The notes beneath the pieces are model-generated. The model had not been told where the DNA came from. It was given only the letters and a program-made list of their open reading frames with translations, and did no database searches. Source: Solimonas fluminis (lineage in GTDB: Bacteria > Pseudomonadota > Gammaproteobacteria > Nevskiales > Nevskiaceae). Taken from it: a stretch of 64,000 nt of DNA. This document shows, piece after piece, positions 1 through 64,000 of this stretch (position 1 is its first letter; every line of letters starts with the position of its first letter). The stretch is from NCBI RefSeq assembly GCF_002930645.1, contig NZ_PSNW01000017.1:1-64000 (forward strand), read 5' to 3'. The position numbers were made by a program, and so were the translations under genes.

Positions 1-73
1 CACGGAAGTGAAACGACACAGCGCCGATGATAGTGTGGCAATAGCCATGTGAGAGTAGGACACTGCCAGGCTC
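1..73 (+). rRNA. rrf: 5S ribosomal RNA, 3' part (cut by window edge)
   Basis: The stretch ends with the conserved 3' half of bacterial 5S rRNA, including the GAGAGTAGG block followed by CTGCCAGGC, which pairs with the (missing) 5' end. Only the last ~73 bases lie in the window, so a 16S-23S-5S operon should lie just upstream. Confidence 0.9.
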
Positions 74-85
74 TTAAAGAAGGAC

Positions 86-119
86 AAACCCCCGTAGCGA
101 GAGCTGCGGGGGTTTTTTC
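86..119 (+). terminator. Rho-independent terminator of the rRNA operon
   Basis: A GC-rich hairpin (AAACCCCCG ... CGGGGGTTT) is followed by a T run, starting about 13 bases after the 5S 3' end. This is the normal end of an rrn transcript; the tRNA downstream therefore probably has its own promoter or depends on read-through. Confidence 0.85.
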
Positions 120-209
120 TTGCCCGTTGCATAGCGCGCGGGAGAGGCTTGGGCTCCGGCTACGCCAGGTTTGCGGGGGCGCAGAAGACTGCCTACACTG
201 CCCGACCCT

Positions 210-284
210 GCCGGGTTAGCACAGCGGTAGTGCAGCGGTTTTGTAAACCGTTGGTCGGGGGTTCAAATCCCTCACTCGGCACCA
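210..284 (+). tRNA. tRNA-Thr (anticodon TGT)
   Basis: A full cloverleaf can be drawn: acceptor arms GCCGGGT/ACTCGGC, anticodon stem GCGGT/ACCGT around loop TTTGTAA (anticodon TGT, threonine ACA codons), T arm with GGTTCAAATCC, discriminator A and an encoded CCA at 282-284. It lies between the rrn terminator and a second terminator. Confidence 0.95.
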
Positions 285-292
285 TTTCCAAC

Positions 293-325
293 AAAAAGCC
301 CGCGAATCCGCGGGCTTTCTTGTTT
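293..325. terminator. Bidirectional terminator between tRNA-Thr and coaX
   Basis: Perfect 10-bp stem AAAGCCCGCG (295-304) / CGCGGGCTTT (309-318) with A-rich and T-rich flanks. It can stop the tRNA transcript rightward and the coaX transcript leftward, since coaX ends at 332. Confidence 0.85.
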
Positions 326-331
326 TTCGGC

Positions 332-1051
332 TCAGGATTCGAGTTTTGCCCAGGCCAGCAGGCCTTCCAGCACCAGCTGCGGCCGCGCCGACCAGTCCGG
401 CAGCCAGGGCTGCAGCAGGGGGCCGTCGCCGCCGCTGAGGACCTGGCGCGGCGCGGGATGGCGGCGGGCGGCATGCTCCAGTGCCCCCAGGCAGGCCAGG
501 AAGGCGCCCTGGCGCACGCAGGCCTCGGTGTCCTGGCCCAGGCCGTCGCTGTACTGCTCGCCGAGCGGGCCGGCGCCGAAGCGCGTGGCGCCCAGCACGG
601 CCTGCAGGTGCGCGGACAGGCCGGCGGCGATGAAGCCGCCCAGGTGCCGGCCCGAGGCATCCACCGCGTCATAGGTCAGCGCGGTGCCGGCGCCGGCGAC
701 GCCGAAGGCCTCGCGGGTTTCGCTCCACAGCGCCAGCATCATCAGCCAGCGGTCCACGCCGAGGCGTTGCGGCTGGGCATAGGCCAGTGTCAGGCCGTTG
801 CATTCGCCCTGCGTCCGCGCGAACGAGGGAACGATGCCATGGCGCTCGCGCAGCGCCGATTCGATCTGCCGCTCGTGCGCCGCGCCGGTGACGTTGGCCA
901 CGGCGATGCGCTCCGGGCGCTCCTCGGGCAGTTGCAGCAGCGCGGCGGCGGGATCGCCGTCGTGGGCGATCGCGGTCACCGCCTCGATGCCGGAACTGCC
1001 GGCCAGCGCGGCCTTGATGCGGCTGTTGCCGATGTCGAGCAGCAGGATCAT
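332..1051 (-). CDS. coaX: Type III pantothenate kinase
   Basis: 239-aa protein of the CoaX family (ATP-dependent phosphorylation of pantothenate, first step of CoA synthesis; cytosolic). The N-terminus MILLLDIGNSRIK carries the ASKHA-fold phosphate-1 motif D-x-G-N-[ST]; further on lie GVDRW and GTALTYD (the phosphate-2 type region), as expected for the family, which is usually about 240-260 aa. The ATG is chosen because it overlaps the birA stop as ATGA, which implies translational coupling. A longer in-frame extension upstream simply reads through birA in another frame and is not real. Last gene of the plsY-birA-coaX run, ending at the shared terminator. Confidence 0.95.
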   Translation of the reverse strand: MILLLDIGNSRIKAALAGSSGIEAVTAIAHDGDPAAALLQLPEERPERIAVANVTGAAHERQIESALRERHGIVPSFARTQGECNGLTLAYAQPQRLGVDRWLMMLALWSETREAFGVAGAGTALTYDAVDASGRHLGGFIAAGLSAHLQAVLGATRFGAGPLGEQYSDGLGQDTEACVRQGAFLACLGALEHAARRHPAPRQVLSGGDGPLLQPWLPDWSARPQLVLEGLLAWAKLES

Positions 1052-2007
1052 GCGAGCCGCAGGCTGATCTCGCCCGAATGCAGTGTCTGGTACTGGCCCA
1101 GGGCCTCCACGATCAGTGCGCCCTGCGCGTCCACGCCGCGGCCGATGCCTTCGTATTCGCGCTCGCCCTGCAGCACGCGCACCGGGCGGCCGTTGGCGAG
1201 ATCCAGCGCCGCCCATTCCGCGGCGAAGGCGCCGAAGCCCTGGGCCTCGAAGCGCGCGATGCCCTCGGCCAGGCGCTGCAGCAGCGCGGCCGCCAGCCCG
1301 TTGCGCGAGGGCGGGGCGGCGGTGAGCTCGGCCAGCGGGATCCAGGGCTGGGCGATGCCTTCGGCCTGCTGCAGGCTCATGGACACGTTGATGCCGATGC
1401 CGATCACCACGCGGCAGTTGCCGCCGGCCTCGCCGCGATGTTCGATCAGGATGCCGCCGAGCTTGCGGCCGCGGGCATACAGGTCGTTGGGCCACTTCAG
1501 TCCGATGTCCGCGGCGCCCTGCGCCTGCAGGGCCTGCGCGCAGATCACGCCCACCGCCAGCGGCAGCGCGCTGAGCGTGGCCGGCCAGCTCGGGAAGGAC
1601 CAGGCCAGCGAGAGATAGAGGTTGGCGGCGAAGGGGGAGCGCCACTCGCGCCCGCGCCGGCCGCGGCCGGCGGTCTGGTACTCCGCCAGCAGGGCCTGCG
1701 GGTCACGCGCCGGGTCGCTCTCGAGCAGGCGCGTGTTGGTGGAATCGGTCGCGGTGAGGACCTCGAAGGCCAGCTTTGCTCCGATGCGTTCCGGCCGCAG
1801 CCGTTCCAGCGGCTGCGGCAGCCGGTAGCCCAGGCCCTGGCGCGCTTCCACGTCCAGGCCCCAGTCGCGCAGCTTCTCGATGCGCTTGGCCAGCGCGGCG
1901 CGCGAGATGCCCTCGGCGGCGGCAAGGTCCTCGCCGGAATGCCACTCGCCGTCGGCCAGGGCGTCGACGAGCTTGAGGCGCTCGGCCTCGATCAGCGGCT
2001 GAGCCAT
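1048..2007 (-). CDS. birA: Bifunctional biotin-[acetyl-CoA-carboxylase] ligase / biotin operon repressor
   Basis: 319 aa. The first ~65 residues form a winged helix (SGEDLAAAEGISRAALAKRIEKL), so this is the two-domain, repressor-type BirA. The ligase core follows, with the biotinyl-AMP loop GRGRRGREW (canonical GRGRRGRxW) and KWPNDLY, and a C-terminal SH3-like domain. It attaches biotin to acetyl-CoA carboxylase and can repress biotin genes. The start at 2007 (MAQPLIEAE) is preferred over an upstream in-frame ATG because it aligns with known BirA starts; it lies 16 nt inside plsY. The stop overlaps the coaX start. Confidence 0.95.
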   Translation of the reverse strand: MAQPLIEAERLKLVDALADGEWHSGEDLAAAEGISRAALAKRIEKLRDWGLDVEARQGLGYRLPQPLERLRPERIGAKLAFEVLTATDSTNTRLLESDPARDPQALLAEYQTAGRGRRGREWRSPFAANLYLSLAWSFPSWPATLSALPLAVGVICAQALQAQGAADIGLKWPNDLYARGRKLGGILIEHRGEAGGNCRVVIGIGINVSMSLQQAEGIAQPWIPLAELTAAPPSRNGLAAALLQRLAEGIARFEAQGFGAFAAEWAALDLANGRPVRVLQGEREYEGIGRGVDAQGALIVEALGQYQTLHSGEISLRLA

Positions 2008-2645
2008 CGGTGCAGGAGCCTCGCCTTCTCGAATCGGTTTTCCTGGCCGCGGGCCAGGTTGATCAGGTTGCGGCGGTGCTTCCATACCACCAGCAGCACC
2101 ATCGCGCCGGTGAAGGCGCCGGCCGCGGAAAACAGGCCGCGGGCGTCGATGCAGGCGATGTAGAACAGCGCCAGCACCGCGGCGCTGACCGAGGCCAGCG
2201 CGACGTAGCCCGACAGGATGGTCACGGCGATGAAGCCGCCCAGCAGCCAGGGCAGCGCCGCCGGCAGCAGGGTGGCGAAGACGCCGGCCAGCGTCGCCAC
2301 GCCCTTGCCGCCCTGGAAGCGGTACCAGGCGGGGTAGCAGTGGCCCAGGGCCACGCCTACGCCGCAGGCATAGGCCTGCCAGTCCGGCGGCCAGGGCTGG
2401 GCCTCCGCCAGCGGCCAGGGCAGCCTGGGGATCAGCAGCACCGCGAGCACGCCCTTGAGCACGTCGATCAGCAGCACGGCCAGCGCAAAGCCCTTGCCCT
2501 GCGTGCGCAGTGCGTTGGTGGCCCCGACGTTGCCGCTGCCGTGCTGGCGCAGGTCCACGCCGCCGCGCAGCTTGCCGACGATCTGCCCGCCCATGACGGT
2601 GCCGGCGAGGTAGGCGAGCAGGAACTTGGCGAGCGCTTCGATCAT
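1992..2645 (-). CDS. plsY: Glycerol-3-phosphate acyltransferase PlsY
   Basis: 217-aa multi-spanning membrane protein. The signature GSGNVGATNALR near residues 37-48, the second motif CYPAWYRFQGGKGVAT and hydrophobic segments match PlsY, which transfers acyl from acyl-phosphate to glycerol-3-phosphate in the first step of phospholipid synthesis. Slightly longer than many homologues (about 190-210 aa) through a C-terminal basic tail. It starts 10 nt downstream of the M61 peptidase stop and overlaps birA, so all four genes may be one transcript. Confidence 0.95.
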   Translation of the reverse strand: MIEALAKFLLAYLAGTVMGGQIVGKLRGGVDLRQHGSGNVGATNALRTQGKGFALAVLLIDVLKGVLAVLLIPRLPWPLAEAQPWPPDWQAYACGVGVALGHCYPAWYRFQGGKGVATLAGVFATLLPAALPWLLGGFIAVTILSGYVALASVSAAVLALFYIACIDARGLFSAAGAFTGAMVLLVVWKHRRNLINLARGQENRFEKARLLHRWLSR

Positions 2646-2655
2646 GTGGGGTCTC

Positions 2656-4434
2656 TTACAGGCCCAGCCAGGCCTGGCGGCGCGCCAGCACCTCGCCCTC
2701 GGCCGCGATCAGGGTCAGCGTCCAGGTGTCCGACGGCGGCGCGATCGGCGCCAGGCGGGTTTCCAGCAGCTCGTCGCCGCGGAAGTAGTGCAGGCTGGCA
2801 TCCTGCCCCGGCGGCAGCGCCGCCAGCAGCGCGCCCCAGTTGCCGGGCGCCACGCGCAGGCCGTCGAGGGCGACGAGCTGGTCGTTGACCGACAGGCCCG
2901 CCAGCGCGGCCGGGCTGCCGGCCTGGATGTAGGCGATGCGGGTTTCGCCGCCGCGCAGCTTGAGGCCGGCCCAGGCGGGCGGCGCCTCGCCGCTGACGCG
3001 GCCGCCGGCGTCGGCATCGGACACCGCCGCGCGCTGCTTCGACTCCACGCCGAAGGCCGCCAGCAGTTCGGCCAGCGGCAGCTCCTCGGTGGATCGCAGC
3101 AGCTCGTCGAAGAACTCGCGCAGGTCCAGCCCCGACAGCTCCTGTGCCACCCGCTCCAGGCCGCCCTCCGGCACGCCGATGCCCGGCGCGCCGTAGCGCC
3201 GCCACAGCGTGCGCAGCACATCGTCCAGCGTGACCTGCGAATGCAGGCGCAGCTGCAGGTCCAGGCACAGCGACGCCAGGCCGCCCTTGATGTAGTAGCT
3301 CACGCCGGCATTGGGCGTGTTCTCGTCCGGCTGGTAGTACTTGATCCAGGTCTCGTAGCTGGAGTCCGCCAGCGTCTGCACCAGGCGCCCCGGCGTGCGC
3401 TGCAGGCGCGTGGCGTTCTCCGCCACCAGGTCCAGGTAGGCGGCGGCGTCGAGCACGCCGGCGCGCAGCAGGAACAGGTCATCGTAGTACGAGGTCAGGC
3501 CCTCGTAGTGCCAGAGGTCGCGGCTGTAGGCCTCGGCGGCGAGATCGGATTCCAGGAAGCGCGCGGCGGTGATGCGCTTGACGTTCCAGAGGTGGAAGTA
3601 CTCGTGGCTGCACAGCCCGAGGAAGCCGCGGTAATCCTTGGTGAAGCGCGCGTCCCCCGGCGCCGGCAGGTCCTTGCGCGAGCAGACCAGGGCCGTGGAG
3701 CTGCGGTGCTCCAGGCCGCCATAGCCGTTGCCCATGACGTAGGTCAGGAACAGGTACTCACGCAGCGCCGGCTCCTGGCCGAACAGCTCGCGCTGCACGT
3801 GGCAGATGCGCGTCAGGTCGCGCGTCAGGCGCGCGCCGTCCACGGCATGGCGCCCCGACAGCACCACCGCATGGGGGATGCCGTCCACGTCGAAGTCCAG
3901 CCGGGTGTAGCGGCCCATCTCCACCGGGTGGTCGATCAGCTCCTCGTAGTCCGCCGCACGGTAGCGGCCGAAGCCCTCGGCGCCGACCTGCAGCGGCTCC
4001 AGCGTGGTGGCCAGCCGCCAGCCCGCGCAGGCTTCGTCCTGCGGCGCCTCGATGTCGATCTCGATGTCGCCGGCGCCCTCCGCGCGGTAGCACAGCGAGC
4101 TGGCGTTGAAGAAGCCGCGGCGCGTGTCGAGGAAGGCCTTGCGCACGGATTCGTCGAAGGCATGGACGCGGTAGTCCAGCGTCAGCGGGCCGGCGCAGGG
4201 CGCGCAGCGGAAGCTGCGCTTGTCGAGCCGTTCGATCGCCACCGGCTCGCCGCCGGCGCTGGCGTGCAGCTCCTGCACATGCTTGGCGAAGTCGCGCACC
4301 AGGTAGCTGCCGCGGATCCAGGAGGGCAGGCGGAACACCTGGCCCTGCGGATCGGGGGAGTCCAGCCGGCATTGCACGGTGAAGTAGTGCTCGCGCGGGT
4401 GGCTGGGCTGGATGCGGTAGCGGATCGTACTCAT
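2656..4434 (-). CDS. M61 family glycyl-aminopeptidase-type metalloprotease with PDZ domain
   Basis: 592 aa. The zinc motif HEYFH (residues about 277-281) followed by LWNVKR is typical of MEROPS family M61; the N-terminal ~170 residues form the beta-rich M61 domain and the C-terminal ~100 residues (after RGGETRIAYIQAGSPAALAGL) look like a PDZ domain. No signal peptide is obvious, so it is probably cytoplasmic. The start lies only 20 bp from the divergent lipoprotein start at 4455, and the two share an AT-rich TATTATG element. The substrate is unknown; family members favour N-terminal glycine. Confidence 0.9.
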   Translation of the reverse strand: MSTIRYRIQPSHPREHYFTVQCRLDSPDPQGQVFRLPSWIRGSYLVRDFAKHVQELHASAGGEPVAIERLDKRSFRCAPCAGPLTLDYRVHAFDESVRKAFLDTRRGFFNASSLCYRAEGAGDIEIDIEAPQDEACAGWRLATTLEPLQVGAEGFGRYRAADYEELIDHPVEMGRYTRLDFDVDGIPHAVVLSGRHAVDGARLTRDLTRICHVQRELFGQEPALREYLFLTYVMGNGYGGLEHRSSTALVCSRKDLPAPGDARFTKDYRGFLGLCSHEYFHLWNVKRITAARFLESDLAAEAYSRDLWHYEGLTSYYDDLFLLRAGVLDAAAYLDLVAENATRLQRTPGRLVQTLADSSYETWIKYYQPDENTPNAGVSYYIKGGLASLCLDLQLRLHSQVTLDDVLRTLWRRYGAPGIGVPEGGLERVAQELSGLDLREFFDELLRSTEELPLAELLAAFGVESKQRAAVSDADAGGRVSGEAPPAWAGLKLRGGETRIAYIQAGSPAALAGLSVNDQLVALDGLRVAPGNWGALLAALPPGQDASLHYFRGDELLETRLAPIAPPSDTWTLTLIAAEGEVLARRQAWLGL

Positions 4435-4442
4435 GCGCTGGG

Positions 4443-4448
4443 TATTAT
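4443..4448 (+). promoter_or_regulatory. -10-like element TATTAT 6 nt before an ATG (leaderless-type start), shared by divergent genes
   Basis: TATTAT is followed by GCCGCC and then the ATG at 4455, so a transcript from this box would begin at or beside the start codon. On the other strand the same bases read CATAATA, 9 nt before the M61 ATG at 4434. Only 20 bp separate the two start codons, so any -35 elements must lie inside the opposing coding regions. Confidence 0.5.
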
Positions 4449-4454
4449 GCCGCC

Positions 4455-6062
4455 ATGCGCCCCGCCTTACTCGCCGCCGTCCTGCTGCTCGCCGCCTGCG
4501 GCAAGGCCCCCGCGCCGCCCCCGTCCGCGGCGCCCGCCGCCTTCGACCCGCTGGCCCAGGCCCTGGCGGCCGGCAAGCGGGTGGACAACCGCGAGGCCGT
4601 GGTGCCGCCGCAGTGCTATACCAAGACCGGCGGCCTCGCCAACCCCTGCTGGACCTGCCACGTGCCCGCCAACGGCCGCAACCGCATGGACGATGCCCGC
4701 CTGCAGGAGGAATACGCCTTCAGCGCGGTGGGCGGGACCAACCACTGGACCAACCTGTTCCGCGACCGCCGCGCGCAGATCGCCGCGATCCCGGACGCCG
4801 AGATCCTGGCCTGGATCCGCCAGGACAACTACGCCGCGCTGCGTGAGCAGCTGCGGATGCGCGACAACTACCTGGGCTGGCGCCCGGACCTGGACCTCGC
4901 CGCCGGCTTCGACGCCGAGGGCTTCGCCAGGGACGGCTCCGGCTGGCGTGCGATCCGCTACCAGCCCTTTCCCGGCACCTTCTGGCCCACCAACGGCAGC
5001 AGCGACGACGTCTTCATCCGGCTGCCTCCCGAGTTCCGCCGCGACGCCGGGGGCGCCGACTCGCGCGAGGCCTATCGCCTGAACCTGGCGATCCTGGAGG
5101 CGGCGATGACGGTGGACGCGCGCGTGGCCGATGCCGCGCTGCGCCGCCGCGTCGAACCGGTGGACGAGGCGCTGGCCGGCGCCGATCTCGACGGCAACGG
5201 CCGTGTCGGCGGCCGCATCGAGCGCATCCGCGGCCTGCCCAGGCGCTATGCCGGCGCTGCGGCGGCGGTGCCGGTCGCGCGCGGGCTCTATCCCGTGGGC
5301 ACCGAGTTCCTGCACAGCCTGCGCTACGTCGACCCGGATGCCGCCGATGCGCGCTCGCCGCGGCTCAAGGAACTGCGCTACTCCATCAAGCGCCTGTGGC
5401 TGGAGGATCCGGCGCTGGACCATGCCTACGCCGAGGAGAACGCCGAGAAGGCCGCCGGCGCGCTGCCCTACTACCCGGGCGATGCCGCGGTGGGCCTGAT
5501 CAACCCCTTCGGCTGGCAGCTTCAGGCCTTCATCGAGGATGCGCAGGGGCGTCTGCGCCTGCAGACCTACGAGGAGCAGCTGTTCTGCATGGGCTGCCAC
5601 AGCACCATCGGCGTCACCGCCGACCAGAGCTTCGCCTTCCCGCGCAAGCTGCCCGGCGCCGCCGGCTGGGCCGAGCACAGCATCGCCGGTCTGCCGGACC
5701 GCCCGCAGGCCGGCAGCCGCGAGCCGGAGACGCTGCGCTACCTGCGCCGCGTCGGCGGCGCCGACGAGTTCCGCGCCAATGACGAGATGCTGCACCGCTA
5801 CTTCCCCGGGGGCGTGCTGGACGAGGCCGCCGCGCGGCGTGACGGCAAGGACCTGGGAATACTGCTGCGCCCCTCGCGCGAACGCGCGCTGGCGCTGAAC
5901 AAGGCCTACCTGCTGACGGTGCGCGAGCAGAGTTTCACCAAGGGCCGCGATGCGGTGGTCGCGCCGTCGGTGAACGTGCACCGGCGCATCGACAATGGGG
6001 ACACGGGGTTGAAGGCGGAGGGCCGGGTGTTCACGGATGGAAGGATTTGGGTGGAGTGGTAA
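4455..6062 (+). CDS. Lipoprotein with two CXXCH haem-binding motifs (putative c-type cytochrome)
   Basis: 535 aa. A lipoprotein signal (LLAAVLLLAAC, Cys15) predicts export and lipid anchoring. Two CXXCH motifs are visible, CWTCH at 65-69 and CMGCH at 378-382, which should bind two covalent haems in the periplasm. The rest of the protein has no domain I can name; an Asp-rich DLDGNGRV stretch near residues 255-262 could bind a divalent ion. There is no SD before the ATG, but a -10-like box lies 6 nt upstream. Electron-transfer or oxidative function is likely; the exact role is unknown. Confidence 0.75.
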   Translation: MRPALLAAVLLLAACGKAPAPPPSAAPAAFDPLAQALAAGKRVDNREAVVPPQCYTKTGGLANPCWTCHVPANGRNRMDDARLQEEYAFSAVGGTNHWTNLFRDRRAQIAAIPDAEILAWIRQDNYAALREQLRMRDNYLGWRPDLDLAAGFDAEGFARDGSGWRAIRYQPFPGTFWPTNGSSDDVFIRLPPEFRRDAGGADSREAYRLNLAILEAAMTVDARVADAALRRRVEPVDEALAGADLDGNGRVGGRIERIRGLPRRYAGAAAAVPVARGLYPVGTEFLHSLRYVDPDAADARSPRLKELRYSIKRLWLEDPALDHAYAEENAEKAAGALPYYPGDAAVGLINPFGWQLQAFIEDAQGRLRLQTYEEQLFCMGCHSTIGVTADQSFAFPRKLPGAAGWAEHSIAGLPDRPQAGSREPETLRYLRRVGGADEFRANDEMLHRYFPGGVLDEAAARRDGKDLGILLRPSRERALALNKAYLLTVREQSFTKGRDAVVAPSVNVHRRIDNGDTGLKAEGRVFTDGRIWVEW

Positions 6063-6082
6063 GCCCCTGGGCTTCCAACCGA

Positions 6083-6190
6083 ACCGTTCACACCGAGTAG
6101 CGCCGCGAGGCGTCGCGTATCGAGGTGCCCCGGCTGCGTGCCCCGATACGCACGCTCGCTGCGCTCATGAGGCTACTCGGCATGAGCGGC
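6083..6190. repeat. Inverted pair of an interspersed palindromic repeat (family C)
   Basis: A forward copy at 6083-6126 (AACCGTTCACACCGAG..., ending CGTATCGAGG) is followed by an inverted copy at about 6143-6190 (CGATACGCACGCTCG... to CTCGGCATGAGCGG). Together they can fold into a long stem. A third copy, closest to consensus, lies at 9235-9286. Location between two convergent genes fits a REP/BIME-like element with terminator or nucleoid-binding potential. Confidence 0.7.
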
Positions 6191-6226
6191 CAGGTGATCA
6201 TGGGGTGGACGCCTCATGATTCGGTC

Positions 6227-7876
6227 CTACCGCGCCTTCAGGAACACCGGGTTCCCGATCGCGGTGCGCGCCTGCGCATCCTTCGTCTCGATGCGCCAGA
6301 ACGTCCCCAGCGGCCCCTCGCTGCCCGGCTGCCGCTGCACCTCCAGCTCATGCTCGAAGGGATCGGCATTGATGTTCACGCTGCGGAACAGCCGGCCGTT
6401 GCGGAAATAGCGCAGCGTCTGCCCGCCGCCGCCGGTGACGGTCGCGCGCAGCGTCACCTTCTCGGCTTCGCCTACCCGCAGCGTGTCGCCGAAGATGCCG
6501 CGTTGGCCATCGGCCGCCTGCGCTTCGAACACCAGCGCCGGGCTGTGCGCCACGCCGCGCGTGCGTACGTAGGCATGGCCGGCCTGGATCGCGCTCTTCA
6601 GCGCCGGGCGTGACAGCTGCGTGGCGTAGACCGCGGTGGCCGAGCTGCCGTAGCCCTTGCGCTCGCGTTCGTCCTCCGCGTCCACGCCCTTGGAGTCGGA
6701 GCCGCTGACGCCGGTGATGCGGTAGCCCTCGGCGAGCTTGCGTTCCCACAGGTCGATCGCGGTCTGCATGAAGGGGTTCTCGATGCCCAGCGGCAGGGGC
6801 AGCGGCAGGCCCAGGTCGCCCAGCTCGGTGATCAGCGGCCCGTTGAGGATCTCGATGGTGTCCACCTGCGCCCAGTCGATGGCGTCCTCCAGCTCGAAGG
6901 CGCAGCCGCGGCAGAAATTGGCGAACAGCGGACCCGGGAAGGTCGTCGGGTGGTTCACCTGGAACAGCGCATCCTCCTGCTTGGCCAGGCGCTGGATCTG
7001 GCCGAGCGTCACGTCCTCGAAGCCATGGCGGTACTCCAGCACGCCCGGCGTCTCGCCATGCGTCATCGCATGGCCGTGGTAGGTGATGATCTCGCGGCCG
7101 GGCCAGATCACCAGGTCCGGGTTGGCGCGCTGCATCGCGCCCAGTCGGCGCCAGTGCTCGCCGGTGACGTACTCGGTGACCATCAGGAAGTCGAGCTTCG
7201 CGGCGCGCGCCTGGGCCACGAAATCCTCGTCCCCGGGGGCGTTGGCGTTGGAGTGGTAGCCGTGCATGTGGAAGTCGCCGTGGTACCAGCCGGCGGCGTC
7301 GCGCGCCACGTGATGGCGGTCCACCGGATCGTCGGCCGGGGTCGCGCCGGAGGCCGCCTTGCATTCCACCTTCACCACCCAGTCCGCGCCGCCGGGGCCC
7401 ACCGCGGCGATGCCGAGGTCGGCGTACCAGGTGCCCGGCCGGATCGGTCCGGGGCGGTAGCCGCGCTCGGCGCTTGCCGCCTCCACGAAGACCGGCGCCT
7501 GGCCGTTGTCGAGGCGGCCCTGGCGCGAGCCCGACCAGCCGCGGAAGCCCGTCGCGCTGCGGTAGCCATGCTCGTCCCAGAGGCCCAGGTCCAGCGTGGT
7601 GGCGGTGAGCGGCGTGGAGGGCAGCGGCGAGCGCTCGGTCCAGCCGTAGGACAGCTCGATGCGCCCGGTCCCGGTGCCGACCACGAAGGGCAGCTCGCGG
7701 TAGGTCTTGGCATCGGCCGCGCCGGCGCCGCCGCGGATCTCCAGCGCCGGCAGGCCCGGCGCGCAGTTCACCTCGGGGGCGGGCCCGGGAGGCGTGGCGG
7801 CGGAATCGCTGCTGCTGCCGCAGGCCGCCAGCAGGGGCAGGACGGCGGCGGCGAGGGTGGTGCGGATCGTGAGCAT
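6227..7876 (-). CDS. CehA/McbA-type PHP-domain metallohydrolase, lipoprotein
   Basis: 549 aa. The N-terminus MLTIRTTLAAAVLPLLAACG is a lipoprotein signal peptide with the Cys in the lipobox. After a beta-rich domain of ~210 residues comes a PHP-type metal-binding core: HGDFHMHGYHS, then MVTEY, HGHAMTHGE, NHPTTF and GSDSK. These histidine/aspartate clusters match the CehA/McbA family of secreted metal-dependent hydrolases (founders act on carbaryl, others on phosphoesters). An in-frame ATG 18 nt upstream (MSQNGR) is an alternative start. It is convergent with the cytochrome-like gene and divergent from the hydrolase at 7949. The substrate cannot be read from the sequence. Confidence 0.85.
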   Translation of the reverse strand: MLTIRTTLAAAVLPLLAACGSSSDSAATPPGPAPEVNCAPGLPALEIRGGAGAADAKTYRELPFVVGTGTGRIELSYGWTERSPLPSTPLTATTLDLGLWDEHGYRSATGFRGWSGSRQGRLDNGQAPVFVEAASAERGYRPGPIRPGTWYADLGIAAVGPGGADWVVKVECKAASGATPADDPVDRHHVARDAAGWYHGDFHMHGYHSNANAPGDEDFVAQARAAKLDFLMVTEYVTGEHWRRLGAMQRANPDLVIWPGREIITYHGHAMTHGETPGVLEYRHGFEDVTLGQIQRLAKQEDALFQVNHPTTFPGPLFANFCRGCAFELEDAIDWAQVDTIEILNGPLITELGDLGLPLPLPLGIENPFMQTAIDLWERKLAEGYRITGVSGSDSKGVDAEDERERKGYGSSATAVYATQLSRPALKSAIQAGHAYVRTRGVAHSPALVFEAQAADGQRGIFGDTLRVGEAEKVTLRATVTGGGGQTLRYFRNGRLFRSVNINADPFEHELEVQRQPGSEGPLGTFWRIETKDAQARTAIGNPVFLKAR

Positions 7877-7948
7877 GCGCCCATTCTGTGACATCGCATG
7901 ACGTCCGTGTGAACATGCGATTCCCGACAACGCCGTGGGGAGCGTTCC

Positions 7949-9223
7949 ATGATCATCAAGGCCGCACAGGACGCCGGTCTGCTGAAGAACTACAAGGTCC
8001 GCCTCCCGGAAAGGATCGAAACCGTCACCCGCATCGATCCTGCCGAAGGCTCCGCCGCCCGCGGCGGCCTGCGCCCCGGCGACGTCGAGGCGATCTGGAG
8101 CGCCGTGCAGGACCTCTACCGCAGCCGCGCCTATCCCGGCGTGGCCTTCTGCCTGCGCCGCCGCGGCGAGCTGCTGCTGCACCGCACGCTCGGCCACGCC
8201 CGCGGCAACGGCCCCTGGGACCTGGCGCACGCGCCGAAGCAGGTGCTGGAGCTGGATACCCCGATCTGCCTGTTCTCCGCCTCCAAGGCGGTGACGGCGG
8301 TGCTGGTGCACAAGCTCGCCGAGGAAGGCGGGCTGGACCTGGACCAGCGCGTCAGCCACTACATCCCCGCCTTCGGGCAGCACGGCAAGAAGGACACCAC
8401 CGTGGCCGAGGTGCTGGCGCACCGCGGCGGCTTCCCGCAGATCAAGGTGCCCCGGCGCGAGCGCCAGGTGGAGGTGCTGCTGGACTGGGACGGCGTGATC
8501 GAGCGCATCTGCCGCGCGCCGCCGACCCACCCGCGGCGCATGGCCTACCACGCCATCAGCGGCGGCTTCATCCTGGCCGAGCTGATCCAGCGCGTCACCG
8601 GCGCCTCCGTGCAGTCCTACCTCGACACGCGCTTCCGCGAGCCGATGGGGCTGAAGCACTTCCGCTTCGGCGTGCCGCGCGAGCACCGCCCCGCGGCCGC
8701 GCTCAACTATGCCGCCGGACAGCCGGTGCGCTTCCCGCTGTCGGCGATCATCGAGAAGGTGCTGATCGTGCCCTTCGAGCAGGTGGTGGAGTCCGCCAAT
8801 TCCGAGGCCTTCATGGAGGCCGTGATCCCGGCGGGCAACCTCTACGCCACCGCCGAGGAGCTGTCGCGCTTCTTCCAGATGCTGCTGGACGGCGGCGTCT
8901 GGCAGGGCCGCCGCCTGCTGCAGCCGGAGACGCTCAGGCGCGCCGTCAAGCCCAAGTGGCGCATCGCCCTGGACGGCTCGCTGATGATCCCCATGCGCTA
9001 CAGCGAGGGCATGATGCTGGGCGCCAACCCCGCGGGCCTCTACGGCCCCATGACGCGCCACGCCTACGGCCACCTGGGCTTCATGAACATCCTCGGCTGG
9101 GCGGACCCCCAGCGCGAGATCTCCTGCGCCCTGCTGACCACCGGCAAGGCCCTGCTCGGCACCCACCTGATCACCCTGGGCCGCCTGATGGCGGCGATCT
9201 CCGAGCGTTGTCGCGGCGGCTAG
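7949..9223 (+). CDS. Serine hydrolase of the class C beta-lactamase / EstB fold
   Basis: 424 aa. The nucleophile motif SASK (residues 110-113, S-x-x-K) and a late YGHLGFMN segment (HxG motif replacing KTG) identify the beta-lactamase family PF00144. The second motif position reads MAYHAISGG, so the usual Y-x-N Asn is replaced by Ala. Like many relatives it is more likely an esterase or peptidase than an antibiotic resistance enzyme. No signal peptide is seen, so it is probably cytoplasmic. Divergent from the PHP hydrolase; 72 bp between starts. Confidence 0.85.
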   Translation: MIIKAAQDAGLLKNYKVRLPERIETVTRIDPAEGSAARGGLRPGDVEAIWSAVQDLYRSRAYPGVAFCLRRRGELLLHRTLGHARGNGPWDLAHAPKQVLELDTPICLFSASKAVTAVLVHKLAEEGGLDLDQRVSHYIPAFGQHGKKDTTVAEVLAHRGGFPQIKVPRRERQVEVLLDWDGVIERICRAPPTHPRRMAYHAISGGFILAELIQRVTGASVQSYLDTRFREPMGLKHFRFGVPREHRPAAALNYAAGQPVRFPLSAIIEKVLIVPFEQVVESANSEAFMEAVIPAGNLYATAEELSRFFQMLLDGGVWQGRRLLQPETLRRAVKPKWRIALDGSLMIPMRYSEGMMLGANPAGLYGPMTRHAYGHLGFMNILGWADPQREISCALLTTGKALLGTHLITLGRLMAAISERCRGG

Positions 9224-9234
9224 GCGGAGTTCCC

Positions 9235-9286
9235 AACCGTTCGTGCCGAGCAGCCTCGTGAGCTTGGCGAGCGTGCGTATCGAGGC
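9235..9286. repeat. Interspersed palindromic repeat (family C), single copy
   Basis: The unit starts AACCGTTCGTGCCGAGCAGC, runs through CTCGTGAGCTTGGCGAGCG and ends TGCGTATCGAGGC. It matches, with substitutions, the two copies at 6083-6190. It follows the hydrolase stop by 11 bp. Confidence 0.7.
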
Positions 9287-9385
9287 GGGGTCGCCGTCCA
9301 TGGCGCGCCCTCTGCTCGCCCCTTGGCCCCGCGCCGCCTGATGGCGACGGTCCCGGAGCGCTGCAGCACGCGCTGGGCGCAGGCA

Positions 9386-9424
9386 AGAAAAAACCCGCCG
9401 GCAGCCTCTCGGCGCCGGCGGGTT
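9386..9424 (-). terminator. Rho-independent terminator of the SWIB gene
   Basis: Stem AACCCGCCGGC (9392-9402) / GCCGGCGGGTT (9414-9424); on the minus strand it is followed by a run of T (AAAAAA at 9388-9393 on plus). It lies 27 bp after the stop of the SWIB gene. Confidence 0.85.
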
Positions 9425-9450
9425 CGGGTACAGCGGCTACGGCAACAAGC

Positions 9451-9873
9451 TTACTTGACGTGCTTGTTGACCAGCTTCGTCATCTCGAACATCGACACCT
9501 GGTTCTTGCCGCCGAAGATGACCTTCAGCTTGGCGTCGGCGTTGATCTGGCGACGGTTCTTCTGGTCCTGCAGACCGTTCTTCTTGATGTAGTCCCAAAT
9601 GCGCTTGGTCAGCTCGCCGCGGCTCAGCGAGGTCGCGCCGACGATACCGGCGAGATCGGCGCTCAGGGCGACCGGCTGGGCAATGCCGCCGCCGGCAGCG
9701 CGGGGCTTCTTGGCCTTCGGGGCGGCCTTCTTCGCAGCAGCCTTCTTCGGGGCGGCCTTCTTGGCGGGGGCCTTCTTCGCAGCAGCCTTCTTCGCCGGAG
9801 CCTTCTTAGCCGCAGCCTTCTTGGCGGGGGCCTTCTTGGCAGCCGGTTTCTTCGCAGCCTTCTTAACAGCCAT
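9451..9873 (-). CDS. SWIB-domain protein with histone H1-like Lys/Ala/Pro tail
   Basis: 140 aa. Residues 1-65 are a low-complexity Lys-Ala-Pro tail made of AAKKAPAKK-type repeats, like histone H1 tails and bacterial AlgP/Hc1-type proteins. Residues about 68-140 form an SWIB/MDM2 domain (LSAD...IVGATSLSRGELTKRIWDYIK, then LQDQKNRRQINADAKL). Known bacterial SWIB proteins are small nucleoid-associated or topoisomerase-linked; here the tail should bind DNA non-specifically. An AGGAG ribosome site sits just before the ATG, and a strong terminator follows, so it is a monocistronic, probably well expressed gene. Confidence 0.9.
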   Translation of the reverse strand: MAVKKAAKKPAAKKAPAKKAAAKKAPAKKAAAKKAPAKKAAPKKAAAKKAAPKAKKPRAAGGGIAQPVALSADLAGIVGATSLSRGELTKRIWDYIKKNGLQDQKNRRQINADAKLKVIFGGKNQVSMFEMTKLVNKHVK

Positions 9874-10183
9874 TCTCCTGCTCCTCTCTATCCTGGACTT
9901 GAGATCGCTCTGCGGCGCAGAGCGTGCGGGTGTGAGATTTACACGAAAATTGCGCGGCGCGCGAGTGTTATTTCACGCAGGGCTTTCCCTGGGCGTTCTG
10001 AGGGAACGCCCCTGGGGGCCTCCCAGGGGGCGTGACGCCGTTCACACGGGGGCTCCGCTTAAGGAATTTTGAGGGTTTTCTTAAGCAGGATTTAACAACG
10101 CGCCGAGGGTGTCCCGCGTAGTCTGCACAGCCATCGGCGAAGCCTGTTTCGCCCTCGGAAAACCTGCTCTGGAGACTGCTGCA
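9874..10183. other. Divergent intergenic region with hairpins
   Basis: No gene is seen. It must hold the promoters of the SWIB gene and the hemerythrin-like gene. Visible structure: a GC-rich inverted repeat CGCCCCTGGG/CCCAGGGGGCG at 10007-10032, and GCTTAAG (10057-10063) / CTTAAGC (10080-10086) flanking an AT-rich stretch. No clear -10/-35 pair can be fixed. Confidence 0.4.
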
Positions 10184-10882
10184 ATGGAAGCTTTCGCGCC
10201 CCGCTACAACATCTACGCCGTGATCCACAAAGGCCTGCGCGCATGGATGGCCCACACGCTGCAGGCGCTGGGCCGCGCCGACTGGCTCGACGCCGAGGAC
10301 AGCGCCGCCGCGCTGGCCGAGCTGCGCAGCCTGCTGGCGGTCTGCCGCAGCCATCTTGCGCACGAGAACGACTTCATCCACCCCGCGATGGAAGCCCGCC
10401 GCCCGGGTTCCAGCGGCCAGACGCAGGGCGACCATGGCGAGCATGTCCGCGCCATCGACACCCTGCTGGCGCGCGCCGGCGCACTGGAAGCCGCCCGCGG
10501 TGCGCGCCGCGCGGAGCTGGGCTACGCCCTGTACCTGGCCCTGGCGATGTTCGTGGCCGAGAACCACGAGCACATGGACATCGAGGAGGTGCGCAACAAC
10601 GCCGCGCTCTGGGCCGCCTACGGCGACGCCGAGATCCTGGCCATCGAGCAGGCCCTGGTGGCCTCGATCCCGCCGCCGGAGATGATGCTCACCCTGCGCT
10701 GGATGCTGCCCAGCGCCAGCCATGGCGAGCGCTGCGCCCTGCTGATGGGCATGCGCGCCGGCGCACCGGCCGAGGTCTTCGCCGGGGTTCTGGGCATGCT
10801 GCAGCCGCTGCTCACGCCGCGCGACTGGACGCGCCTGCAGGACGCCCTGGCGCAGCCGGCGGAGATGGCGAAGGCGGCCTGA
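10184..10882 (+). CDS. Hemerythrin-like HHE-domain protein
   Basis: 232 aa. The N-terminal ~150 residues have the spacing of metal-binding residues of HHE/hemerythrin-like four-helix bundles: YAVIHKGLR, SHLAHENDFIHP, DHGEHVRAID and AENHEHMDIEE. These would hold a di-iron centre for O2/NO binding or sensing. The C-terminal part is helical and not recognised. The ATG follows a GGAGA site; a longer in-frame reading upstream lacks a ribosome site. A stand-alone gene with no clear operon partner. Confidence 0.8.
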   Translation: MEAFAPRYNIYAVIHKGLRAWMAHTLQALGRADWLDAEDSAAALAELRSLLAVCRSHLAHENDFIHPAMEARRPGSSGQTQGDHGEHVRAIDTLLARAGALEAARGARRAELGYALYLALAMFVAENHEHMDIEEVRNNAALWAAYGDAEILAIEQALVASIPPPEMMLTLRWMLPSASHGERCALLMGMRAGAPAEVFAGVLGMLQPLLTPRDWTRLQDALAQPAEMAKAA

Positions 10883-10911
10883 GCCTGGGCCCTGTAGCGG
10901 GGTTGCCGGTG

Positions 10912-12225
10912 CTAGGCGCCGGCAACCTCCACCAGCTTCAGCGGCTGTCGCACGCAGAGGCGGAAGCGCCCGCGTCCGGTCTTCTCCAGCCCCAGCAGGC
11001 TGCTGCGCTCCTGCAGGCGCCGGTGCAGCAGCAGCAGGCGCGCCTCCAGGTTGTCGGCGATGTCCGGCAGCGGGATGCTGGGGTCCAGGCGCAGCTCGCG
11101 GTTGCTGAACTCGGTGCGGCCGTCACGCTGGTAGTCGCGCAGCAGCTTCCAGAAGATCGCCCCGGCCACGCCCTTGATCAGGTAGTCCTCGCCCAGGAAG
11201 ACGCTGTCGTCCTCCGGGTAGTAGCGCACCTGCAGCGCGGCCTTGTCCGCCGGCGCCGCGTCGGCCGCCGCGGCGGGCCCGTCGGGCTCCGCGTCGCCGT
11301 CCTGCGCCAGCGCCTGCATGGCAAAGCCCAGCGTCACCGCCAGCGCCGCCAGCGCATCCTCGTGCTCGTAGCAGAAGGCCATCTCCTCCAGGCTTTCCAC
11401 GTAGAGCACGCCCTGCAGGCGGCCGCCGCTGGCGATCGGCACCGCCAGCTGGCTCTGCGGCTCGCGCAGCCCCGGCCAGGGAATCTCCGCCGCCGTGCCC
11501 GAAGCCGCCGCGCCGTAGATGTAATCCATGCTGGCGTAGGACAGGCGGATCGGCGTGCGCTGCTCCGCCGACACGCCGATCACGCCATGGCCCAGCGCGA
11601 TCTCCGAGCCCACGCCCGAGGCGCCGTAGCCGCGGCTGGCCACGGTATAGAGCCGGCGGCCGCCCTCGTCGAGCATCAGCAGCATCGAGTGCCGGATGCC
11701 GAACAGCTCTTCCAGCCCCGCCAGCGTACGGTCCAGCAACTCGTCCAGGCCGCCGCAGGCGGCGATCCGCTCGCCCATGCGGCGCAGCGGCGGCAGCAGG
11801 GGCGGGTGGGGGCGCTCCAGCGCCAGTACCGGCCCCGGCAGCTGCTCGATGTTCCTGACGCGGTAGACGTCGGCCCCCAGCAGCTTGAAGACACCGGCCA
11901 TGCCGGTATGCGAGGCCACGCCGGCCAGCTTCGCCTTCATGCGCTCGAACAGCGGCCCCTCCGGCTCCGTGCGCAGGTATTCCACGTCCAGCCGGTACTC
12001 CACCGCCGTCTCGGCATTGGCCACGCGCACGGTGGCGCGCGGGTCGCGCAGGATGTTCTCGCGGGTCTTGTTGAAGAACTGGAAGCTCAGCGCCACGTGC
12101 TCCGGGTCCACGTAGTGGACCTGCGAGACATAGGTGAGGTTGGGCATGCCCTCCGCGTCGCAGGTGGCGATCAGGCTCGGCACGCCGCCCTCCAGGCAGT
12201 CGCGGATGTGATCGACGCTGAGCAT
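10912..12225 (-). CDS. PNPOx-type flavin split-barrel + GAF + winged-helix-like C-terminal domain
   Basis: 437 aa. Residues 1-~150 resemble a pyridoxamine-phosphate-oxidase-like FMN-binding barrel (GVPSLIATCDAEGMPNLTYVSQV, HVALSFQFFNKTRENI). Residues ~165-320 form a GAF domain (LDRTLAGLEELFGIRHSMLLMLDE ... LAVPIASGGRLQGVLYVES). The last ~90 residues (EFSNRELRLD ... GRGRFRLCV) have a winged-helix look with a C-terminal basic hairpin. The arrangement suggests a flavin- or small-ligand-controlled sensor/regulator. The start is set at the ATG that overlaps the upstream stop (ATGA), so it is co-translated with the gene at 12225-12710. Confidence 0.75.
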   Translation of the reverse strand: MLSVDHIRDCLEGGVPSLIATCDAEGMPNLTYVSQVHYVDPEHVALSFQFFNKTRENILRDPRATVRVANAETAVEYRLDVEYLRTEPEGPLFERMKAKLAGVASHTGMAGVFKLLGADVYRVRNIEQLPGPVLALERPHPPLLPPLRRMGERIAACGGLDELLDRTLAGLEELFGIRHSMLLMLDEGGRRLYTVASRGYGASGVGSEIALGHGVIGVSAEQRTPIRLSYASMDYIYGAAASGTAAEIPWPGLREPQSQLAVPIASGGRLQGVLYVESLEEMAFCYEHEDALAALAVTLGFAMQALAQDGDAEPDGPAAAADAAPADKAALQVRYYPEDDSVFLGEDYLIKGVAGAIFWKLLRDYQRDGRTEFSNRELRLDPSIPLPDIADNLEARLLLLHRRLQERSSLLGLEKTGRGRFRLCVRQPLKLVEVAGA

Positions 12226-12710
12226 CAGGCGCCGGGCCTCAGCCGCTCGCCGGCGCGCGGACCGGGCGTCTGCATGTAGACCGCCGCCGGCGTGAAGCGC
12301 ACCCAACAGAGCTGACCGGGCTCGTGATGCAGCAGCGCCTCGGTGAACTCCGCCGTGAAGCCGGCCACCGCGATCTGCGTGGCGAACGCCGCCCGGTGCG
12401 CCGCCGCCCGCGCCTCGTCGCCGGGCAGCGCCGGCTCCACGCGGGCGTCGCGGCCCTTCACCTGCAGCGTCTCGTGCGTCGCCGGCAGGGAATAGCTCGC
12501 CGCCACCCAGCCCTCGGCGCGCAGCTCCGCCACCAGCGGCGCCGCGCGCGATGCGCAGACCAGGATCGCGATCTGGTCGCGCGCCTCGGACACGCGGCAG
12601 GCCAGGCCGCGCGCGATCGTCGTGCGCCGCGCGTCGTCGCGTGCGGCGAGCGAGATCGACACCGGGCCCTGGATGAAAGCGGCCTGTGCGCGGCTGAGTT
12701 CGGGAACCAT
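12225..12710 (-). CDS. Small PNPOx-like flavin split-barrel protein
   Basis: 161 aa. The pattern of a pyridoxamine-phosphate-oxidase-related fold is visible: PVSISLAARDDARRTTIARGLACRV, ILVCAS, ETLQVKG, FTPAAVYMQTPGP. It probably binds FMN or a related cofactor, but no catalytic residues can be named. First gene of a two-gene operon with the PNPOx-GAF protein (4-nt stop/start overlap). The ATG lies inside a perfect 18-bp inverted repeat and 6 nt after CATAAT, with no SD, so the mRNA is likely leaderless. Confidence 0.7.
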   Translation of the reverse strand: MVPELSRAQAAFIQGPVSISLAARDDARRTTIARGLACRVSEARDQIAILVCASRAAPLVAELRAEGWVAASYSLPATHETLQVKGRDARVEPALPGDEARAAAHRAAFATQIAVAGFTAEFTEALLHHEPGQLCWVRFTPAAVYMQTPGPRAGERLRPGA

Positions 12711-12737
12711 GGCGGCATTATGCCGCCATGGTTCCCG
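12701..12737. repeat. Perfect 18-bp inverted repeat with 1-nt centre over a start codon
   Basis: Left arm 12701-12718 and right arm 12720-12737 are exact reverse complements (CGGGAACCATGGCGGCAT and its complement) around a single T at 12719. The left arm contains the minus-strand start codon at 12710; the right arm mirrors it with an ATG on the plus strand. The centre contains CATAAT/ATTATG, usable as a -10 box in both directions. Confidence 0.85.
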
Positions 12738-12896
12738 TCGGGGCATCACCGACAAACTGTCTCGTCCGGACCATGCCGGCCGCCGCGGACACGGTATGCT
12801 GTCCGCCATGGTCCCCCTGCCGCGTCGCTGCGGTCCTCACGCCCGGCGTGATTCGTGCAGGACACTCCAAGACAACGGGACCCGGGGAGGAACACC

Positions 12897-13316
12897 ATGA
12901 ACACGATGCAGCTGATGCCGGAGCAGGCCCTGCCGGCCTACCGCGACTTCCTGCGCCAGGTCCTGAGCGAGGTGGTGGGGCAGATGAGCGGCGAGCCCAG
13001 CCTCACGCGCCTGACACGCGCCATGCAGGTCTACTGGGACGCCTGCTTCGCCCGCCGCGACCAGCGCACCGCCGCAGTGCAGGCCGCCGAGGGCACCCGC
13101 TATGCCGAGGAGTTCGAGCCACTGGGCCAGCCCTTCCTCAAGCTGCTGCGCGCCGAACTGGCGCGCATCGGCTGCCCGCAGGCCGACGAACTGAGCCGCG
13201 ACGTCTACCTCTGCGCGCGCAACATCACCGTGGAAGAGGCCCGCACCGGCCGCCGCGAAGTGCAGAACCGCCAGAGCCTGCTGTTCATGCTGAGGCAGTC
13301 CGCCCTCGAGCATTGA
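12897..13316 (+). CDS. Conserved-looking hypothetical protein, helical
   Basis: 139 aa with no family I recognise. Mostly alpha-helical and charged (LRQVLSEVVGQMSG, RLTRAMQVYWDACFARRDQ, LLRAELARIGC); no signal peptide or membrane segment. The ATG follows a strong GGGGAGGA ribosome site at optimal distance, and codon choice (G/C at third positions) supports a real gene. Longer readings in other frames over this stretch lack such a site. It precedes an AraC regulator by 115 bp. Confidence 0.75.
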   Translation: MNTMQLMPEQALPAYRDFLRQVLSEVVGQMSGEPSLTRLTRAMQVYWDACFARRDQRTAAVQAAEGTRYAEEFEPLGQPFLKLLRAELARIGCPQADELSRDVYLCARNITVEEARTGRREVQNRQSLLFMLRQSALEH

Positions 13317-13431
13317 GCGGGCGGTCCCCGCGCGGAGCCGTCGGGGTCGGGGACCGGAGCCTGTCGCCGCCGCGGCGGCAGCCTGGGCCGGCCCTACGAG
13401 CCCGCATCCGGGTTGTGGCATCGTATCCGCC

Positions 13432-14478
13432 ATGACCCAGGCCCCCGCCGCCAGCACGCCCAGCCCCGCCGAAGATCCGCGCTACGAAGCCGCCATCTTC
13501 CCGGTGTTCCTGCTGCAGACCCTGGCGCAGGTCGCCGGCCAGCGCGGCGTCGAGCCGCAGGCCCTGTGCCGCGGCCTGGGCTTCGGTCCCGAGGACCTCG
13601 ACGATCCCGGCTTCCGCGTCTCCTACCGCCAGGCCAGCCTGATGATCCGCCGCGCCCTGCAGATGGTGCCGGGCGACGCCCTGGGCCTGGCCGTGGGCAA
13701 CCGCAACGTGCTGGGCACCCTGGGCCTGCTGGGCCACGCCGTCTCGCTGTGCCGCACCCTGGGCGATGCCTTCGACATCGGCCTGCGCTACCAGGTCACC
13801 GCCGGCGGCATCACCCAGACCAGCCTGCGCCTGTCCGGCCCGGAGCTGTGGGTGGAGGCCGGCTTCCGCTTTCCCGATGCCGAGATCCAGGTCTTCGTCG
13901 TGGAGGAGCTGTTCGCCAGCCTGCTGGTCTACGGCCGCAGCCTGGTGGGTGCGCACTTCGCGCCGCTGCGCGTGGAACTGGCCTATCCGGCGCCTTCCTG
14001 GGCCGCGCAGTACCAGGCCCTGTTCGGCGCCCCGGTGAGCTTCGGCGCCGCGCAGAACCGCTGCGTCATCGAAGCGCGCTGGCTGCTGCACGAGTTGCCC
14101 AACCACAACCCCCTCGCGTTGAAGCAGGCCCTGGCGCTGCTGGAGGCCGAGAACGCCCAGGTGCGCCAGAAGATGGACCTGGCCGCGACCATCGAACGCG
14201 CCATCGAGAAGACCCTCACCCAGGGCCCCAGCCTGGAGAGCATCGCCGGCGAGCTCAACATGAGCGGCCGCACCCTGCGCCGCCGCCTGGGCGACCAGGG
14301 CCTGAGCTTCGAGACCCTGCTCAACAACGTGCGCCGCACCCGCGTGATGAGCCTGCTGGCCAACCCCGAGCTGCCGATCGAACGCGTCGCCGAGCAGTCC
14401 GGCTACGCCGACGTGCGCAGCTTCCGCCGGGCCTTCAAGCGCTGGACCGGCATCAGCCCCAGCGAATTCCGCCACTAG
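13432..14478 (+). CDS. AraC/XylS-family transcriptional regulator (OruR/arabinose-binding-like N domain)
   Basis: 348 aa. Residues ~40-225 match the Arabinose_bd-type N-terminal ligand domain found in OruR and similar regulators; residues ~250-348 contain the double helix-turn-helix (SLESIAGELNMSGRTLRRRL and PIERVAEQSGYADVRSFRRAFKRWTG). It is likely a ligand-dependent activator. The gene directly downstream in the same direction (DUF2505-type) is a plausible target, though regulators of this group often act on divergent catabolic genes. Confidence 0.9.
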   Translation: MTQAPAASTPSPAEDPRYEAAIFPVFLLQTLAQVAGQRGVEPQALCRGLGFGPEDLDDPGFRVSYRQASLMIRRALQMVPGDALGLAVGNRNVLGTLGLLGHAVSLCRTLGDAFDIGLRYQVTAGGITQTSLRLSGPELWVEAGFRFPDAEIQVFVVEELFASLLVYGRSLVGAHFAPLRVELAYPAPSWAAQYQALFGAPVSFGAAQNRCVIEARWLLHELPNHNPLALKQALALLEAENAQVRQKMDLAATIERAIEKTLTQGPSLESIAGELNMSGRTLRRRLGDQGLSFETLLNNVRRTRVMSLLANPELPIERVAEQSGYADVRSFRRAFKRWTGISPSEFRH

Positions 14479-14571
14479 GGTAGTCTTCCGGAGTGAGGAC
14501 AGCCCCGGCGCGCTGACGCACAGTGCGCCCGCGACAAACGCCATACAGACCAGAAACAGAGGAGAGCCCGC

Positions 14572-15060
14572 ATGCAGTTCTCGTACAAGCAGACCTTCCC
14601 CAAGGACGCCGCCACCGTACTGAAGATGTTCTGCGACCCGGCCTACCACAAGGCCCTGCAGGAAGCCCTGGGCGCCACCGGCTACCGCCAGGTCGAGCAC
14701 AGCGACGACGGCACCCGCTTCATGATCAAGATCAGCTACGAGGTGAAGTCCTCCGCGCCGCTGCCGGGCTTCGCCAAGAAGGTGCTGGGCGAGACCACCG
14801 CCGTCACCCAGACCGAGCGTTGGGACCGTTCCACCAGGAAGGGCGAGGTCATCGTCGAGCCCAAGGGCCTGCCGGGCAAGATCCGCTGCGCCACCTCGCT
14901 GGCCGAATCCGGCGGCAGCGCCACCAAGACCTTCGACTGGGACGTCTCGGTCAAGATCCCGCTGGTGGGCGGCAAGCTCGAAGAACTGGTGGTGAGCGAC
15001 ATCAAGGGCAAGGACCCGGTCGACGCCGCGGCGAGCCGCAAGCTGCTGGAAAAGTACTGA
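14572..15060 (+). CDS. DUF2505 / START-like (SRPBCC) domain protein
   Basis: 162 aa. The whole protein resembles DUF2505, a START-like lipid-binding fold: FSYKQTFPKDAATVLKMFCDPAYHKALQEALG at the start, then alternating beta strands and a final helix ending LLEKY. No signal peptide. The ribosome site GAGGAGAG lies before the ATG. Its role is unknown; SRPBCC folds commonly bind hydrophobic ligands, and the fatty-acid desaturase operon lies downstream. Confidence 0.75.
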   Translation: MQFSYKQTFPKDAATVLKMFCDPAYHKALQEALGATGYRQVEHSDDGTRFMIKISYEVKSSAPLPGFAKKVLGETTAVTQTERWDRSTRKGEVIVEPKGLPGKIRCATSLAESGGSATKTFDWDVSVKIPLVGGKLEELVVSDIKGKDPVDAAASRKLLEKY

Positions 15061-15361
15061 GGGAACGGCAGCCACGGGGCGGGGGCGGCGCAGGCCGCTC
15101 CCGCCCTTTTCCGTTGGCCCTGCGCAAAGAAGCGGGCGGCCGGTGAAGGCCGCCGGATCCCTCGAACCCAGGCAGGGTGGAATCACGCCGGCGGCGGCAT
15201 CGCCGCCGAGCACCGCAGACAGGACCGGCCGCGGCTTGTGCACTGGGAGGCTGCGGCTCCCCGCCGTGCGGAAGTGCCCCAGGGGCACTGCCTGCCGGCG
15301 GAATTCGGTGGGTCCTGATTTGGAGACGCAAGCGTCTCCTGATGAAATTTATAATACGCGC
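15061..15361. other. Intergenic region upstream of the TetR gene
   Basis: No coding support is seen between the DUF2505-type gene and the TetR gene; readings that run through it have poor codon patterns. A GC-rich hairpin (CGGCGGCGGCATCGCCGCCG) lies near 15187-15210, and the operator and -10 box of the TetR gene are at its 3' end. Confidence 0.4.
15322..15355 (+). promoter_or_regulatory. Palindromic operator and -10 box of the TetR gene
   Basis: GGAGACGC-AA-GCGTCTCC (15322-15339) is a perfect 8-bp-arm palindrome, followed by a consensus TATAAT at 15350-15355 and the ATG six nucleotides later at 15362. The palindrome occupies the place of the -35 region, as expected for autorepression, and the mRNA should be leaderless. 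No consensus -35 is visible. Confidence 0.65.
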
Positions 15362-16033
15362 ATGTCCTCAAAGCGCAAGCCCCCCTTCAGCGGCGCCCCC
15401 CTGCCGCGAGGCCGGCACGGCCTCTCCAGCGAATTCGTGCGCGCCTCGCAGCGCGAGCGCGTGGTCAAGGCCATGCTGGCGCTGGTGGCGGAGCAGGGCT
15501 ATGCCGCCACCACGGTGCCGGCGGTGGTGGCGGCCGCGCGCGTCTCCCGCAACGCCTTCTACGCATTCTTCCAGGACAAGCAGGAGTGCTTCCTCGCCGC
15601 CGCCGAGGAAGCCGCCGCCGACGTCTTCACCACCATGGAGACCTTCGGCCTGGAACAGGACTGGATCGAGGGCATCCGCCGCGGCCTCACCGCCTGGCTG
15701 CGCTGGTGGGAGGAGCGTCCCGGGCTGGCGCGCGCCTGGCTGCTGGAACTGCCGCTGGCCGGCGGCGACGCCGCCCTGCAGCACCAGCGCGCCGCGCAGC
15801 CCTACATCCAGCTGTTCCGGCGCATCGCCGAGCGCATCCGCCGCGAGCAGCCCGGCCTGCCGCCGCTGCCGGAATTCGTGCCCGTGTTCCTCGTCGCCGG
15901 CCTGCTCGCGCGCCTCACCGACGAGCTGCGCAACAACGGCGCCGGCCAGCTCACGCGGCTGGTGGAGCCCGGCGTCTACGTCGCCGTGAAGCTGCTGGCG
16001 GACGACCGGACCGCGGCGCGCCTGCTGAAGTAG
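15362..16033 (+). CDS. TetR/AcrR-family regulator, candidate DesT-type fatty-acid sensor
   Basis: 223 aa. The N-terminal helix-turn-helix (VVKAMLALVAEQGYAATTVPAVVAAARVSRNAFYAFFQDK) is typical TetR; the C-terminal ligand domain is divergent. It is immediately upstream of a ferredoxin-reductase/desaturase pair whose promoter carries a DesT-like palindrome, so control of unsaturated fatty acid synthesis in response to acyl-CoA is the best inference. There is no SD; the ATG lies 6 nt after TATAAT. A reading 73 codons longer is rejected because of that promoter. Confidence 0.8.
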   Translation: MSSKRKPPFSGAPLPRGRHGLSSEFVRASQRERVVKAMLALVAEQGYAATTVPAVVAAARVSRNAFYAFFQDKQECFLAAAEEAAADVFTTMETFGLEQDWIEGIRRGLTAWLRWWEERPGLARAWLLELPLAGGDAALQHQRAAQPYIQLFRRIAERIRREQPGLPPLPEFVPVFLVAGLLARLTDELRNNGAGQLTRLVEPGVYVAVKLLADDRTAARLLK

Positions 16034-16145
16034 CGCCCGCTCCCGCAAGCGGACGCGCAAAGCCGCCTGGCGCCGGCGGAAATGTTCATCCAGAGCGCCC
16101 CGGAATCGCGGCAGCCAAGGACATATCCTTGGCGTTGTGCTAAAA

Positions 16146-16259
16146 TGTTCACTGAAATATTTTACTTAATTCCTTTAAAAAACATTTAATTACGCAAATT
16201 CAGTGAACAACTGTTGACACGGCGTGTCTTAGGGAACAAGATGGTACACACTTGTTCAC
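16146..16259 (+). promoter_or_regulatory. AT-rich desaturase promoter with three GTGAACA half-sites
   Basis: Half-site GTGAACA occurs at 16203-16209 and, inverted, at 16146-16152 and 16253-16259. TGTTCACTGAA (16146-16156) and TTCAGTGAACA (16199-16209) form an 11-bp perfect inverted repeat around a very AT-rich 42-nt centre. A TTGACA -35 box is at 16214-16219; the -10 (CAAGAT, about 16237) is weak. Confidence 0.6.
16202..16219 (+). promoter_or_regulatory. DesT-like operator overlapping the -35 box
   Basis: AGTGAACAACTGTTGACA closely resembles the Pseudomonas aeruginosa DesT site as I remember it (AGTGAACGCTTGTTGACT): 14 of 18 positions agree. It overlaps the TTGACA -35 box of the reductase/desaturase operon, so a bound repressor would block RNA polymerase. 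Confidence 0.65.
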
Positions 16260-16273
16260 CAACAGGGCTGCCG

Positions 16274-17395
16274 ATGAACACCGCCAACAACAGCAACAGC
16301 TTCCTGAAGTCCGGCCTGCGCCGCGTACTCAGCTCGCGCCTGGCCGAGACGCTGACCACGCCGCACGGCGTGGACCGCTACCTGGAGCTGTTCAATCCCA
16401 CCTGGTCCGTGCACGAGGTGCGTGCCGAGGTGGTCGCCGTGAAGCACGGCACCGCCGACAGCGTCACCCTGACACTGCGTCCCAACGGCAACTGGCAGGG
16501 CTTCCGCGCCGGCCAGTTCCTGCGCCTCACGGTCGAGATCAACGGCGTGCGCCGCATGCGCTGCTACTCGCCGGCCAACTCCGTGCACGCCGCCGACGGC
16601 CTGATCGAGCTCACCGCCAAGGCTCACGCCACCGGCTTCGTCTCGAAGCACCTGAAGCAGGGCCTGCAGCCCGGCACCGTGGTGACCCTGTCGCAGGCCG
16701 ACGGCGTCTTCGCGCTGCCGGACCAGCGTCCGGATCGCGTGCTGCTGATCAGCGGCGGCTCGGGCATCACCCCGGTGATGTCCATGCTGCGCACCCTGCT
16801 CGACGAGAAGCACCAGGGCCGCATCACCTTCCTGCACTACTGCAACACCGCGCTGGACATGATCTACGCCAGCGAGCTGGCGCTGATCGCCGCGCAGCAC
16901 GCCAACGTCGAGCTGATCCGCTGCTACGCGCAGCCGGAGCAGGGCGGCGAACTGCAGGGCTTCTTCAGCCGCGAGCAGCTGCGGGCCGCCGTGCCGGACT
17001 ATGCCGAGGCCACCGCCTTCCTCTGCGGTCCGCCCGCGATGATGGCCGCCGTCGAGAAGGTCTGGGCCGAGGACGGCCTGGGCGACCGCCTGCACCTGGA
17101 GCGCTTCACCGCCGCCCCGCTGGTGATCGACGGCGGCAGCGCCGAGGGCGAGGTGCGCTTCGCCCGCAGCGAGCGCCTGGCCGTGAACAGCGGCGCCACC
17201 CTGCTGGACCAGGCCGAGGCCGCCGGCCTGCGTCCCGAGTCCGGCTGCCGCATGGGCATCTGCAAGGCCTGCACCTGCCGCAAGACCCACGGCGTCGTGC
17301 GCGACGCGCGCACCGGCGAGCTGAGCGAAGCCGGCGAACAGGACATCCAGATCTGCGTGAGCGTGCCCGTGGGCACCGTCACCCTGGATATTTGA
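16274..17395 (+). CDS. Ferredoxin reductase (FAD/NAD + 2Fe-2S), electron donor to the desaturase
   Basis: 373 aa, DesC-like. Domain order: FAD-binding barrel (~45-140, with RMRCYSPANS), NAD-binding domain (~150-265, LLISGGSGITPVMSMLR and LCGPPAMM), C-terminal plant-type 2Fe-2S ferredoxin with C325, C330 and C333 (CRMGICKAC) and a further Cys near the end (QICVS). It should pass electrons from NAD(P)H to the di-iron desaturase encoded 26 bp downstream. The ATG at 16274 (MNTANN) is preferred over an upstream in-frame ATG because the operator and -35 box lie just before it. Likely repressed through the DesT-like site. Confidence 0.9.
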   Translation: MNTANNSNSFLKSGLRRVLSSRLAETLTTPHGVDRYLELFNPTWSVHEVRAEVVAVKHGTADSVTLTLRPNGNWQGFRAGQFLRLTVEINGVRRMRCYSPANSVHAADGLIELTAKAHATGFVSKHLKQGLQPGTVVTLSQADGVFALPDQRPDRVLLISGGSGITPVMSMLRTLLDEKHQGRITFLHYCNTALDMIYASELALIAAQHANVELIRCYAQPEQGGELQGFFSREQLRAAVPDYAEATAFLCGPPAMMAAVEKVWAEDGLGDRLHLERFTAAPLVIDGGSAEGEVRFARSERLAVNSGATLLDQAEAAGLRPESGCRMGICKACTCRKTHGVVRDARTGELSEAGEQDIQICVSVPVGTVTLDI

Positions 17396-17421
17396 GAACG
17401 AACACGAGAAGGACAGACACC

Positions 17422-18546
17422 ATGGGCATCTTTCAGAAGCTGACTCCGGAACAGTTCGAAGCCATCGGCACCGAGCTGGACGCCATCCGCAACCGCGTGC
17501 TCGCCGACCTGGGCGAGCGCGACGCCCGCTACATCCGCGGCCTGGTCAAGCGCCAGCGCCAGCTGGAAGTCGCCGGCCGCGTGATGCTGATGATCCCGCC
17601 GGCCTGGCCGCTGGGCGTCGCCGCGCTGGGCGCGTCCAAGATCCTGGACAACATGGAGATCGGCCACAACGTCATGCACGGCCAGTACGACTTCATGGGC
17701 GATCCCGCGCTGAACTCGCAGAAGTTCGACTGGGACACCAGCGACACCGCCCGGAACTGGAAGCACACGCACAACTACGAGCACCACACCTACACCAACG
17801 TGCTCAACCGCGACCACGACGTGGGCTACGGCCTGCTGCGCATGTCCGAGGACCAGGCCTGGGAGCCGCGCTTCCTCGCCAACCTGCCGCTGACGGTGAT
17901 CCTGCACACCTTCTTCCAGCACTTCGTCGCCGTGCAGAACCTCAAGCTGGAGAACTACCTGGTCTACAAGACCAAGACCGGCGCGCAGCTGCGCGAGGAG
18001 TTCAAGCCGGTGTGGAAGAAGATGCGCAAGCAGCTGGCCAAGGACTACGTGTTCTTCCCGCTGCTGGCCGGCCCGCTGGCGCCGCTGGTGTTCGTCGGCA
18101 ACGTCGCCGCCAACCTCACCCGCAACGTCTGGGCCTGCGCGGTGATCTTCAACGGCCACTTCCCGGAAGACGTCGAGCAGTTCCCCGAGTCGGTGATCGA
18201 GAACGAGACCCGCGGCCAGTGGTACGTGCGCCAGCTGCTCGGCTCGGCCAACTTCAGCGGCGGCAAGCTCATGCACATCATGAGCGGCAACCTCAGCTTC
18301 CAGATCGAGCACCACCTGTTCCCGGACCTGCCGGCGCACCGCTACCAGGAAATCTCGCCGGAGGTGCAGGCCATCTGCCGCAAGTACGGCCTGCCGTACA
18401 ACACCGGTTCGTTCCTCCGGCAGACCCTCAGCACCTGGAAGCGCATCGCCAGGCTGTCGCTGCCCGGACGCCGCAAGCCGGCCACGGGCGCCGCCGTGCC
18501 GGCCAACGACGCCGAGTCGCCGCGCGAACTGCCGCTGGCGGCCTGA
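17422..18546 (+). CDS. Membrane fatty-acid desaturase (DesB-like)
   Basis: 374 aa, fatty acid desaturase family. The three histidine boxes are present: HNVMH (82-86), HTHNYEHH (115-122) and QIEHH (294-298). Hydrophobic segments around residues 52-72, 155-170 and 215-245 fit a membrane di-iron enzyme that introduces a double bond into acyl chains (delta-9 acyl-CoA in P. aeruginosa DesB). A GAGAAGGA ribosome site precedes the ATG. Partner of the upstream reductase; together they form the aerobic route to unsaturated fatty acids. Confidence 0.92.
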   Translation: MGIFQKLTPEQFEAIGTELDAIRNRVLADLGERDARYIRGLVKRQRQLEVAGRVMLMIPPAWPLGVAALGASKILDNMEIGHNVMHGQYDFMGDPALNSQKFDWDTSDTARNWKHTHNYEHHTYTNVLNRDHDVGYGLLRMSEDQAWEPRFLANLPLTVILHTFFQHFVAVQNLKLENYLVYKTKTGAQLREEFKPVWKKMRKQLAKDYVFFPLLAGPLAPLVFVGNVAANLTRNVWACAVIFNGHFPEDVEQFPESVIENETRGQWYVRQLLGSANFSGGKLMHIMSGNLSFQIEHHLFPDLPAHRYQEISPEVQAICRKYGLPYNTGSFLRQTLSTWKRIARLSLPGRRKPATGAAVPANDAESPRELPLAA

Positions 18547-18548
18547 GC

Positions 18549-18734
18549 ATGGCTCGCCAGCAGGCTCCAGGGCTGGACGAGGCCGCCGAGGCCGAGCTGG
18601 AATCCAGCGCCGCCCGCATCGCCCAGATCATCGCCGCCGCGGCGTACGAGGTCAGCATCGAGGTAGCGCGCTGGCCGGAAGAACTGCGCGAGCAGGCGGC
18701 GGCGGGATTCAAGATGCGGCCGCGCACGCAATAG
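18549..18734 (+). CDS. Small hypothetical protein, third gene of the desaturase operon
   Basis: 61 aa, starting 2 nt after the desaturase stop, so it is surely co-transcribed and probably translationally coupled. The sequence is acidic and helical at the N-terminus (EAAEAELESSAARIAQIIAAAAYE) and basic at the end (FKMRPRTQ). No family recognised. Possibly an accessory or regulatory peptide for the membrane enzyme; that is inference from position only. Confidence 0.6.
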   Translation: MARQQAPGLDEAAEAELESSAARIAQIIAAAAYEVSIEVARWPEELREQAAAGFKMRPRTQ

Positions 18735-18878
18735 CGCGCGGGCTGTTCTCCGCGCGCCCTGCGGGAGCGGGGCGGGGAAGAAGGGCGGGTGCAAGCATGG
18801 ATGGCGTGCCGCTCGTGCCCGCTCTCCCGCAAGCGGAGAGGGAAGGCCCGCGATGACGCCATCCCCGGCGGGCGGCCT
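18735..18878. repeat. Short intergenic region with a palindromic repeat
   Basis: Between two convergent genes lies CTCTCCCGCAAGCGGAGAGGG (about 18822-18842), a hairpin of the same style as other CCCTCTCC...GGAGAGGG repeats in the window. It may end both transcripts; no T run is present. Confidence 0.45.
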
Positions 18879-20342
18879 TCAGTCATCGCCCGGGCGCGCC
18901 GGATCGCGCTCCCGCAGCATCCAGAAGTCGATCTGCCCGAGACTGGCCGCCAGTTCCAGCCGGGCCAGCCGCCAGCGCGTGCGCGCCAGCACCTCCTGCT
19001 GCTGCGCGGTCGCCAGGTCGGACTGCGCCCGCAGCAGCTCCAGGATGTTGCCCACGCCCGCCTGGTAGCGTCCCGACGCCAGCTCGTAGGACTGGCGCGC
19101 GCTGTCCAGCAGGCGGCGGCTGGCGCGGCGCGCTTCGGCGCCGCCGCGCACGGCGACGTAGCTGTCCCACACGGCCTGCGCCACGTCCTGGCGCGCGGCC
19201 AGCAGCGCCGCCTCGCGTCCCTCCCGCAGCGCCTCCGCCTGGCGGATGCGGTAGGTCCGGCCAAAGCCCTCGAACAGCGGCGCGCTCAGGCGCAGCCCCA
19301 GGCTGGACGACTCGATCTGCTGCCGGCTCGACACGCGGTCGATCGGCGTATCGCTGCGCTCGGTGAAGGCCGACAACGCCAGGCTGGGGCGCCCGCCCGC
19401 CCGTGCCGCGGTGACCGCGTCCTGCGCCGCCTGCAGCTGCGCCCGCGCCGCCGCGATCCGCGGGTGCAACTGCTGGGCGCGTTCCATCAGCCCGTCGATC
19501 TGCGCCGCGGCCTCGGGGCCATCGGCCATCGCGCTGCCGGCCTCCGGCAGCAGGATCGGCGTGCCGGGCCGCAGCCCCATCGCCGAGGCGACCGTACCCA
19601 TCGCGCTGTCGAGCCTTTCCTGTGCGCGGATGCGGTTCAGGCTGGCCTGCGCATGGGCGGTCTGCGCCTGCAGCCGGTCCGCCTCCAGTCCCACGCCCGC
19701 CGCGACCTTGGCCTGCGCCACCTCGGCGCTGCGCCGCGCCGCCTCCTCGGCCTGCGTCTCCGTGGCCAGCGAGGCCTGCGCCTGCTCCGCGGCAAAGTAG
19801 GCCCGCGCGGTGTCCAGGAACACGGCGAGGATCGTCTCGTTCTGCGAGGCGCAGGCGGCCACGAACAGCGCGCGCTCGCGGCGCAGGTTGGCCGCGCGCA
19901 GGCCGAAGTCGTAGAGCACCCACTCCAGGCCCAGCGACTGACCGCTGCTGCGGCCGTCGAAGGAGGAATCCAGCTCCGGCTGGTCCGGGTACTCGCTCTC
20001 CACCCGCACCCGGCTGAAGCTGGCCGTGGCGCTGAGGCCCGGCCAGTATGCGGACTGGCCCAGGCCTACCGCCGCCGCCTGCGCCTCCACCGCCGCCCAG
20101 GCCTGGCGGGTCTGGGGATGGCGGCAGAGCGCCTGGCGCACCGCATCCAGCGGCGTCAGGGGCTGCGGCAGCGCGTCGGCGCAGGGCAGTTCCAGGCTGG
20201 CCAGGCGCTCGCTCACCGGCAGCGGCAGCCGGCGCGCGGTGGACAGCGGGTCCTCGCCCAGGTCGGCTGCGGCGGTGCCCTGCAGCGCCCCGACGCAGAG
20301 CACCGCCAGCGCGATCCATCGCCTGCGGCGCCGCTCAGCCAT
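18879..20342 (-). CDS. TolC-family outer-membrane channel of a type I secretion system
   Basis: 487 aa with a signal peptide (RRRRWIALAVLCVGALQGTAAA). Two repeats of the outer membrane efflux fold are visible, each a long coiled-coil region (about 70-260 and 290-470), ending with QSYELASGRYQAGVGNILELLRAQ, a very typical TolC/OEP motif. Start overlaps the stop of the ABC exporter by 8 nt. As the last gene of the adaptor-exporter-channel operon it would form the outer-membrane duct through which the double-glycine peptide leaves the cell. Confidence 0.9.
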   Translation of the reverse strand: MAERRRRRWIALAVLCVGALQGTAAADLGEDPLSTARRLPLPVSERLASLELPCADALPQPLTPLDAVRQALCRHPQTRQAWAAVEAQAAAVGLGQSAYWPGLSATASFSRVRVESEYPDQPELDSSFDGRSSGQSLGLEWVLYDFGLRAANLRRERALFVAACASQNETILAVFLDTARAYFAAEQAQASLATETQAEEAARRSAEVAQAKVAAGVGLEADRLQAQTAHAQASLNRIRAQERLDSAMGTVASAMGLRPGTPILLPEAGSAMADGPEAAAQIDGLMERAQQLHPRIAAARAQLQAAQDAVTAARAGGRPSLALSAFTERSDTPIDRVSSRQQIESSSLGLRLSAPLFEGFGRTYRIRQAEALREGREAALLAARQDVAQAVWDSYVAVRGGAEARRASRRLLDSARQSYELASGRYQAGVGNILELLRAQSDLATAQQQEVLARTRWRLARLELAASLGQIDFWMLRERDPARPGDD

Positions 20343-22476
20343 GCGCCGCCATCCGCGGCTCGCCGGGCGGCGGCATTGCCGCGTCCTGCAACAGCCGCCC
20401 CTGCGCCAGCGCGATCACCCGGCCGGCCGAGGCGATGGTCTGCGGCCGGTGCGCCACGATGATGCGCGTGATGCGCAACGCGCGCACCGCCTCGTTCACC
20501 TGCCGCTCCCGGTCCACGTCGAGATGGCTGGTCGCCTCGTCCAGCACCAGGATCTTCGGGCGCTTGTACAGCGCGCGGGCCAGCAGCACCCGCTGCTTCT
20601 GCCCGCCGGAGAGCGCCGCGCCCATGTCGCCGATCATGCTGTTGTAGCCCATGGGCATGGCCTGGATGTCCTCGTCGATCGCGGCGATCCGCGCGCATTC
20701 CTCCATCCAGGCGCGATCCGGCCGCGTGTCGAAGAAGCAGATGTTGTCGGCGATGGAGCCGGCGAACAGCACGTCGTCCTGCAGCACCGAGCCGGTGATG
20801 CGGCGCAGCTCGTCCAGCCCCGCCTGCTCCAGGCTGCGGCCGCCGACCAGCACCTGCCCTTCCGAGGGCGGCATCAGCCCCAGCAGCACGTGCAGCAGCG
20901 AAGTCTTGCCGCTGCCCGAGGGCCCCACGATGGCCACGCATTCCCCGGGCGCGATGCGGAACGACACATCATCCAGCACCCAGGGCTCCTGATCGGCATA
21001 GCGCAGCCGCAGGTTCCGTACCTCCAGCGACGGCTCCAGCTCCGGCGTGCTTCCGGGCGCCAGGCCGCGGGTGGTCTCCGCCGCCGACAGCAGGATGTCG
21101 GCCAGGCGCTCGCCCTGCAGGCGCAGCATGCGCAGCTCGATCAGCTTGTCGATCAGCGCGCTGACGCGGGTGTCGAATTGCGCCTTGTAGGCGATGAACG
21201 CCAGCAGCATGCCGATGGTGAAGTCCTGCTCCATCACCAGCCGCGCTCCCAGCCAGATCACCAGGATGTGCTCGATGCCGAACAGCAGCCCGTTCAGCGC
21301 CTGCACCAGCAGCGTGATCCTGCTGGAGCGCAGCTCCGCGTTGACCTGCTCCACCATCAGTCCCAGCCAGCGCGAGCGGCGCTCCTCCTGGCGCTGGAAA
21401 AGCTTGATCGCCTTGATGCCGCGCATCGTCTCCAGGAAGTGGCCCTGCTGCTTCGCCGCGTGGACGATCTGCTCCTCCGTCGCGCGGCGCAGCGGCGAGA
21501 ACCACAGCCAGCGGCCCAGCGCATAGAGCGCCATCGCCGCCGCCGCCACCGCGCAGAGCTTCAGGCTGTAGAGCGCCATCAGCAGCAGCGTCACCGCCGC
21601 CATCAGGCCGTCGAGGATCGCCTCCAGGAAGGACGTGGTCAGCGTCCGCTGGATCGTCTCGATCGAACCGAAGCGCGATACCACGTCGCCCAGGTGGCGC
21701 TTCTCGAAATACGCCGCCGGCAGGCGCAGCAGGTGCGTGAAGGCGTTGGCGTTCCACTGCACCTTCAGGCGGGTGCCCAGGAACATCAGCACCCAGCCGC
21801 GCACCAGCGTCGTCACCTGCTGCATCAGCAGCATCAGCCCGAAGCCCAGCGCCAGGACGTTCAGCAGGTCGCGGTCGGAGGACACCAGCACCTCGTCCGC
21901 CACCCACTGCAGCAGGAAGGGGCTGGCGATGAAGAACAGCTCCAGCACCAGCGCCAGCAGCAGCGCCTGTCCCAGCGCCGGATAGAGGCCCGCGATGTCG
22001 CCGGTGAGCCGGCGCAGGCTGATCTTCTGCCGCGCCTCGGCGCGCACGAAGTCCGCCCCCGGCCACAGCTCCAGCGCCACGCCGGTGAAGGCCTCCGACA
22101 GCTCGTCCATCGGCAGGCGCCGGATGCCGACGGCCGGGTCGAAGATCGTCACGTGGCGCCCGCGGACCTTCTGCAGCACCACGAAGTGGTTGAAGTTCCA
22201 GTGCAGGATGCAGGGCAGCCGCAGCTGCGGCACATCCTCCAGGTCCAGCTTCACCGCGCGGCTCGACAGGCCCAGCCCGCCGGCCGCCTGCATCATGTCC
22301 GCCAGCCGCGCGCCCTTGAGCGACACGGAGTAGCGCTGCCGCAGCGTCTGCAGGTCCGTGCGCAGGCCGTGATAGCCCGCCACCATGCCCAGGCAGGCCA
22401 GCCCGCATTCGGCCGCCTCCGTCTGCAGGATCAGCGGCAGCCGCCGCCCGAAGCCGAAGGAGAGGCCGTCGAGCAT
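20335..22476 (-). CDS. Peptidase-containing ABC exporter (C39 bacteriocin processing and export)
   Basis: 713 aa. The N-terminal C39 peptidase is intact: oxyanion Gln18 and Cys24 (QTEAAECGLACL), His97 (NHFVVL) and Asp113 (IFDPAVG). A six-helix ABC membrane domain (~165-440) and an ATPase domain follow, with Walker A GPSGSGKTS, signature LSGGQKQR and Walker B ILVLDEATS. Such exporters cut the leader after Gly-Gly and transport the mature peptide. Start set at the ATG overlapping the adaptor stop (ATGA). The substrate is very likely the 61-aa peptide encoded at the head of the operon. Confidence 0.95.
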   Translation of the reverse strand: MLDGLSFGFGRRLPLILQTEAAECGLACLGMVAGYHGLRTDLQTLRQRYSVSLKGARLADMMQAAGGLGLSSRAVKLDLEDVPQLRLPCILHWNFNHFVVLQKVRGRHVTIFDPAVGIRRLPMDELSEAFTGVALELWPGADFVRAEARQKISLRRLTGDIAGLYPALGQALLLALVLELFFIASPFLLQWVADEVLVSSDRDLLNVLALGFGLMLLMQQVTTLVRGWVLMFLGTRLKVQWNANAFTHLLRLPAAYFEKRHLGDVVSRFGSIETIQRTLTTSFLEAILDGLMAAVTLLLMALYSLKLCAVAAAAMALYALGRWLWFSPLRRATEEQIVHAAKQQGHFLETMRGIKAIKLFQRQEERRSRWLGLMVEQVNAELRSSRITLLVQALNGLLFGIEHILVIWLGARLVMEQDFTIGMLLAFIAYKAQFDTRVSALIDKLIELRMLRLQGERLADILLSAAETTRGLAPGSTPELEPSLEVRNLRLRYADQEPWVLDDVSFRIAPGECVAIVGPSGSGKTSLLHVLLGLMPPSEGQVLVGGRSLEQAGLDELRRITGSVLQDDVLFAGSIADNICFFDTRPDRAWMEECARIAAIDEDIQAMPMGYNSMIGDMGAALSGGQKQRVLLARALYKRPKILVLDEATSHLDVDRERQVNEAVRALRITRIIVAHRPQTIASAGRVIALAQGRLLQDAAMPPPGEPRMAAHG

Positions 22477-23531
22477 CAGACCTTTCCGGACAGCGTGAAC
22501 AGCGGGTCCAGCACCCACTCGTAGAGGCGCCGGCGCTCCTGCAGGATGTCCGCCTCCACCACCATGCCCGACTGCAGCGGCTGGCGGCGGCCATAGGCCG
22601 TCACCGTCTGCCCGTCGAGCTTCACGCGGATCTCGTACAACGGCTCGCCGCCCTGCGGAGCCGGATTCAGCGCCGCGATCTCCGCGGGCGACACCGCCGT
22701 CCGCGAGATCCAGGACACCACGCCGCCGTAGTGGCCGAACTTCTGGTACGGATAGGCCTGGTAGCGCAGCAGCACACGGTCGCCCGCGCGCACGAAGCCC
22801 ACCGCGCGGCTCGGCGCGAACAGGTGGGCCTCCAGCAGCGAGTGGTCCGGCACGATGGACAGCAGCGGCCGCTGCCCGTCGATGCCCTGGCCCACGTCCG
22901 CGTTCAGCGCCGTGGCCGTGCCCGACTGGGTCGCGGTGATCACCAGGTATTGCGCGCCCAGCTCATGCGTCAGCGCCACGCGTTCGCGCTCCAGCGCCTG
23001 CAGCCGCGCCTGCTGGTCCAGCAGGTCTTCCTGCTTCTGCTGCAACTGCTCGGCGGAGATGTAACGCCGCGCCAGCAGGTCCTGGTAGGAGCGCAGCGTC
23101 CGGCGGCTGAGCTCCAGACGGCTCTGTTGGTTGCCGATCTGCTCGCCGAGGATATCGAGCTGGCGGCGCAGCTCCTCCGCCTTGGATACCAGCAGCCGGC
23201 GCTCGCCACCCAGGCCGCCGGGCCGGTCGCCCGACACCACGAACAGCACATCGCCGGCCCTGACCCGCTGGTTCTCGCGTACCCGCCGCTCCAGCACCAC
23301 GCCGGGGCGAGGCGAATACAGCTTGATGAGGCCCGCGTCGGGCAGCAGCTGTCCCGTCACGGTACTGTGCCGCGTGTAGCTGCCGAGGAGGAAGAACGCC
23401 AGCACGATGCCGGCGAAGGCCGCGCACATCGCCGTCAGCAGGCGATACGAAGGCGGCTGCACCAGGATGATCTTGCCCAGCGGCGTGACCGCCTGCGCAT
23501 CCAGCGCCGCCTTGCGATAGAGGGAAGACAT
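22476..23531 (-). CDS. HlyD-family membrane fusion (adaptor) protein
   Basis: 351 aa. A single N-terminal membrane anchor (LLTAMCAAFAGIVLAFFLLGSY) is followed by a lipoyl/barrel-sandwich half (LYSPRPGVVLERRVRENQRVRAGD), a coiled-coil hairpin (~115-190, EELRRQLDILGEQIGNQQSRLE...) and the second half plus beta barrel. It matches CvaA/HlyD-type adaptors that bridge a C39 ABC exporter and TolC. It starts 181 bp downstream of the precursor peptide gene and its stop overlaps the exporter start. Confidence 0.92.
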   Translation of the reverse strand: MSSLYRKAALDAQAVTPLGKIILVQPPSYRLLTAMCAAFAGIVLAFFLLGSYTRHSTVTGQLLPDAGLIKLYSPRPGVVLERRVRENQRVRAGDVLFVVSGDRPGGLGGERRLLVSKAEELRRQLDILGEQIGNQQSRLELSRRTLRSYQDLLARRYISAEQLQQKQEDLLDQQARLQALERERVALTHELGAQYLVITATQSGTATALNADVGQGIDGQRPLLSIVPDHSLLEAHLFAPSRAVGFVRAGDRVLLRYQAYPYQKFGHYGGVVSWISRTAVSPAEIAALNPAPQGGEPLYEIRVKLDGQTVTAYGRRQPLQSGMVVEADILQERRRLYEWVLDPLFTLSGKV

Positions 23532-23712
23532 CGCACACCTTTGGCCGCAGGCCGTCGCCCTTCATCGGCATCCCGGAGGACGCGGCGGGAGTTTTCGCAT
23601 CACATGGAAGAAGGCCGCGGCCGGACCCGGCACGCGCCCCGCGACAAGGGCAGGAATGTCGCTCGGGAAGGTCGGGTCACCTCAGCCCGCCTTCCCTCTG
23701 CGCCACTCGCCG
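23532..23712. other. Gap between precursor peptide gene and export genes
   Basis: 181 bp with no convincing gene. A small immunity gene would be expected near a bacteriocin, but no reading frame with a ribosome site and suitable composition is visible here. Confidence 0.4.
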
Positions 23713-23898
23713 CTACCGCTTCAGTGCGCCCAGAAGGCCGCCGGTCAGCTTCGTCAGCGTGCTGAGGAGGTTGGTCACCAGCGGCGTCGTCAGCAGTTTC
23801 CCGACCACCGTCAGCACCCCACCCAACAGACCGCTCACCAGATCGGCACCGCCCGAAACCATGGAAACCTCTTCGCGGCTCAGTTCCTGAATTGCCAT
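23713..23898 (-). CDS. Double-glycine leader precursor peptide (microcin/bacteriocin-like)
   Basis: 61 aa. The leader is MAIQELSREEVSMVSGG (17 residues), an excellent match to double-glycine leaders: hydrophobic residues at -4, -7, -12-type positions, ELS at the start of the helix and GG at the cleavage point. The predicted mature peptide has 44 residues, begins ADLVSGLLGG and ends GGLLGALKR, has no cysteine, 14 leucines, many Gly/Thr/Val, and net charge about +3: a membrane-active, class II-like composition. A GGAG ribosome site lies before the ATG. It heads the operon containing the C39 exporter, adaptor and TolC, which makes it the likely cargo. Confidence 0.85.
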   Translation of the reverse strand: MAIQELSREEVSMVSGGADLVSGLLGGVLTVVGKLLTTPLVTNLLSTLTKLTGGLLGALKR

Positions 23899-24159
23899 GT
23901 CACGACTCCATTCGCAGGTTGATTACGCTCTTGAACGACAGGGAGTTGCCGAGCGTGAAGGCAACGGTGAAGAGAGTCCCCCGATCGACTCTGCACGCCT
24001 ACGGCGCGATGCGGGATTTATTTAGCAACCCATGTGCCACGTTTATGGCGATTGGCCCCGCGGGAGAGCGGCAGGCGCCGCCGCCGGTCGGCCCGTTGAT
24101 ACCGCTGATTCCTGACGGAAGTGTGGCCGGCCCATCGCGCGGTGGGCTGCACCATAAAG

Positions 24160-25107
24160 CTACACGGTCACTCGCTTGCCGAGCACCGCAATGGCCTCCT
24201 GCAGCTGCGGCAGCCAGGCCGGCCGCTCCACCAGCTCGAAGTCGCCGGCGAACATCAGCTGCGCCGCCATCGCCTCCACGCTGTCCGCGCCGGTGGACAG
24301 GATGCAGCTCGCCGGGCCCTCGTGCTCCAGCATGCCCGCCCAGGGCGGCAGCTTCTTCGACAGCTCCTGCATCGAGCCGCGCAGGCGGATGCGCAGCTGG
24401 TACTCGAAGGGAGAGAACGAGATGGCCTGCTTCACGTACTCCGCCAGGTCCATCGGCGGCGTGCGCGGCGTGAAGCGCGGCCCCGCCTGCAGCGGCCCGC
24501 TCATGCGGTCGCTGCGGAAGGTGCGCCAGTCGCCGCGCTGCAGGTCCCAGGCCACCAGGTACCAGCGCCGCCCGGCGTTGGCCAGGCGCATCGGCTCCAC
24601 GCGGCGCTGCGTCACGCGCCCGCCGCGGTCGCGGTAGCCAAAGCGCAGGCACTGCTGGTCGCGGCAGGCCGCCGCGCTGCGCGTCAGCAGGTCGGCATCC
24701 GCCATCGGCTCGCCGCTGCGCAGCGAGATCGTCACCGCATGCAGCGCGCTGGCGCGCCGCCGCAGCCGCGCCGGCAGCAGCTGGTCCATCTTCGCCAGCA
24801 GCCGCATCGCCGTCTCCTCGATGCCGCCCACGCTGGCCGCCGCCGCGCGCAGCGACACCGCCACGGCCACCGCCTCGTCGTCGTCCAGCAGCATCGGCGG
24901 CAACTCCGCGCCGCCTCCCATCTGGTAGCCGCCGCCCACGCCGGCCGAGGCCTGCACCGGGTAGCCCAGTTCGCGCAGCCGCTCCACGTCGCGCCGCAGC
25001 GTGCGCGGGTCGATCTCCAGGCGCTCGCTCAGTTCGCGCCCGGACCAGTAGCGGCGGCTCTGCAGCAGGGCGATCAGGCGCAGCAGGCGGGAAGACGCAG
25101 TCAACAC
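24160..25107 (-). CDS. WYL-domain transcriptional regulator (YafY type)
   Basis: 315 aa from a GTG start. N-terminal winged helix (RLLRLIALLQSRRYWSGRELSERLEIDPRTLRRDVERLRELG), a Gly-rich hinge (GVGGGYQMGGG), central WYL domain (~140-215, with RRWYLVAWDLQRGDWRTFR) and C-terminal WCX-like part. WYL proteins usually repress neighbouring genes in response to nucleic acid or small ligands. The divergent GST/GFA pair 270 bp away is the natural candidate target. A longer in-frame reading from an ATG upstream is low-complexity basic and less likely. Confidence 0.85.
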   Translation of the reverse strand: MLTASSRLLRLIALLQSRRYWSGRELSERLEIDPRTLRRDVERLRELGYPVQASAGVGGGYQMGGGAELPPMLLDDDEAVAVAVSLRAAAASVGGIEETAMRLLAKMDQLLPARLRRRASALHAVTISLRSGEPMADADLLTRSAAACRDQQCLRFGYRDRGGRVTQRRVEPMRLANAGRRWYLVAWDLQRGDWRTFRSDRMSGPLQAGPRFTPRTPPMDLAEYVKQAISFSPFEYQLRIRLRGSMQELSKKLPPWAGMLEHEGPASCILSTGADSVEAMAAQLMFAGDFELVERPAWLPQLQEAIAVLGKRVTV

Positions 25108-25376
25108 GCGAGGCCCTTGCTGCTCACAGGGCCGCCGACTTCGTCGGCCGAATCGGCGCCGGCTGGTTCGTATCGCGCCCGACTTGCGCTTCGATCGCCC
25201 GATGGTTCCGGCCATCGGGCCCTCTCCAGCCCGCCCAGCACGATCCGCCCTGCGCCATCGCCCGATCCCCCTGCGAGAAAGAAGGGGCCAGCCTATCGAG
25301 GGCCGAATCTGTCCGCAATTGGCATTAGGCTTCCGTCCGTGGTCCAAACACGGCAGTCACGCCAAGGAGGCTTCAC

Positions 25377-26009
25377 ATGAGCAATCGCAAGATCACGTTC
25401 TTCCACGCCACCCAGTCCCGCTCCGGCTCCACCCTCGCGCTCCTGGAAGAGCTGGGCGCCGACTACGAGCTGAAGGTGCTGGACCTGAAGAAGAACGAGC
25501 AGCGCGGCCCGCAGTACCTCGCCGTCAATCCCATGGGCAAGGTCCCCGCCATCGTCCACGACGGCGTCCTGGTCACCGAGCGCGTCGCCATCACCGTCTA
25601 CATGGCCGATCTCTACCCGGAAAAGGGCCTGGCGCCCGCCATCGGCGACCCGCTGCGCGGCCCCTACCTGCGCTGGCTGGCCTTCTACGCCGGCTGCTTC
25701 GAGCCGGCCATCGCGGACCGGATCAACGGCAACACCCCGCCTTCGGCCAGCTCCTCGCCCTATGGCGACTACGACACCGTGATCGATACCCTGGCCGCGC
25801 AGTTGGAGAGAGGCCCCTGGCTGCTGGGCGAGCGCTTCACCGCCGCCGACGTGCTCTGGGGCACCGCGCTGCGCTGGACCATGATGTTCGGCGCCGTTCC
25901 CAGGCTTCCGGTCTTCGAGACCTACGCCGCCCGCGTCTGCGAGCGTCCCGCGCTGAAGCGCGCCGCCGAGTTCGACGCCCGCCTGCTCGCCCAGCAGCAG
26001 GCCGCTTGA
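25377..26009 (+). CDS. Glutathione S-transferase family protein
   Basis: 210 aa. Thioredoxin-like N-domain with KITFFHATQSRSGSTLALLEELGADYEL and the cis-Pro region NPMGKVPAIVHDG, then VTERVAITVYMADLYPEKG (glutathione binding), and an all-helical C-domain with the N-capping box ERFTAADVLWG. A Ser in SRSGS could activate the thiol. Detoxification or glutathione-dependent isomerisation is likely, but the substrate is unknown. SD AAGGAGG precedes the ATG. Divergent from the WYL regulator. Confidence 0.9.
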   Translation: MSNRKITFFHATQSRSGSTLALLEELGADYELKVLDLKKNEQRGPQYLAVNPMGKVPAIVHDGVLVTERVAITVYMADLYPEKGLAPAIGDPLRGPYLRWLAFYAGCFEPAIADRINGNTPPSASSSPYGDYDTVIDTLAAQLERGPWLLGERFTAADVLWGTALRWTMMFGAVPRLPVFETYAARVCERPALKRAAEFDARLLAQQQAA

Positions 26010-26030
26010 ATCATCTCCCAGGCCTTCCCG

Positions 26031-26063
26031 CCGTTCGTGCCGAGCCTGTCGAAGCATGAACGG
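26031..26063. repeat. REP-like palindrome (family A, GAGCCTGTCGAAG)
   Basis: CCGTTCGTGC / GCATGAACGG arms (one mismatch) around a 13-nt loop containing GAGCCTGTCGAA. It lies between GST and GFA genes. Related copies occur at 35135, 42461, 43403, 49979 and, degenerate, inside the gene at 39965-41569. Confidence 0.7.
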
Positions 26064-26085
26064 CCCCCACCGGAACCCACACGCC

Positions 26086-26493
26086 ATGCCCACCACCACC
26101 TACCACGGCTCCTGCCACTGCGGGGCCGTCCGCTACGAGGCCGACATCGACCTTGCCGCCGGCACCAGCAAGTGCAACTGCTCCATCTGCAGCAAGGCCC
26201 GCCACTGGGGCACCTCGGTCAAGCCCGAGGCCTTCCGCCTGCTCTCGGGTGAAGACGCCCTGCGCGACTACCAGTTCAACAGCCGCAGCATGCATCACCT
26301 GTTCTGCGGCAGCTGCGGCATGCGGCCCTTCGGCCGCGGCGACATACCGGAGCTGGGCGGCGCCTTCGTCTCCATCAATCTCGCCTGCCTGGACGATCTC
26401 GATCCGGCCGTGCTGGCGGAATCACCGGTGACCTATTGCAATGGCCGTGACAATGACTGGTGGCACGCACCGAAGGAAGTGCGGCACCTGTAG
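26086..26493 (+). CDS. GFA-family protein (glutathione-dependent formaldehyde-activating-like, CENP-V fold)
   Basis: 135 aa. The zinc-binding cysteines of the family are present: GSCHCGAVRYE (CxC), CNCSICSKA (CxCxxC) and FCGSCGMRPFGRG (CxxC). The length matches the family. It follows the GST in the same direction (76 bp, with a repeat in between), so both may be glutathione-related. The true substrate of most GFA proteins is unknown. Confidence 0.9.
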   Translation: MPTTTYHGSCHCGAVRYEADIDLAAGTSKCNCSICSKARHWGTSVKPEAFRLLSGEDALRDYQFNSRSMHHLFCGSCGMRPFGRGDIPELGGAFVSINLACLDDLDPAVLAESPVTYCNGRDNDWWHAPKEVRHL

Positions 26494-26552
26494 CAGACGG
26501 CCAAGGCGCTCTCGCCTACGGAAGCGCGCCGGGCCAGGGAGGCGGCCCGCCC

Positions 26553-27191
26553 CTACCACTCCGGGATCACCTCCGGGCAGGGCGAGGCCTTCGCGTCCAG
26601 CATCTTCAGGATCTCCGCCGCCTTGCGCGCGTAGCGGTCCGCCGCTTCCTCCGGCCGGTGCGCGCGCTCGAAGGCCACGGCCGCGCAGGCGGTCCAGGCC
26701 TGCGCGTTGACGGGTTCGCTTTGCGAACGGCGCTGGTACTCCTCCGCCAGCGCCGCGTAGCGGCGCTGCTCCTCGTCCTGCGCCACCGGGTTCACCGGCG
26801 GCGGGCCCAGCACCGTCTTCGGCGGCACCGCGAGCGGCGCCGGCTCCGGGCTCGCTTCGGCCGGCGCATCCTCCGGCCCCGGCTCGCGCTTCAGGTAGGT
26901 CGGCGGATCGCTGCTGTCCGGCTTGCTGGCCTTCAGCGTGTACGCGTCCACGACCTCCATGGCATAGCGGATGTTGCGGTTGTTCTCGTTGACGAAGACG
27001 TAGTAGCCCGGACGCTCCTCGCGGTAGACCGAGGTCTTGTAGATCTCGCGCAGCGTCAGCTGCCCCGGCGTGAACTCCGCGTCCACCGCGTAATGGCTGC
27101 CCGCGAGCACATAGCGCCCGTTCACGCCGGAGGCGGCAAGCGCCGCGCCGGAGAAGAACAGGGTGAGCAGGCAGAGAAGGCGGGCGATCAT
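26553..27191 (-). CDS. Secreted hypothetical protein
   Basis: 212 aa. A clear signal peptide MIARLLCLLTLFFSGAALAAS predicts export. The mature part begins with a small beta-rich region (VNGRYVLAGSHYAVDAEFTPGQLTLREIYKTSVYREERPG), then a Pro/Glu-rich linker (EDAPAEASPEPAPLAVPPK) and a helical C-terminus resembling one tetratricopeptide-like repeat (EPVNAQAWTACAAVAFERAHRPEEAADRYARKAAEIL). No named family. Divergent from the large secreted protein at 27346, 154 bp away. Confidence 0.7.
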   Translation of the reverse strand: MIARLLCLLTLFFSGAALAASGVNGRYVLAGSHYAVDAEFTPGQLTLREIYKTSVYREERPGYYVFVNENNRNIRYAMEVVDAYTLKASKPDSSDPPTYLKREPGPEDAPAEASPEPAPLAVPPKTVLGPPPVNPVAQDEEQRRYAALAEEYQRRSQSEPVNAQAWTACAAVAFERAHRPEEAADRYARKAAEILKMLDAKASPCPEVIPEW

Positions 27192-27345
27192 GGCGCGGGC
27201 TCGTGCAGTTCGCCCGGATGCTAGCGCCGGCTGAAGCGTCCGTCAGCTTTGCGCCGCAGGCCAAAAATTCCGATCATTCCGCGGTCCGCGACAGGGAAGG
27301 GGTTCCCGCGCGGAAGATTCGCCCTTCATCCTTTCCGGGGAAGCC

Positions 27346-29739
27346 ATGAGCCTTGTTCCATCCCGCACGCGCCGCGCCGGCGTGTTCGCCGCACTGCTGC
27401 TGTCCGCCGTTGCCGGCGCCCGCGCGCAAGAGCCGGAGGTCCGGACGCCGCCCGCCGCCGAGGCCGCCGCGCCGGTCGACGCCGCCACCTGGGGCGTCTA
27501 CGCCACGCTGGCCGACAGCACCGTCAAGACTGTGGAAGAAGACCGCTATGCCATCTCCGTGCGCTGGAAGGAGCGCGGCAAGTCGATCATCGAGGAATGG
27601 AAGCACCCGCAGACCGGCGTCGTCGCCTCCAGCGCCACCATCGTGCCCGGCGACACTCCCGGCAGCCTGGTCTACACCAACGCCATGGGCTCCTGGTACG
27701 GCGGCGTCGAGCCCGACGGCTCGGTGAAGCTGGCCCGGAAGGGGCTGATGAAGTTCCCCATGCAGGTCGCCATGGTGTCACCCGGCAAGGCCGAGTACCG
27801 CGGCCAGACCCTGGGCATCTCCACCACCACCACCGTGCGCCTCCTCAGCGCCGCAGAAGCCGAGGCGGAGCGCAAGGCCAACATCGTCTGGCCGGCCTTC
27901 CCGGCGATGCCGGACATTGCGTCCATCCCGCAGTTCGCCGCCGCCCGCGCGCTGTACCAGGAGCTCACCGCCGAAGGCTGGGCGCCCGCCGCCTCGCTCG
28001 CCGGCATCCAGGGCGCCGTGCAGCTCGCCGACGGCCGCGGCATCGACGAGATTCCCGGCAAGCTGTTCTGCGAAGACCACGCCGGCCCGGTCGAGGTCAG
28101 CTACATCCACTGGAAGGAAGCCACCCAGTGGCTCGCCGCCTTCCGCGGCAAGGGCGCGGACTGCGCCGCACAGAAGAGCGGCAGCATGCGCGGCATCTAC
28201 AAGATCGCCACGCCCAAGGGCTACGCCATCATGATCGGCAACATCGCCGTCGCACGCCGCAACCTGCGCGTGCGCGCCGCCGGCGAGGCCGTGCGCATCG
28301 AGCCCGACGGTTCCGTGTTCCTCGGCGACGTGCGCGCCGACCTGGGCAACCAGTTCATCGCGCGCGCCGTCTGGCGTCCCAACTACGCCCTGGTCATCAA
28401 CACCTTCGACAAGTCGCTCTACCAGCAGGGCCCCATCCCCGGCCAGTGGAGCTGGCCCGGCATCGGCCACATCCAGGCGCAGATGACCGGCGGCTTCCCC
28501 GTGGCCGACCAGGAGGCCAGCTTCGTCGCGCAGGACGGCAGCTACCGTGTCACCGGCAAGCTCCTCCACGGCGACAAGCCGGCCGGCACGCTGATGCGCC
28601 CCCGTGCCACGGAGTCCTATCTCTATCTCGGCGGCACGCTGCGCATCGAAACCCGCGCGGAAACCGCGCTCGGCCCTGCCGGCAAGTACCTCTGGGCCGG
28701 CATCCTGCAGCCCGGTGCCCTGCCGCCGCTGGCGCAGCCGGAGCCCGGCACGCTCGCCCAGCACGCCGGCCGCTTCGCCGCCTGCCCCTACCAGGCGCCG
28801 GTGCCGCAGGGCTGGCTCGCCTTCTCTCCGGGCTGCGAGAGCCAGCCCACGCGCCTGCAGGCCTGGTCCGTGGACGGCCGCTATCGCATGACCTTCTCGG
28901 AGGGCGAGAAGACCCTGCTGGAGCAGTTCAACCCCATGCTGCCCGGCACCGTCGCGCAGTCCTGGCGCGCCAGCGCCTTCACGCGTGACCGCGTCCCCGC
29001 CGTGGAAGGCCCGGGCGAACTGCTGCGCGGCGGGCACGTCGTCTTCTCCGGCGGATTCTCCGGCCTGTCGCCGGACGGCGAGGGCAGTTGCCGGGACACC
29101 GGCGCCGAATTCGCCGAGCCCTGCAGCTGGGCCGCCGGCGAACGCGTGGACGCGATCTGGCTCGCGCGCCAGGAGCAGGCCAAGCTCGACGGCCGCCGCC
29201 ATGCGGACGCCATGGCCAAGCTCCAGGCGGAAGCCGAAGCCAAGGCCCGCGCCGAGGCCGCCGCCGCGGCCGAGCGCCAGCGCCAGGAACAGCTGCGCGC
29301 CCAGCAGGCCGCCGCGCAGAAGAGCGACAGCGGCTTCCAGTGGGGCAAGCTCGCCGCCATGGGCGTGGGGGCCCTGGCCGCCGGCATCGCCGACGTGGAC
29401 GCCGCCACCCAGCTCGACGTGATGACCCGCATGGTCGCCGACAGCGCCCCCGGCGCCCAGGGCATGAGCAACCTGCAGGGCATGAGCGCCAGCCGCGCGC
29501 CGGGCGCCAGCGGCGGCGCCGGCACCGCCTCCGCCAAGCCCGCGCTGCAGCAGTACCAGATGAGCGGCAGCTGCCCCAGCGGCACCGCCATCAACATCTC
29601 CATTCCCTACCGCACCCAGGGCTGCCTCGCCGCCAAGAAGGAATTCACCCGCATCTACGCCTGCAACGAGGTGGACGACTTCGCCCGCGCCCACCAACAG
29701 TGCAGCAGCGCCTGCGGCCATCCCAACTGCGACGAGTAG
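27346..29739 (+). CDS. Large secreted protein of unknown function with coiled-coil region
   Basis: 797 aa. Signal peptide up to about residue 27 (FAALLLSAVAGARAQ). Residues ~40-610 contain repeated beta-rich modules with Gly-Asp turns (for example EPDGSVFLGDVRADLGNQF and DGSYRVTGKLLHGDKPAGTL), somewhat like MORN-type scaffolds but not a certain match. Residues ~620-665 are an Ala/Glu/Gln/Arg-rich coiled coil, followed by a hydrophobic/Gly stretch and a Cys-rich C-terminal ~60 residues (six Cys). SD GGGGAAG precedes the ATG. No function is assigned. Confidence 0.75.
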   Translation: MSLVPSRTRRAGVFAALLLSAVAGARAQEPEVRTPPAAEAAAPVDAATWGVYATLADSTVKTVEEDRYAISVRWKERGKSIIEEWKHPQTGVVASSATIVPGDTPGSLVYTNAMGSWYGGVEPDGSVKLARKGLMKFPMQVAMVSPGKAEYRGQTLGISTTTTVRLLSAAEAEAERKANIVWPAFPAMPDIASIPQFAAARALYQELTAEGWAPAASLAGIQGAVQLADGRGIDEIPGKLFCEDHAGPVEVSYIHWKEATQWLAAFRGKGADCAAQKSGSMRGIYKIATPKGYAIMIGNIAVARRNLRVRAAGEAVRIEPDGSVFLGDVRADLGNQFIARAVWRPNYALVINTFDKSLYQQGPIPGQWSWPGIGHIQAQMTGGFPVADQEASFVAQDGSYRVTGKLLHGDKPAGTLMRPRATESYLYLGGTLRIETRAETALGPAGKYLWAGILQPGALPPLAQPEPGTLAQHAGRFAACPYQAPVPQGWLAFSPGCESQPTRLQAWSVDGRYRMTFSEGEKTLLEQFNPMLPGTVAQSWRASAFTRDRVPAVEGPGELLRGGHVVFSGGFSGLSPDGEGSCRDTGAEFAEPCSWAAGERVDAIWLARQEQAKLDGRRHADAMAKLQAEAEAKARAEAAAAAERQRQEQLRAQQAAAQKSDSGFQWGKLAAMGVGALAAGIADVDAATQLDVMTRMVADSAPGAQGMSNLQGMSASRAPGASGGAGTASAKPALQQYQMSGSCPSGTAINISIPYRTQGCLAAKKEFTRIYACNEVDDFARAHQQCSSACGHPNCDE

Positions 29740-30089
29740 CGCACGGCGGTACGTGGTTCGCCCGATTCGTCCGGCGGCGAAACTCCCTCGCCCCGCCCGC
29801 GGGGCGAGGGCAGGGAGAGGGGCCGCATCCCCGCGTCGAGCGCCGCTGCGCTTCGCGGGGCAGCCCTGCTCGCAGAGTTCCGTTCACACCGACGCCTGGG
29901 CTCGTCCAAGGGTCGGACAGCGAACGCAACCGGGGCGGTGGCGCAAGGCGCCGTCCCTGGCTTCCTGCCCGCCCAGTCCCTCCCGCACTGCCGCCCCAAT
30001 CAAAAATCAACAACACTGTTGACGATAAATCCCTCGCTGGGGTAGCTTCTGCGCGCTGACAGAACCAGAACGCGGAGGAGCGGGTCGCC
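29740..30089. other. Intergenic region with repeat and SDR-operon promoter
   Basis: Contains a perfect 10-bp-arm palindrome CCCTCGCCCC (29785-29794) / GGGGCGAGGG (29801-29810) followed by CAGGGAGAGGGG (repeat family B style), then low-information GC-rich sequence, and the promoter at 30007-30048. No gene is supported. Confidence 0.5.
30007..30048 (+). promoter_or_regulatory. Promoter with palindrome over the -35 of the SDR/dehydratase operon
   Basis: TCAACA-ACAC-TGTTGA (30007-30022) is a perfect 6-bp-arm palindrome overlapping a TTGACG -35 box (30019-30024). A -10-like TAGCTT follows 18 nt later (30043-30048). The local AT-rich sequence stands out from its surroundings. A TetR- or MarR-type repressor site is plausible, but the regulator is not evident. 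Confidence 0.5.
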
Positions 30090-30833
30090 ATGTCACTTGC
30101 AGGCAAAGTCGCCATCGTCACCGGCGCGGCATCGGGCATCGGCCTGGCCGCCGCCCGCCGCCTGGCCCAGGCCGGCGCCGCCGTCGCCATCTGGGACCTC
30201 AACGAGGCCGGCGCCCAGGCCGCCGCCGCCGACCTGGTGAAGCAGGGCCACCGCGCCATCGCCTCGCGCGTGGACGTGTCCAGGCGCGCCGACGTGGACG
30301 CCGCGACCCAGCTCGCGCGCGAGCAGCTCGGCCCCATCGGCATCCTGGTCAACAACGCCGGCATGTCCGCGTTCACGCCGTTCATGGACATCACCGAGGA
30401 ACTCTGGGACCGCATCATGACGGTCAACCTCAAGAGCGTGCTGCTCTGCACCCAGGCCGTGCTGCCCGACATGCTCGCCGCCAAGTGGGGCCGCATCGTC
30501 AACGTGTCCTCGTCCAGCGCGCAGTCCGGCGCCGCCACCATGGTCCACTACTCCGCCTCCAAGGGCGGCGTCATCGCCTTCACCAAGTCGCTGGCGCAGG
30601 AGCTGGCGCCCACCGGCATCACCGTCAACAACGTCCCGCCCGGCTTCGTCGACACGCCGATGCTGCGCGAAAGCCTCAAGGACAAGGTCGACATGATCGC
30701 CGCCGCCTCGCCGATGAAGCGCGCCGGCAAGCCGGAGGACATGGCCGCCGCCATCGCCTTCCTCGCCTCCGACGAGGCCGGCTACATCACCGGCCACACG
30801 CTCAGCGTCAACGGCGGCCGCTACTCCAACTAA
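30090..30833 (+). CDS. Short-chain dehydrogenase/reductase (classical SDR)
   Basis: 247 aa. Rossmann motif TGAASGIG (residues 11-18), NNAG, catalytic Ser in NVSSSSAQSG, Y-x-x-x-K as YSASKGG, and the C-terminal LASDEAGYITGHTLSVNGG, the hallmarks of FabG-type classical SDRs. It reduces or oxidises a hydroxy/keto group with NAD(P)H. The gene 28 bp downstream encodes a MaoC-like dehydratase, so a 3-hydroxyacyl-thioester beta-oxidation or side-chain catabolic step is likely. Confidence 0.93.
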   Translation: MSLAGKVAIVTGAASGIGLAAARRLAQAGAAVAIWDLNEAGAQAAAADLVKQGHRAIASRVDVSRRADVDAATQLAREQLGPIGILVNNAGMSAFTPFMDITEELWDRIMTVNLKSVLLCTQAVLPDMLAAKWGRIVNVSSSSAQSGAATMVHYSASKGGVIAFTKSLAQELAPTGITVNNVPPGFVDTPMLRESLKDKVDMIAAASPMKRAGKPEDMAAAIAFLASDEAGYITGHTLSVNGGRYSN

Positions 30834-30861
30834 GACACCGGAACGCGCGAGCGCGCAGCCC

Positions 30862-32028
30862 ATGACCGACAAGACCCTCGACTGTTCCGATATCGACCGC
30901 TACCTCGGCAAGCCGATGCAGCCGGGCCGCACGCGCGATCCCGTCGCCCCCAACGACATCCGCCGCTGGGCGCAGGGCATGCATTACCCCAACCGCCTGC
31001 ACTACGACGACGACTTCGCCCTGGAGAGCCGCTACGGCCGCCTCGTCGCGCCGCAGTCCTTCCCCGTGGCCACGGACGACGGCCACGGCGCCGCGCCCTG
31101 CTGCGTCGGCACCATCCCCGACTCCCACCTGATCTTCGGCGGCGACGAGTGGTGGTTCCACGGCCCGCGCATCTTCGCCGGCGACCTCGTCCGCAACGAG
31201 CGCGTGCCGCTGGACTACGTCGTCAAGGAAACCAAGTTCGCCGGCCCCACCTGCTTCCAGCGCGGCGACAACGTCTACTACAACGACCGCGGCGACAAGA
31301 TCGCCACTCAGCGCTCCACCAGCATCCGCTACCGTGCCGACCTGGCCCGCGAGATGGGCTCGCTGCAGGCCACCGACGACCCCGTCTGGACGCGCGAGCA
31401 GATCGAGGAACTGGAGGCCAGGAAGTTCGAATACGTGCAGACCCTGCACGATCTCGGCCACGGCAAGCGTTGGTGGGACGACGTCAGCGTCGGCGACGCC
31501 CTGCCGGTGCGCATCTTCGGCCCGCACAGCATCGCCAGCTTCACCACCGAGTGGCGCGCCTACCTCTTCACCATCTGGGGCAGCATGCACCGCCGCACCG
31601 ACCTGGACCTGGAAGCCCTGGGCTTCACCAAGGACATGGCCGGCCACGAGAACGACCCGGTGATGGAGCGCCAGAATCCGGAACTGACCGACGGCGCCTA
31701 CTACGGCCCCTCGCGCGGCCACCTGTTCCCCGAATGGGCCCGCACCATCGGCATGCCGCGCGCCTACGGCTACGGCGCCTCCATGGGTGCCTGGATCATC
31801 GACTACTTCGCCGGCTGGGCCGGCGAGTGGGGCCGCGTGCTCCACTCCAACGCCGCCTACCGCGGCCCCGCCTTCAGCGGCGACATCACCATCATGACCG
31901 CCAGCATCATCGACAAGCGCCTGGACGAGCAGAACCGTCCCATCGTGCAGGTGGACTGCAAGATGGCCAACCAGCTCGGCACGGTGCTGGCCACCGCCAA
32001 GGCCGAGATCGAGCTGCCGAAGAAGTAG
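30862..32028 (+). CDS. MaoC/FAS1-like acyl dehydratase (double hot-dog)
   Basis: 388 aa. The N-terminal half resembles the FAS1-like dehydratase/MaoC N-terminal domain (DPVAPNDIRRWAQGMHYPNRLHYDD, FAGDLVRNERVPLDYVVKETKFAGP), and the C-terminal half a second hot-dog fold (GYGASMGAWIIDYFAGWAGEWG ... RGPAFSGDITIMTASIIDKR). Such double hot-dog proteins hydrate enoyl-CoA thioesters, often in steroid or bile-acid side-chain or aromatic degradation. It forms a two-gene operon with the SDR. Confidence 0.82.
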   Translation: MTDKTLDCSDIDRYLGKPMQPGRTRDPVAPNDIRRWAQGMHYPNRLHYDDDFALESRYGRLVAPQSFPVATDDGHGAAPCCVGTIPDSHLIFGGDEWWFHGPRIFAGDLVRNERVPLDYVVKETKFAGPTCFQRGDNVYYNDRGDKIATQRSTSIRYRADLAREMGSLQATDDPVWTREQIEELEARKFEYVQTLHDLGHGKRWWDDVSVGDALPVRIFGPHSIASFTTEWRAYLFTIWGSMHRRTDLDLEALGFTKDMAGHENDPVMERQNPELTDGAYYGPSRGHLFPEWARTIGMPRAYGYGASMGAWIIDYFAGWAGEWGRVLHSNAAYRGPAFSGDITIMTASIIDKRLDEQNRPIVQVDCKMANQLGTVLATAKAEIELPKK

Positions 32029-32382
32029 GCGGAGCCTCGGCTGCAAGAAGGGCGGCCTCATGGCTGCCTTTTTGTTGGTTCTCCCCGAGCATCGGGGGCC
32101 ACGCTCCTCTCTCTCCCTCGAGGAGACAGCTTGGGGGTGAGGGACACGAGTGGAGTTCGGCGGCGCCTCGATGTCGTCCCCTGCCGAATCCCAAGGGAAA
32201 CAAGCCTCCACGCGCCCCGTCGGGCATTGCGCCCGCCATTCGGGCCAAATGCCCGCGCCGCCGCGACCCCCGAGGCGTATAGTGGTCCCTTGCGAGCTTG
32301 CGGGAGCTTCCCCTTCGCAACCGGCCGGCGAAAGCTTCGCGGCCGCGCCGCATGAGAGGGCAGGGCCCTCCGAGGTAAACCT
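32029..32382. other. Repeat-rich intergenic region
   Basis: No gene is supported. At 32098-32143 there is a degenerate family B repeat (CTCCTCTCTCTCCCTCGAGGAGACAGCTTGGGGGTGAGGGA). Further on, CTTCGCAACCGGCCGGCGAAAGC (about 32315) can form a hairpin. Conceptual translations here give the SPKLSPRGRE-like peptides typical of such repeats and are not proteins. Confidence 0.5.
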
Positions 32383-32757
32383 GTGACCACGCAGACAGGA
32401 CTGATCGGCGGCGCCGCCGTCTCCCGCTCGGATGAATCGATCAAGCGCGAACTCTCCCTCCATGGAACGCGACACCCCGGATGCAGCCTGCGCCTGGGCA
32501 TCCGCAACGAAGCGGGCATCGTCTACCGCTGGGCGCGCACCTTCGGCATCCAGCATTTCACGGAAGTGCTCATCGCCATGGCTGGGCTGGGTTTCGTCGA
32601 CGAGCTTGCCGACGCGGCGATCCCCTGCGAAGGCTTCGACGCCATCCTGGCGCCGGATGCCAACCGGTTCATCAGCGATCCCGAAATCCAGGGGCGGCAT
32701 TTCCTGCAAGAACAGGCCTGGCGGCCGCAGGGCTGGCCGGCCAGGCTTGCCGCATGA
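32383..32757 (+). CDS. Hypothetical protein (GTG start)
   Basis: 124 aa, no recognised family. The proposed GTG follows a GAGG site by 6-7 nt. Codon third positions are mostly G/C, and its stop overlaps the start of the next gene as ATGA, which supports a real coding sequence and translational coupling. The content is mixed alpha/beta (IVYRWARTFGIQHFTEVLIAMAGLGFVDELADAA); no membrane segment. The start is uncertain because the region upstream is repeat-derived. Confidence 0.5.
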   Translation: MTTQTGLIGGAAVSRSDESIKRELSLHGTRHPGCSLRLGIRNEAGIVYRWARTFGIQHFTEVLIAMAGLGFVDELADAAIPCEGFDAILAPDANRFISDPEIQGRHFLQEQAWRPQGWPARLAA

Positions 32758-33203
32758 GCCCGAGCCCGCCCCCGAGCACCAGCGCCAGCAAAACCAGGAA
32801 CAGCTACATCCCGGACCTGTTCACCATCGCCATGGGCGGCGGCACGATCCGCCGCTTCGGCACCATGGCGATTCTCACGCTGCCCGGCGTCGCCCTGGTT
32901 ACCTCCCGGGACGAGATGCAGCAGCTGCAGCGCTGGGGCCGCGCCCGCAACAGCAGCGGCAACGAGCAGCAGGATCGTGACGAACTGCTCAAGCAGCTGC
33001 ACACCCTGATCGCGCGCGCCGACGGCAGCGCCGCCACGCGCGGCGCCCCGGACGCCCTGTCGCGCCTGGCCCGGCAGATGCAGGACAGCGGCATGGACAT
33101 CGCCGCCTGGCTCATCCCCAAGTCCGTGCGGGACCATCTGCCGCCGCCCCGCGTGCAGGAGTCCCCGCCGCCGCTTCCGGTCGCCCTAGCCGTCGGCGTC
33201 TAG
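32754..33203 (+). CDS. Hypothetical protein, paralogue of the protein encoded at 33930-34502
   Basis: 149 aa. No known family, but its middle part (LTLPGVALVTSRDEMQQLQ, WGRARNSSGN, QDRDELLKQLHTLIARADGSAATRG) aligns well with the minus-strand protein at 33930-34502 (VTMPASAFATTAQEFQQVQ, WARARASLGN, RDREAFVGRFQTVLARSGSGIATRG). The shared core is about 80 residues. Its start overlaps the previous stop (ATGA); its end overlaps the convergent 79-aa gene by 18 bp. Function unknown. Confidence 0.65.
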   Translation: MSPSPPPSTSASKTRNSYIPDLFTIAMGGGTIRRFGTMAILTLPGVALVTSRDEMQQLQRWGRARNSSGNEQQDRDELLKQLHTLIARADGSAATRGAPDALSRLARQMQDSGMDIAAWLIPKSVRDHLPPPRVQESPPPLPVALAVGV

Positions 33204-33425
33204 GCGCTCCACGCGCTCCACGTCCACCTGCAGGCCCGGATGCTTGCGGCGCGCCGCCGCGATCGCCTGCTCCGGGCCCGGCGCCGGCAAGCGCAGCTCA
33301 AAGCCCAGTTCCGCCGCCTGCAGCGGCTTGCCGTCGGCCCCCGATCGGCGGCCGCGCCGCGAGAAGTCGAAATAGTCCTTCTCGCGGCCACGGTGGATCA
33401 GCCACACGCGATAGATGTCGCTCAC
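33186..33425 (-). CDS. Small hypothetical protein (GTG start)
   Basis: 79 aa, MSDIYRVWLIHRGREKDYFDF at the N-terminus, then a basic/Gly stretch (SRRGRRSGADGK) and a helical C-terminus (EQAIAAARRKHPGLQVDVERVERLDADG). GTG start with a GGACGAG site 5 nt upstream. No family recognised. It follows the omega-like gene on the same strand after a 134-bp gap. Confidence 0.55.
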   Translation of the reverse strand: MSDIYRVWLIHRGREKDYFDFSRRGRRSGADGKPLQAAELGFELRLPAPGPEQAIAAARRKHPGLQVDVERVERLDADG

Positions 33426-33559
33426 GATTGCTCGTCCTTGGATGGGTTCGGCGCAGGCAGGGCTGCGCGGGCGCGGCCCCTGAGTGAGGGTGCCGCCGCC
33501 CTGTTCACGGCGCGGCATGCCCGCCCTGGCGAGGCCTGCCAGGGCGCTGCCCGGCGCCC

Positions 33560-33820
33560 TCAGTGGCCGTGGTCGTCCAGCGGCATGAACTCCGGCGCTT
33601 CCTTGCGCAGCGGCGGCAGTTCCGCCTCCTGCAGCACCGCTTCGGAGATGTGCCCGGCGGCGATTTCCTGCAGCGCCACCACGGTGGACTTGTGGTCGCT
33701 CCAGGACACCCGCGCATCGGCGCCGCGCGCCAACTGGCGGGCCCGCTTCGCGGCCACCTGGATCAGGAGAAAGGGATTGGGAATCTGCTCGAGGCAGTCC
33801 TCGACGGTGACGCGTGCCAT
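33560..33820 (-). CDS. rpoZ: RNA polymerase omega subunit-like protein (divergent RpoZ)
   Basis: 86 aa. The N-terminus MARVTVEDCL, the helix VAAKRARQLARG and KSTVVALQEIAAGHIS match RpoZ, the small subunit that helps assemble beta' in RNA polymerase. However, the normally conserved GNRF-L motif reads PNPFLL, and the context is not the usual gmk-rpoZ-spoT. It may therefore be a second, divergent omega or a diverged sole copy; the window cannot decide. The start is set at MARV by family comparison. Confidence 0.75.
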   Translation of the reverse strand: MARVTVEDCLEQIPNPFLLIQVAAKRARQLARGADARVSWSDHKSTVVALQEIAAGHISEAVLQEAELPPLRKEAPEFMPLDDHGH

Positions 33821-33929
33821 GGGCAAACCCGGTGATCGCCGCAAGAGCACGGTGACCCACTATACGCCCTATTCGACGCAGGCGTTTCCCGTGCGCCTGC
33901 CCATGCGCCAGGCATGCAAGGGCGGAAAC

Positions 33930-34502
33930 TCAAGGCGGGTCCGCCGGCTCGCTGTCGGCGGCACCAGCATCGGCTTCGGTGCGCGGCGCATCGGCAGGAT
34001 CCACCTTCCGCGGGCGGCGCTTCACCTCCATGCTCTCGTGGATGTCGTGCGGCACCGACCATTCCCCCGGCTGCATCCCCGCCTGCGACAGGCCGGCGAG
34101 CAGGCGGGCCAGTACGGGGCGTGAACCCCGCGTGGCGATGCCGCTGCCGCTGCGGGCCAGCACGGTCTGGAACCGGCCGACGAAAGCCTCGCGGTCGCGG
34201 TGGGAGTTGCCGAGAGAGGCTCGCGCCCGCGCCCAGGTCTGCACCTGCTGGAATTCCTGCGCCGTGGTCGCGAAGGCCGACGCCGGCATCGTCACCACGA
34301 TCAGATCGCCATGACGTGTGGTACGCCCACCGCCGCTGAGGGCGCTGAGCAGAAGATTGAGCTGGAGAGCCACGGAGTGCTCCGGAACGATGCGAGGGCG
34401 GCGATAAGCGGCCAGGTCGCAAGGCTGGGAGCGGTCGGAAGCGTGCGGCGCCTGTGCGCCGGACGTGAAGCCAGTGTGCGCTTTTCCGGGCAGGTCTGCC
34501 AT
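33930..34502 (-). CDS. Hypothetical protein, paralogue of the protein encoded at 32754-33203
   Basis: 190 aa, unknown family. The core (~65-165) is homologous to the plus-strand protein at 32754 (shared pattern TMPASAFATTAQEFQQVQTW / TLPGVALVTSRDEMQQLQRW and RDRE...ARxxGSxxATRG). The C-terminus is acidic and Pro-rich (low complexity), and the N-terminal ~50 residues are basic. No signal peptide or membrane helix. The ATG at 34502 lacks a clear SD, so the start is uncertain. Confidence 0.6.
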   Translation of the reverse strand: MADLPGKAHTGFTSGAQAPHASDRSQPCDLAAYRRPRIVPEHSVALQLNLLLSALSGGGRTTRHGDLIVVTMPASAFATTAQEFQQVQTWARARASLGNSHRDREAFVGRFQTVLARSGSGIATRGSRPVLARLLAGLSQAGMQPGEWSVPHDIHESMEVKRRPRKVDPADAPRTEADAGAADSEPADPP

Positions 34503-34530
34503 GCGCGGCCGCAACCTGCGGCGCGGGCAT

Positions 34531-34556
34531 AAAAAAACCGCGCCAGGGGCGCGGTT
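34531..34556 (-). terminator. Rho-independent terminator of the cold-shock gene
   Basis: Stem AACCGCGC (34536-34543) / GCGCGGTT (34549-34556) with seven A residues at 34531-34537 that give a T run on the minus strand. It lies 26 bp after the cold-shock gene stop. Confidence 0.85.
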
Positions 34557-34581
34557 CTTTGTGCCAACCCGGAAGACCGGA

Positions 34582-34794
34582 TCAGAGCGGGCGAATACGC
34601 GTCGCCTGCATGCCCTTGGGGCCGCGGGCCGCGACGTACTCGACCTGCTGGCCTTCGGTCAGCGTCTTGAAACCCGTGCCCTGGATTTCCTTGAAGTGGG
34701 CAAAGAGGTCTTCGCCGCCGCCCGCAGGCGTGATGAAGCCGAAGCCCTTGGCTTCATTGAACCACTTGACGGTGCCGGTGGAGGTGTTGCTCAT
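34582..34794 (-). CDS. Cold-shock protein (CspA family)
   Basis: 70 aa. The RNA-binding motifs RNP1 (KGFGFI) and RNP2-like (DLFAHF) are present in [29 protein letters not shown], and the length equals typical Csp proteins. Single-stranded nucleic acid chaperone. AGGAAT lies before the ATG. A long region without genes upstream leaves room for the extended, structured 5' leader usual for csp genes; a strong terminator follows. Confidence 0.95.
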
Positions 34795-35298
34795 GGATAC
34801 ATTCCTTTAGGTGAAAACGGGCTGGCCGCCCGCGAGGCTGCAACAACAAGGAACGCATCGAGAATTTCAAACCGCGCGAAACGCGGAGGAACTGCTGATA
34901 ACACTGCTTGAAGCTTGCCCACACAGCATACGGGAACGCGCCTGCTTTGGCCACGCCGCCGGTCGGATGCCCGTATCCCGGCGGGCCCGGCGCCGCTCCA
35001 AGCTGTTGTAATGGAGGAAAATGCAGCTGCCGGCCATCAGCTTCGTCCCCTCCCGTTGCGCGAGGGAGGGCGGAGAGGGTGATCCCGAGCCAGGCAACGC
35101 AAGAGCCGTCGCCGCGAAGAGGCTCCTGGCCAGAGTTGCCGCTCGTGCTGAGCCTGTCGAAGGACGGGCGGCAACCGGGTAGCCAAGCCCGGGAGCCGTT
35201 CACCCTTGCGCAGGCCCGGGGGCGAACGGCAAGGCGGATCTCTCTCTCCATCCCGGATGATCCGGGGTCTTCTCCCGCCACCTTCAGGGGCAAACCCC
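34795..35298. other. Gene-free region: cold-shock leader/promoter and repeats
   Basis: No gene is supported in these 504 bp. The part next to the cold-shock gene (34795-34930) is AT-richer and probably holds its promoter and 5' leader. At 35045-35080 lies CCCTCCCG...CGAGGGAGGG...GGAGAGGG (family B style), at 35135-35174 a family A repeat, and near 35254-35270 CCCGGATGATCCGGG, a small hairpin. Confidence 0.5.
35135..35174. repeat. REP-like palindrome (family A)
   Basis: Arms GTTGCCGC / GCGGCAAC enclose CTCGTGCTGAGCCTGTCGAAGGACGG. The core GTGCTGAGCCTGTCGAAGGA is the least degenerate copy in the window. Confidence 0.7.
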
Positions 35299-36771
35299 TC
35301 AGCGCGCCGCCACCGCCTGCCCCTGATCCCAGCCGCCGCCCAGGGACTTGTACACCGCCACCGCCGCGGTGTTCACCGACGTCTCCGCCCGCGCCACCGC
35401 ATCCTCCGCCGCCAGCAGCGTGCGTTCCGCGTCCAGCAGCACCAGGAAGTCCGTGGACCCCGCCTTGTACTGGATGCGCGCCAGCTCCGCCGCGCGCCGC
35501 GCCGCCGCCGCCTGCGCCAGGGTGTGCTCCAGCCGCTGGCGCGAGCGGCCCACGCCCACGAAGGCGTTCTCCACCTCTTCCAGCGCCACCAGCACCGCCT
35601 GCTCGTAGGCCGCCGCCGCCGCGCGCGTGGCCGCATCCGCCGCGTCCACCCGCGCCGCCACGCTGCCCAGGTCGAAGGCCGCCCAGGAAATCTGCGGGCT
35701 CAGCGTCCAGGCGCGATGCGCGCTCTCGCCCAGGTCGCTGAAGCTGCCCACCACGATGCCGGCAAAGCCGTTCACCGACAGCCGCGGGAAATAGTCCGCC
35801 TTGGCCACGCCGATGCGCGCCGTCGCCGCATGCAGGGCCGCCTCGGCGCGCGCGACATCCGGCCGGCGCTGCAGCAGCAGGCCCGCGTCGCCCACCGGCA
35901 GCGCCCGCGTGATGGCCTCGGTCCGCGTCAGCGCCGGCGGCTGCCAGGCGCCCGGGCGCTGGCCCAGCAGCACCGCCAGGCGGTGCTCCGCGCGCTTCTG
36001 CAGGATCTCCAGGTCCGCGATCGCCGCCTGCGTCACCTCCAGGCGCGCCGTCGCGCTGGCGCTCTCCAGCTCCGTGCCGCGGCCCAGCCGGCGGCGCACC
36101 TCGGTCAGGCGCAGCGTCTCCGCCTGCGTGTCGCGGTTGCGCCGCGCCACGTCCAGCTGCTCAGCCGCGCCGCGCCATTCGAAGTAGCGCAGCGCCACCT
36201 CGGAGGCCACCACCACCTGCGCCTCGCGCAGCCCGGCCGCCGCGCCGTCCGCATCCGCCCGCGCCGCTTCCACGCCGCGGCGCACGCGCCCGAACAGGTC
36301 CAGCTCCCAGGCGGCGTTGAAGCCGAAGCGCGCGTTCTCCACGTCGGTGCGCGGGCCGGTGTAGCCCGGCTGCGCCGCCGGCGTCAGCGGCTCGCGGCCG
36401 TGGTTGAGCTGGCCGTTGGCCGTCACCACCGGGAACTGGTCCAGCTTCTGGTCGCGGAACAGCGCACGGGCCTGCTGCACGCGGGCCACCGCCACCTCGA
36501 TGTCGCGGTTGGCCGCCAGCGCCTGCTCCACCAGCGCGCTCAGCGTCTCGTCGCCCAGCAGCTTCCACCAGCGCGCCTCGTAGCCCTCGCCCGTCACCAC
36601 CGCCGCATCGGCGTTGTGGAACGCGGCCGGCGCCGTCTCCGGGGCCCGGTAGTCCGGCCCCACCGCGCAGCCCGCCAGGGCCACTGCCGCCAGCATCGGC
36701 ACCAGCAGCTTCATCCAGGCCTCCCAGGCCGATCCGCGCCCGCCCACGGCGATCGAAGTTTCCAGGTTCAT
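35299..36771 (-). CDS. RND outer-membrane lipoprotein, NodT/OprM family
   Basis: 490 aa from the ATG that overlaps the RND pump stop (ATGA). The lipoprotein signal MKLLVPMLAAVALAGCAVGPDY begins 19 residues in, so the working start may be the internal ATG at 36714. Two outer membrane efflux repeats follow, with the typical NodT motifs AAWELDLFGRVRRGVEAARA, LLQRRPDVARAEAALHAATARIGVAKADYFPRLS and ARIQYKAGSTDFLVLLDAERTLL. Outer-membrane channel of the tripartite pump encoded by this operon. Confidence 0.93.
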   Translation of the reverse strand: MNLETSIAVGGRGSAWEAWMKLLVPMLAAVALAGCAVGPDYRAPETAPAAFHNADAAVVTGEGYEARWWKLLGDETLSALVEQALAANRDIEVAVARVQQARALFRDQKLDQFPVVTANGQLNHGREPLTPAAQPGYTGPRTDVENARFGFNAAWELDLFGRVRRGVEAARADADGAAAGLREAQVVVASEVALRYFEWRGAAEQLDVARRNRDTQAETLRLTEVRRRLGRGTELESASATARLEVTQAAIADLEILQKRAEHRLAVLLGQRPGAWQPPALTRTEAITRALPVGDAGLLLQRRPDVARAEAALHAATARIGVAKADYFPRLSVNGFAGIVVGSFSDLGESAHRAWTLSPQISWAAFDLGSVAARVDAADAATRAAAAAYEQAVLVALEEVENAFVGVGRSRQRLEHTLAQAAAARRAAELARIQYKAGSTDFLVLLDAERTLLAAEDAVARAETSVNTAAVAVYKSLGGGWDQGQAVAAR

Positions 36772-39700
36772 GACACCACTCCATGATCCAGGCGCGCGCC
36801 CAGGTCGGGCGGCGCCGGCAAGGCCATCGGCCGGTTGCTGCGCGCATGCACGAAGCGCCGCACCAGCCAGTAGAACACCGGCGTCATCGCCAGGCCGAAC
36901 AGCGTCACGCCGATCATGCCCGCGAACACCGCCACGCCCATCGCCTGGCGCATCTCGGCGCCGGCGCCGCTGCTGAACACCAGCGGCACCACGCCCATGA
37001 TGAAGGCCAGCGAGGTCATCAGGATCGGCCGCAGGCGCAGGCGGCAGGCCTCCAGGATCGCGTCCATCAGCGGCAGGCCGCGCTCCTCCGCCTCCTTGGC
37101 GAACTCCACGATCAGGATCGCGTTCTTGCAGGCCAGGCCCACCAGCACGATCAGGCCGATCTGCGTGAACACGTTGTTGTCGCCGCCCCACAGCCAGACG
37201 CCGGCAATGGCGCTGAACAGCACCATCGGCAGGATCAGGATCACCACGAAGGGCAGGCTCCAGCTCTCGTACTGCGCCGCCAGCACCAGGAAGGCCAGCA
37301 GCACGCACAGCGGGAAGATCAGCAGCGCCGTGTTGCCCGCGATCAGCTCCTGGTAGGCCAGCTCCGTCCACTCGTAGGCCATGCCGTTGGGCAGCTCCTC
37401 CTGCACGATCTTCTCGATCAGCTTCTGCGCCTGCCCGCTGGAGGTGCCCGCCGCCGGGCCGCCGTTGATCTCGGCGGTGACGTAGCCGTTGTAGTGCATC
37501 ACCCGGTCCGGCCCCGCCGTCTGGCGCAGCGTGATGAAGGTGGACAGCGGCACCATCTCGCCGCGGCTGTTGCGGATCTTCAGCCGCGCCACGTCCTCCG
37601 GCTGCAGGCGGAAATCCATGTCCGCCTGCGCGTTCACCTGGTAGGTGCGCCCGAAGCGGTTGAAGTCGTTCACGTACAGCGAGCCCAGGTAGATCTGCAG
37701 CGTCTCGTTGATCGCCTGCACGCTCACGCCCTGCGCCTTGGCCTTGTCGCGGTCGATGTCGGCAAAGAGCTGAGGCACGTTGATCTGGTAGCTGCTGAAC
37801 AGGTTCGCCAGCCCCGGCTCCTGCCGCGCCCGCTCCAGGATCTTGTTCGTGACCGCGGACAGCTCCTCGAAGCCGAGCCCGCCGCGGTCCTCCAGCTGGA
37901 TCTTGAAGCCGCCGATGGTGCCCAGGCCCGGCACCGGCGGCGGCGGGAACACCGCGATGAACGCCTCCGGGATGCCCTTGAACTGCTCGTTGAGCTGGTC
38001 CGCGATCGCGTTGCCGCTGAGCTCCGGGCTCTTGCGCTCGCTGAAGTCGGTGAGCGTGGCGAACACGATGCCGGCATTGGGCGCATTGGTGAAGCCGTTG
38101 ATCGACAGGCCCGGGAAGCCCACCGCGGACTGGATGCCCGGCTGCTTCATCATGATCTCGCCCATGCGGCGCATCACCTCCTCGCTGCGGTCCAGCGTCG
38201 CCGCCTCGGGCAGGTTGGCAAAGGCCACCAGGTACTGCTTGTCCTGCTGCGGCACGAAGCCCTCCGGCACCGCCTTGAAGCCCAGCGCCGTCAGCCCCAG
38301 CAGCCCCGCGTACACCGCGAGCACGATCGCCGAGCCCCGCGTCAGCCGCCGCACGCCGCCCACATAGCGCTCCGAGGCCGCGCCGAAGAAGCGGTTGAAC
38401 GGCCGGAACAGCCAGCCCAGCGCGGCGTCGATGCCGCGCTGCAGCCGGTCCTTGGGCGCGCCATGCTCCTGCAGCAGCACCGCCGACAGGGCAGGGGACA
38501 GCGTCAGGGAGTTGAAGGCCGAGATCAGCGTGCTGATCACCACCGTCAGGGCGAACTGCTTGTAGAACTGCCCCGTCAGGCCGCTGATGAAGGCCGTGGG
38601 CACGAACACCGCGCTCAGCACCAGGGCCGTGGAAATGATCGGCCCCGTCACCTCGCGCATCGCCTGGCGCGTCGCCTCCAGCGGCGACTTGCCCTGCTCG
38701 ATGTTGCGCTCCACGTTCTCCACCACCACGATCGCGTCATCCACCACGATGCCGATCGCCAGCACGAAGCCGAACAGCGTCAGCGTGTTCAGCGAGAAGC
38801 CGATGGCATGCATCACCGCGAAGGTGCCCACCAGGGACACCGGCACCGCCGCCAGCGGGATCAGGCTGGCGCGCCAGTTCTGCAGGAACAGGATCACCAC
38901 CAGCACCACCAGCAGCATCGCCTCGAACAGCGTGTGCACCACCGCCTTGATCGAGCCGCGCACGAACACCGTCGGGTCGTAGACGATCTGGTAGTCGAGG
39001 CCCTGCGGGAAATCCTTCTTCAGCCGCTCCATGGTCGCGCGGACGTCGTCCGAAATCTGGATGGCATTGGAGCCCGGCCGCTGGAAGATCGGGATGGCCA
39101 CCGCTGGCTTGTTGTCCAGCAGCGAGCGCAGCGCATAGCTGCTGCTGCCCAGTTCCACCCGCGCCACGTCGCGCAGGCGCGTCACCGCGCCGTCTTCCGC
39201 CACGCGCACGATGATGTTGCCGAACTCCTCCTCCGTCACCAGGCGCCCGGCGGAGTCGATGCTGAGCTGGAACTCCGCCGCGTTCGGCGCCGGCGGCGCG
39301 GCGAGGGTACCCGCCGCCACCTGCTGGTTCTGCTCGCGGATCGCCGTCACGATCTCGCTGGCCGTGAGCCCGCGGCTGGCCACCTTCTCCGGGTCCAGCC
39401 ACACGCGCATGGAATAGGGCCCGGCACCGAAAATCTGCACGTCGCCCACGCCGTCCAGGCGCGCCAGCTCGTCCTTCACGCGCAGGCGGCCGTAGTTGGA
39501 GATGTAGAGCGCGTCATAGCGGTTGTCCGGCGAGAGCAGGTGCACCACCATCGTCAGGTCCGGGCTGGACTTGTTGGTGGTCACGCCCAGGCGCTGCACC
39601 TCCGGCGGCAGCTGCGGCAGCGCCTGCGCCACCCGGTTCTGCACCAGCACCTGCGCCTTGTCCACGTCCGTGCCCAGCGCAAAGGTGATGGTCAGCGTGA

Positions 39701-39968
39701 TGGCGCCGTCGGCCGTGGACTGGCTGAACATGTACTGCATGCCTTCCACGCCGTTGATGCTCTGCTCCAGCGGGCTCGCCACCGTCTCCGCGATCACCTT
39801 CGGGTTGGCGCCCGGATAGCTGGCGCGCACCACCACCGTGGGCGGCGTCACTTCCGGGTACTCACTGATCGGCAGCCGCCCCAGCGAAAGGGCGCCCGCG
39901 ATCACGATCAGCGCCGACAGCACCGCCGCGAAGATCGGCCGGCTGATGAAGAATTGCGCGAAGTTCAC
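36768..39968 (-). CDS. RND efflux pump inner-membrane transporter (HAE1 family)
   Basis: 1066 aa, the usual length for AcrB/MexB/MexF-type pumps. N-terminal MNFAQFFISRPIFAAVLSALIVIAG, the proton-relay helix with GIVVDDAIVVVENVER (paired Asp), FxGGD-like and VLAAQYESWSLPFVVILILP in the second half. Twelve membrane helices and two large periplasmic loops are consistent with the sequence. It exports hydrophobic drugs or solvents using the proton gradient. Start codon is GTG, overlapping the adaptor stop as GTGA. Likely controlled by the divergent TetR regulator. Confidence 0.95.
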   Translation of the reverse strand: MNFAQFFISRPIFAAVLSALIVIAGALSLGRLPISEYPEVTPPTVVVRASYPGANPKVIAETVASPLEQSINGVEGMQYMFSQSTADGAITLTITFALGTDVDKAQVLVQNRVAQALPQLPPEVQRLGVTTNKSSPDLTMVVHLLSPDNRYDALYISNYGRLRVKDELARLDGVGDVQIFGAGPYSMRVWLDPEKVASRGLTASEIVTAIREQNQQVAAGTLAAPPAPNAAEFQLSIDSAGRLVTEEEFGNIIVRVAEDGAVTRLRDVARVELGSSSYALRSLLDNKPAVAIPIFQRPGSNAIQISDDVRATMERLKKDFPQGLDYQIVYDPTVFVRGSIKAVVHTLFEAMLLVVLVVILFLQNWRASLIPLAAVPVSLVGTFAVMHAIGFSLNTLTLFGFVLAIGIVVDDAIVVVENVERNIEQGKSPLEATRQAMREVTGPIISTALVLSAVFVPTAFISGLTGQFYKQFALTVVISTLISAFNSLTLSPALSAVLLQEHGAPKDRLQRGIDAALGWLFRPFNRFFGAASERYVGGVRRLTRGSAIVLAVYAGLLGLTALGFKAVPEGFVPQQDKQYLVAFANLPEAATLDRSEEVMRRMGEIMMKQPGIQSAVGFPGLSINGFTNAPNAGIVFATLTDFSERKSPELSGNAIADQLNEQFKGIPEAFIAVFPPPPVPGLGTIGGFKIQLEDRGGLGFEELSAVTNKILERARQEPGLANLFSSYQINVPQLFADIDRDKAKAQGVSVQAINETLQIYLGSLYVNDFNRFGRTYQVNAQADMDFRLQPEDVARLKIRNSRGEMVPLSTFITLRQTAGPDRVMHYNGYVTAEINGGPAAGTSSGQAQKLIEKIVQEELPNGMAYEWTELAYQELIAGNTALLIFPLCVLLAFLVLAAQYESWSLPFVVILILPMVLFSAIAGVWLWGGDNNVFTQIGLIVLVGLACKNAILIVEFAKEAEERGLPLMDAILEACRLRLRPILMTSLAFIMGVVPLVFSSGAGAEMRQAMGVAVFAGMIGVTLFGLAMTPVFYWLVRRFVHARSNRPMALPAPPDLGARLDHGVVS

Positions 39969-41569
39969 TTGCCGCTCCGCTCATCGGTATTGGAGCCCCT
40001 CTCCCCCCGGGAGAGGGGTTGGGGCGAGGGACCCCGGGTCGCGGAATCCGCCACGCCTGCAACCGGCGAGACGGTCTTCGGCAAACGCCCCAGCGGAGTG
40101 GAAAGCTCCTCGAGATCCGCCTGGGCCACCTGCAATGCCACCGCCTCCGGCCGAGCCTGCGGCGCACGGACGCTCAACTGCCGCCGGTCCTGCCTGGCCG
40201 AACCCTCGGAATCCGTCCGCTCCTTACCGGTAGAGCTGCGCTCCGCAGAATCCGTTCGCACTGAGCCTGTCCCACGGGGATTTCCTTCGGTCATCGACGT
40301 GTTCACGGATTTCCCCGCAGACCCATCGACCTCCCCCCGTTCGCCCGAAGTCCCAAGCGTGTCGAGGGATCGAAGGGTGGACGGCCCAGGCCCCTCGGTC
40401 CCAACCGAACCCACCAACTCCGCCGACGCCGCACCCTCGCCACCCATCGCCACCAGGGTCGGCGCCACCGCGCTCCCCGGCTTCACATGCTGCAGCCCGT
40501 TCACCACGATCACGTCACCCGCCTTCAGCCCGGAGCGGATCACCCGCAGGCCGTCCAGCCGCGAGCCGATCTCCACGCCGCGGTACTCCGCGACATTGGC
40601 CGGCGTCACCACCAGCACGAACTTCTTGTTCAGGTCCGTGCCGATCGCCTTGTCATCCACCAGCGCCGCCTCGTAGCGCTGCCCGGCCACCAGCCGCACC
40701 CGCGCGAACAGCCCCGGCGTGAAATTGCCCGTGGAGTTGTCCAGCGTCGCCCGCAGCCGCACCACGCCGTCCCGCGAGACGTTGTCCACGAAATCCAGCT
40801 TCGCCTCGTGCGGCGTGCCCTCGTCCGTCATGCGGCCGGCGAACACCCGCGCGCCATCGCCCTGGCCCAGCGCATCCAGGTAGGTCGCCTCGTCCACGTC
40901 AAAGCTCACGTACACCGGGTCCACGCTCACCAGCGTCGTCAGCACCTTGCCGCCGTCCACCAGGTTGCCCGCCGTGATCAGCGCGCGCGACACGCGCCCG
41001 TCGATCGGCGCCGTCACCCGCGTCCAGGAGAGATCCAGCTCCGCCGCCTTCAGCGCCGCGCGGGCGGACGCCAGCGCCGCGGACGAGCCCGCCGCCGACG
41101 CCACCAACTGGTCCGCCTCCTCCTGCGAGATCGCGTTCTCCGCCAGCAGGGCCACCGCGCGCTGCTTGCGCGAGGCCGCCAGCGCCGCGTCCGCCTGCGC
41201 CCGTTCCAGGTCCGCCCGCAGGCGCTCCACCTGGGCCGCGAACGGGCTGGGGTCGATCTGGAAGAGGAGCTGTCCCTTCTTCACCAGCGCGCCCTCGGAG
41301 AAGGCCACCTGCTGGATATAGCCCGAGACGCGCGGGCGCACGTCCACGCGCTCCTGCGCCTCGATCTCGCCGGTGAAATCGCGCCAGTCGCTGATCGTGC
41401 GCACCGGCACCGCCGCCACCTGCACCGGCGTGGCCGGCGCCGCGGCCGCCTGCTCCTGCGCCTCGGAGATGCCGCAGGCGTTCAACAGCACCGCGGCGGA
41501 GGCCAGGCCCAGCGTCAGCACCGCGCGGCGGGCAAAAGCGCCGCGAAAGAGGGGGATTGTTGTAGTCAT
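39965..41569 (-). CDS. RND periplasmic adaptor (MFP) with a long repeat-derived C-terminal extension
   Basis: 534 aa; family members are usually 370-400 aa. Lipoprotein-type N-terminus (TLGLASAAVLLNAC), then the lipoyl/hairpin/beta-barrel core (VRPRVSGYIQQVAFSEGALVKKGQLLFQIDPSPF, WTRVTAPIDGRVSRALITAGN, ADVIVVNGLQHVKPG). After about residue 400 the protein continues with a Ser/Thr/Arg/Glu-rich, low-order tail whose codons correspond to family A and family B palindromic repeats (for example SPQPLSRGERG at the end). The start ATG follows a GGGAGC site. First gene of adaptor-pump-channel, divergent from tetR. Confidence 0.9.
   Translation of the reverse strand: MTTTIPLFRGAFARRAVLTLGLASAAVLLNACGISEAQEQAAAAPATPVQVAAVPVRTISDWRDFTGEIEAQERVDVRPRVSGYIQQVAFSEGALVKKGQLLFQIDPSPFAAQVERLRADLERAQADAALAASRKQRAVALLAENAISQEEADQLVASAAGSSAALASARAALKAAELDLSWTRVTAPIDGRVSRALITAGNLVDGGKVLTTLVSVDPVYVSFDVDEATYLDALGQGDGARVFAGRMTDEGTPHEAKLDFVDNVSRDGVVRLRATLDNSTGNFTPGLFARVRLVAGQRYEAALVDDKAIGTDLNKKFVLVVTPANVAEYRGVEIGSRLDGLRVIRSGLKAGDVIVVNGLQHVKPGSAVAPTLVAMGGEGAASAELVGSVGTEGPGPSTLRSLDTLGTSGERGEVDGSAGKSVNTSMTEGNPRGTGSVRTDSAERSSTGKERTDSEGSARQDRRQLSVRAPQARPEAVALQVAQADLEELSTPLGRLPKTVSPVAGVADSATRGPSPQPLSRGERGSNTDERSGK
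39990..40387. repeat. Palindromic repeat copies inside the adaptor coding sequence
   Basis: CCCCTCTCCCCCCGGGAGAGGGG followed by TTGGGGCGAGGGAC (39990-40033) is a full family B repeat. CACTGAGCCTGTCCCACGG (about 40258) and CGTTCGCCCGAAGTCCCAAGCGTGTCGAGGGATCGAAGGGTGG (about 40338-40380) are degenerate family A copies. All are read in frame as part of the adaptor C-terminus. Confidence 0.7.
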
Positions 41570-41673
41570 GAACGGCTCCCAAAATGGTCTAGCGGGGGGT
41601 GAGCCCGTGGAGCCGTCCATCTGTCGGGTTCGCCTTGACTCTGGGGGAGGCGCCCTCAACAATGATGTTACGA

Positions 41674-41718
41674 GACCGTTCGGTATCACCGTGAAGCCAT
41701 GGTAGTGACCGGTCGGTC
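41674..41718. promoter_or_regulatory. Two TetR-type operators between tetR and the RND operon
   Basis: GACCG-TT-CGGTA at 41674-41685 and GACCG-GT-CGGTC at 41707-41718 are two copies of a 12-bp palindrome spaced by 33 bp, three helical turns, within the 181-bp divergent region. This is the expected layout for a TetR repressor controlling itself and the pump. A TATTGT box lies at 41731-41736 before tetR. Confidence 0.65.
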
Positions 41719-41750
41719 TCATTTCAAGCGTATTGTACCTGGAGCGGACC

Positions 41751-42368
41751 ATGTCCACTGCAAGTGTTTCAAAGGAAAAGGAATGTCATGCGCCGGCGGC
41801 CCCCCGCCCGAGCGCGCGAGACCGCATCTTCAACGCCGCCCGGCAGCTTTTCTACAAGAACGGCATCCGCGCCGTGGGCGTGGAGAGCATCGCCAGCGAG
41901 GCCCAGACCACCAAGATGAGCCTCTACCGCTCGTTCTCCTGCAAGGACGAGCTGGTCACCGAATACCTGCGTGAATCCGTCCGTGAATACTGGGACTGGT
42001 TTGACGAGATCGTCGCCAGGCACCCCGGCGACCCCCGCGCCGCCCTGCAGACCCTCTTCGACAGCCAGGCCAACAAGGCCTGCACCTGCGACACCCGCGG
42101 CTGCGCCATCGGCAACGCCAGCGTGGAACTCACCGAGCCGGACCACCCCGCCCGCCAGGTCGTCACCGAGTTCAACAAAGAGAAGCTGGCCCGCATCACC
42201 GCCCTCTGCGCCCAGGCCGGCTACAAGAATCCGGATGCCTTGGCGCGAGGGCTGTTCCTGCTGATGGACGGCGCCTACATGAGCCTGCTCAGCCTGGGCT
42301 CAACCGGCCCCACGTCGGCGCTGCCGCAGGCGGCCAAAGCCATGCTGGACGCACATCCACGCGATTGA
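41751..42368 (+). CDS. TetR/AcrR-family regulator of the RND pump
   Basis: 205 aa. TetR helix-turn-helix ARDRIFNAARQLFYKNGIRAVGVESIASEAQTTKMSLYRSFSCKDELV at ~25-72; the C-terminal ligand domain has NKACTCDTRGCAIGNASVELTEPDHPA, a Cys-containing segment shared by a subgroup of TetR regulators next to efflux genes. An unusual Cys in the position of YRHFPSKDEL (here YRSFSCKDEL) may allow thiol sensing. Divergent from the RND operon with two palindromes between, so repression of the pump is likely. Confidence 0.9.
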   Translation: MSTASVSKEKECHAPAAPRPSARDRIFNAARQLFYKNGIRAVGVESIASEAQTTKMSLYRSFSCKDELVTEYLRESVREYWDWFDEIVARHPGDPRAALQTLFDSQANKACTCDTRGCAIGNASVELTEPDHPARQVVTEFNKEKLARITALCAQAGYKNPDALARGLFLLMDGAYMSLLSLGSTGPTSALPQAAKAMLDAHPRD

Positions 42369-42382
42369 GCCGATCTCTAATT

Positions 42383-42420
42383 CCCCTCTCCCACCGGGAG
42401 AGGGGCTAGGGGTGAGGGAC
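42383..42420. repeat. Family B palindromic repeat
   Basis: CCCCTCTCCCACCGGGAGAGGGG followed by CTAGGGGTGAGGGAC; a degenerate family A piece (GATCCTGTCGAAGGATTTCAGGGTGA) follows at 42461-42490. It lies between tetR and the toxin-antitoxin operon and may end the tetR transcript. Confidence 0.7.
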
Positions 42421-42543
42421 GCTGGCCAATGTGCTCAACCCCGCTGCCTCCTTCACCTGCAGTTCTGATCCTGTCGAAGGATTTCAGGGTGATTGACGCC
42501 CTGGTTGGCCTCTCCACCCCCGGTGCAAAACTCTTCCTCCAGG

Positions 42544-42573
42544 GTGTATAGTGTGTATACACACTGTATACAC
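42544..42573. promoter_or_regulatory. Nested palindromic operator of the TacA-TacT-type operon
   Basis: The centre GTGTGTATACACAC (42551-42564) is a perfect 14-bp palindrome, flanked by GTGTATA and TGTATACAC so that almost the whole 30 bp is symmetric. It lies 13-42 bp before the antitoxin ATG, the usual place for autorepression by a ribbon-helix-helix antitoxin. Confidence 0.7.
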
Positions 42574-42585
42574 GAGGCCTCCCCC

Positions 42586-42861
42586 ATGGCCGCCAACACC
42601 GCCCGCGGAACCACCATCAACCTGCGCGCTCCCGCCGCGCGCCGCGCCCTGATCGACCAAGCCGCCGAAGCCTTGGGCAAGAGCCGCACGGATTTCATGC
42701 TGGACGCCGCTTCCGAAAAAGCCCAACAGGTATTGCTGGACCGCACCGTGTTCGCGCTCGACGCCGAGCGCTTCGCCGAATTCACCCGCCTGCTGGAGGC
42801 CCCTCTCGCCCAACCCAAGGCAGTCAAGAAGCTGCTGCAGCGCAAGGCCCCCTGGGAGTGA
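42586..42861 (+). CDS. TacA-type antitoxin (DUF1778, ribbon-helix-helix)
   Basis: 91 aa. The N-terminus TTINLRAPAARRALIDQAAEALGKSRTDFMLDAASEKAQ is the DUF1778 ribbon-helix-helix, and the C-terminal tail (FTRLLEAPLAQPKAVKKLLQRKAPWE) is the expected toxin-neutralising segment. It binds the operator just upstream and inhibits the GNAT toxin encoded by the next gene, whose GTG overlaps its stop. CTCCCCC before the ATG gives a poor ribosome site. Confidence 0.92.
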   Translation: MAANTARGTTINLRAPAARRALIDQAAEALGKSRTDFMLDAASEKAQQVLLDRTVFALDAERFAEFTRLLEAPLAQPKAVKKLLQRKAPWE

Positions 42862-43355
42862 GCCTGTCGGCGCCCGCGCCGCTGGATGAAAGCCACGTCC
42901 TCGACGCCTTCCGCTGTGCTGAGCCCGAACTGGAAAGCTGGCTGGAGCAGCGCGCGCGCCGCAATCACGCGGAGGGTGCGTCTCGCTGCTTCGTGGTCTG
43001 TGATGGCTCGACTGTGGTCGGCTACTACGCCCTAGCCGCCGGCGCCGTTTTGCACACCCAAGTGCCAGGCAACATCCGCCGCAACATGCCGGAGCCCATT
43101 CCCGTGGTGGCGCTAGGACGCTTGGCCGTGCATGCGGATTGGGCGGGCAGGGGTATCGGGGCTGGTTTGCTAAAAGACGCCGTCCTGCGTTCAAAGCGCC
43201 TGTCCGAGGAAGTTGGCGTGCGTGCCTTGCTATGTCACGCCATCAACGATAGTGCACGAGAGTTCTATCTGCACCATGGCTTCGTGGAATCGCCCATTGA
43301 GCCGATGACGCTCATGCTGAACCTTGCCAAGCTTGGCAAGGTGAGCGGCCGCTGA
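42858..43355 (+). CDS. TacT-type GNAT toxin (aminoacyl-tRNA acetyltransferase)
   Basis: 165 aa. GNAT fold with the acetyl-CoA loop RLAVHADWAGRGIGAGLLKDA and the late Tyr in SAREFYLHHGFVE typical of TacT/AtaT-like toxins. Family members acetylate charged tRNAs and stop translation. GTG start within GTGA overlap of the antitoxin, so the pair is translationally coupled. Together with the operator this is a complete type II toxin-antitoxin module at the edge of the accessory stretch. Confidence 0.92.
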   Translation: MSLSAPAPLDESHVLDAFRCAEPELESWLEQRARRNHAEGASRCFVVCDGSTVVGYYALAAGAVLHTQVPGNIRRNMPEPIPVVALGRLAVHADWAGRGIGAGLLKDAVLRSKRLSEEVGVRALLCHAINDSAREFYLHHGFVESPIEPMTLMLNLAKLGKVSGR

Positions 43356-43670
43356 GAGGTCCGAGCACCTCTCCCCGCGTGCGGGGGGAGGGTCAGGGTG
43401 GCACCGTTCTCCTGATATCCTGTCGAAGGATCCAAAGGTGAATGGCTCAAGCCAAGGTACAGTGACGTGCGCCTTGATCACGGAGTTCTATTAGATGTGC
43501 TCCTCTAGCATGTGGAATGCGAAGCTAAATGCTTCTGCGAAGGCCACCTCACCTGAATCAGGTGGCGCTCTGGGTATTGGCTGCGTTGAGGCCTCTACTG
43601 AAGGAGCGTCGAGGAACGACCAGATCAGAGAGGAGATATTTCTTCTTGTTTAAGCCCTAGCACGGCGTAC
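43356..43670. other. Intergenic stretch at the left edge of the lower-GC island
   Basis: A degenerate family B repeat (CACCTCTCCCCGCG...GGGGGGAGGGTCAGGGTG, 43368-43400) and a family A piece (CCTGTCGAAGGATCCAAAGGTGAATGG) are followed by clearly AT-richer DNA. GCCACCTCACCTGAATCAGGTGGC (43543-43566) can form a hairpin. One short open frame is listed separately. Confidence 0.45.
43495..43653 (+). CDS. Possible small protein, low confidence
   Basis: 52 codons, MCSSSMWNAKLNASAK at the start and QIREEIFLLV at the end, with GGAG 9-12 nt before the ATG. Composition is plain and there is no family match. It is convergent with the nuclease-helicase gene, ending 18 bp from that gene's stop. Could be chance. 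Confidence 0.2.
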   Translation: MCSSSMWNAKLNASAKATSPESGGALGIGCVEASTEGASRNDQIREEIFLLV

Positions 43671-45680
43671 CTACGGCGTGGCCGCAGGTATGCCCAAGTC
43701 GACAAGGTACTCAAAGGTTGGGTCATAGAAAGCAGGAGATCGAGTGGCGTCCTCTGGATCCCCCGGGGGGACAAAAATCACCATTCCCTGGCGGGCGCGG
43801 GTTAGCAAGACTCTGTATGCGTTTCGTAGGTAGAGGCGGCTTTCTCGTTGATGGATGTTGCACCACTGGCTTCCACGGAAGTCGTGATGTCCCCAGCCCT
43901 CTCCGTTGAATCGGAGATCACCGTCCCAGGTAACGCAGGTCCAGTCTAGCTCCAGGCCTTGCACTTGGAACTCTGTTGCTGCGTCCTCTAGATAGTAGCT
44001 CGACCGCGTGTCGTTACTTTCATTCAGAAACCAATGGACAGGGTCGATCTCAACGCGGATGTCGATAGCATGAGGTTTGAGGCGCTGAGCCTTCGAGGAG
44101 GCAAGGAGGCCATATCGCTCAGACCCGCGGGCGCGCTTGCGTATCCATTGCTTAGCTACAGATAGATCGCGGGTTACCGCGATGGGGTAGCGCGTAATGA
44201 GTTCGGCCAGCGATTTGCGTGCCCCCTCCCGCTCGCAGTCGAGAAGGGCTTTCACGAAGCCTGAGACATTCTCCGCTCGGAAGGAGCGCATTGATACGCC
44301 CAGGTGCAGACATGCGTCGAAGTGAGTGAAAGGTCGTTGGCGGCACTGCTCCAGGGCCATGCCTGCAGCATATTCGCTGTCGTCCAGTTTGGACGATACG
44401 TACATATGCCAGCCGGGGAATTTGGAGTTGATTGCTTCGATCCATGCGTCAATTCCGGCCTCTCCGGTGTTTATTTCCTGGCCGCCACCCACCAAGCAGA
44501 CGATAACCGCCCAATCTTTATGGCGATCCATACAGGAGATGAGGAACTCCGGTTCTGACTGCGAGAAGTCAGGGCGTCCCTTCTTCCTGCTCATGAAGCT
44601 AGCTGTCTGCTTGAGGTTCCATGCTCGTTGGGCTTCATCAAAGATGACGACGTGCTCGACGGGGGCCCCGGTATCGTCCAGACAGTCATCCCGAAAATGA
44701 TGAACGTTCTGGATGAAGGCTTTGATGCTTTCTCTGATCACTCCCTTTCGAGCCTTGCTGTTGTCGCTTTTCTGGCGAGCGAACTCGTCTCTTGTGAGGG
44801 CTTCCCTGAGGACTGCCACGAGAGGGCCATTACCGGATAGGAAAACAGCATGAGTCGGAAGGTCTTTGTCGCGATGCTGTGTGGCGACATTAAGGCCCAC
44901 CAAGGTTTTCCCGGCGCCAGGGACGCCCGTCACAAAGCAAATAATCTTGTAGTTGTTCGCCCTCGCTTCTTCCACGAGGTCGTCAATTTTTTTGGAGGTG
45001 AATTGAAGATTCTTCGCGCCCGCATCATTTCGCGCAATGTTCTCAACCGAGTGCCGGGCGTATAGGGAGCGTGCCGCTTCGATGATCGTCGGCGTCGGCA
45101 GATAGGAGCCCGAAGCCCAAGATTTGGCGTTCATGCTCTCGGCGGAAATGGCAGCGAGGGCGGCTTCCAAGGCCGCCTTGAACCCATTCGGGTGTACTGC
45201 AATGGGTCGGTAGACCGAGTCGTGATCGGCCGTCAATGCGACTGCTTTGGAAGTGGTGGCGCCCGAGGCGATGAGCATCGGGACAAGGGTTGCCCGATGA
45301 CTGGTCGCGTGAAAGTTCTTTAGGTCTAAGGCGTAGTCCCAGACCTGATTGAGAGCCGTTTGGTCGAACTGGCTGGCGCCGACCTTAAATTCAACGACGA
45401 AAATAGCGGGGCCGATGAGTAGAATCACATCGACTCTTCGGCCCATGCGCGGAATGCTGAACTCAAAGTAGACATGGCCAGCGAAACCGCGCAACTCGGA
45501 CTGGAGGAAGTGAATTTGGTATGACCAAGAGACCAATTGCGCGTCATCCACTCCCCGACCGCCAATGGTGAGCTGACCTACGATGATGTTCTGGGGTGTC
45601 TGCAGGAACTCAGATATAGGCGCTCCATACCAAGCACGAGATGGAGAGGTGGCTGTCAGAGGCTGGTTCGGCGAATCCAT
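43671..45680 (-). CDS. DUF2075-type nuclease-helicase fusion (candidate defence gene)
   Basis: 669 aa from ATG at 45680 (SD GAGGA upstream; a GTG 20 codons earlier is possible). Residues ~75-100 (MGRRVDVILLIGPAIFVVEFKVG) have the D ... E-x-K pattern of a PD-(D/E)xK nuclease. Residues ~245-600 form a superfamily-1-like DUF2075 helicase/ATPase: Walker A TGVPGAGKT, Walker B VVIFDEAQRAW, sensor-type IVCLVGGGQEIN, and late RNAYRVLLTRARQGMVIF. Codons are AT-richer than in neighbours, pointing to horizontal acquisition. It sits between two toxin-antitoxin modules. A role in phage or plasmid defence is inferred. Confidence 0.75.
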   Translation of the reverse strand: MDSPNQPLTATSPSRAWYGAPISEFLQTPQNIIVGQLTIGGRGVDDAQLVSWSYQIHFLQSELRGFAGHVYFEFSIPRMGRRVDVILLIGPAIFVVEFKVGASQFDQTALNQVWDYALDLKNFHATSHRATLVPMLIASGATTSKAVALTADHDSVYRPIAVHPNGFKAALEAALAAISAESMNAKSWASGSYLPTPTIIEAARSLYARHSVENIARNDAGAKNLQFTSKKIDDLVEEARANNYKIICFVTGVPGAGKTLVGLNVATQHRDKDLPTHAVFLSGNGPLVAVLREALTRDEFARQKSDNSKARKGVIRESIKAFIQNVHHFRDDCLDDTGAPVEHVVIFDEAQRAWNLKQTASFMSRKKGRPDFSQSEPEFLISCMDRHKDWAVIVCLVGGGQEINTGEAGIDAWIEAINSKFPGWHMYVSSKLDDSEYAAGMALEQCRQRPFTHFDACLHLGVSMRSFRAENVSGFVKALLDCEREGARKSLAELITRYPIAVTRDLSVAKQWIRKRARGSERYGLLASSKAQRLKPHAIDIRVEIDPVHWFLNESNDTRSSYYLEDAATEFQVQGLELDWTCVTWDGDLRFNGEGWGHHDFRGSQWCNIHQRESRLYLRNAYRVLLTRARQGMVIFVPPGDPEDATRSPAFYDPTFEYLVDLGIPAATP

Positions 45681-46372
45681 TGCTGAGATGGTCCTCACAG
45701 ATTTTCTATCATTCTGGGTCAAGGAGGCTGTGGACACCACAGGGGGCCTGGTCGACTAGTTGAGTATTGGACTAAAGAAAAACGGAACTCCGTTATGACT
45801 TCCGCTCCCTCCGGCGTAACCTATTCCCATCGAGCCAGGCCTCACGCTGGAACCCCCAACGACCGAGGCCCAGCGCATACCGGGATCGATCTCACCCACC
45901 CGGCCCATGCCCTCACGGCTCCACAACTTCCCGCAGTAGAACGATTGCCGGGCTAACCCAGTAGGGCTCTGCTAGCGCATCCGCGAACGAGTCCCGGGTC
46001 CGCCTGCTGTCGGTGCTCATTAACAACACGGTATTGCTGCCCGCCGGGCCGTCTCCACCAGGGGAGCCCGCGCAGCGCGACGGGCGTGCCTGGACGAGGC
46101 GCCCGCGGAGACAACGGCTGGCCGCAAGGTCAGGGCAAAGCCACGAACAGCGTGGAGGGCCCCCAGCGCACAGGCGCTGGGGATCCTTAGCGTCGTGAGT
46201 TGGCGGTTGGAACTCCCAGAGGGTCGAGAGCGCCATCTCTCCGGAGTCGGCCCGGCGGAGCAGGTTTTTGACGGGGCAGGGGCCTTGCGCTTCCTGCCTC
46301 CCGGATTCTAGCGGGTGGCGTCAGCCGGGCCCGCGGGTCCATCCATTCCAGAGGGAACGCTCGTGGACAGAT
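45681..46372. other. Gene-free stretch between nuclease-helicase and AbiE-type module
   Basis: About 690 bp in which I see no credible gene. Open frames here (for example on minus 45913-46236 and plus 46013-46198) have odd Pro/Arg/Ser-rich composition and no ribosome sites. It may be decayed coding DNA. Its right end carries the first copy of the 35-bp direct repeat. Confidence 0.4.
46317..46351. repeat. 35-bp perfect direct repeat, distal copy
   Basis: Identical to 47710-47744, where the same bases encode the last nine codons and stop of the lasso cyclase gene (WNGWTRGPG, stop). The copy here lies 21 bp beyond the AbiEii-type stop and is not attached to a cyclase gene. Flanks are also weakly similar (CTAGCGGG just outside both copies). 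Confidence 0.85.
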
Positions 46373-47104
46373 TTATTTGCCAGCCGCTCGCCGTGCCAGT
46401 TCCCGCTCGTGCTCATTGAACATCTCCGTGAGCCACGCCCTGCAGGACTCGAAGTCCGAGGGGATATCCAGCAGGGATGTGACCGGCGGATCATCGGCCC
46501 GGCGCCGGCCATACAGGATCCGCTGCTTGATCAACTCGCCGCCCGCGCCCATCGTCTCGGCGGCCTGCAGCAATTCGGGAATCCCGCGCTGGTCTCGCAG
46601 CAGCACGCGCAGGTCAAAGAAGTCCCGCGCCGCGATGCGCTCCTCTGGCAACTGCGCCTTCAACAGGAAGATGCTGTCTTCGGATGCCACGCGGATATGC
46701 CCGGAGTCCAGGTCTTTCACAGGTGCTGCGCTCACCAGTGTCGCGGCATCCAGCAGCTTGCCATCCGGATAGACTCGCTTCGTAAAGAAGTCGAGCTTCA
46801 CTCCATCCACTGTCCAGCGCAGGCTGTAGAGTTCGGGGTCTGGGTCGCCGGGGCCGCGTTCCAACGCCGCCTCCATGTCCACGCGCCGGCTCACCTTCAA
46901 GCCCTGGTCTCGTAGCTGTGCCAGCATCGCGAAGATCTGGTGCTTGTCGATCGTGCCGGCTGCCAGAAAGTCCAGGTCTTCGCTTAGCCGGTGTTCCAGG
47001 CGCATCGCCAGTGCGGTGCCGCCCACCAGCACGTAGTCAGCCATCGCAGGAAAGACGCGCAGCCGCTCGAACAGACCCCGGGTCTTGTCAGGCAGCCCGC
47101 GCAA
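46373..47104 (-). CDS. AbiEii/AbiGii-type nucleotidyltransferase toxin
   Basis: 243 aa. The nucleotidyltransferase motif GGTALAMRLEHRLSEDLDFL (residues 28-47: GG[ST] plus paired acidic residues ED-x-D) is that of AbiEii/DUF1814 proteins, the toxin part of AbiE-type abortive infection systems (some transfer nucleotides to tRNA). A later conserved acidic/basic stretch (KDLDSGHIRVASEDSIFLLKAQLPEERIAARDFFDLRVL) also fits. It overlaps the upstream gene by 17 bp, giving a bicistronic toxin-antitoxin layout. Confidence 0.88.
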   Translation of the reverse strand: MRGLPDKTRGLFERLRVFPAMADYVLVGGTALAMRLEHRLSEDLDFLAAGTIDKHQIFAMLAQLRDQGLKVSRRVDMEAALERGPGDPDPELYSLRWTVDGVKLDFFTKRVYPDGKLLDAATLVSAAPVKDLDSGHIRVASEDSIFLLKAQLPEERIAARDFFDLRVLLRDQRGIPELLQAAETMGAGGELIKQRILYGRRRADDPPVTSLLDIPSDFESCRAWLTEMFNEHERELARRAAGK

Positions 47105-47573
47105 GGCCGATCTCCACGTTCGCCAACGTCCGGGCAGATTCCTTCAGGCTCCAATCCTGCAGGTCGCCGGCGCTCGCCATCGCCTGGAAGACCTTGCGCA
47201 CCTTCGGCAGGCCATAGTGCAGCACCAGACGCAGCACATCCTCGAAGGAAGGCTGCGCCAGCACGCTGGCAATCAGGGTGGTTTCCGGCAGTGCTTCCGG
47301 AGCGGCGCTCCAGATGCGGTTGAAGGACAACTCCGGCGCGCCTGCGGTTGTGGCGGCCAAGGCGATGCCCGTCTTCCGTCGCCCGCCTTGCTCGCCTGGG
47401 CTCAGAGTCAGGTAGCCCTCCGCCGCCAGCTTTTTCACTTGGTCAAACACCCGCCGATACGGTCGCCCAAGCTTCGCCGCCAGGTCATAGACGCTATCCA
47501 CCCGGCCGCCCTCGGCCTTGAGGCAATCGATCAGCGCCTGCTGGGTGGCGGTCAGCAATGTCATATATGACAT
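47088..47573 (-). CDS. Putative cognate antitoxin of the AbiEii-type toxin (winged-helix)
   Basis: 161 aa. The N-terminal ~65 residues resemble a winged helix (TATQQALIDCLKAEGGRVDSVYDLAAKLGRPYRRVFDQVKKLAAEGYLTL), followed by a helical C-terminus (SVLAQPSFEDVLRLVLHYGLPKVRKVFQAM). It precedes and overlaps the toxin, the standard order of antitoxin first. It is not a close match to the classical AbiEi family by eye. The ATG lies in a 16-bp perfect palindrome that may be its own operator. Confidence 0.7.
   Translation of the reverse strand: MSYMTLLTATQQALIDCLKAEGGRVDSVYDLAAKLGRPYRRVFDQVKKLAAEGYLTLSPGEQGGRRKTGIALAATTAGAPELSFNRIWSAAPEALPETTLIASVLAQPSFEDVLRLVLHYGLPKVRKVFQAMASAGDLQDWSLKESARTLANVEIGLARAA
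47558..47573. promoter_or_regulatory. Perfect 16-bp palindrome over the antitoxin start codon
   Basis: ATGTCATATATGACAT is an exact palindrome; its minus-strand reading begins with the antitoxin ATG. A DNA-binding antitoxin bound here would block transcription or early elongation. Confidence 0.6.
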
Positions 47574-47709
47574 TTTGATGCAATCTCACGGCTCTGTCTA
47601 CCTGCTTTCCGGACTAAGGGGCTAGCGGTCAGCCGACGGAGCGGCCTCGGCATCTCGTAGGCAGACGTAAACGGCGGTCTCCACCTCTCCTAGCGGGGTG
47701 GGCATCGGC
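47574..47709. other. Spacer between antitoxin start and cyclase 3' end
   Basis: No gene seen. It must contain the promoter of the AbiE-type pair if that module is transcribed on its own; CTAGCGGGGTGGGCATCGGC leads into the direct repeat. Confidence 0.3.
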
Positions 47710-47744
47710 GGCGTCAGCCGGGCCCGCGGGTCCATCCATTCCAG
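47710..47744. repeat. 35-bp perfect direct repeat, copy at the cyclase 3' end
   Basis: Contains the stop codon (47714-47716) and last nine codons of the asparagine-synthetase-like gene. Identical to 46317-46351; the distance between copies is 1393 bp and encloses the AbiE-type pair. Confidence 0.85.
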
Positions 47745-49558
47745 GGCAGGCGCTCCAGCGCCGCCCATTCCCCGGCGGCGTGGCGCAGGAAGGCCCGCTG
47801 CCAGCTCAGGTATCCCATCAGCGCCACCACGGACCGCGTGGACGCATTCATCAGGCCAAACTGCAGCGCTTCGATCTCGGCGCGCACGCTCGGCGCGTGT
47901 ATCCATCCCGCCGGGCAGTCGTCCACCAGGGCGTGGAAGTACTCCCGCGCCTGGTTGAAGTAGCGCAGCTGGAAGGAGTTGAACACGAAGGTGTCGTTGG
48001 CCCGGGCGCGCAGGCTCTCCGGCACCACGCCCTTCTGGGCCTCGCGCAGCAGCTCCTTGTAGCGGCCGTTGAAGTCGTGCACCAGCAGCGCGCTGACGTG
48101 GTCGTACACGTAGTCGATCAGCCGCAGGTCGCAGAACGGCGAGGCATCCTTGAGGCCGCGGCGCGCAAAGTGCGGCGCGGTCACGGCGCGCGTGGCGGCA
48201 AAGTAGCCCCAGTTGTCGCAGATGATGCCGTCGCCCAGCAGCTCGCGCTCGCGCTGCCGCCGCTGGTCCTCGTACTCCGCGCGCCGGTCGTTGGCCCGCA
48301 GCCAGGTCACCGGCGCGTGCAGCAGGCGGTCCTGGTTCACGTCGCAGACGTCCAGCGGGTCCCACTTCCACTTCGCCGTGTGCCGCGCCATGCGGTAGTA
48401 CAGCTCTCGCGGTATCTGCGAGACCAGGCTCTGCACGGCCAGACTCACCGGGCTGCGGCTCATCAGCCGCGCCGCCGGCCGCAGCGCGTTGAGGAACGCG
48501 CCCCACTGCCGCCGCTGCAGCAGGTAGGGCAGCATGGCCGGAGACCGCAGGAAGAGCTGGTCCGCGCCAAAGCCGGTGAACACCAGCCCGCCCGGCCGCG
48601 TCATGCGCGCCACCGCCTCGGAGAACAGCTCGCCAAACCAGAAGAAGTCGCTGGGCTCGTCGCTGTAGGCCGGCTCCATCTGCGGCACCGCCGGCAGCTC
48701 GTCCGGCGGGATCACCCGCAGGTCTATCCCGTAGCGCTCCGCCACCTCCCGCGCGTAGCCCTCGCTGACGTGGTGGGAGGGCACGTTGGGCTGCGAGAAC
48801 ATCACCCCCTTGGCCCCGGTGGTCACCTCGCCCACCAGGCAGGCCACGAAGGACGAATCCAGCCCGCCGGAGATCTCGATGCACACGTCCGCGCCCGGCG
48901 CCGCATGCAGGTGGTCCTGCACGGACTCGCGCAGCAGCCGCAGGATCTCCGGCGCCACGTCCTCGCGGCGCTGCTGCGGGTCCAGCTGGTACTGGTAGCT
49001 GCGCGTCACCAGCGCGCGCCTGGCCACGCGGCGCCCCAGCGTCACCAGCTCACCCGGCAACACGCGCCGCACGCCCGCCAGCGGCGTGCACTCGGCGTGG
49101 AACTGCGAGCCGGGCACGATCAGCGTGTGCCGGCCAAAGTATTCCTCGTCCCACTGCGCGCCGGGCGGTCCGGCGTGGAAGGGGAACAGCCGGTTGCCGA
49201 ACAGCGCCGGCTCCTCGCGGTAGTAGAGCTGGTGCTGGCCGGTCAGGCTCTTGAAGCCATGCACCGCCTCCTGCGTGACGTAGCAGGCCACGAAGTCGCC
49301 CGTCACCTCGGTGAAGGCCTCCGGCCCCCGCTCGCGCAGGCGCGCCAGCAGCGCCTGCACCGGCGCCGCCACGCGCTGCCCGTCGATGCGGAAGATCGCT
49401 CCCTCCACCAGCAACGCGCCCTGCGCGTCGGCCGCCCGCCGGGTGCCGGGGCCCGCGCGCCAGCGCGGCTCCGCACTGCCCTGCACCAGGAAGACCTCGC
49501 CGGTTTCGGCCTGACATTCCGCGCCCTGCTGCGACTGTTGAGGAAACCCCATCTGCAT
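47714..49558 (-). CDS. Lasso peptide cyclase (asparagine-synthetase-like, C protein)
   Basis: 614 aa. The N-terminal ~200 residues are a class II glutamine amidotransferase-like fold without the catalytic Cys2 (it starts MQMGFPQ), as usual for lasso C proteins. The synthetase domain has the PP-loop IEISGGLDSSFVACLVG and later DASPFCDLRLIDYVYDHV. It adenylates the ring Asp/Glu of the core peptide to form the macrolactam. Candidate starts are 49573, 49567, 49558 and 49552; the B2 gene begins divergently on overlapping bases. The last nine codons are the 35-bp direct repeat. Confidence 0.9.
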   Translation of the reverse strand: MQMGFPQQSQQGAECQAETGEVFLVQGSAEPRWRAGPGTRRAADAQGALLVEGAIFRIDGQRVAAPVQALLARLRERGPEAFTEVTGDFVACYVTQEAVHGFKSLTGQHQLYYREEPALFGNRLFPFHAGPPGAQWDEEYFGRHTLIVPGSQFHAECTPLAGVRRVLPGELVTLGRRVARRALVTRSYQYQLDPQQRREDVAPEILRLLRESVQDHLHAAPGADVCIEISGGLDSSFVACLVGEVTTGAKGVMFSQPNVPSHHVSEGYAREVAERYGIDLRVIPPDELPAVPQMEPAYSDEPSDFFWFGELFSEAVARMTRPGGLVFTGFGADQLFLRSPAMLPYLLQRRQWGAFLNALRPAARLMSRSPVSLAVQSLVSQIPRELYYRMARHTAKWKWDPLDVCDVNQDRLLHAPVTWLRANDRRAEYEDQRRQRERELLGDGIICDNWGYFAATRAVTAPHFARRGLKDASPFCDLRLIDYVYDHVSALLVHDFNGRYKELLREAQKGVVPESLRARANDTFVFNSFQLRYFNQAREYFHALVDDCPAGWIHAPSVRAEIEALQFGLMNASTRSVVALMGYLSWQRAFLRHAAGEWAALERLPWNGWTRGPG

Positions 49559-49940
49559 GTTCGTCATATCCATGAACGCCGTGTTGCTCGTCCTGTCCTT
49601 CCTCGGCACCAAGTTCCTCGGCCTGGACCGCACCGTCCGCCTGGTCTCCGGCCTCGGCCGGCGCTTCCGCCCCCTGTTCCGCGCCAAGCCGGCGGCGGAC
49701 ATCGCCGCCGGCGTCCAGCGCGGCCTGCGCTTCCTGCCGTTCCCCATCGAGTGCCTGGATCAGGCCATCGTCACCTGGTACCTGCTCAACCTGCGCGGCC
49801 ATGCCGCCGCGCTGCGCGTGGGCATGAAGCTCTCCCCGGTCAGCGGCCACGCCTGGGTGGTCAACGGCCCCCAGGTCTTCGTGACCACGCCGGGGCTCGA
49901 GGACTTCACGGTGGTGGCGGAGTATCCGGGGTGGGTTTGA
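49557..49940 (+). CDS. Lasso peptide leader protease (B2, transglutaminase-like)
   Basis: 127 aa. Matches lasso B2 proteins: FPIECLDQAIVTWYLLNLRGHAAALRVGMKLS with the catalytic Cys, then GHAWVVNG with the catalytic His. The Asp usually found about 12 residues after this His appears to be Thr (VFVTTPG). It should cleave the leader of the precursor with help of B1. The start may be 49557 (GAGGA 13 nt upstream) or 49572 (MNAVLLV). It reads opposite to the rest of the cluster: divergent from C and convergent with B1. Confidence 0.88.
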   Translation: MFVISMNAVLLVLSFLGTKFLGLDRTVRLVSGLGRRFRPLFRAKPAADIAAGVQRGLRFLPFPIECLDQAIVTWYLLNLRGHAAALRVGMKLSPVSGHAWVVNGPQVFVTTPGLEDFTVVAEYPGWV

Positions 49941-49978
49941 TCTGAACCCTGAAGAGGCGAAGGATCTCGGATGGAGTT

Positions 49979-50106
49979 TCCGTTCGCCCTGAAGTCCTGA
50001 GCTTGTCGAAGGATCGAAGGGTGGGCGGAAACCGACTAACCTCGGCTGGCGGAAGTCCGCCCGTACTTCGATCCTTCGACAGGCTCAGGACTTCAGCACG
50101 AACGGA
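49979..50106. repeat. Long inverted pair of family A repeats between convergent B2 and B1
   Basis: Arms of 29 bp (49991-50019 and 50066-50094, one mismatch) contain the CTGAGC(C/T)TGTCGAAGGATCG core; outer arms TCCGTTCG / CGAACGGA extend the symmetry after 4-nt bulges. It could act as a bidirectional transcription stop. Confidence 0.85.
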
Positions 50107-50144
50107 CTTCTTCAAGTGCCTGGGCGAACCCGCTCAGCGTTGAG

Positions 50145-50432
50145 CTACTTCCTCACCTCCACCAGCTTCAACCCCGCCAACTCCCCCACCAGCTCCGCCA
50201 GGTCCTGGTGGATTTCCGCCTCCGGCGCGTTGTACTCCGCGCCGATCTGCTTCGCGGCCTGCAGCGAGTCCGCGGCAAACAGCTTGGCCAGCATCTCCGC
50301 GCCGATATCGTTGAGGCCATAGGACTCCCCCGTGCGCGTGGAAAACAGCACGGACTTGCCCTCGATGCGGGTCAGGGTCACGCCCTTGGCCAGGCTGGCC
50401 TTGAAGGCGGGTGTCTGCGGGGATGCGTTCAT
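50145..50432 (-). CDS. Lasso B1 / PqqD-like RiPP recognition element protein
   Basis: 95 aa, PqqD fold: GVTLTRIEGKSVLFSTRTGESYGLNDIGAEMLAKLF followed by a helical C-terminus. PqqD-like B1 proteins bind the leader peptide (YxxPxLxxxG motif) and deliver it to the B2 protease. It follows the ABC exporter on the same strand after 42 bp, so precursor, exporter and B1 are probably one transcript. Confidence 0.9.
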   Translation of the reverse strand: MNASPQTPAFKASLAKGVTLTRIEGKSVLFSTRTGESYGLNDIGAEMLAKLFAADSLQAAKQIGAEYNAPEAEIHQDLAELVGELAGLKLVEVRK

Positions 50433-50474
50433 CGTCGTTCCTGGATGCTTGAGTCAGTGATGCAGGGCGACGCC

Positions 50475-52340
50475 TCAGGCGACCGCCTGTTCGGGTTCCT
50501 GGCGGAAGAGGGAATGCCCCGGCTCCAGCGCGTCCGCCTGGTGGCGCCAGAGGCTGGCGTAGAGGCCGCCGCGCTCCAGCAGTTCCCGATGCGTGCCTTG
50601 CTCGGCCAGCCGACCGCCGTCCAGTACCAGGATGCGGTCCATGCGCATCAGTGTGGAGAGGCGGTGCGCAATCGTGATCATCGTGCGGCCGCGGCCCAGC
50701 GCCTGCAGTTCCGCCTGTATGGCCTGCTCCGCCTCGCTGTCCAGCGCCGCGGTGGGCTCGTCCATGATCATGATGGGCGCGTCCTTCAGGATCGCGCGCG
50801 CCATCGCGATGCGCTGCCTCTGCCCGCCGGACAGCTTCACGCCGCGCTCGCCCACGATCGCCGCATAGCCCTCGCGCCCGTCCTCGTCGCGCAACGCACG
50901 GATGAAGCCGTCCGCCTGTGCCTGCCGCGCGGCACAAGCCACGTCCGCCGGCGGCGCGCCGGGCTGGCCGTAGCGGATGTTGTCCAGGATGGACCGGTTC
51001 ATCAGCGCCACGTCCTGCGTCACCACGCCGATCGCGGCGCGCAGGCTCTCCTGCGTCACCTCGCGGATGTCCTGTCCGTCCACCAGGATGCGACCCTCGC
51101 GGGCGTCGAACAGCCGCAGCAGCAAGTACACCAGCGTGGACTTGCCCGCGCCGCTGCGCCCCACGATGCCCACCTGCTCGCCGGGCCGTATCGTCAGGTT
51201 GAAGCCGCTGAACACCTCCGGCCGTCCCTCGTAGCCGAAGCGCACGTCCTCGAAGCGGATCTCGCCGCGCGTCACCGCCAGCAGCTTCGCCTGCGGCAGG
51301 TCGGTGAGCGTACTGGGCGCGGCGATGGACTGCATGCCGTCCTTCACTCCCGCCACGTTCTCGAAGATGCCGGCGATTTCCCAGGCCACCCAGCCGGCGG
51401 TGCTCGCCATCTGCCAGCACAGCGGCAGGGCCATCGCCAGCGCGCCCGCGCCCACCAGTCCCTGCAGCCACAGATGGATGCCGATGCCCGCCGTGCCCGC
51501 CAGCAGCGCGGTGTTGAGCAGCGCCAGGCCGAAGATGAAGCTCGTGATCATGCGCATGTGCCGGCGCTGCGCCAGGTCATGCGCCTCCAGCGCCTCGCGC
51601 GCGTAGGCGTCCTCGCTGTCCTGCCGGGCGAAGAGCTTCACCATCAGGATGTTGCTGTAGCTGTCCACGATGCGGCCCATCAGCGCGGAGTAGGCCTGCG
51701 CGTTGGCGCCGGCCAGCACGCGCAGCCGCGGCACGTAGCGGCGCAGCAGCAGCCCGTAGCCCAGGAACCAGGCCAGCACCGGCAGCGCCAGCCGCCAGTC
51801 TGCCTGGCACAGCAGCAGCAGCGAGGTGCCGCCGTAGATCGCGATGTACCACACCGCGCGGATGCCGGCCTCCACGCTTTCGCGCAGCGCGCCCGGCAGG
51901 TGCATCACCCGGCTGGCGATGCGCCCCGCCTGGTCGTTCTGGAAGAAGGCCCAGGGCTTGCGGATCAGGTGCCAGTGGCTCACCCAGCGGATGCGCGAGG
52001 TCACGCGCGGCACCAGCAGGCTGTTGCGCAGCATCAGGTCCAGCAGCAGCAGCGCCGGCCGCAGCAGCAGGAACACCGCCGCCATCAGGCCCAGCGTCGG
52101 CAGCGCGGCGGTGAATGCGGCCTGGCGGTCGGTGGCGCCCACCAGCGTGACGATCCAGCCGATGAAGACCGGCACCATCGCGTCGGCGATCGCCACGCCG
52201 CTGCCGATGAGCATCAGCGCCAGGAACAGGCGCCTGTGCTCGGAGAGAAAGTATCGGTAGAGCGCGCGTAGCGACTGCGGCGGCTGCTCCCGCGGAGGCG
52301 GGGCCGTCACGTCCACCAGCTTCTCGAAGCGCTCGAACAT
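50475..52340 (-). CDS. ABC exporter of the lasso cluster (D protein)
   Basis: 621 aa. Half-size ABC exporter with a six-helix membrane domain (~35-320) and an ATPase domain: Walker A GRSGAGKST, Q-loop VTQDVALMNRSI, signature KLSGGQRQRIA, Walker B IMIMDEPTAAL. No C39 peptidase. In lasso clusters this protein exports the mature peptide and gives self-immunity. It lies between precursor and B1, separated from the precursor by a hairpin. Confidence 0.9.
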   Translation of the reverse strand: MFERFEKLVDVTAPPPREQPPQSLRALYRYFLSEHRRLFLALMLIGSGVAIADAMVPVFIGWIVTLVGATDRQAAFTAALPTLGLMAAVFLLLRPALLLLDLMLRNSLLVPRVTSRIRWVSHWHLIRKPWAFFQNDQAGRIASRVMHLPGALRESVEAGIRAVWYIAIYGGTSLLLLCQADWRLALPVLAWFLGYGLLLRRYVPRLRVLAGANAQAYSALMGRIVDSYSNILMVKLFARQDSEDAYAREALEAHDLAQRRHMRMITSFIFGLALLNTALLAGTAGIGIHLWLQGLVGAGALAMALPLCWQMASTAGWVAWEIAGIFENVAGVKDGMQSIAAPSTLTDLPQAKLLAVTRGEIRFEDVRFGYEGRPEVFSGFNLTIRPGEQVGIVGRSGAGKSTLVYLLLRLFDAREGRILVDGQDIREVTQESLRAAIGVVTQDVALMNRSILDNIRYGQPGAPPADVACAARQAQADGFIRALRDEDGREGYAAIVGERGVKLSGGQRQRIAMARAILKDAPIMIMDEPTAALDSEAEQAIQAELQALGRGRTMITIAHRLSTLMRMDRILVLDGGRLAEQGTHRELLERGGLYASLWRHQADALEPGHSLFRQEPEQAVA

Positions 52341-52430
52341 TCTGGAATCAGGAAAGGGCGGGTCGGTTGAGGTCTTGCCCGCCGTGTTGTCCGGCCATGG
52401 GGGAGACGCCAGGCCGTGTCATGCAGTCAA

Positions 52431-52459
52431 GGACTGCCCCGGGGTTGCCGGGGCAGTCC
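52431..52459 (-). terminator. Hairpin between precursor gene and exporter gene
   Basis: GGACTGCCCC (52431-52440) / GGGGCAGTCC (52450-52459) with a 9-nt loop, 12 bp downstream of the precursor stop. The minus-strand sequence after it (TTGACTG) lacks a real T run, so partial termination or 3'-end stabilisation of a short precursor mRNA is more likely than full termination. Confidence 0.6.
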
Positions 52460-52470
52460 CTTGCTGCTTC

Positions 52471-52584
52471 TTACTTGAAGAAGCCGGCGTACTGCTTGCC
52501 GTCGGAGCTCGGGCCCGTCGAGTTGGACTTGATCAGGGCCAGGGTGCCGAGCTTCACCAGAACGGGCTTCACGTAGGTCTTCAT
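52471..52584 (-). CDS. Lasso peptide precursor (A), 37 aa
   Basis: MKTYVKPVLVKLGTLALIKS is the leader: Tyr4, Pro7, Leu9 and Gly13 fit the YxxPxLxxxG motif recognised by B1. The following NSTGPSSDGKQYAGFFK is the likely core: counting from the leader motif, Asn1 would close on Asp8 (8-residue ring), leaving tail GKQYAGFFK with bulky Tyr/Phe plugs. A 9-residue ring starting at the preceding Ser is the alternative. The Thr normally at position -2 of the leader is Lys here. GGAGT lies 4 nt before the ATG. First gene of the A-D-B1 transcript. Confidence 0.82.
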   Translation of the reverse strand: MKTYVKPVLVKLGTLALIKSNSTGPSSDGKQYAGFFK

Positions 52585-52725
52585 AGATACTCCACTTGGG
52601 TTGGAACAACACAGGATCGGTACCGGCTTAGGCCGATACCCGAGGGCCGATGGATCTTTTGGGGAGCCCACCCGCCTTCAGACGGAATGACGCGGAACAG
52701 TCCCGCGCCAGAAAATCTGTTCAAG

Positions 52726-52762
52726 CCCCTCTCCCTCCGGGAGAGGGGTTGGGGGTGAGGGA
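52726..52762. repeat. Family B palindromic repeat
   Basis: CCCCTCTCCCTCCGGGAGAGGGG followed by TTGGGGGTGAGGGA. It separates the ECF sigma factor gene from the lasso precursor gene and is nearly identical to copies at 39990 and 42383. Confidence 0.75.
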
Positions 52763-52812
52763 CGCGCGTCCGGGAACCGGCCGCGCCGCCATCCTCATCC
52801 CCGCCACCCGCT

Positions 52813-53436
52813 TCACGCCGCCTCCAGGCAAGGCTGGAAATACACCCGCGCCTTCTTGCGGCACTGCGAGACGTACTCGCGCGTCGCGCCCACGCTGCGT
52901 CCGAGGGCGACCGCGATGTCGCTCATGCTCATGTCGCCGCGGCTGGCCCAGGCGAGCCCGCGGGCCCGGTCGGGGAAGTCGCGGCGGAAGGCCGCGAACT
53001 GCCGGCTCACCAGGGCCCGGTGCTGCTGGCTCTCCAGCTCCTCCTCGGGCCCCGCCGCGCCGCAGGCCACCGTCTCGCGCAGCGACAGGCCGCTGTCGTC
53101 GGCCTCGTCCAGCGAAGCCATCTGGCTGTCCCTGCGCCGCCGCGCGTCGATCATCACGTTGCGGGCAATCGCCCACATCCAGCCGGCAAAGGCCGCATCC
53201 GCTTCCAGCGAGCCCACGCCGCGCATCACGCGCAGGAAGGTGTCCTGCACCCAATCGTCCGCCATCGCCCGATCCGCGCCCTGGCTCTGGTACCAGGCCG
53301 CCAGCCGCGGGGCGGCGCTGCGGTACAACAGGGCCAGCGCTTCGCGCTGCCGCTCGCCATTCGCCTTCAGGTCCGCGAGCAATGCCGCGGTGGCTGTCGC
53401 CGGAAGGCTGCGGGTTTCTGCTCTGCGGGCGTCCAT
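52813..53436 (-). CDS. ECF-type RNA polymerase sigma factor
   Basis: 207 aa. Region 2 (LYRSAAPRLAAWYQSQGADRAMADDWVQDTFLRVMRGV ... FAGWMWAIARNVMIDARRRR) is typical sigma-70 ECF. Region 4 is present (SMSDIAVALGRSVGATREYVSQCRKKAR). No anti-sigma gene is seen next to it. It lies 228 bp upstream of the lasso precursor on the same strand, so it could control that cluster, but this is inference from position. No SD is visible before the ATG. Confidence 0.88.
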   Translation of the reverse strand: MDARRAETRSLPATATAALLADLKANGERQREALALLYRSAAPRLAAWYQSQGADRAMADDWVQDTFLRVMRGVGSLEADAAFAGWMWAIARNVMIDARRRRDSQMASLDEADDSGLSLRETVACGAAGPEEELESQQHRALVSRQFAAFRRDFPDRARGLAWASRGDMSMSDIAVALGRSVGATREYVSQCRKKARVYFQPCLEAA

Positions 53437-53832
53437 GATTGAAGCGAAGCACTCACGAAATGCGGCGGAATTCGCGCGTCCGGATACAGCACTTGTCCTG
53501 GAGTCGAGTATTCGTTTTCCATCCCGCCACGCGAAACCCCTCCGTGGGGGGGATGCCCTGCGCGCGGTGACGGCTTGCCGTCGCCGGAGCGCATTCGCCG
53601 CAGGACGAAGCCTCCTCTTTCAACGACAGTTCCTTGACTCCGCGGGCAGAGGCGGTTCGAGCTTGGCCCCTGCAGGCGTTGCGCCTGCATCCCGCGTTTC
53701 AGGGGGCTGTCTCTTTGCGCACAGGGCTTTGTGCCCGGCCTCACTCCGCGCGCGGTCAGCCCCCATCCGCCGCAGGAAATGAAAAACCCCGCCGGATCAC
53801 TCCGGCGGGGTTTGCGGTATCGCGGGCTACGC
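53437..53832. other. Gene-free region with several small hairpins
   Basis: No gene is supported. Visible are GCAGGCGTTGCGCCTGC (about 53678), GACGGCTTGCCGTC (about 53572), CCCCTCCGTGGGGGGG (about 53537) and the glcB terminator at the right end. Sequence such as TGTCCTGGAGTCGAGTATTCG near 53490 is AT-richer and may contain the sigma factor promoter. Confidence 0.4.
53782..53813 (-). terminator. Rho-independent terminator of glcB
   Basis: Stem AAACCCCGCCGGA (53784-53796) / TCCGGCGGGGTTT (53801-53813), loop TCAC, with five A giving a T run on the minus strand. 20 bp after the glcB stop. Confidence 0.9.
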
Positions 53833-56016
53833 TCAGCCCGCCTTGAACTTCTGGCGCCAGCTGTGCAGCAGCGGCTCGGTGTAGCCGCTCGGCTGCTCCT
53901 TGCCCTTGAACACCAGGTCCAGCGCGGCCTGGAAGGCGCAGCCGTTGGGGTTGGAGACCATCGGCAGGTACAGGCGGTCGGCGGCGTTCTGCTTGTCCAC
54001 CACCGCGGCCATGCGCGTGAAGGTCTCGCGCACCTGCGCCTCGGTCACCACGCCGTGGTGCAGCCAGTTGGCCACGTGCTGGCTGGAGATGCGCAGCGTC
54101 GCGCGGTCTTCCATCAGGCCCACGTTGTGGATGTCCGGCACCTTGGAGCAGCCCACGCCCTGGTCCACCCAGCGCACCACGTAGCCGAGGATGCCCTGGA
54201 TGTTGTTGTCCAGCTCCTGCTGCTTCTCGGCCTCGGACCAGTTGGCCTGCTCCACCGCGGGGATGGTCAGCAGCTTGTCCATCAGCGAGCCGGCGTCCTC
54301 GCCGGACTTCTCGATCTCGGCCTGCACGGCGGGCACGCTGACCTGGTGGTAGTGCAGCGCGTGCAGCGTCGCCGCGGTCGGCGAGGGAACCCAGGCGGTG
54401 TTGGCGCCGGCCTTCGGGTGGGCGATCTTCTGTTCCATCATCGCGGCCATCAGGTCCGGCATGGCCCACATGCCCTTGCCGATCTGCGCGCGGCCCTTGA
54501 GGCCGCACTGCAGGCCGATCAGCACGTTGCGGCGCTCGTAGGCGGCGATCCAGGCGCTGCCCTTGATGTCGCCCTTGCGCATCATCGGGCCGGCCAGCAT
54601 CGCGGTGTGCATCTCGTCGCCGGTGCGGTCGAGGAAGCCGGTGTTGATGAAGGCCACGCGGCTGCTGGCGGCCGCGATGCAGGCGGTGAGGTTCACCGAG
54701 GTGCGGCGCTCCTCGTCCATGATGCCCAGCTTCACGGTGCTGTCCGGCAGGCCCAGCAGCTGCTCCACGCGGCTGAACAGCTCGGCGGCGAAGGCGACCT
54801 CGGCCGGGCCGTGCATCTTCGGCTTCACGATGTACACGCTGCCGCTGCGCGAGTTGACGATGCCGTTCTGGCCGTGGCGCTGCAGGTCGTGCAGGGCGAT
54901 GGTGGTGGTGACCACCGCATCCATGATGCCCTCGGGGATCTCCTTGCCCTCGGCGCCCCAGAGGATCGCCGGGTTGGTCATCAGGTGGCCCACGTTGCGC
55001 ACGAACATCAGCGAGCGGCCGTGCAGCTTCACGCTGCCGCCGTTGGCGCCGGTGTAGACGCGGTCGCCGTTCAGCGTGCGGGTGAAGGTCTTGCTGCCCT
55101 TGGCCACTTCCTCGGCCAGCGTGCCAAGCTGGATGCCCAGCCAGTTGCTGTAGCCCAGCACCTTGTCCTCGGCATCCACCGCGGCCACGGAGTCCTCGAG
55201 GTCGAGGATCGTCGACAGCGCGGACTCCAGGATCACGTCGGCCACCCCGGCGGCGTCGGTCTTGCCGATCGGCGTCGCGCGGTCGATCTGGATGTCGATG
55301 TGCAGGCCGTTGTTGATCAGCAGCACGCTCGACGGCGCGGCGGCGTCACCCTGGAAGCCGACGAACTGCGCCGGGTTCTTCAGGCCCGCGGCCTTGCCGC
55401 CGGCCAGGGCCACCACCAGCTTGCCGCCTTCCACGCGGTAGGCGCTGGCGTCCTTGTGCGAGCCGCCGTCCAGCGGCGCGGACTGGTCCAGGAAGTTGCG
55501 GGCGAAGGCGATCACCTTGTTGCCGCGGATCTCGTTGTAGCCCGGGCCCTTCACGGCGCCGTCGGTTTCCGGGATCGCGTCGGTGCCGTAGAGCGCGTCA
55601 TACAGCGAGCCCCAGCGCGCGTTGGCGGCGTTCAGCGCGTAGCGGGCGTTCAGGATCGGCACCACCAGCTGCGGGCCGGCCTGCGTCGCCAGCTCCGCGT
55701 CCACGTTGGCGGTGGTGGTCTGCACGCTGGCCGGCACCGGCACCAGGTAGCCGATCTTCTCCAGGTGCGCGCGGTAGGCGGCCATGTCCTTGATCGGGCC
55801 CGGGTTGGCGCTGTGCCAGCGGTCCATCTCGGCCTGGATGCGGTCGCGCTCGGCCAGCAGCGCCGCATTCTTCGGCGCCAGGTCGTTGACGATGCGGTCG
55901 AAGCCGGCCCAGAACTGGGCGCTGTCGACGCCGGTGCCGGGCAGCACCTTGTCCTCGACGAAACGGTACAGCTCGGTGGCCACTTGCAGGCTATGGACGG
56001 TGGTGCGTGCGGTCAT
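53833..56016 (-). CDS. glcB: Malate synthase G
   Basis: 727 aa, the normal size of the monomeric G isoform. Conserved stretches of the family are present throughout (for example [107 protein letters not shown]). It condenses glyoxylate with acetyl-CoA to malate, allowing growth on acetate, fatty acids or glycolate. It is divergent from a LysR regulator, with an inverted repeat between, and ends in its own terminator. Confidence 0.97.
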
Positions 56017-56090
56017 GGGAGATCCCGGCAGGTTTGAGGGGAAACGGCAGGGCCGTTTTTGGCGGACGCCAGTGTATTCGATACCAAACT

Positions 56091-56144
56091 GCCGATTAAT
56101 TGCCTGTTTACTTAATGATTAGTGACTTTTTTGCAATAATCGGC
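56091..56144. promoter_or_regulatory. Inverted repeat in the glcB-lysR divergent promoter
   Basis: GCCGATTAATTGC (56091-56103) and GCAATAATCGGC (56133-56144) are inverted copies (one extra A in the left arm) around a 29-nt AT-rich centre. The right arm contains AATAAT 6 nt before the lysR ATG. This fits a LysR-type binding site controlling both genes. Confidence 0.55.
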
Positions 56145-56146
56145 CC

Positions 56147-57076
56147 ATGGATCGCTTCCGCCAGATCGAGACCTTCGTCGCCGTGGCCAACAAGGGCAGC
56201 CTCACGGCGGCGGCCGCCGCCGAGGGCATCGCCCCGGCCGTGATCGGCCGCCGCATCGACGCCCTGGAGGAGCGGCTGGGCGTGCGCCTGCTGGTGCGCA
56301 CCACCCGGCGCATCAGCCTCACCAACGAGGGCAGCGCCTTCCTGGAAGACGCCCAGCGGGTGCTGGCGGACCTGGCCAACGCCGAGGCCGGCGTCAGCGC
56401 CGGCGGCGCCCAGGCCAGCGGCCACTTGCGCATCACCGCGCCGGCCGGTTTCGGCCGCCGCCACGTGGCCCCGCTGGTGCCGCGCTTCGTGGACCTGCAC
56501 CCGGAGGTGTCGCTGTCGCTGAACCTGTCGGACCGCCTGGTGGACCTGGTCAACGAGGGCTTCGACTGCGCCGTGCGCGTCGGCGACCTGCCGGACTCCT
56601 CGCTGATCAGCGTGCGCCTGGCCGAGAACCGCCGCCTCTGCGTCGCCAGCCCCGCGTACCTCGCGCGCCGCGGCCGGCCCCAGCAGCCCGAGGACATCAT
56701 TCGCCACGACTGCCTGACGCTCAGCTCCGAGGCCAGCCAGACCCGCGGCTGGATCTTCCGCCTCGACGACCGCACGACGCACCTGCGCCCCTCGTCCCGG
56801 CTGGACTGCTCCGACGGCCAGGTGCTGCACGCCTGGTGCCTGGAAGGCCTGGGCCTGGCCTGGCGCTCCTGGTGGGAAGTGGAAGCCGACCTGCGCGCCG
56901 GCCGCCTGGTCAGCGTGCTCGACGACTATGCCGCGCCGCCCAACGGCATCTATGCCGTCTTCGCCCAGCGCAAGCACCTGCCGCTGCGCCTGCGCCTGTG
57001 GATCGACTTCCTCAAGGCGGCCTACGGCGATCCCGGCTACTGGCAGCCGCCGCCGTCGCCTCGCGATGGAGCCTGA
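56147..57076 (+). CDS. LysR-family transcriptional regulator
   Basis: 309 aa. N-terminal helix-turn-helix MDRFRQIETFVAVANKGSLTAAAAAEGIAPAVIGRRIDALEERLGVRLLVRTTRRISLT, then the LysR substrate-binding domain (~90-295), including LSLNLSDRLVDLVNEGFDCAVRVGDLPDSSLI. Divergent from glcB with 130 bp between, the typical arrangement for a regulator of the neighbouring gene. There is no SD; the ATG lies 6 nt after AATAAT. Confidence 0.92.
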   Translation: MDRFRQIETFVAVANKGSLTAAAAAEGIAPAVIGRRIDALEERLGVRLLVRTTRRISLTNEGSAFLEDAQRVLADLANAEAGVSAGGAQASGHLRITAPAGFGRRHVAPLVPRFVDLHPEVSLSLNLSDRLVDLVNEGFDCAVRVGDLPDSSLISVRLAENRRLCVASPAYLARRGRPQQPEDIIRHDCLTLSSEASQTRGWIFRLDDRTTHLRPSSRLDCSDGQVLHAWCLEGLGLAWRSWWEVEADLRAGRLVSVLDDYAAPPNGIYAVFAQRKHLPLRLRLWIDFLKAAYGDPGYWQPPPSPRDGA

Positions 57077-57128
57077 TCCCCGCCGCAGCTGAGTTGGCCG
57101 GTGGCGGGGGGCGGCACGGGAGCGCCGC

Positions 57129-57584
57129 TCAGGAGATGCCGCTGCGTCCTGCCGGACGGGTTCCGACCGCGAGCGTCATCACGTCGATGTCGCGCCGCAG
57201 CGTCGCGCCCGCGCTGCTCCAGAAGCCCCGTGCCGCGAGATTCCGCACCCGGATATAGGCGTTGCAGCGCGTGATCCCCTCCGCCGCCAGGGCCTGCAGG
57301 GCGGCTTCCAGCAGGGCCGTGGCGCATCGCGTCCGGCGCTGCTCGGACCGCACGGCCAGGTGATACAGCTGCGCCCGGCGTCCGTCGTGGCCGCAGAGGA
57401 TGCTGCCCACCATCGCGCCCTGGTCCATGGCCACGAAGCTCAGGCCCGGGTTGCGCGCCAGGAATCGCGTGAGCGCCTCCGGGCTGTCGGATTCCTCGCG
57501 CAGAACGACTCCCTCCGTGTCGCACCACAGTTCCAGGCAAGCCGGGAGGTCCTGCGGGGTCATGGGGCGGATCAGGTAGGTCAT
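57129..57584 (-). CDS. GNAT-family N-acetyltransferase
   Basis: 151 aa from the ATG of MTYLIRPMTPQDL (an ATG 10 codons earlier is possible). GNAT features: IRPMTPQDLPACLELW at the start, the acetyl-CoA strand/loop LYHLAVRSEQRRTRCATALLEAAL (the usual RxxGxG/A reads RRTRCA), and a late IRVRNLAARGFWSSAGA. The substrate is not predictable. It is convergent with lysR and divergent from the SulP transporter. Confidence 0.8.
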   Translation of the reverse strand: MTYLIRPMTPQDLPACLELWCDTEGVVLREESDSPEALTRFLARNPGLSFVAMDQGAMVGSILCGHDGRRAQLYHLAVRSEQRRTRCATALLEAALQALAAEGITRCNAYIRVRNLAARGFWSSAGATLRRDIDVMTLAVGTRPAGRSGIS

Positions 57585-57680
57585 GGGGAGGGCCGGGCAG
57601 GGGGGGAGGTGCATGGCAGGCGCCTTGCATGTATATTATATGTTAATGTCATACACATGCGAACTGCCTGGGGCTGACCG

Positions 57681-59366
57681 ATGATCGCGGTGGTCGAAGC
57701 GGCGCGGGCCGGGCTGTTCAAGCGCGAGCACTGGGGTCGCAATGTCGTCGCCGGCGTCGTGGTCGGCGTGGTCGCCCTGCCCCTGGCCATGGCCTTCGCG
57801 ATCGCCTCGGGCGTCAAGCCCGAGCAGGGCATCTACACCGCGATCATCGGCGGCCTGGTGGTCTCGCTGTTCGGCGGCAGCCGCATCCAGATCGCCGGCC
57901 CCACCGGCGCCTTCATCGTGATCCTGGCCGGGGTGACGGCCCAGCACGGCATCGACGGCCTGCTGCTGGCGACCGCCATGGCCGGGGTGATCCTCATCCT
58001 GCTGGGAGCCGCCAGGTTCGGCGGGGTCCTGCGCTTCATTCCCGATCCGGTGATCGTGGGGTTCACGGCGGGAATCGCCGTCATCATCTGGGTCGGGCAG
58101 TGGAAGGATTTCTTCGGCCTGCCCGCGCCCGCCGGTACGCACTTCCACGAGAAGCTGCTGCAGTTGCTGGGGTCGCTCCCGGGGCTGCACCTGGCCACCA
58201 CGGGGCTGGCGCTGCTGAGCCTGGCGCTGGCGGTCTACGGCCCGCGCATTCCCGGCCTGGCGCGCGTGCCCGGCCCGCTGGTCGCCATGGTGGCCGCGAC
58301 CGCGATCCAGGCCGCCGTGGGCTTCGACGGCGTGGCGACCATCGCCAGCACCTTCGGCGGCATTCCGCGGGGCCTGCCGCCACTGAGCCTTCCGGCGGTC
58401 AGCTTCGAGCGCCTGATCACGCTGGTGCCGGCCGCGTTCACCATCGCCATGCTCGGCGCCATCGAGTCGCTGCTGTCCGCCGTGGTGGCCGACGGCATGG
58501 CCGGCACCCGGCACGACTCGAACCAGGAACTGATCGGGCAGGGCGTGGCGAACCTGGTGCTGCCGCTGTTCGGCGGGTTCGCGGCGACCGGCGCCATTGC
58601 CCGTACCGCCACCAACTTCCGCAACGGCGCCAACAGCCCGCTGGCGGGCGTGGTGCATGCGCTGACGCTGGTGCTGATCCTGCTGCTGCTGGCGCCCCTG
58701 GCGGCGCAGGTGCCGCTCTGCGCCCTGGCGGCGATCCTGTTCATGGTGTCCTGGAACATGAGCGAGGCGCGGCATTTCCTGCAGATGGTGAAGACGGCTC
58801 CGCGCACCGACGTCTTCATCCTGCTGATCACCTTCCTGCTCACGGTGTTCGCGGACCTGGTGGTGGCGGTCAACGTCGGCGTGATCCTGGCGATGCTGCT
58901 GTTCCTGCGCCGCATGTCGACGGCCGTGGAGGTGCTGCGCATCGACGAGGGCGCGCTGCAGGCGGAGCTCCAGGGCAACGGCCGCTCGAAGCTGCCGCCC
59001 GACGTGCTGGTGTACTCCATCGACGGCCCCTTCTTCTTCGGCGCGGTCGAGAACCTGGAGCAGGCACTCGCCCAGACCCACACCGATCCCCGTTGCATCG
59101 TCATCCGCCTGAACCGGGTCCCCTTCGTGGACATCACCGGCATCCAGGCCCTGGAAGAAGCGACCCAGAACCTGCAGCGCCGCGGCGTCCGGGTCCTGCT
59201 GTGCGACGCCCGGCCGAACGTCCTGCGACGGCTGGTGCGGGCGGGCCTGGTGCGCAAGAGCGACGACCCGCCCCGCTACTACCGGGACTTCCACGAGGCG
59301 CTGGGCGCCTGCGACGGACACGCCGCGGCTGCAGGCGATCAAGCGCTGCCCGGCACCGGGCGCTAG
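57681..59366 (+). CDS. SulP-family anion transporter with STAS domain
   Basis: 561 aa. Membrane domain ~20-415 with the SulP signature region ([45 protein letters not shown]), [34 protein letters not shown] and a C-terminal STAS domain (~440-545, [33 protein letters not shown]). Members carry sulfate, bicarbonate or dicarboxylates. The pckA gene 46 bp downstream makes bicarbonate or C4-dicarboxylate transport worth considering. The upstream region 57620-57660 is strikingly AT-rich (promoter). Confidence 0.92.
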
Positions 59367-59412
59367 GCATCACTTTTCCGTTTTCAAACTCAGGAACTAC
59401 TGGAGACCATCC

Positions 59413-60974
<1,562 letters not shown>

Positions 60975-60978
<4 letters not shown>

Positions 60979-61922
60979 GCGGAGGCGGCAGCCCGGCCGC
61001 GGCCTGCGAGCCGCGCCGGGTCGGCTGGTCTGCGCTCAGGAAGCCGGCCGGCGGGGCAAGGAGAGCGGCGGCCGAGGACCATTGGTTCGAAGTGCCGGGG
61101 GAGCTCGTCTCCCAGTACGGCGTCCTCTGGCTGCGCGCCGCGCCGGGAGCAGACCTCTCGGAACTGCTGGAATCCCTGCGCCAGGGGACCTACCGGCGGC
61201 CGTTCGTGCTGGACGACGGCGTGACCCGCCGGCTGCACTTCGACTTCAATTCCATCCAGAGCGAAATGACGATCGGCGATCCGCTCGAACTGAATTTCGC
61301 CTATACGCGGCGGATGATGGCGTTCCTGCTGTTCCATCCCCGGCCGGAGCACGTCGTCGTGGTGGGCCTGGGCGGCGGATCGATGACGCGGTTCTGCCAT
61401 CGACAATTGCCGGAGACGCGCGTCACCACCGTCGAGATCGACGAAGACGTCATCGCCATGTCGGACTTCTTTGGCTTTCCCGGCGGCGATGGCCGCTCGC
61501 AGCTGGTCCATGCCGATGCGGCGGAGTACTTCGCGACGACGGATGACATGGCCGACGTCGTGCTGATCGACGGCTGCGACCGCTGGGGGACGGCGACCAC
61601 CTTCTGCGATGCGGATTTCTACGTGAAGCTGCGCGCCCGGCTGCGGCCCGGCGGGCTGATGGTGCTGAACCTGATCGGGCGTGATCACCGCAAGACCGCC
61701 GCGGTCGCGGGCGTCACCCGGGCCTTCGGCGGGCGGCACATCGCGATGAGCGTTCCGGAAGGCGGCAACCACCTGCTGTTTGCCTTCAACGAGGGCTGTG
61801 TTGCCCCGGACTGGCAGGCGCTGAGGCAGCAGGCCGAGACGCTGGAGGACGCCCACCGGCTCAACTTCCCCGCTTTTGCGCGGCGGCTGCAGCGCAACTG
61901 CAGCATCGAGGGATGGCGGTGA
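60975..61922 (+). CDS. Spermidine-synthase-like protein (SAM/Rossmann fold)
   Basis: 315 aa. The central domain has the PAPT-type glycine motif [34 protein letters not shown], then [10 protein letters not shown] and [19 protein letters not shown]. The N-terminal ~75 residues are Ala/Arg-rich and not typical, and the active-site GGGDG of true spermidine synthases reads GGGSM, so it is more likely a related methyltransferase-like protein. Start overlaps pckA stop by 4 nt, so the two are translated together, an unusual pairing. Confidence 0.8.
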
Positions 61923-61965
61923 ACCCGGGATGCAGGCCCGCGGGCCGGCCGGGCAGGGGCGCGAA

Positions 61966-62142
61966 CTACCGGTCGGCCGCCGCCTGCGGGCCGTACGTCA
62001 CGCCGTGCTTGGCGAGGTACTCGCGGATCATCTGGCGAACGACCTGGGACGGAGTGAGGTCCTGCCGGGCGCAGAGCTCCTCGAACGCCTTCTTCTTGTC
62101 CGGGTCGATCAGCAGCGTCAGGCGGGCGGTCTTTGATTCCAT
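61966..62142 (-). CDS. Small ribbon-helix-helix DNA-binding protein
   Basis: 58 aa. ARLTLLIDPDKKKAFEELCARQDLTPSQVVRQMIREYLAKHG matches the CopG/Arc ribbon-helix-helix fold (beta strand, then two helices). The ATG lies 6 nt after TACTAT and has no SD, another leaderless candidate. No toxin gene accompanies it. Its target is unknown. A longer in-frame reading upstream is not supported. Confidence 0.8.
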   Translation of the reverse strand: MESKTARLTLLIDPDKKKAFEELCARQDLTPSQVVRQMIREYLAKHGVTYGPQAAADR

Positions 62143-62287
62143 TGGGAAATAGTAGCATGCAATGCGAATCAGATGATAACGAACGCCTGGCACCCCGACC
62201 GGCGCAGACGCCCAGGGCGTCCTGCCGCCGTCCTCCCGCTCTTTTCCGCGCCCTCGCGCGAATCCGTGTTCCTCTGGAGAGGAGTCC

Positions 62288-62512
62288 ATGAACCATTCCG
62301 GCAAGCCTGCCGACAAGCCGATGAACGCATTCCAGGCGGCGCTCTACATCGTGACCATCGCCCTGGGGATCAGCAACGGAGAAAAGCGCAATCGCAAACT
62401 GGCCTCGGTAGGGGCGGGTACCTTGCTGCTGGCGTTCCTTCTGTTGGCCCTGGTGCTGTATGGGGCGATGCGACTCTTCGTCTATCTGGTGCAGCGACAG
62501 CTTGTGTCATGA
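62288..62512 (+). CDS. Small single-pass membrane protein (DUF2970-like)
   Basis: 74 aa. Hydrophilic N-terminus, then two hydrophobic stretches, ALYIVTIALGIS and the clear membrane helix GTLLLAFLLLALVLYGAMRLFVYLV. The pattern (short amphipathic segment, charged EKRNRKL, membrane helix) resembles DUF2970 proteins, which is only a weak resemblance. Strong ribosome site GAGAGGAG. Function unknown. Confidence 0.65.
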   Translation: MNHSGKPADKPMNAFQAALYIVTIALGISNGEKRNRKLASVGAGTLLLAFLLLALVLYGAMRLFVYLVQRQLVS

Positions 62513-62720
62513 CGGCCGGTAGCCCGCCACGGGAATCTCGCGGTGAGCACGCATGCGCATCCGGCGCTTCCGATGAGGCATCGCGAAAGTGAAGCGCCCG
62601 CCCATGGGGGATCGGGAGAAGAGTGCTCCGGGCTTATCAACAGATCGCCCCGACAAAAAGTCGCTGCGGTCTGAGCGGCCGTTGCCGCTACCTTCCGCAC
62701 CTACGCAGGAAGGGTGCCCG

Positions 62721-64000
62721 GTGCTCGACAGTCTGGCTGAAGCGGCTTCTGCTGGCGGGTTCCTGCCCCATGGGTATTGCCTTGCCTGGCGGCCTGAACT
62801 GGTCGCCGCATTGGTGGCCGGAAACCTCATCGTCGCGGCCTCCTATTACTCCATTCCGATAGCGCTGCTGTGGTTTCGCCACCGTAACCCTGATCTCCGC
62901 TACGGCTGGCTGGCCACGGTGTTCGGCGCCTTCATCTTCGCCTGCGGCACGACGCACGTCATCGATGTCGTCAATCTGTGGCGGCCGGTTTACCGGCTGG
63001 ACGCAGCCGTGATGCTGGTAACCGCAGCCATATCGGCGGTGACTGCCATTTCGCTATGGTGGGTAATGCCCCGGTTGAACGACACGCTGCGATTCAACAT
63101 CCGGGCGCGCGCGGAGCTGGCTGAGCTGAACCAGCAGCTGTCGCAAACCGTGCATAGCCTGCAGATGCGAACCGAGGAACTGGCCCGCAGCGAGCAGCGC
63201 TTCCGGCTTACATTCCATCAAAGCCCCATCGGCATGGCACTGGTGGAGTTGAACGGGCATTTCGCCAGGGCCAACGCATCGCTCTGTACTCTGCTCGGCT
63301 ATCGGGAAGAACAGTTGCAGCAGATGGATTTCCAGGGCATCACTCACCCGGACGATCTGAGCGCCGACCTGAACAATGTCGATGATCTGCTGAGCGGTCG
63401 CCGCGAGTGCTACCAGATGGAGAAGCGCTACGTCGCCAGTGAAGGACGCCTCGTGCATGTGCAGCTGGATGTCGGGCTCCTGCGGGATCCCGAAGGAGCC
63501 CCGCTCCACTTCATCGCCCAGATCCAGGACATTACCCTGAGAAGGCAGCTGGAAGAGCAGCGGCGGCTCACCGAGGAAGAGATGCGCCGGCTGCTGGAGC
63601 ATCTTGGCACCGCCGTGGTCGTCCATGGCCCGGACACCGGTGTTCGCTACGCCAATCCGGCGGCGCTGGAGATCCTGGGGTTGACCAAGGATCAAATCCT
63701 GGGACGGCAGGCGATCGGCATGCACTGGCGCTTCGTCCGACCTGACGGTACCGCGATGCCCCCGGAAGAGTTTCCCGTCAACCGCGTCCGCGAAACGAAA
63801 GCTCCATTGGGTGGTTGCGAGTTGGGGGTGATTACCGAGGAAGGCGGCGAGCCGCGCTGGGTCTTGGTATATGGGTTCCCGGAGCTTGACGCATCAGCGC
63901 AAGTGACCCGGTTTATCATGTCCTTCATCGACATCAGCGAGCGCAGGAGATTGCTCGAGGAGCTGGACCGCCAGGCGCGTCACGATTCGCTGACAGGCTT
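62721..64000 (+). CDS. Ethylene-receptor-like membrane sensor with two PAS domains and GGDEF start (truncated by window)
   Basis: GTG start after AGGAAGGG; 426 codons seen, open at the window end. Residues ~27-110 are three membrane helices closely matching the ethylene-binding domain of plant ETR1: YYSIP (42-46), GAFIFACGTTH (69-79) with Cys75 and His79 in the places of the ETR1 copper ligands Cys65 and His69, and Asn35 where ETR1 has Asp25. A coiled coil (~130-155), PAS (~158-275, FHQSPIGMALVELNGHFARAN ... QIQDITLRRQ) and a second PAS (~285-415) follow. The last residues RQARHDSLTG are the classic start of a GGDEF domain, so a diguanylate cyclase is expected. Confidence 0.82.
   Translation, partial: MLDSLAEAASAGGFLPHGYCLAWRPELVAALVAGNLIVAASYYSIPIALLWFRHRNPDLRYGWLATVFGAFIFACGTTHVIDVVNLWRPVYRLDAAVMLVTAAISAVTAISLWWVMPRLNDTLRFNIRARAELAELNQQLSQTVHSLQMRTEELARSEQRFRLTFHQSPIGMALVELNGHFARANASLCTLLGYREEQLQQMDFQGITHPDDLSADLNNVDDLLSGRRECYQMEKRYVASEGRLVHVQLDVGLLRDPEGAPLHFIAQIQDITLRRQLEEQRRLTEEEMRRLLEHLGTAVVVHGPDTGVRYANPAALEILGLTKDQILGRQAIGMHWRFVRPDGTAMPPEEFPVNRVRETKAPLGGCELGVITEEGGEPRWVLVYGFPELDASAQVTRFIMSFIDISERRRLLEELDRQARHDSLTG

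Follow-up and report, generated by a model that had tools for sequence, protein, structure and literature searches.

The window analysed here is the whole stretch of 64,000 nucleotides at positions 1 to 64,000 of Solimonas fluminis contig NZ_PSNW01000017.1 (assembly GCF_002930645.1). Between positions 47,714 and 52,584 it contains five genes, A, D, B1, B2, and C, together with two structured elements; a sigma factor gene lies beside A:

52471-52584, minus strand: precursor A, 37 aa, with a leader of the form YxxPxL...G, a predicted core starting from Asn21 or Ser20, and Asp28 as the predicted ring acceptor
52423-52467, minus strand: strong hairpin just 3′ of A, without a U run; fold z −6.5, with 0 of 200 shuffles as stable
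50475-52340, minus strand: D, an ABC exporter with membrane and ATPase domains (PF00664 and PF00005, both above cut-off)
50145-50432, minus strand: B1, a PqqD-type leader-binding protein, 95 aa (PF05402 above cut-off)
49994-50091, no strand assigned: large imperfect palindrome in the B1–B2 gap, with the word TCCTTCGACARGCTCAGGAC in both arms; fold z −10.9
49557-49940, plus strand: B2, a transglutaminase-like leader peptidase, 127 aa (NF033537 and PF13471 above cut-off)
47714-49573, minus strand: C, an asparagine-synthetase-like lasso cyclase, 619 aa from the preferred start (PF00733 above cut-off)
52813-53436, minus strand: ECF sigma factor, part of the module in Solimonas only

An earlier note on this DNA had proposed that all five parts of a lasso peptide cluster are present, in the order A-D-B1 on the minus strand, B2 on the plus strand, and C on the minus strand. 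Frame positions, strands, and profile matches bear this out. All five genes are open frames (that of C is open up to 49747, its start at 49573 having been picked by comparison with homologues), and B1, B2, C, and D score over curated cut-offs. B1 matched PqqD (PF05402) with 36.5 bits (cut-off 23.4), and the lasso_PqqD_Strm model NF033530 with an E value of 7e-11, which is under that model's cut-off. B2 matched the lasso-specific model NF033537 (lasso_biosyn_B2) with 61.7 bits (cut-off 33) and PF13471 with 58.4 bits (cut-off 26), and retains residues Cys66 and His98; a comparison of B2 with solved structures gave one match, at chance level (E 0.17). C scored 71.3 bits against Asn_synthase (PF00733, cut-off 21) and also matched NCBIfam macrolactam and lasso cyclase models, but with scores below their cut-offs. 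D scored 113.8 bits against ABC_tran (PF00005, cut-off 25) and 54 bits against ABC_membrane (PF00664, cut-off 28). Precursor A fell under both lasso-leader models (20.6 versus 22.6 bits for PF19397, 13.2 versus 19 for NF033521); model recognition of the precursor is not counted here as class-defining for lasso clusters. The genome contains a single PF13471 match and a single precursor. B2, which the earlier note had called convergent with B1 and divergent from C, indeed lies tail-to-tail with the former and head-to-head with the latter, the starts of B2 and C overlapping.

Related loci were sought mainly through B2. A pattern scan confirmed at least three, in Solimonas sp. SE-A11, a Solimonas MAG, and a Bradyrhizobium MAG. 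Among 194 genomes (the window's own and its relatives; E ≤ 0.001) there were four matches, to the own genome, G001, G003, and, weakly, G002, and among 398 genomes of the phylum (E ≤ 1e-10) the own genome alone was matched. The 341 genomes of the Bradyrhizobium MAG's taxonomic family (E ≤ 1e-8) yielded ten matching genomes, while 297 genomes of its order (E ≤ 1e-12) yielded only that MAG. G818, one of the ten (B2 E value 3.4e-9), and G002 (9e-4) were left out of the family of loci, both being without the nested layout described below. The family thus comprises 13 loci in 12 genomes: three Solimonas loci and ten loci in nine genomes (G827 has two), which are labeled alphaproteobacterial because these genomes were drawn from the Bradyrhizobium MAG's taxonomic family. 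When the 12 genomes and G002 were searched for the precursor, 11 had a single copy of A, G827 had two, and G002 had none; none was found in the stretch of G818 examined.

No match to B2 was found among 72,556 plasmids (E ≤ 1e-5), and scanning viral contigs by pattern gave no confirmed relative, so we rejected a widely spread mobile element. D had one match among plasmids at E ≤ 1e-100 (44%), at a locus where hmmsearch found no B1, B2, or C in frames of at least 40 aa; the match adjoins a 1948-aa frame that is NRPS-like by eye only. An all-against-all comparison of frames of at least 90 aa revealed no sixth partner gene common to the alphaproteobacterial and Solimonas loci. Other frames shared in this comparison either overlap the five genes or are confined to a few loci.

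The reading of the window as a split-B lasso cluster with a reversed B2 gene is supported by the homologous loci as well as by the profile matches. A, D, and B1 are present together in 13 of 13 loci, and B2 is on the strand opposite to B1 in every one (three Solimonas, ten alphaproteobacterial). In all 12 loci holding C, B2 lies antisense between B1 and C, though it is broken in one. The 3′ ends of B1 and B2 overlap by 28–56 nt in the nine alphaproteobacterial loci with an intact B2, while in Solimonas the two genes are separated by 204, 281, and 329 nt. The starts of B2 and C are 48–63 nt apart in the eight alphaproteobacterial loci where both genes are intact, and overlap in the three Solimonas loci; these start codons were chosen among candidates by comparison and may shift. 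The position of A is less constant: it is ahead of D, on the same strand, in eight loci (three Solimonas and five of one alphaproteobacterial clade), and in the five loci of the other clade it lies past C and shares the strand of B2. A tree of exporter D has three groups, Solimonas and the two alphaproteobacterial clades, and the nested layout is found in all three, so B2 probably became nested before the alphaproteobacterial clades split. Judged from these loci, A was relocated at least once in the history of the family, the root of the D tree being unsure and its outgroup branch very long.

To see how unusual the layout is, we used 45 B2-like places outside the family as controls. They came from G002, G818, 274 genomes of the window's class, and 289 of the class to which the Bradyrhizobium MAG belongs, and each was paired with any PqqD and Asn-synthase match within 8 kb in the same 38 genomes. 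Control neighbours are protein-family matches and thus candidate lasso genes, and a few weak C neighbours may be missing. Twenty-four places were set aside, a PqqD or Asn-synthase match being missing within 8 kb. Among the matches listed, the remaining 21 places were single-strand in 12 cases and mixed-strand in nine; B2 opposed co-oriented B1 and C in four, and lay antisense between them in none. Mixed strands are therefore ordinary, and a nested B2 is the mark of the family. The earlier note's claim of an odd gene order stands as far as the antisense position of B2 between B1 and C is concerned, and does not stand as a claim that mixed strands are rare.

G827 has both layouts, in two unequal loci. 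Locus L034 has intact A, D, B1, and B2, and a tblastn search for C (to E 10) returned short pieces only, the best of which (E 0.008) is the stretch antisense to B2. Locus L040 has intact A, D, B1, and C, with a B2 that contains two stops and matches over only about its first 90 residues. There are five Asn-synthase matches in this genome and, among the matches listed (four of five), only the one in L040 is at a lasso locus. The two loci may complement each other.

A stable hairpin is present 3′ of A in all 13 loci (z −2.4 to −6.5; no more than 4 of 200 shuffles reached its stability). By eye, it is followed by a U run in the five loci with A beyond C, and mostly by none where D follows, which suggests that it acts as a terminator in the former and stops transcription partially, or marks a processing site, in the latter; the hairpin at 52423-52467 is probably such a processing or partial-termination element between A and D. 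The palindrome at 49994-50091 is a possible two-way terminator, and its exact word TCCTTCGACARGCTCAGGAC is absent from the other family loci. A scan for perfect-stem terminators on the operon strand from B1 to C found none in 11 of 12 loci and a weak one in G677. Since only 5 of the 13 loci had a site 3′ of A in the same scan (and 4 of 12 had one downstream of B2, on the B2 strand), this absence is weak evidence. A search of 6.8 kb gave a single promoter-like site, against 0.4 expected by chance, and it does not lie upstream of B2 or of C. Rfam gave seven matches in the region at E ≤ 1, all under gathering scores. A structured element upstream of A was considered and dropped, as hairpins there are mostly no stabler than shuffles (z −2.3 to +0.7, 13 loci). 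The ECF sigma gene precedes A in all three Solimonas genomes that have the cluster (E ≤ 1e-20), in two different surroundings, and was not found at the same threshold in the one Solimonas genome lacking the cluster. A promoter word shared by the sigma gene with A was sought as well, but the three Solimonas have no 8-base word in common there.

All 13 precursors have Tyr4, Pro7, and Leu9, then LIKSN, one variable residue, and TGPS[ST]DGK[KQ]Y[AS]G[FY]FK. The core, N[SAH]TGPS[ST]DGK[KQ]Y[AS]G[FY]FK, is thus nearly fixed over two bacterial classes. According to the earlier note, the lasso reading would fall if homologous clusters did not conserve the precursor frame; the same 37 codons recur at all 13 loci, and the half of that test that can be computed has therefore been passed. 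Asp28 is invariant and is residue 7, 8, or 9 when counted from each of three possible N termini. Thr is absent from leader position −2 in all 13 precursors, its place being taken by Lys, Ile, or Ser, depending on the cut site. Since the usual mark is missing, the core start is unsettled, and the core given in the earlier note is one of three possible: the cut may precede Asn21, Ser20, or residue 22. The last, which would leave Ser at −2 and a 7-residue ring, appears less likely, because residue 22 is the variable one. A cut before Asn21, leaving Lys at −2 and giving an 8-residue Asn–Asp ring, and a cut before Ser20, with Ile at −2, Lys at −1, and a 9-residue Ser–Asp ring, would be the most likely and are about equal, YxxPxL spacing favouring the former and the kind of residue the latter. 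In the part of PMC10368454 available, YxxPxL is stated to span leader positions −17 to −12 always, and Thr(−2) to be usual with one proven Ile(−2) exception. A cut before Ser20 would shift the leader Tyr to −16; Tyr at −17 gives Asn21, and Asn as a first residue is backed by mass spectrometry in metanodin, according to the available part of PMC12670498. At the same time, the Ile(−2) proven in PMC10368454 is that of BsfA, whose −1 residue is basic by our own reading of the gene printed there, and Ser occurs among the first residues found experimentally (PMC12670498, as far as its available text goes). On balance, we give the cut before Ser20 a little less than an even chance. The computed masses of the dehydrated core are 1771.82 Da for the Asn21 form and 1858.85 Da for the Ser20 form, and the [M+H]+ values are 1772.82 (Asn21), 1859.86 (Ser20), and 1658.78 (residue 22).

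Compared with the window, the alphaproteobacterial loci keep 70–78% identity in A, but 44–59% in B1, B2, C, and D (49–58% in B2). Over 78 pairs of precursors, the mean nonsynonymous difference was 0.084 in residues 20–37 and 0.157 in residues 1–19, while synonymous differences were similar (0.505 and 0.541, respectively). Lasso cores usually vary more than their leaders, so a fixed core would suggest a fixed partner. The dN/dS of B2 was 0.11–0.20 in six alphaproteobacterial pairs, and only 0.35–0.53 in Solimonas, where in both pairs covered by an antisense-frame control one antisense frame was about as constrained as B2. By this measure, selection on B2 appears clear in the alphaproteobacterial loci and not in Solimonas.

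Judging by gene content and profile matches, it is highly probable that A, B1, B2, C, and D constitute a lasso peptide factory. A would be made as a 37-residue precursor. Going by their families, B1 would bind its YxxPxL leader, B2 would remove the leader, C would link the freed N terminus with Asp28 so that a ring of 8 or 9 residues encloses the tail GKQYAGFFK, and D would export the product. We also consider it likely that the 13 loci represent a new family of lasso peptides, whose conserved interleaved gene order may amount to a noncontiguous operon. Within this order, B2 is a stably kept antisense insert flanked by B1 and C. In such an operon, one long transcript, antisense through B2, would carry D, B1, and C (led by A in the window), and a separate promoter close to where C begins would serve B2. 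The amount of cutting enzyme would thereby vary inversely with that of the other parts.

The transcriptional part of this scheme we propose tentatively, and do not place above transcription in separate units. An opposite-strand gene amid co-oriented genes, one of the two marks of noncontiguous operons, is found in 12 of 12 loci (B2 broken in one). The lack of an operon-strand terminator in 11 of 12 loci is only compatible with a shared transcript, and in this genome the palindrome at 49994-50091 could halt a read-through transcript. With separate units, B2 and C would be two divergent units with back-to-back promoters, D-B1 transcription would end in or before B2, and the layout would be historical, without regulation. 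The 48–63 nt between the starts of B2 and C in the alphaproteobacterial loci could hold two divergent promoters, and mixed strands in 9 of 21 controls, among the matches listed, imply that lasso enzymes tolerate separate units. However, the overlapping B2 and C starts in Solimonas leave no intergenic space for promoters, the scan, itself weak, found no operon-strand terminator from B1 to C in 11 of 12 loci, and the tight layout persists over two classes. Separate units are accordingly a serious contender, if somewhat short of an even bet. A far-reaching version of the noncontiguous operon would make B2 a built-in switch, D-B1-C transcription limiting the peptidase so that precursor, binder, cyclase, and exporter accumulate before cutting, and would add a shift of recognition from Thr(−2) to Lys(−2) and a fixed core devoted to a single conserved receptor or partner and not to warfare; this combination we consider unlikely.

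Two further alternatives fare worse. A peptide trimmed without cyclisation, or another kind of RiPP, would agree with a precursor that scores below the lasso-leader cut-offs and has no Thr(−2), but is very improbable given that B2 passes a lasso-specific model, that the precursor stands together with B1, B2, C, and an exporter, and that Asp is at residue 7, 8, or 9 from each possible N terminus in every one of the 13 precursors. A recent inversion of B2 in this genome (or an assembly error), perhaps via the large inverted repeat that does sit in the window's B1–B2 gap, would render the layout meaningless and was rejected as next to impossible, since 12 other loci have B2 and B1 on opposite strands (11 of them with C present and B2 in between), the alphaproteobacterial B2 genes share the layout yet are only 49–58% identical to that of the window, the exact repeat word is absent from other family loci, and overlapping B1 and B2 ends leave no space for a repeat in nine alphaproteobacterial loci.

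What emerges is a lasso family whose unusual layout is kept over two classes, whose core is near-unchanging, and whose leader lacks the usual cutting mark. Antisense control of peptide maturation could be tested on this family, should its layout function as a noncontiguous operon. If Lys(−2) marks the cut site, lasso peptidases would accept a wider range of residues, and genome-mining rules would have more to look for.

Our literature search, with most subscription journals outside it, found no publication pairing a lasso peptide with Solimonas or giving the core sequence. Among papers on cluster layout or on the alphaproteobacterial genera, no title or abstract opening describes a nested B2, and nothing on B2 orientation was found in the available part of PMC8498205. 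Lassopeptide-type clusters have been called by antiSMASH in Afipia genomes (PMC12282010, available portion), so family members may already be flagged automatically. In Sphingomonas BPH, a transposon in a lasso B2 gene was found among mutants deficient in phenanthrene use, as the accessible text of PMC11006600 has it; nothing links that cluster to the present one. Noncontiguous operons, which the available text of PMC7154746 describes for S. aureus menaquinone genes, some E. coli operons, and phages, likewise have a gene set in the opposite direction within a co-oriented run, a likeness known here from the genes. Cebulassopins, by the title in the reference list of PMC13352647, are likened as a lasso peptide from a split biosynthetic operon. 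Metanodin, in the part of PMC12670498 available, would share Asn as the first ring residue if the cut here precedes Asn21, and differs in its classical ABC cluster (chosen for colinear genes), isopeptidase gene, retained Thr(−2), and unrelated core. The Bradymonas bsf cluster, as presented in the available text of PMC10368454, also has split B1 and B2 and departs from Thr(−2), and its Ile and basic residue before the cut would recur here with a cut before Ser20; unlike the present cluster, it has a kinase, a nucleotidyltransferase, and a different core, and the spacing rule given with it yields Lys(−2) here, versus Ile(−2) in bsf. More generally, split-B clusters, in which B1 is the PqqD-type RRE and B2 the peptidase, are usual in actinobacteria and firmicutes according to the same text. 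The present family resembles them in its A, B1, B2, C, and D content, in the YxxPxL leader, and in an Asp at ring position 7–9, and differs from them in the antisense position of B2 between B1 and C, the lack of Thr(−2), and a core that is near-fixed in two classes.

Copies of the word TCCTTCGACARGCTCAGGAC are dispersed in the window, where four were found at ≤2 mismatches (0 expected), and two of them build the palindrome lying between the genes of the PqqD-type leader binder, B1, and the leader peptidase, B2. Word matching placed them as follows:

35145-35164, copy of TCCTTCGACARGCTCAGGAC
42462-42481, copy of TCCTTCGACARGCTCAGGAC
49994-50091, B1–B2 palindrome, two copies of TCCTTCGACARGCTCAGGAC

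A variant of the word was seen by eye between the ECF sigma factor gene and the precursor gene in both other Solimonas loci.

The alphaproteobacterial genome G827 carries two lasso loci, L034 and L040, one of which lacks the cyclase gene C while the other has a broken B2; judged by gene content, they jointly form one predicted full lasso enzyme set. In the fourth Solimonas genome (G002), locus L052 (about 6600-13500) combines an exporter-like gene with a B2-like gene different from the family B2; an Asn-synthase match lies on the other strand from the B2-like gene, and no PqqD match was found within 8 kb of the B2-like gene. L052 is perhaps a separate lasso-type cluster.

The neighborhood of the lasso cluster in the window includes:

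43671-45740, minus strand, 689-aa open frame
46373-47573, minus strand, AbiEii-type nucleotidyltransferase gene, preceded by a small winged-helix-like gene

Walker-type motifs (GVPGAGKT, DEAQR) were noted by eye in the 689-aa frame. In profile searches, the nucleotidyltransferase gene, located just past C, matched PF08843 above the cut-off, and the winged-helix-like gene matched PF25212 barely above it. The two are probably partners in a type IV toxin-antitoxin or abortive-infection system.
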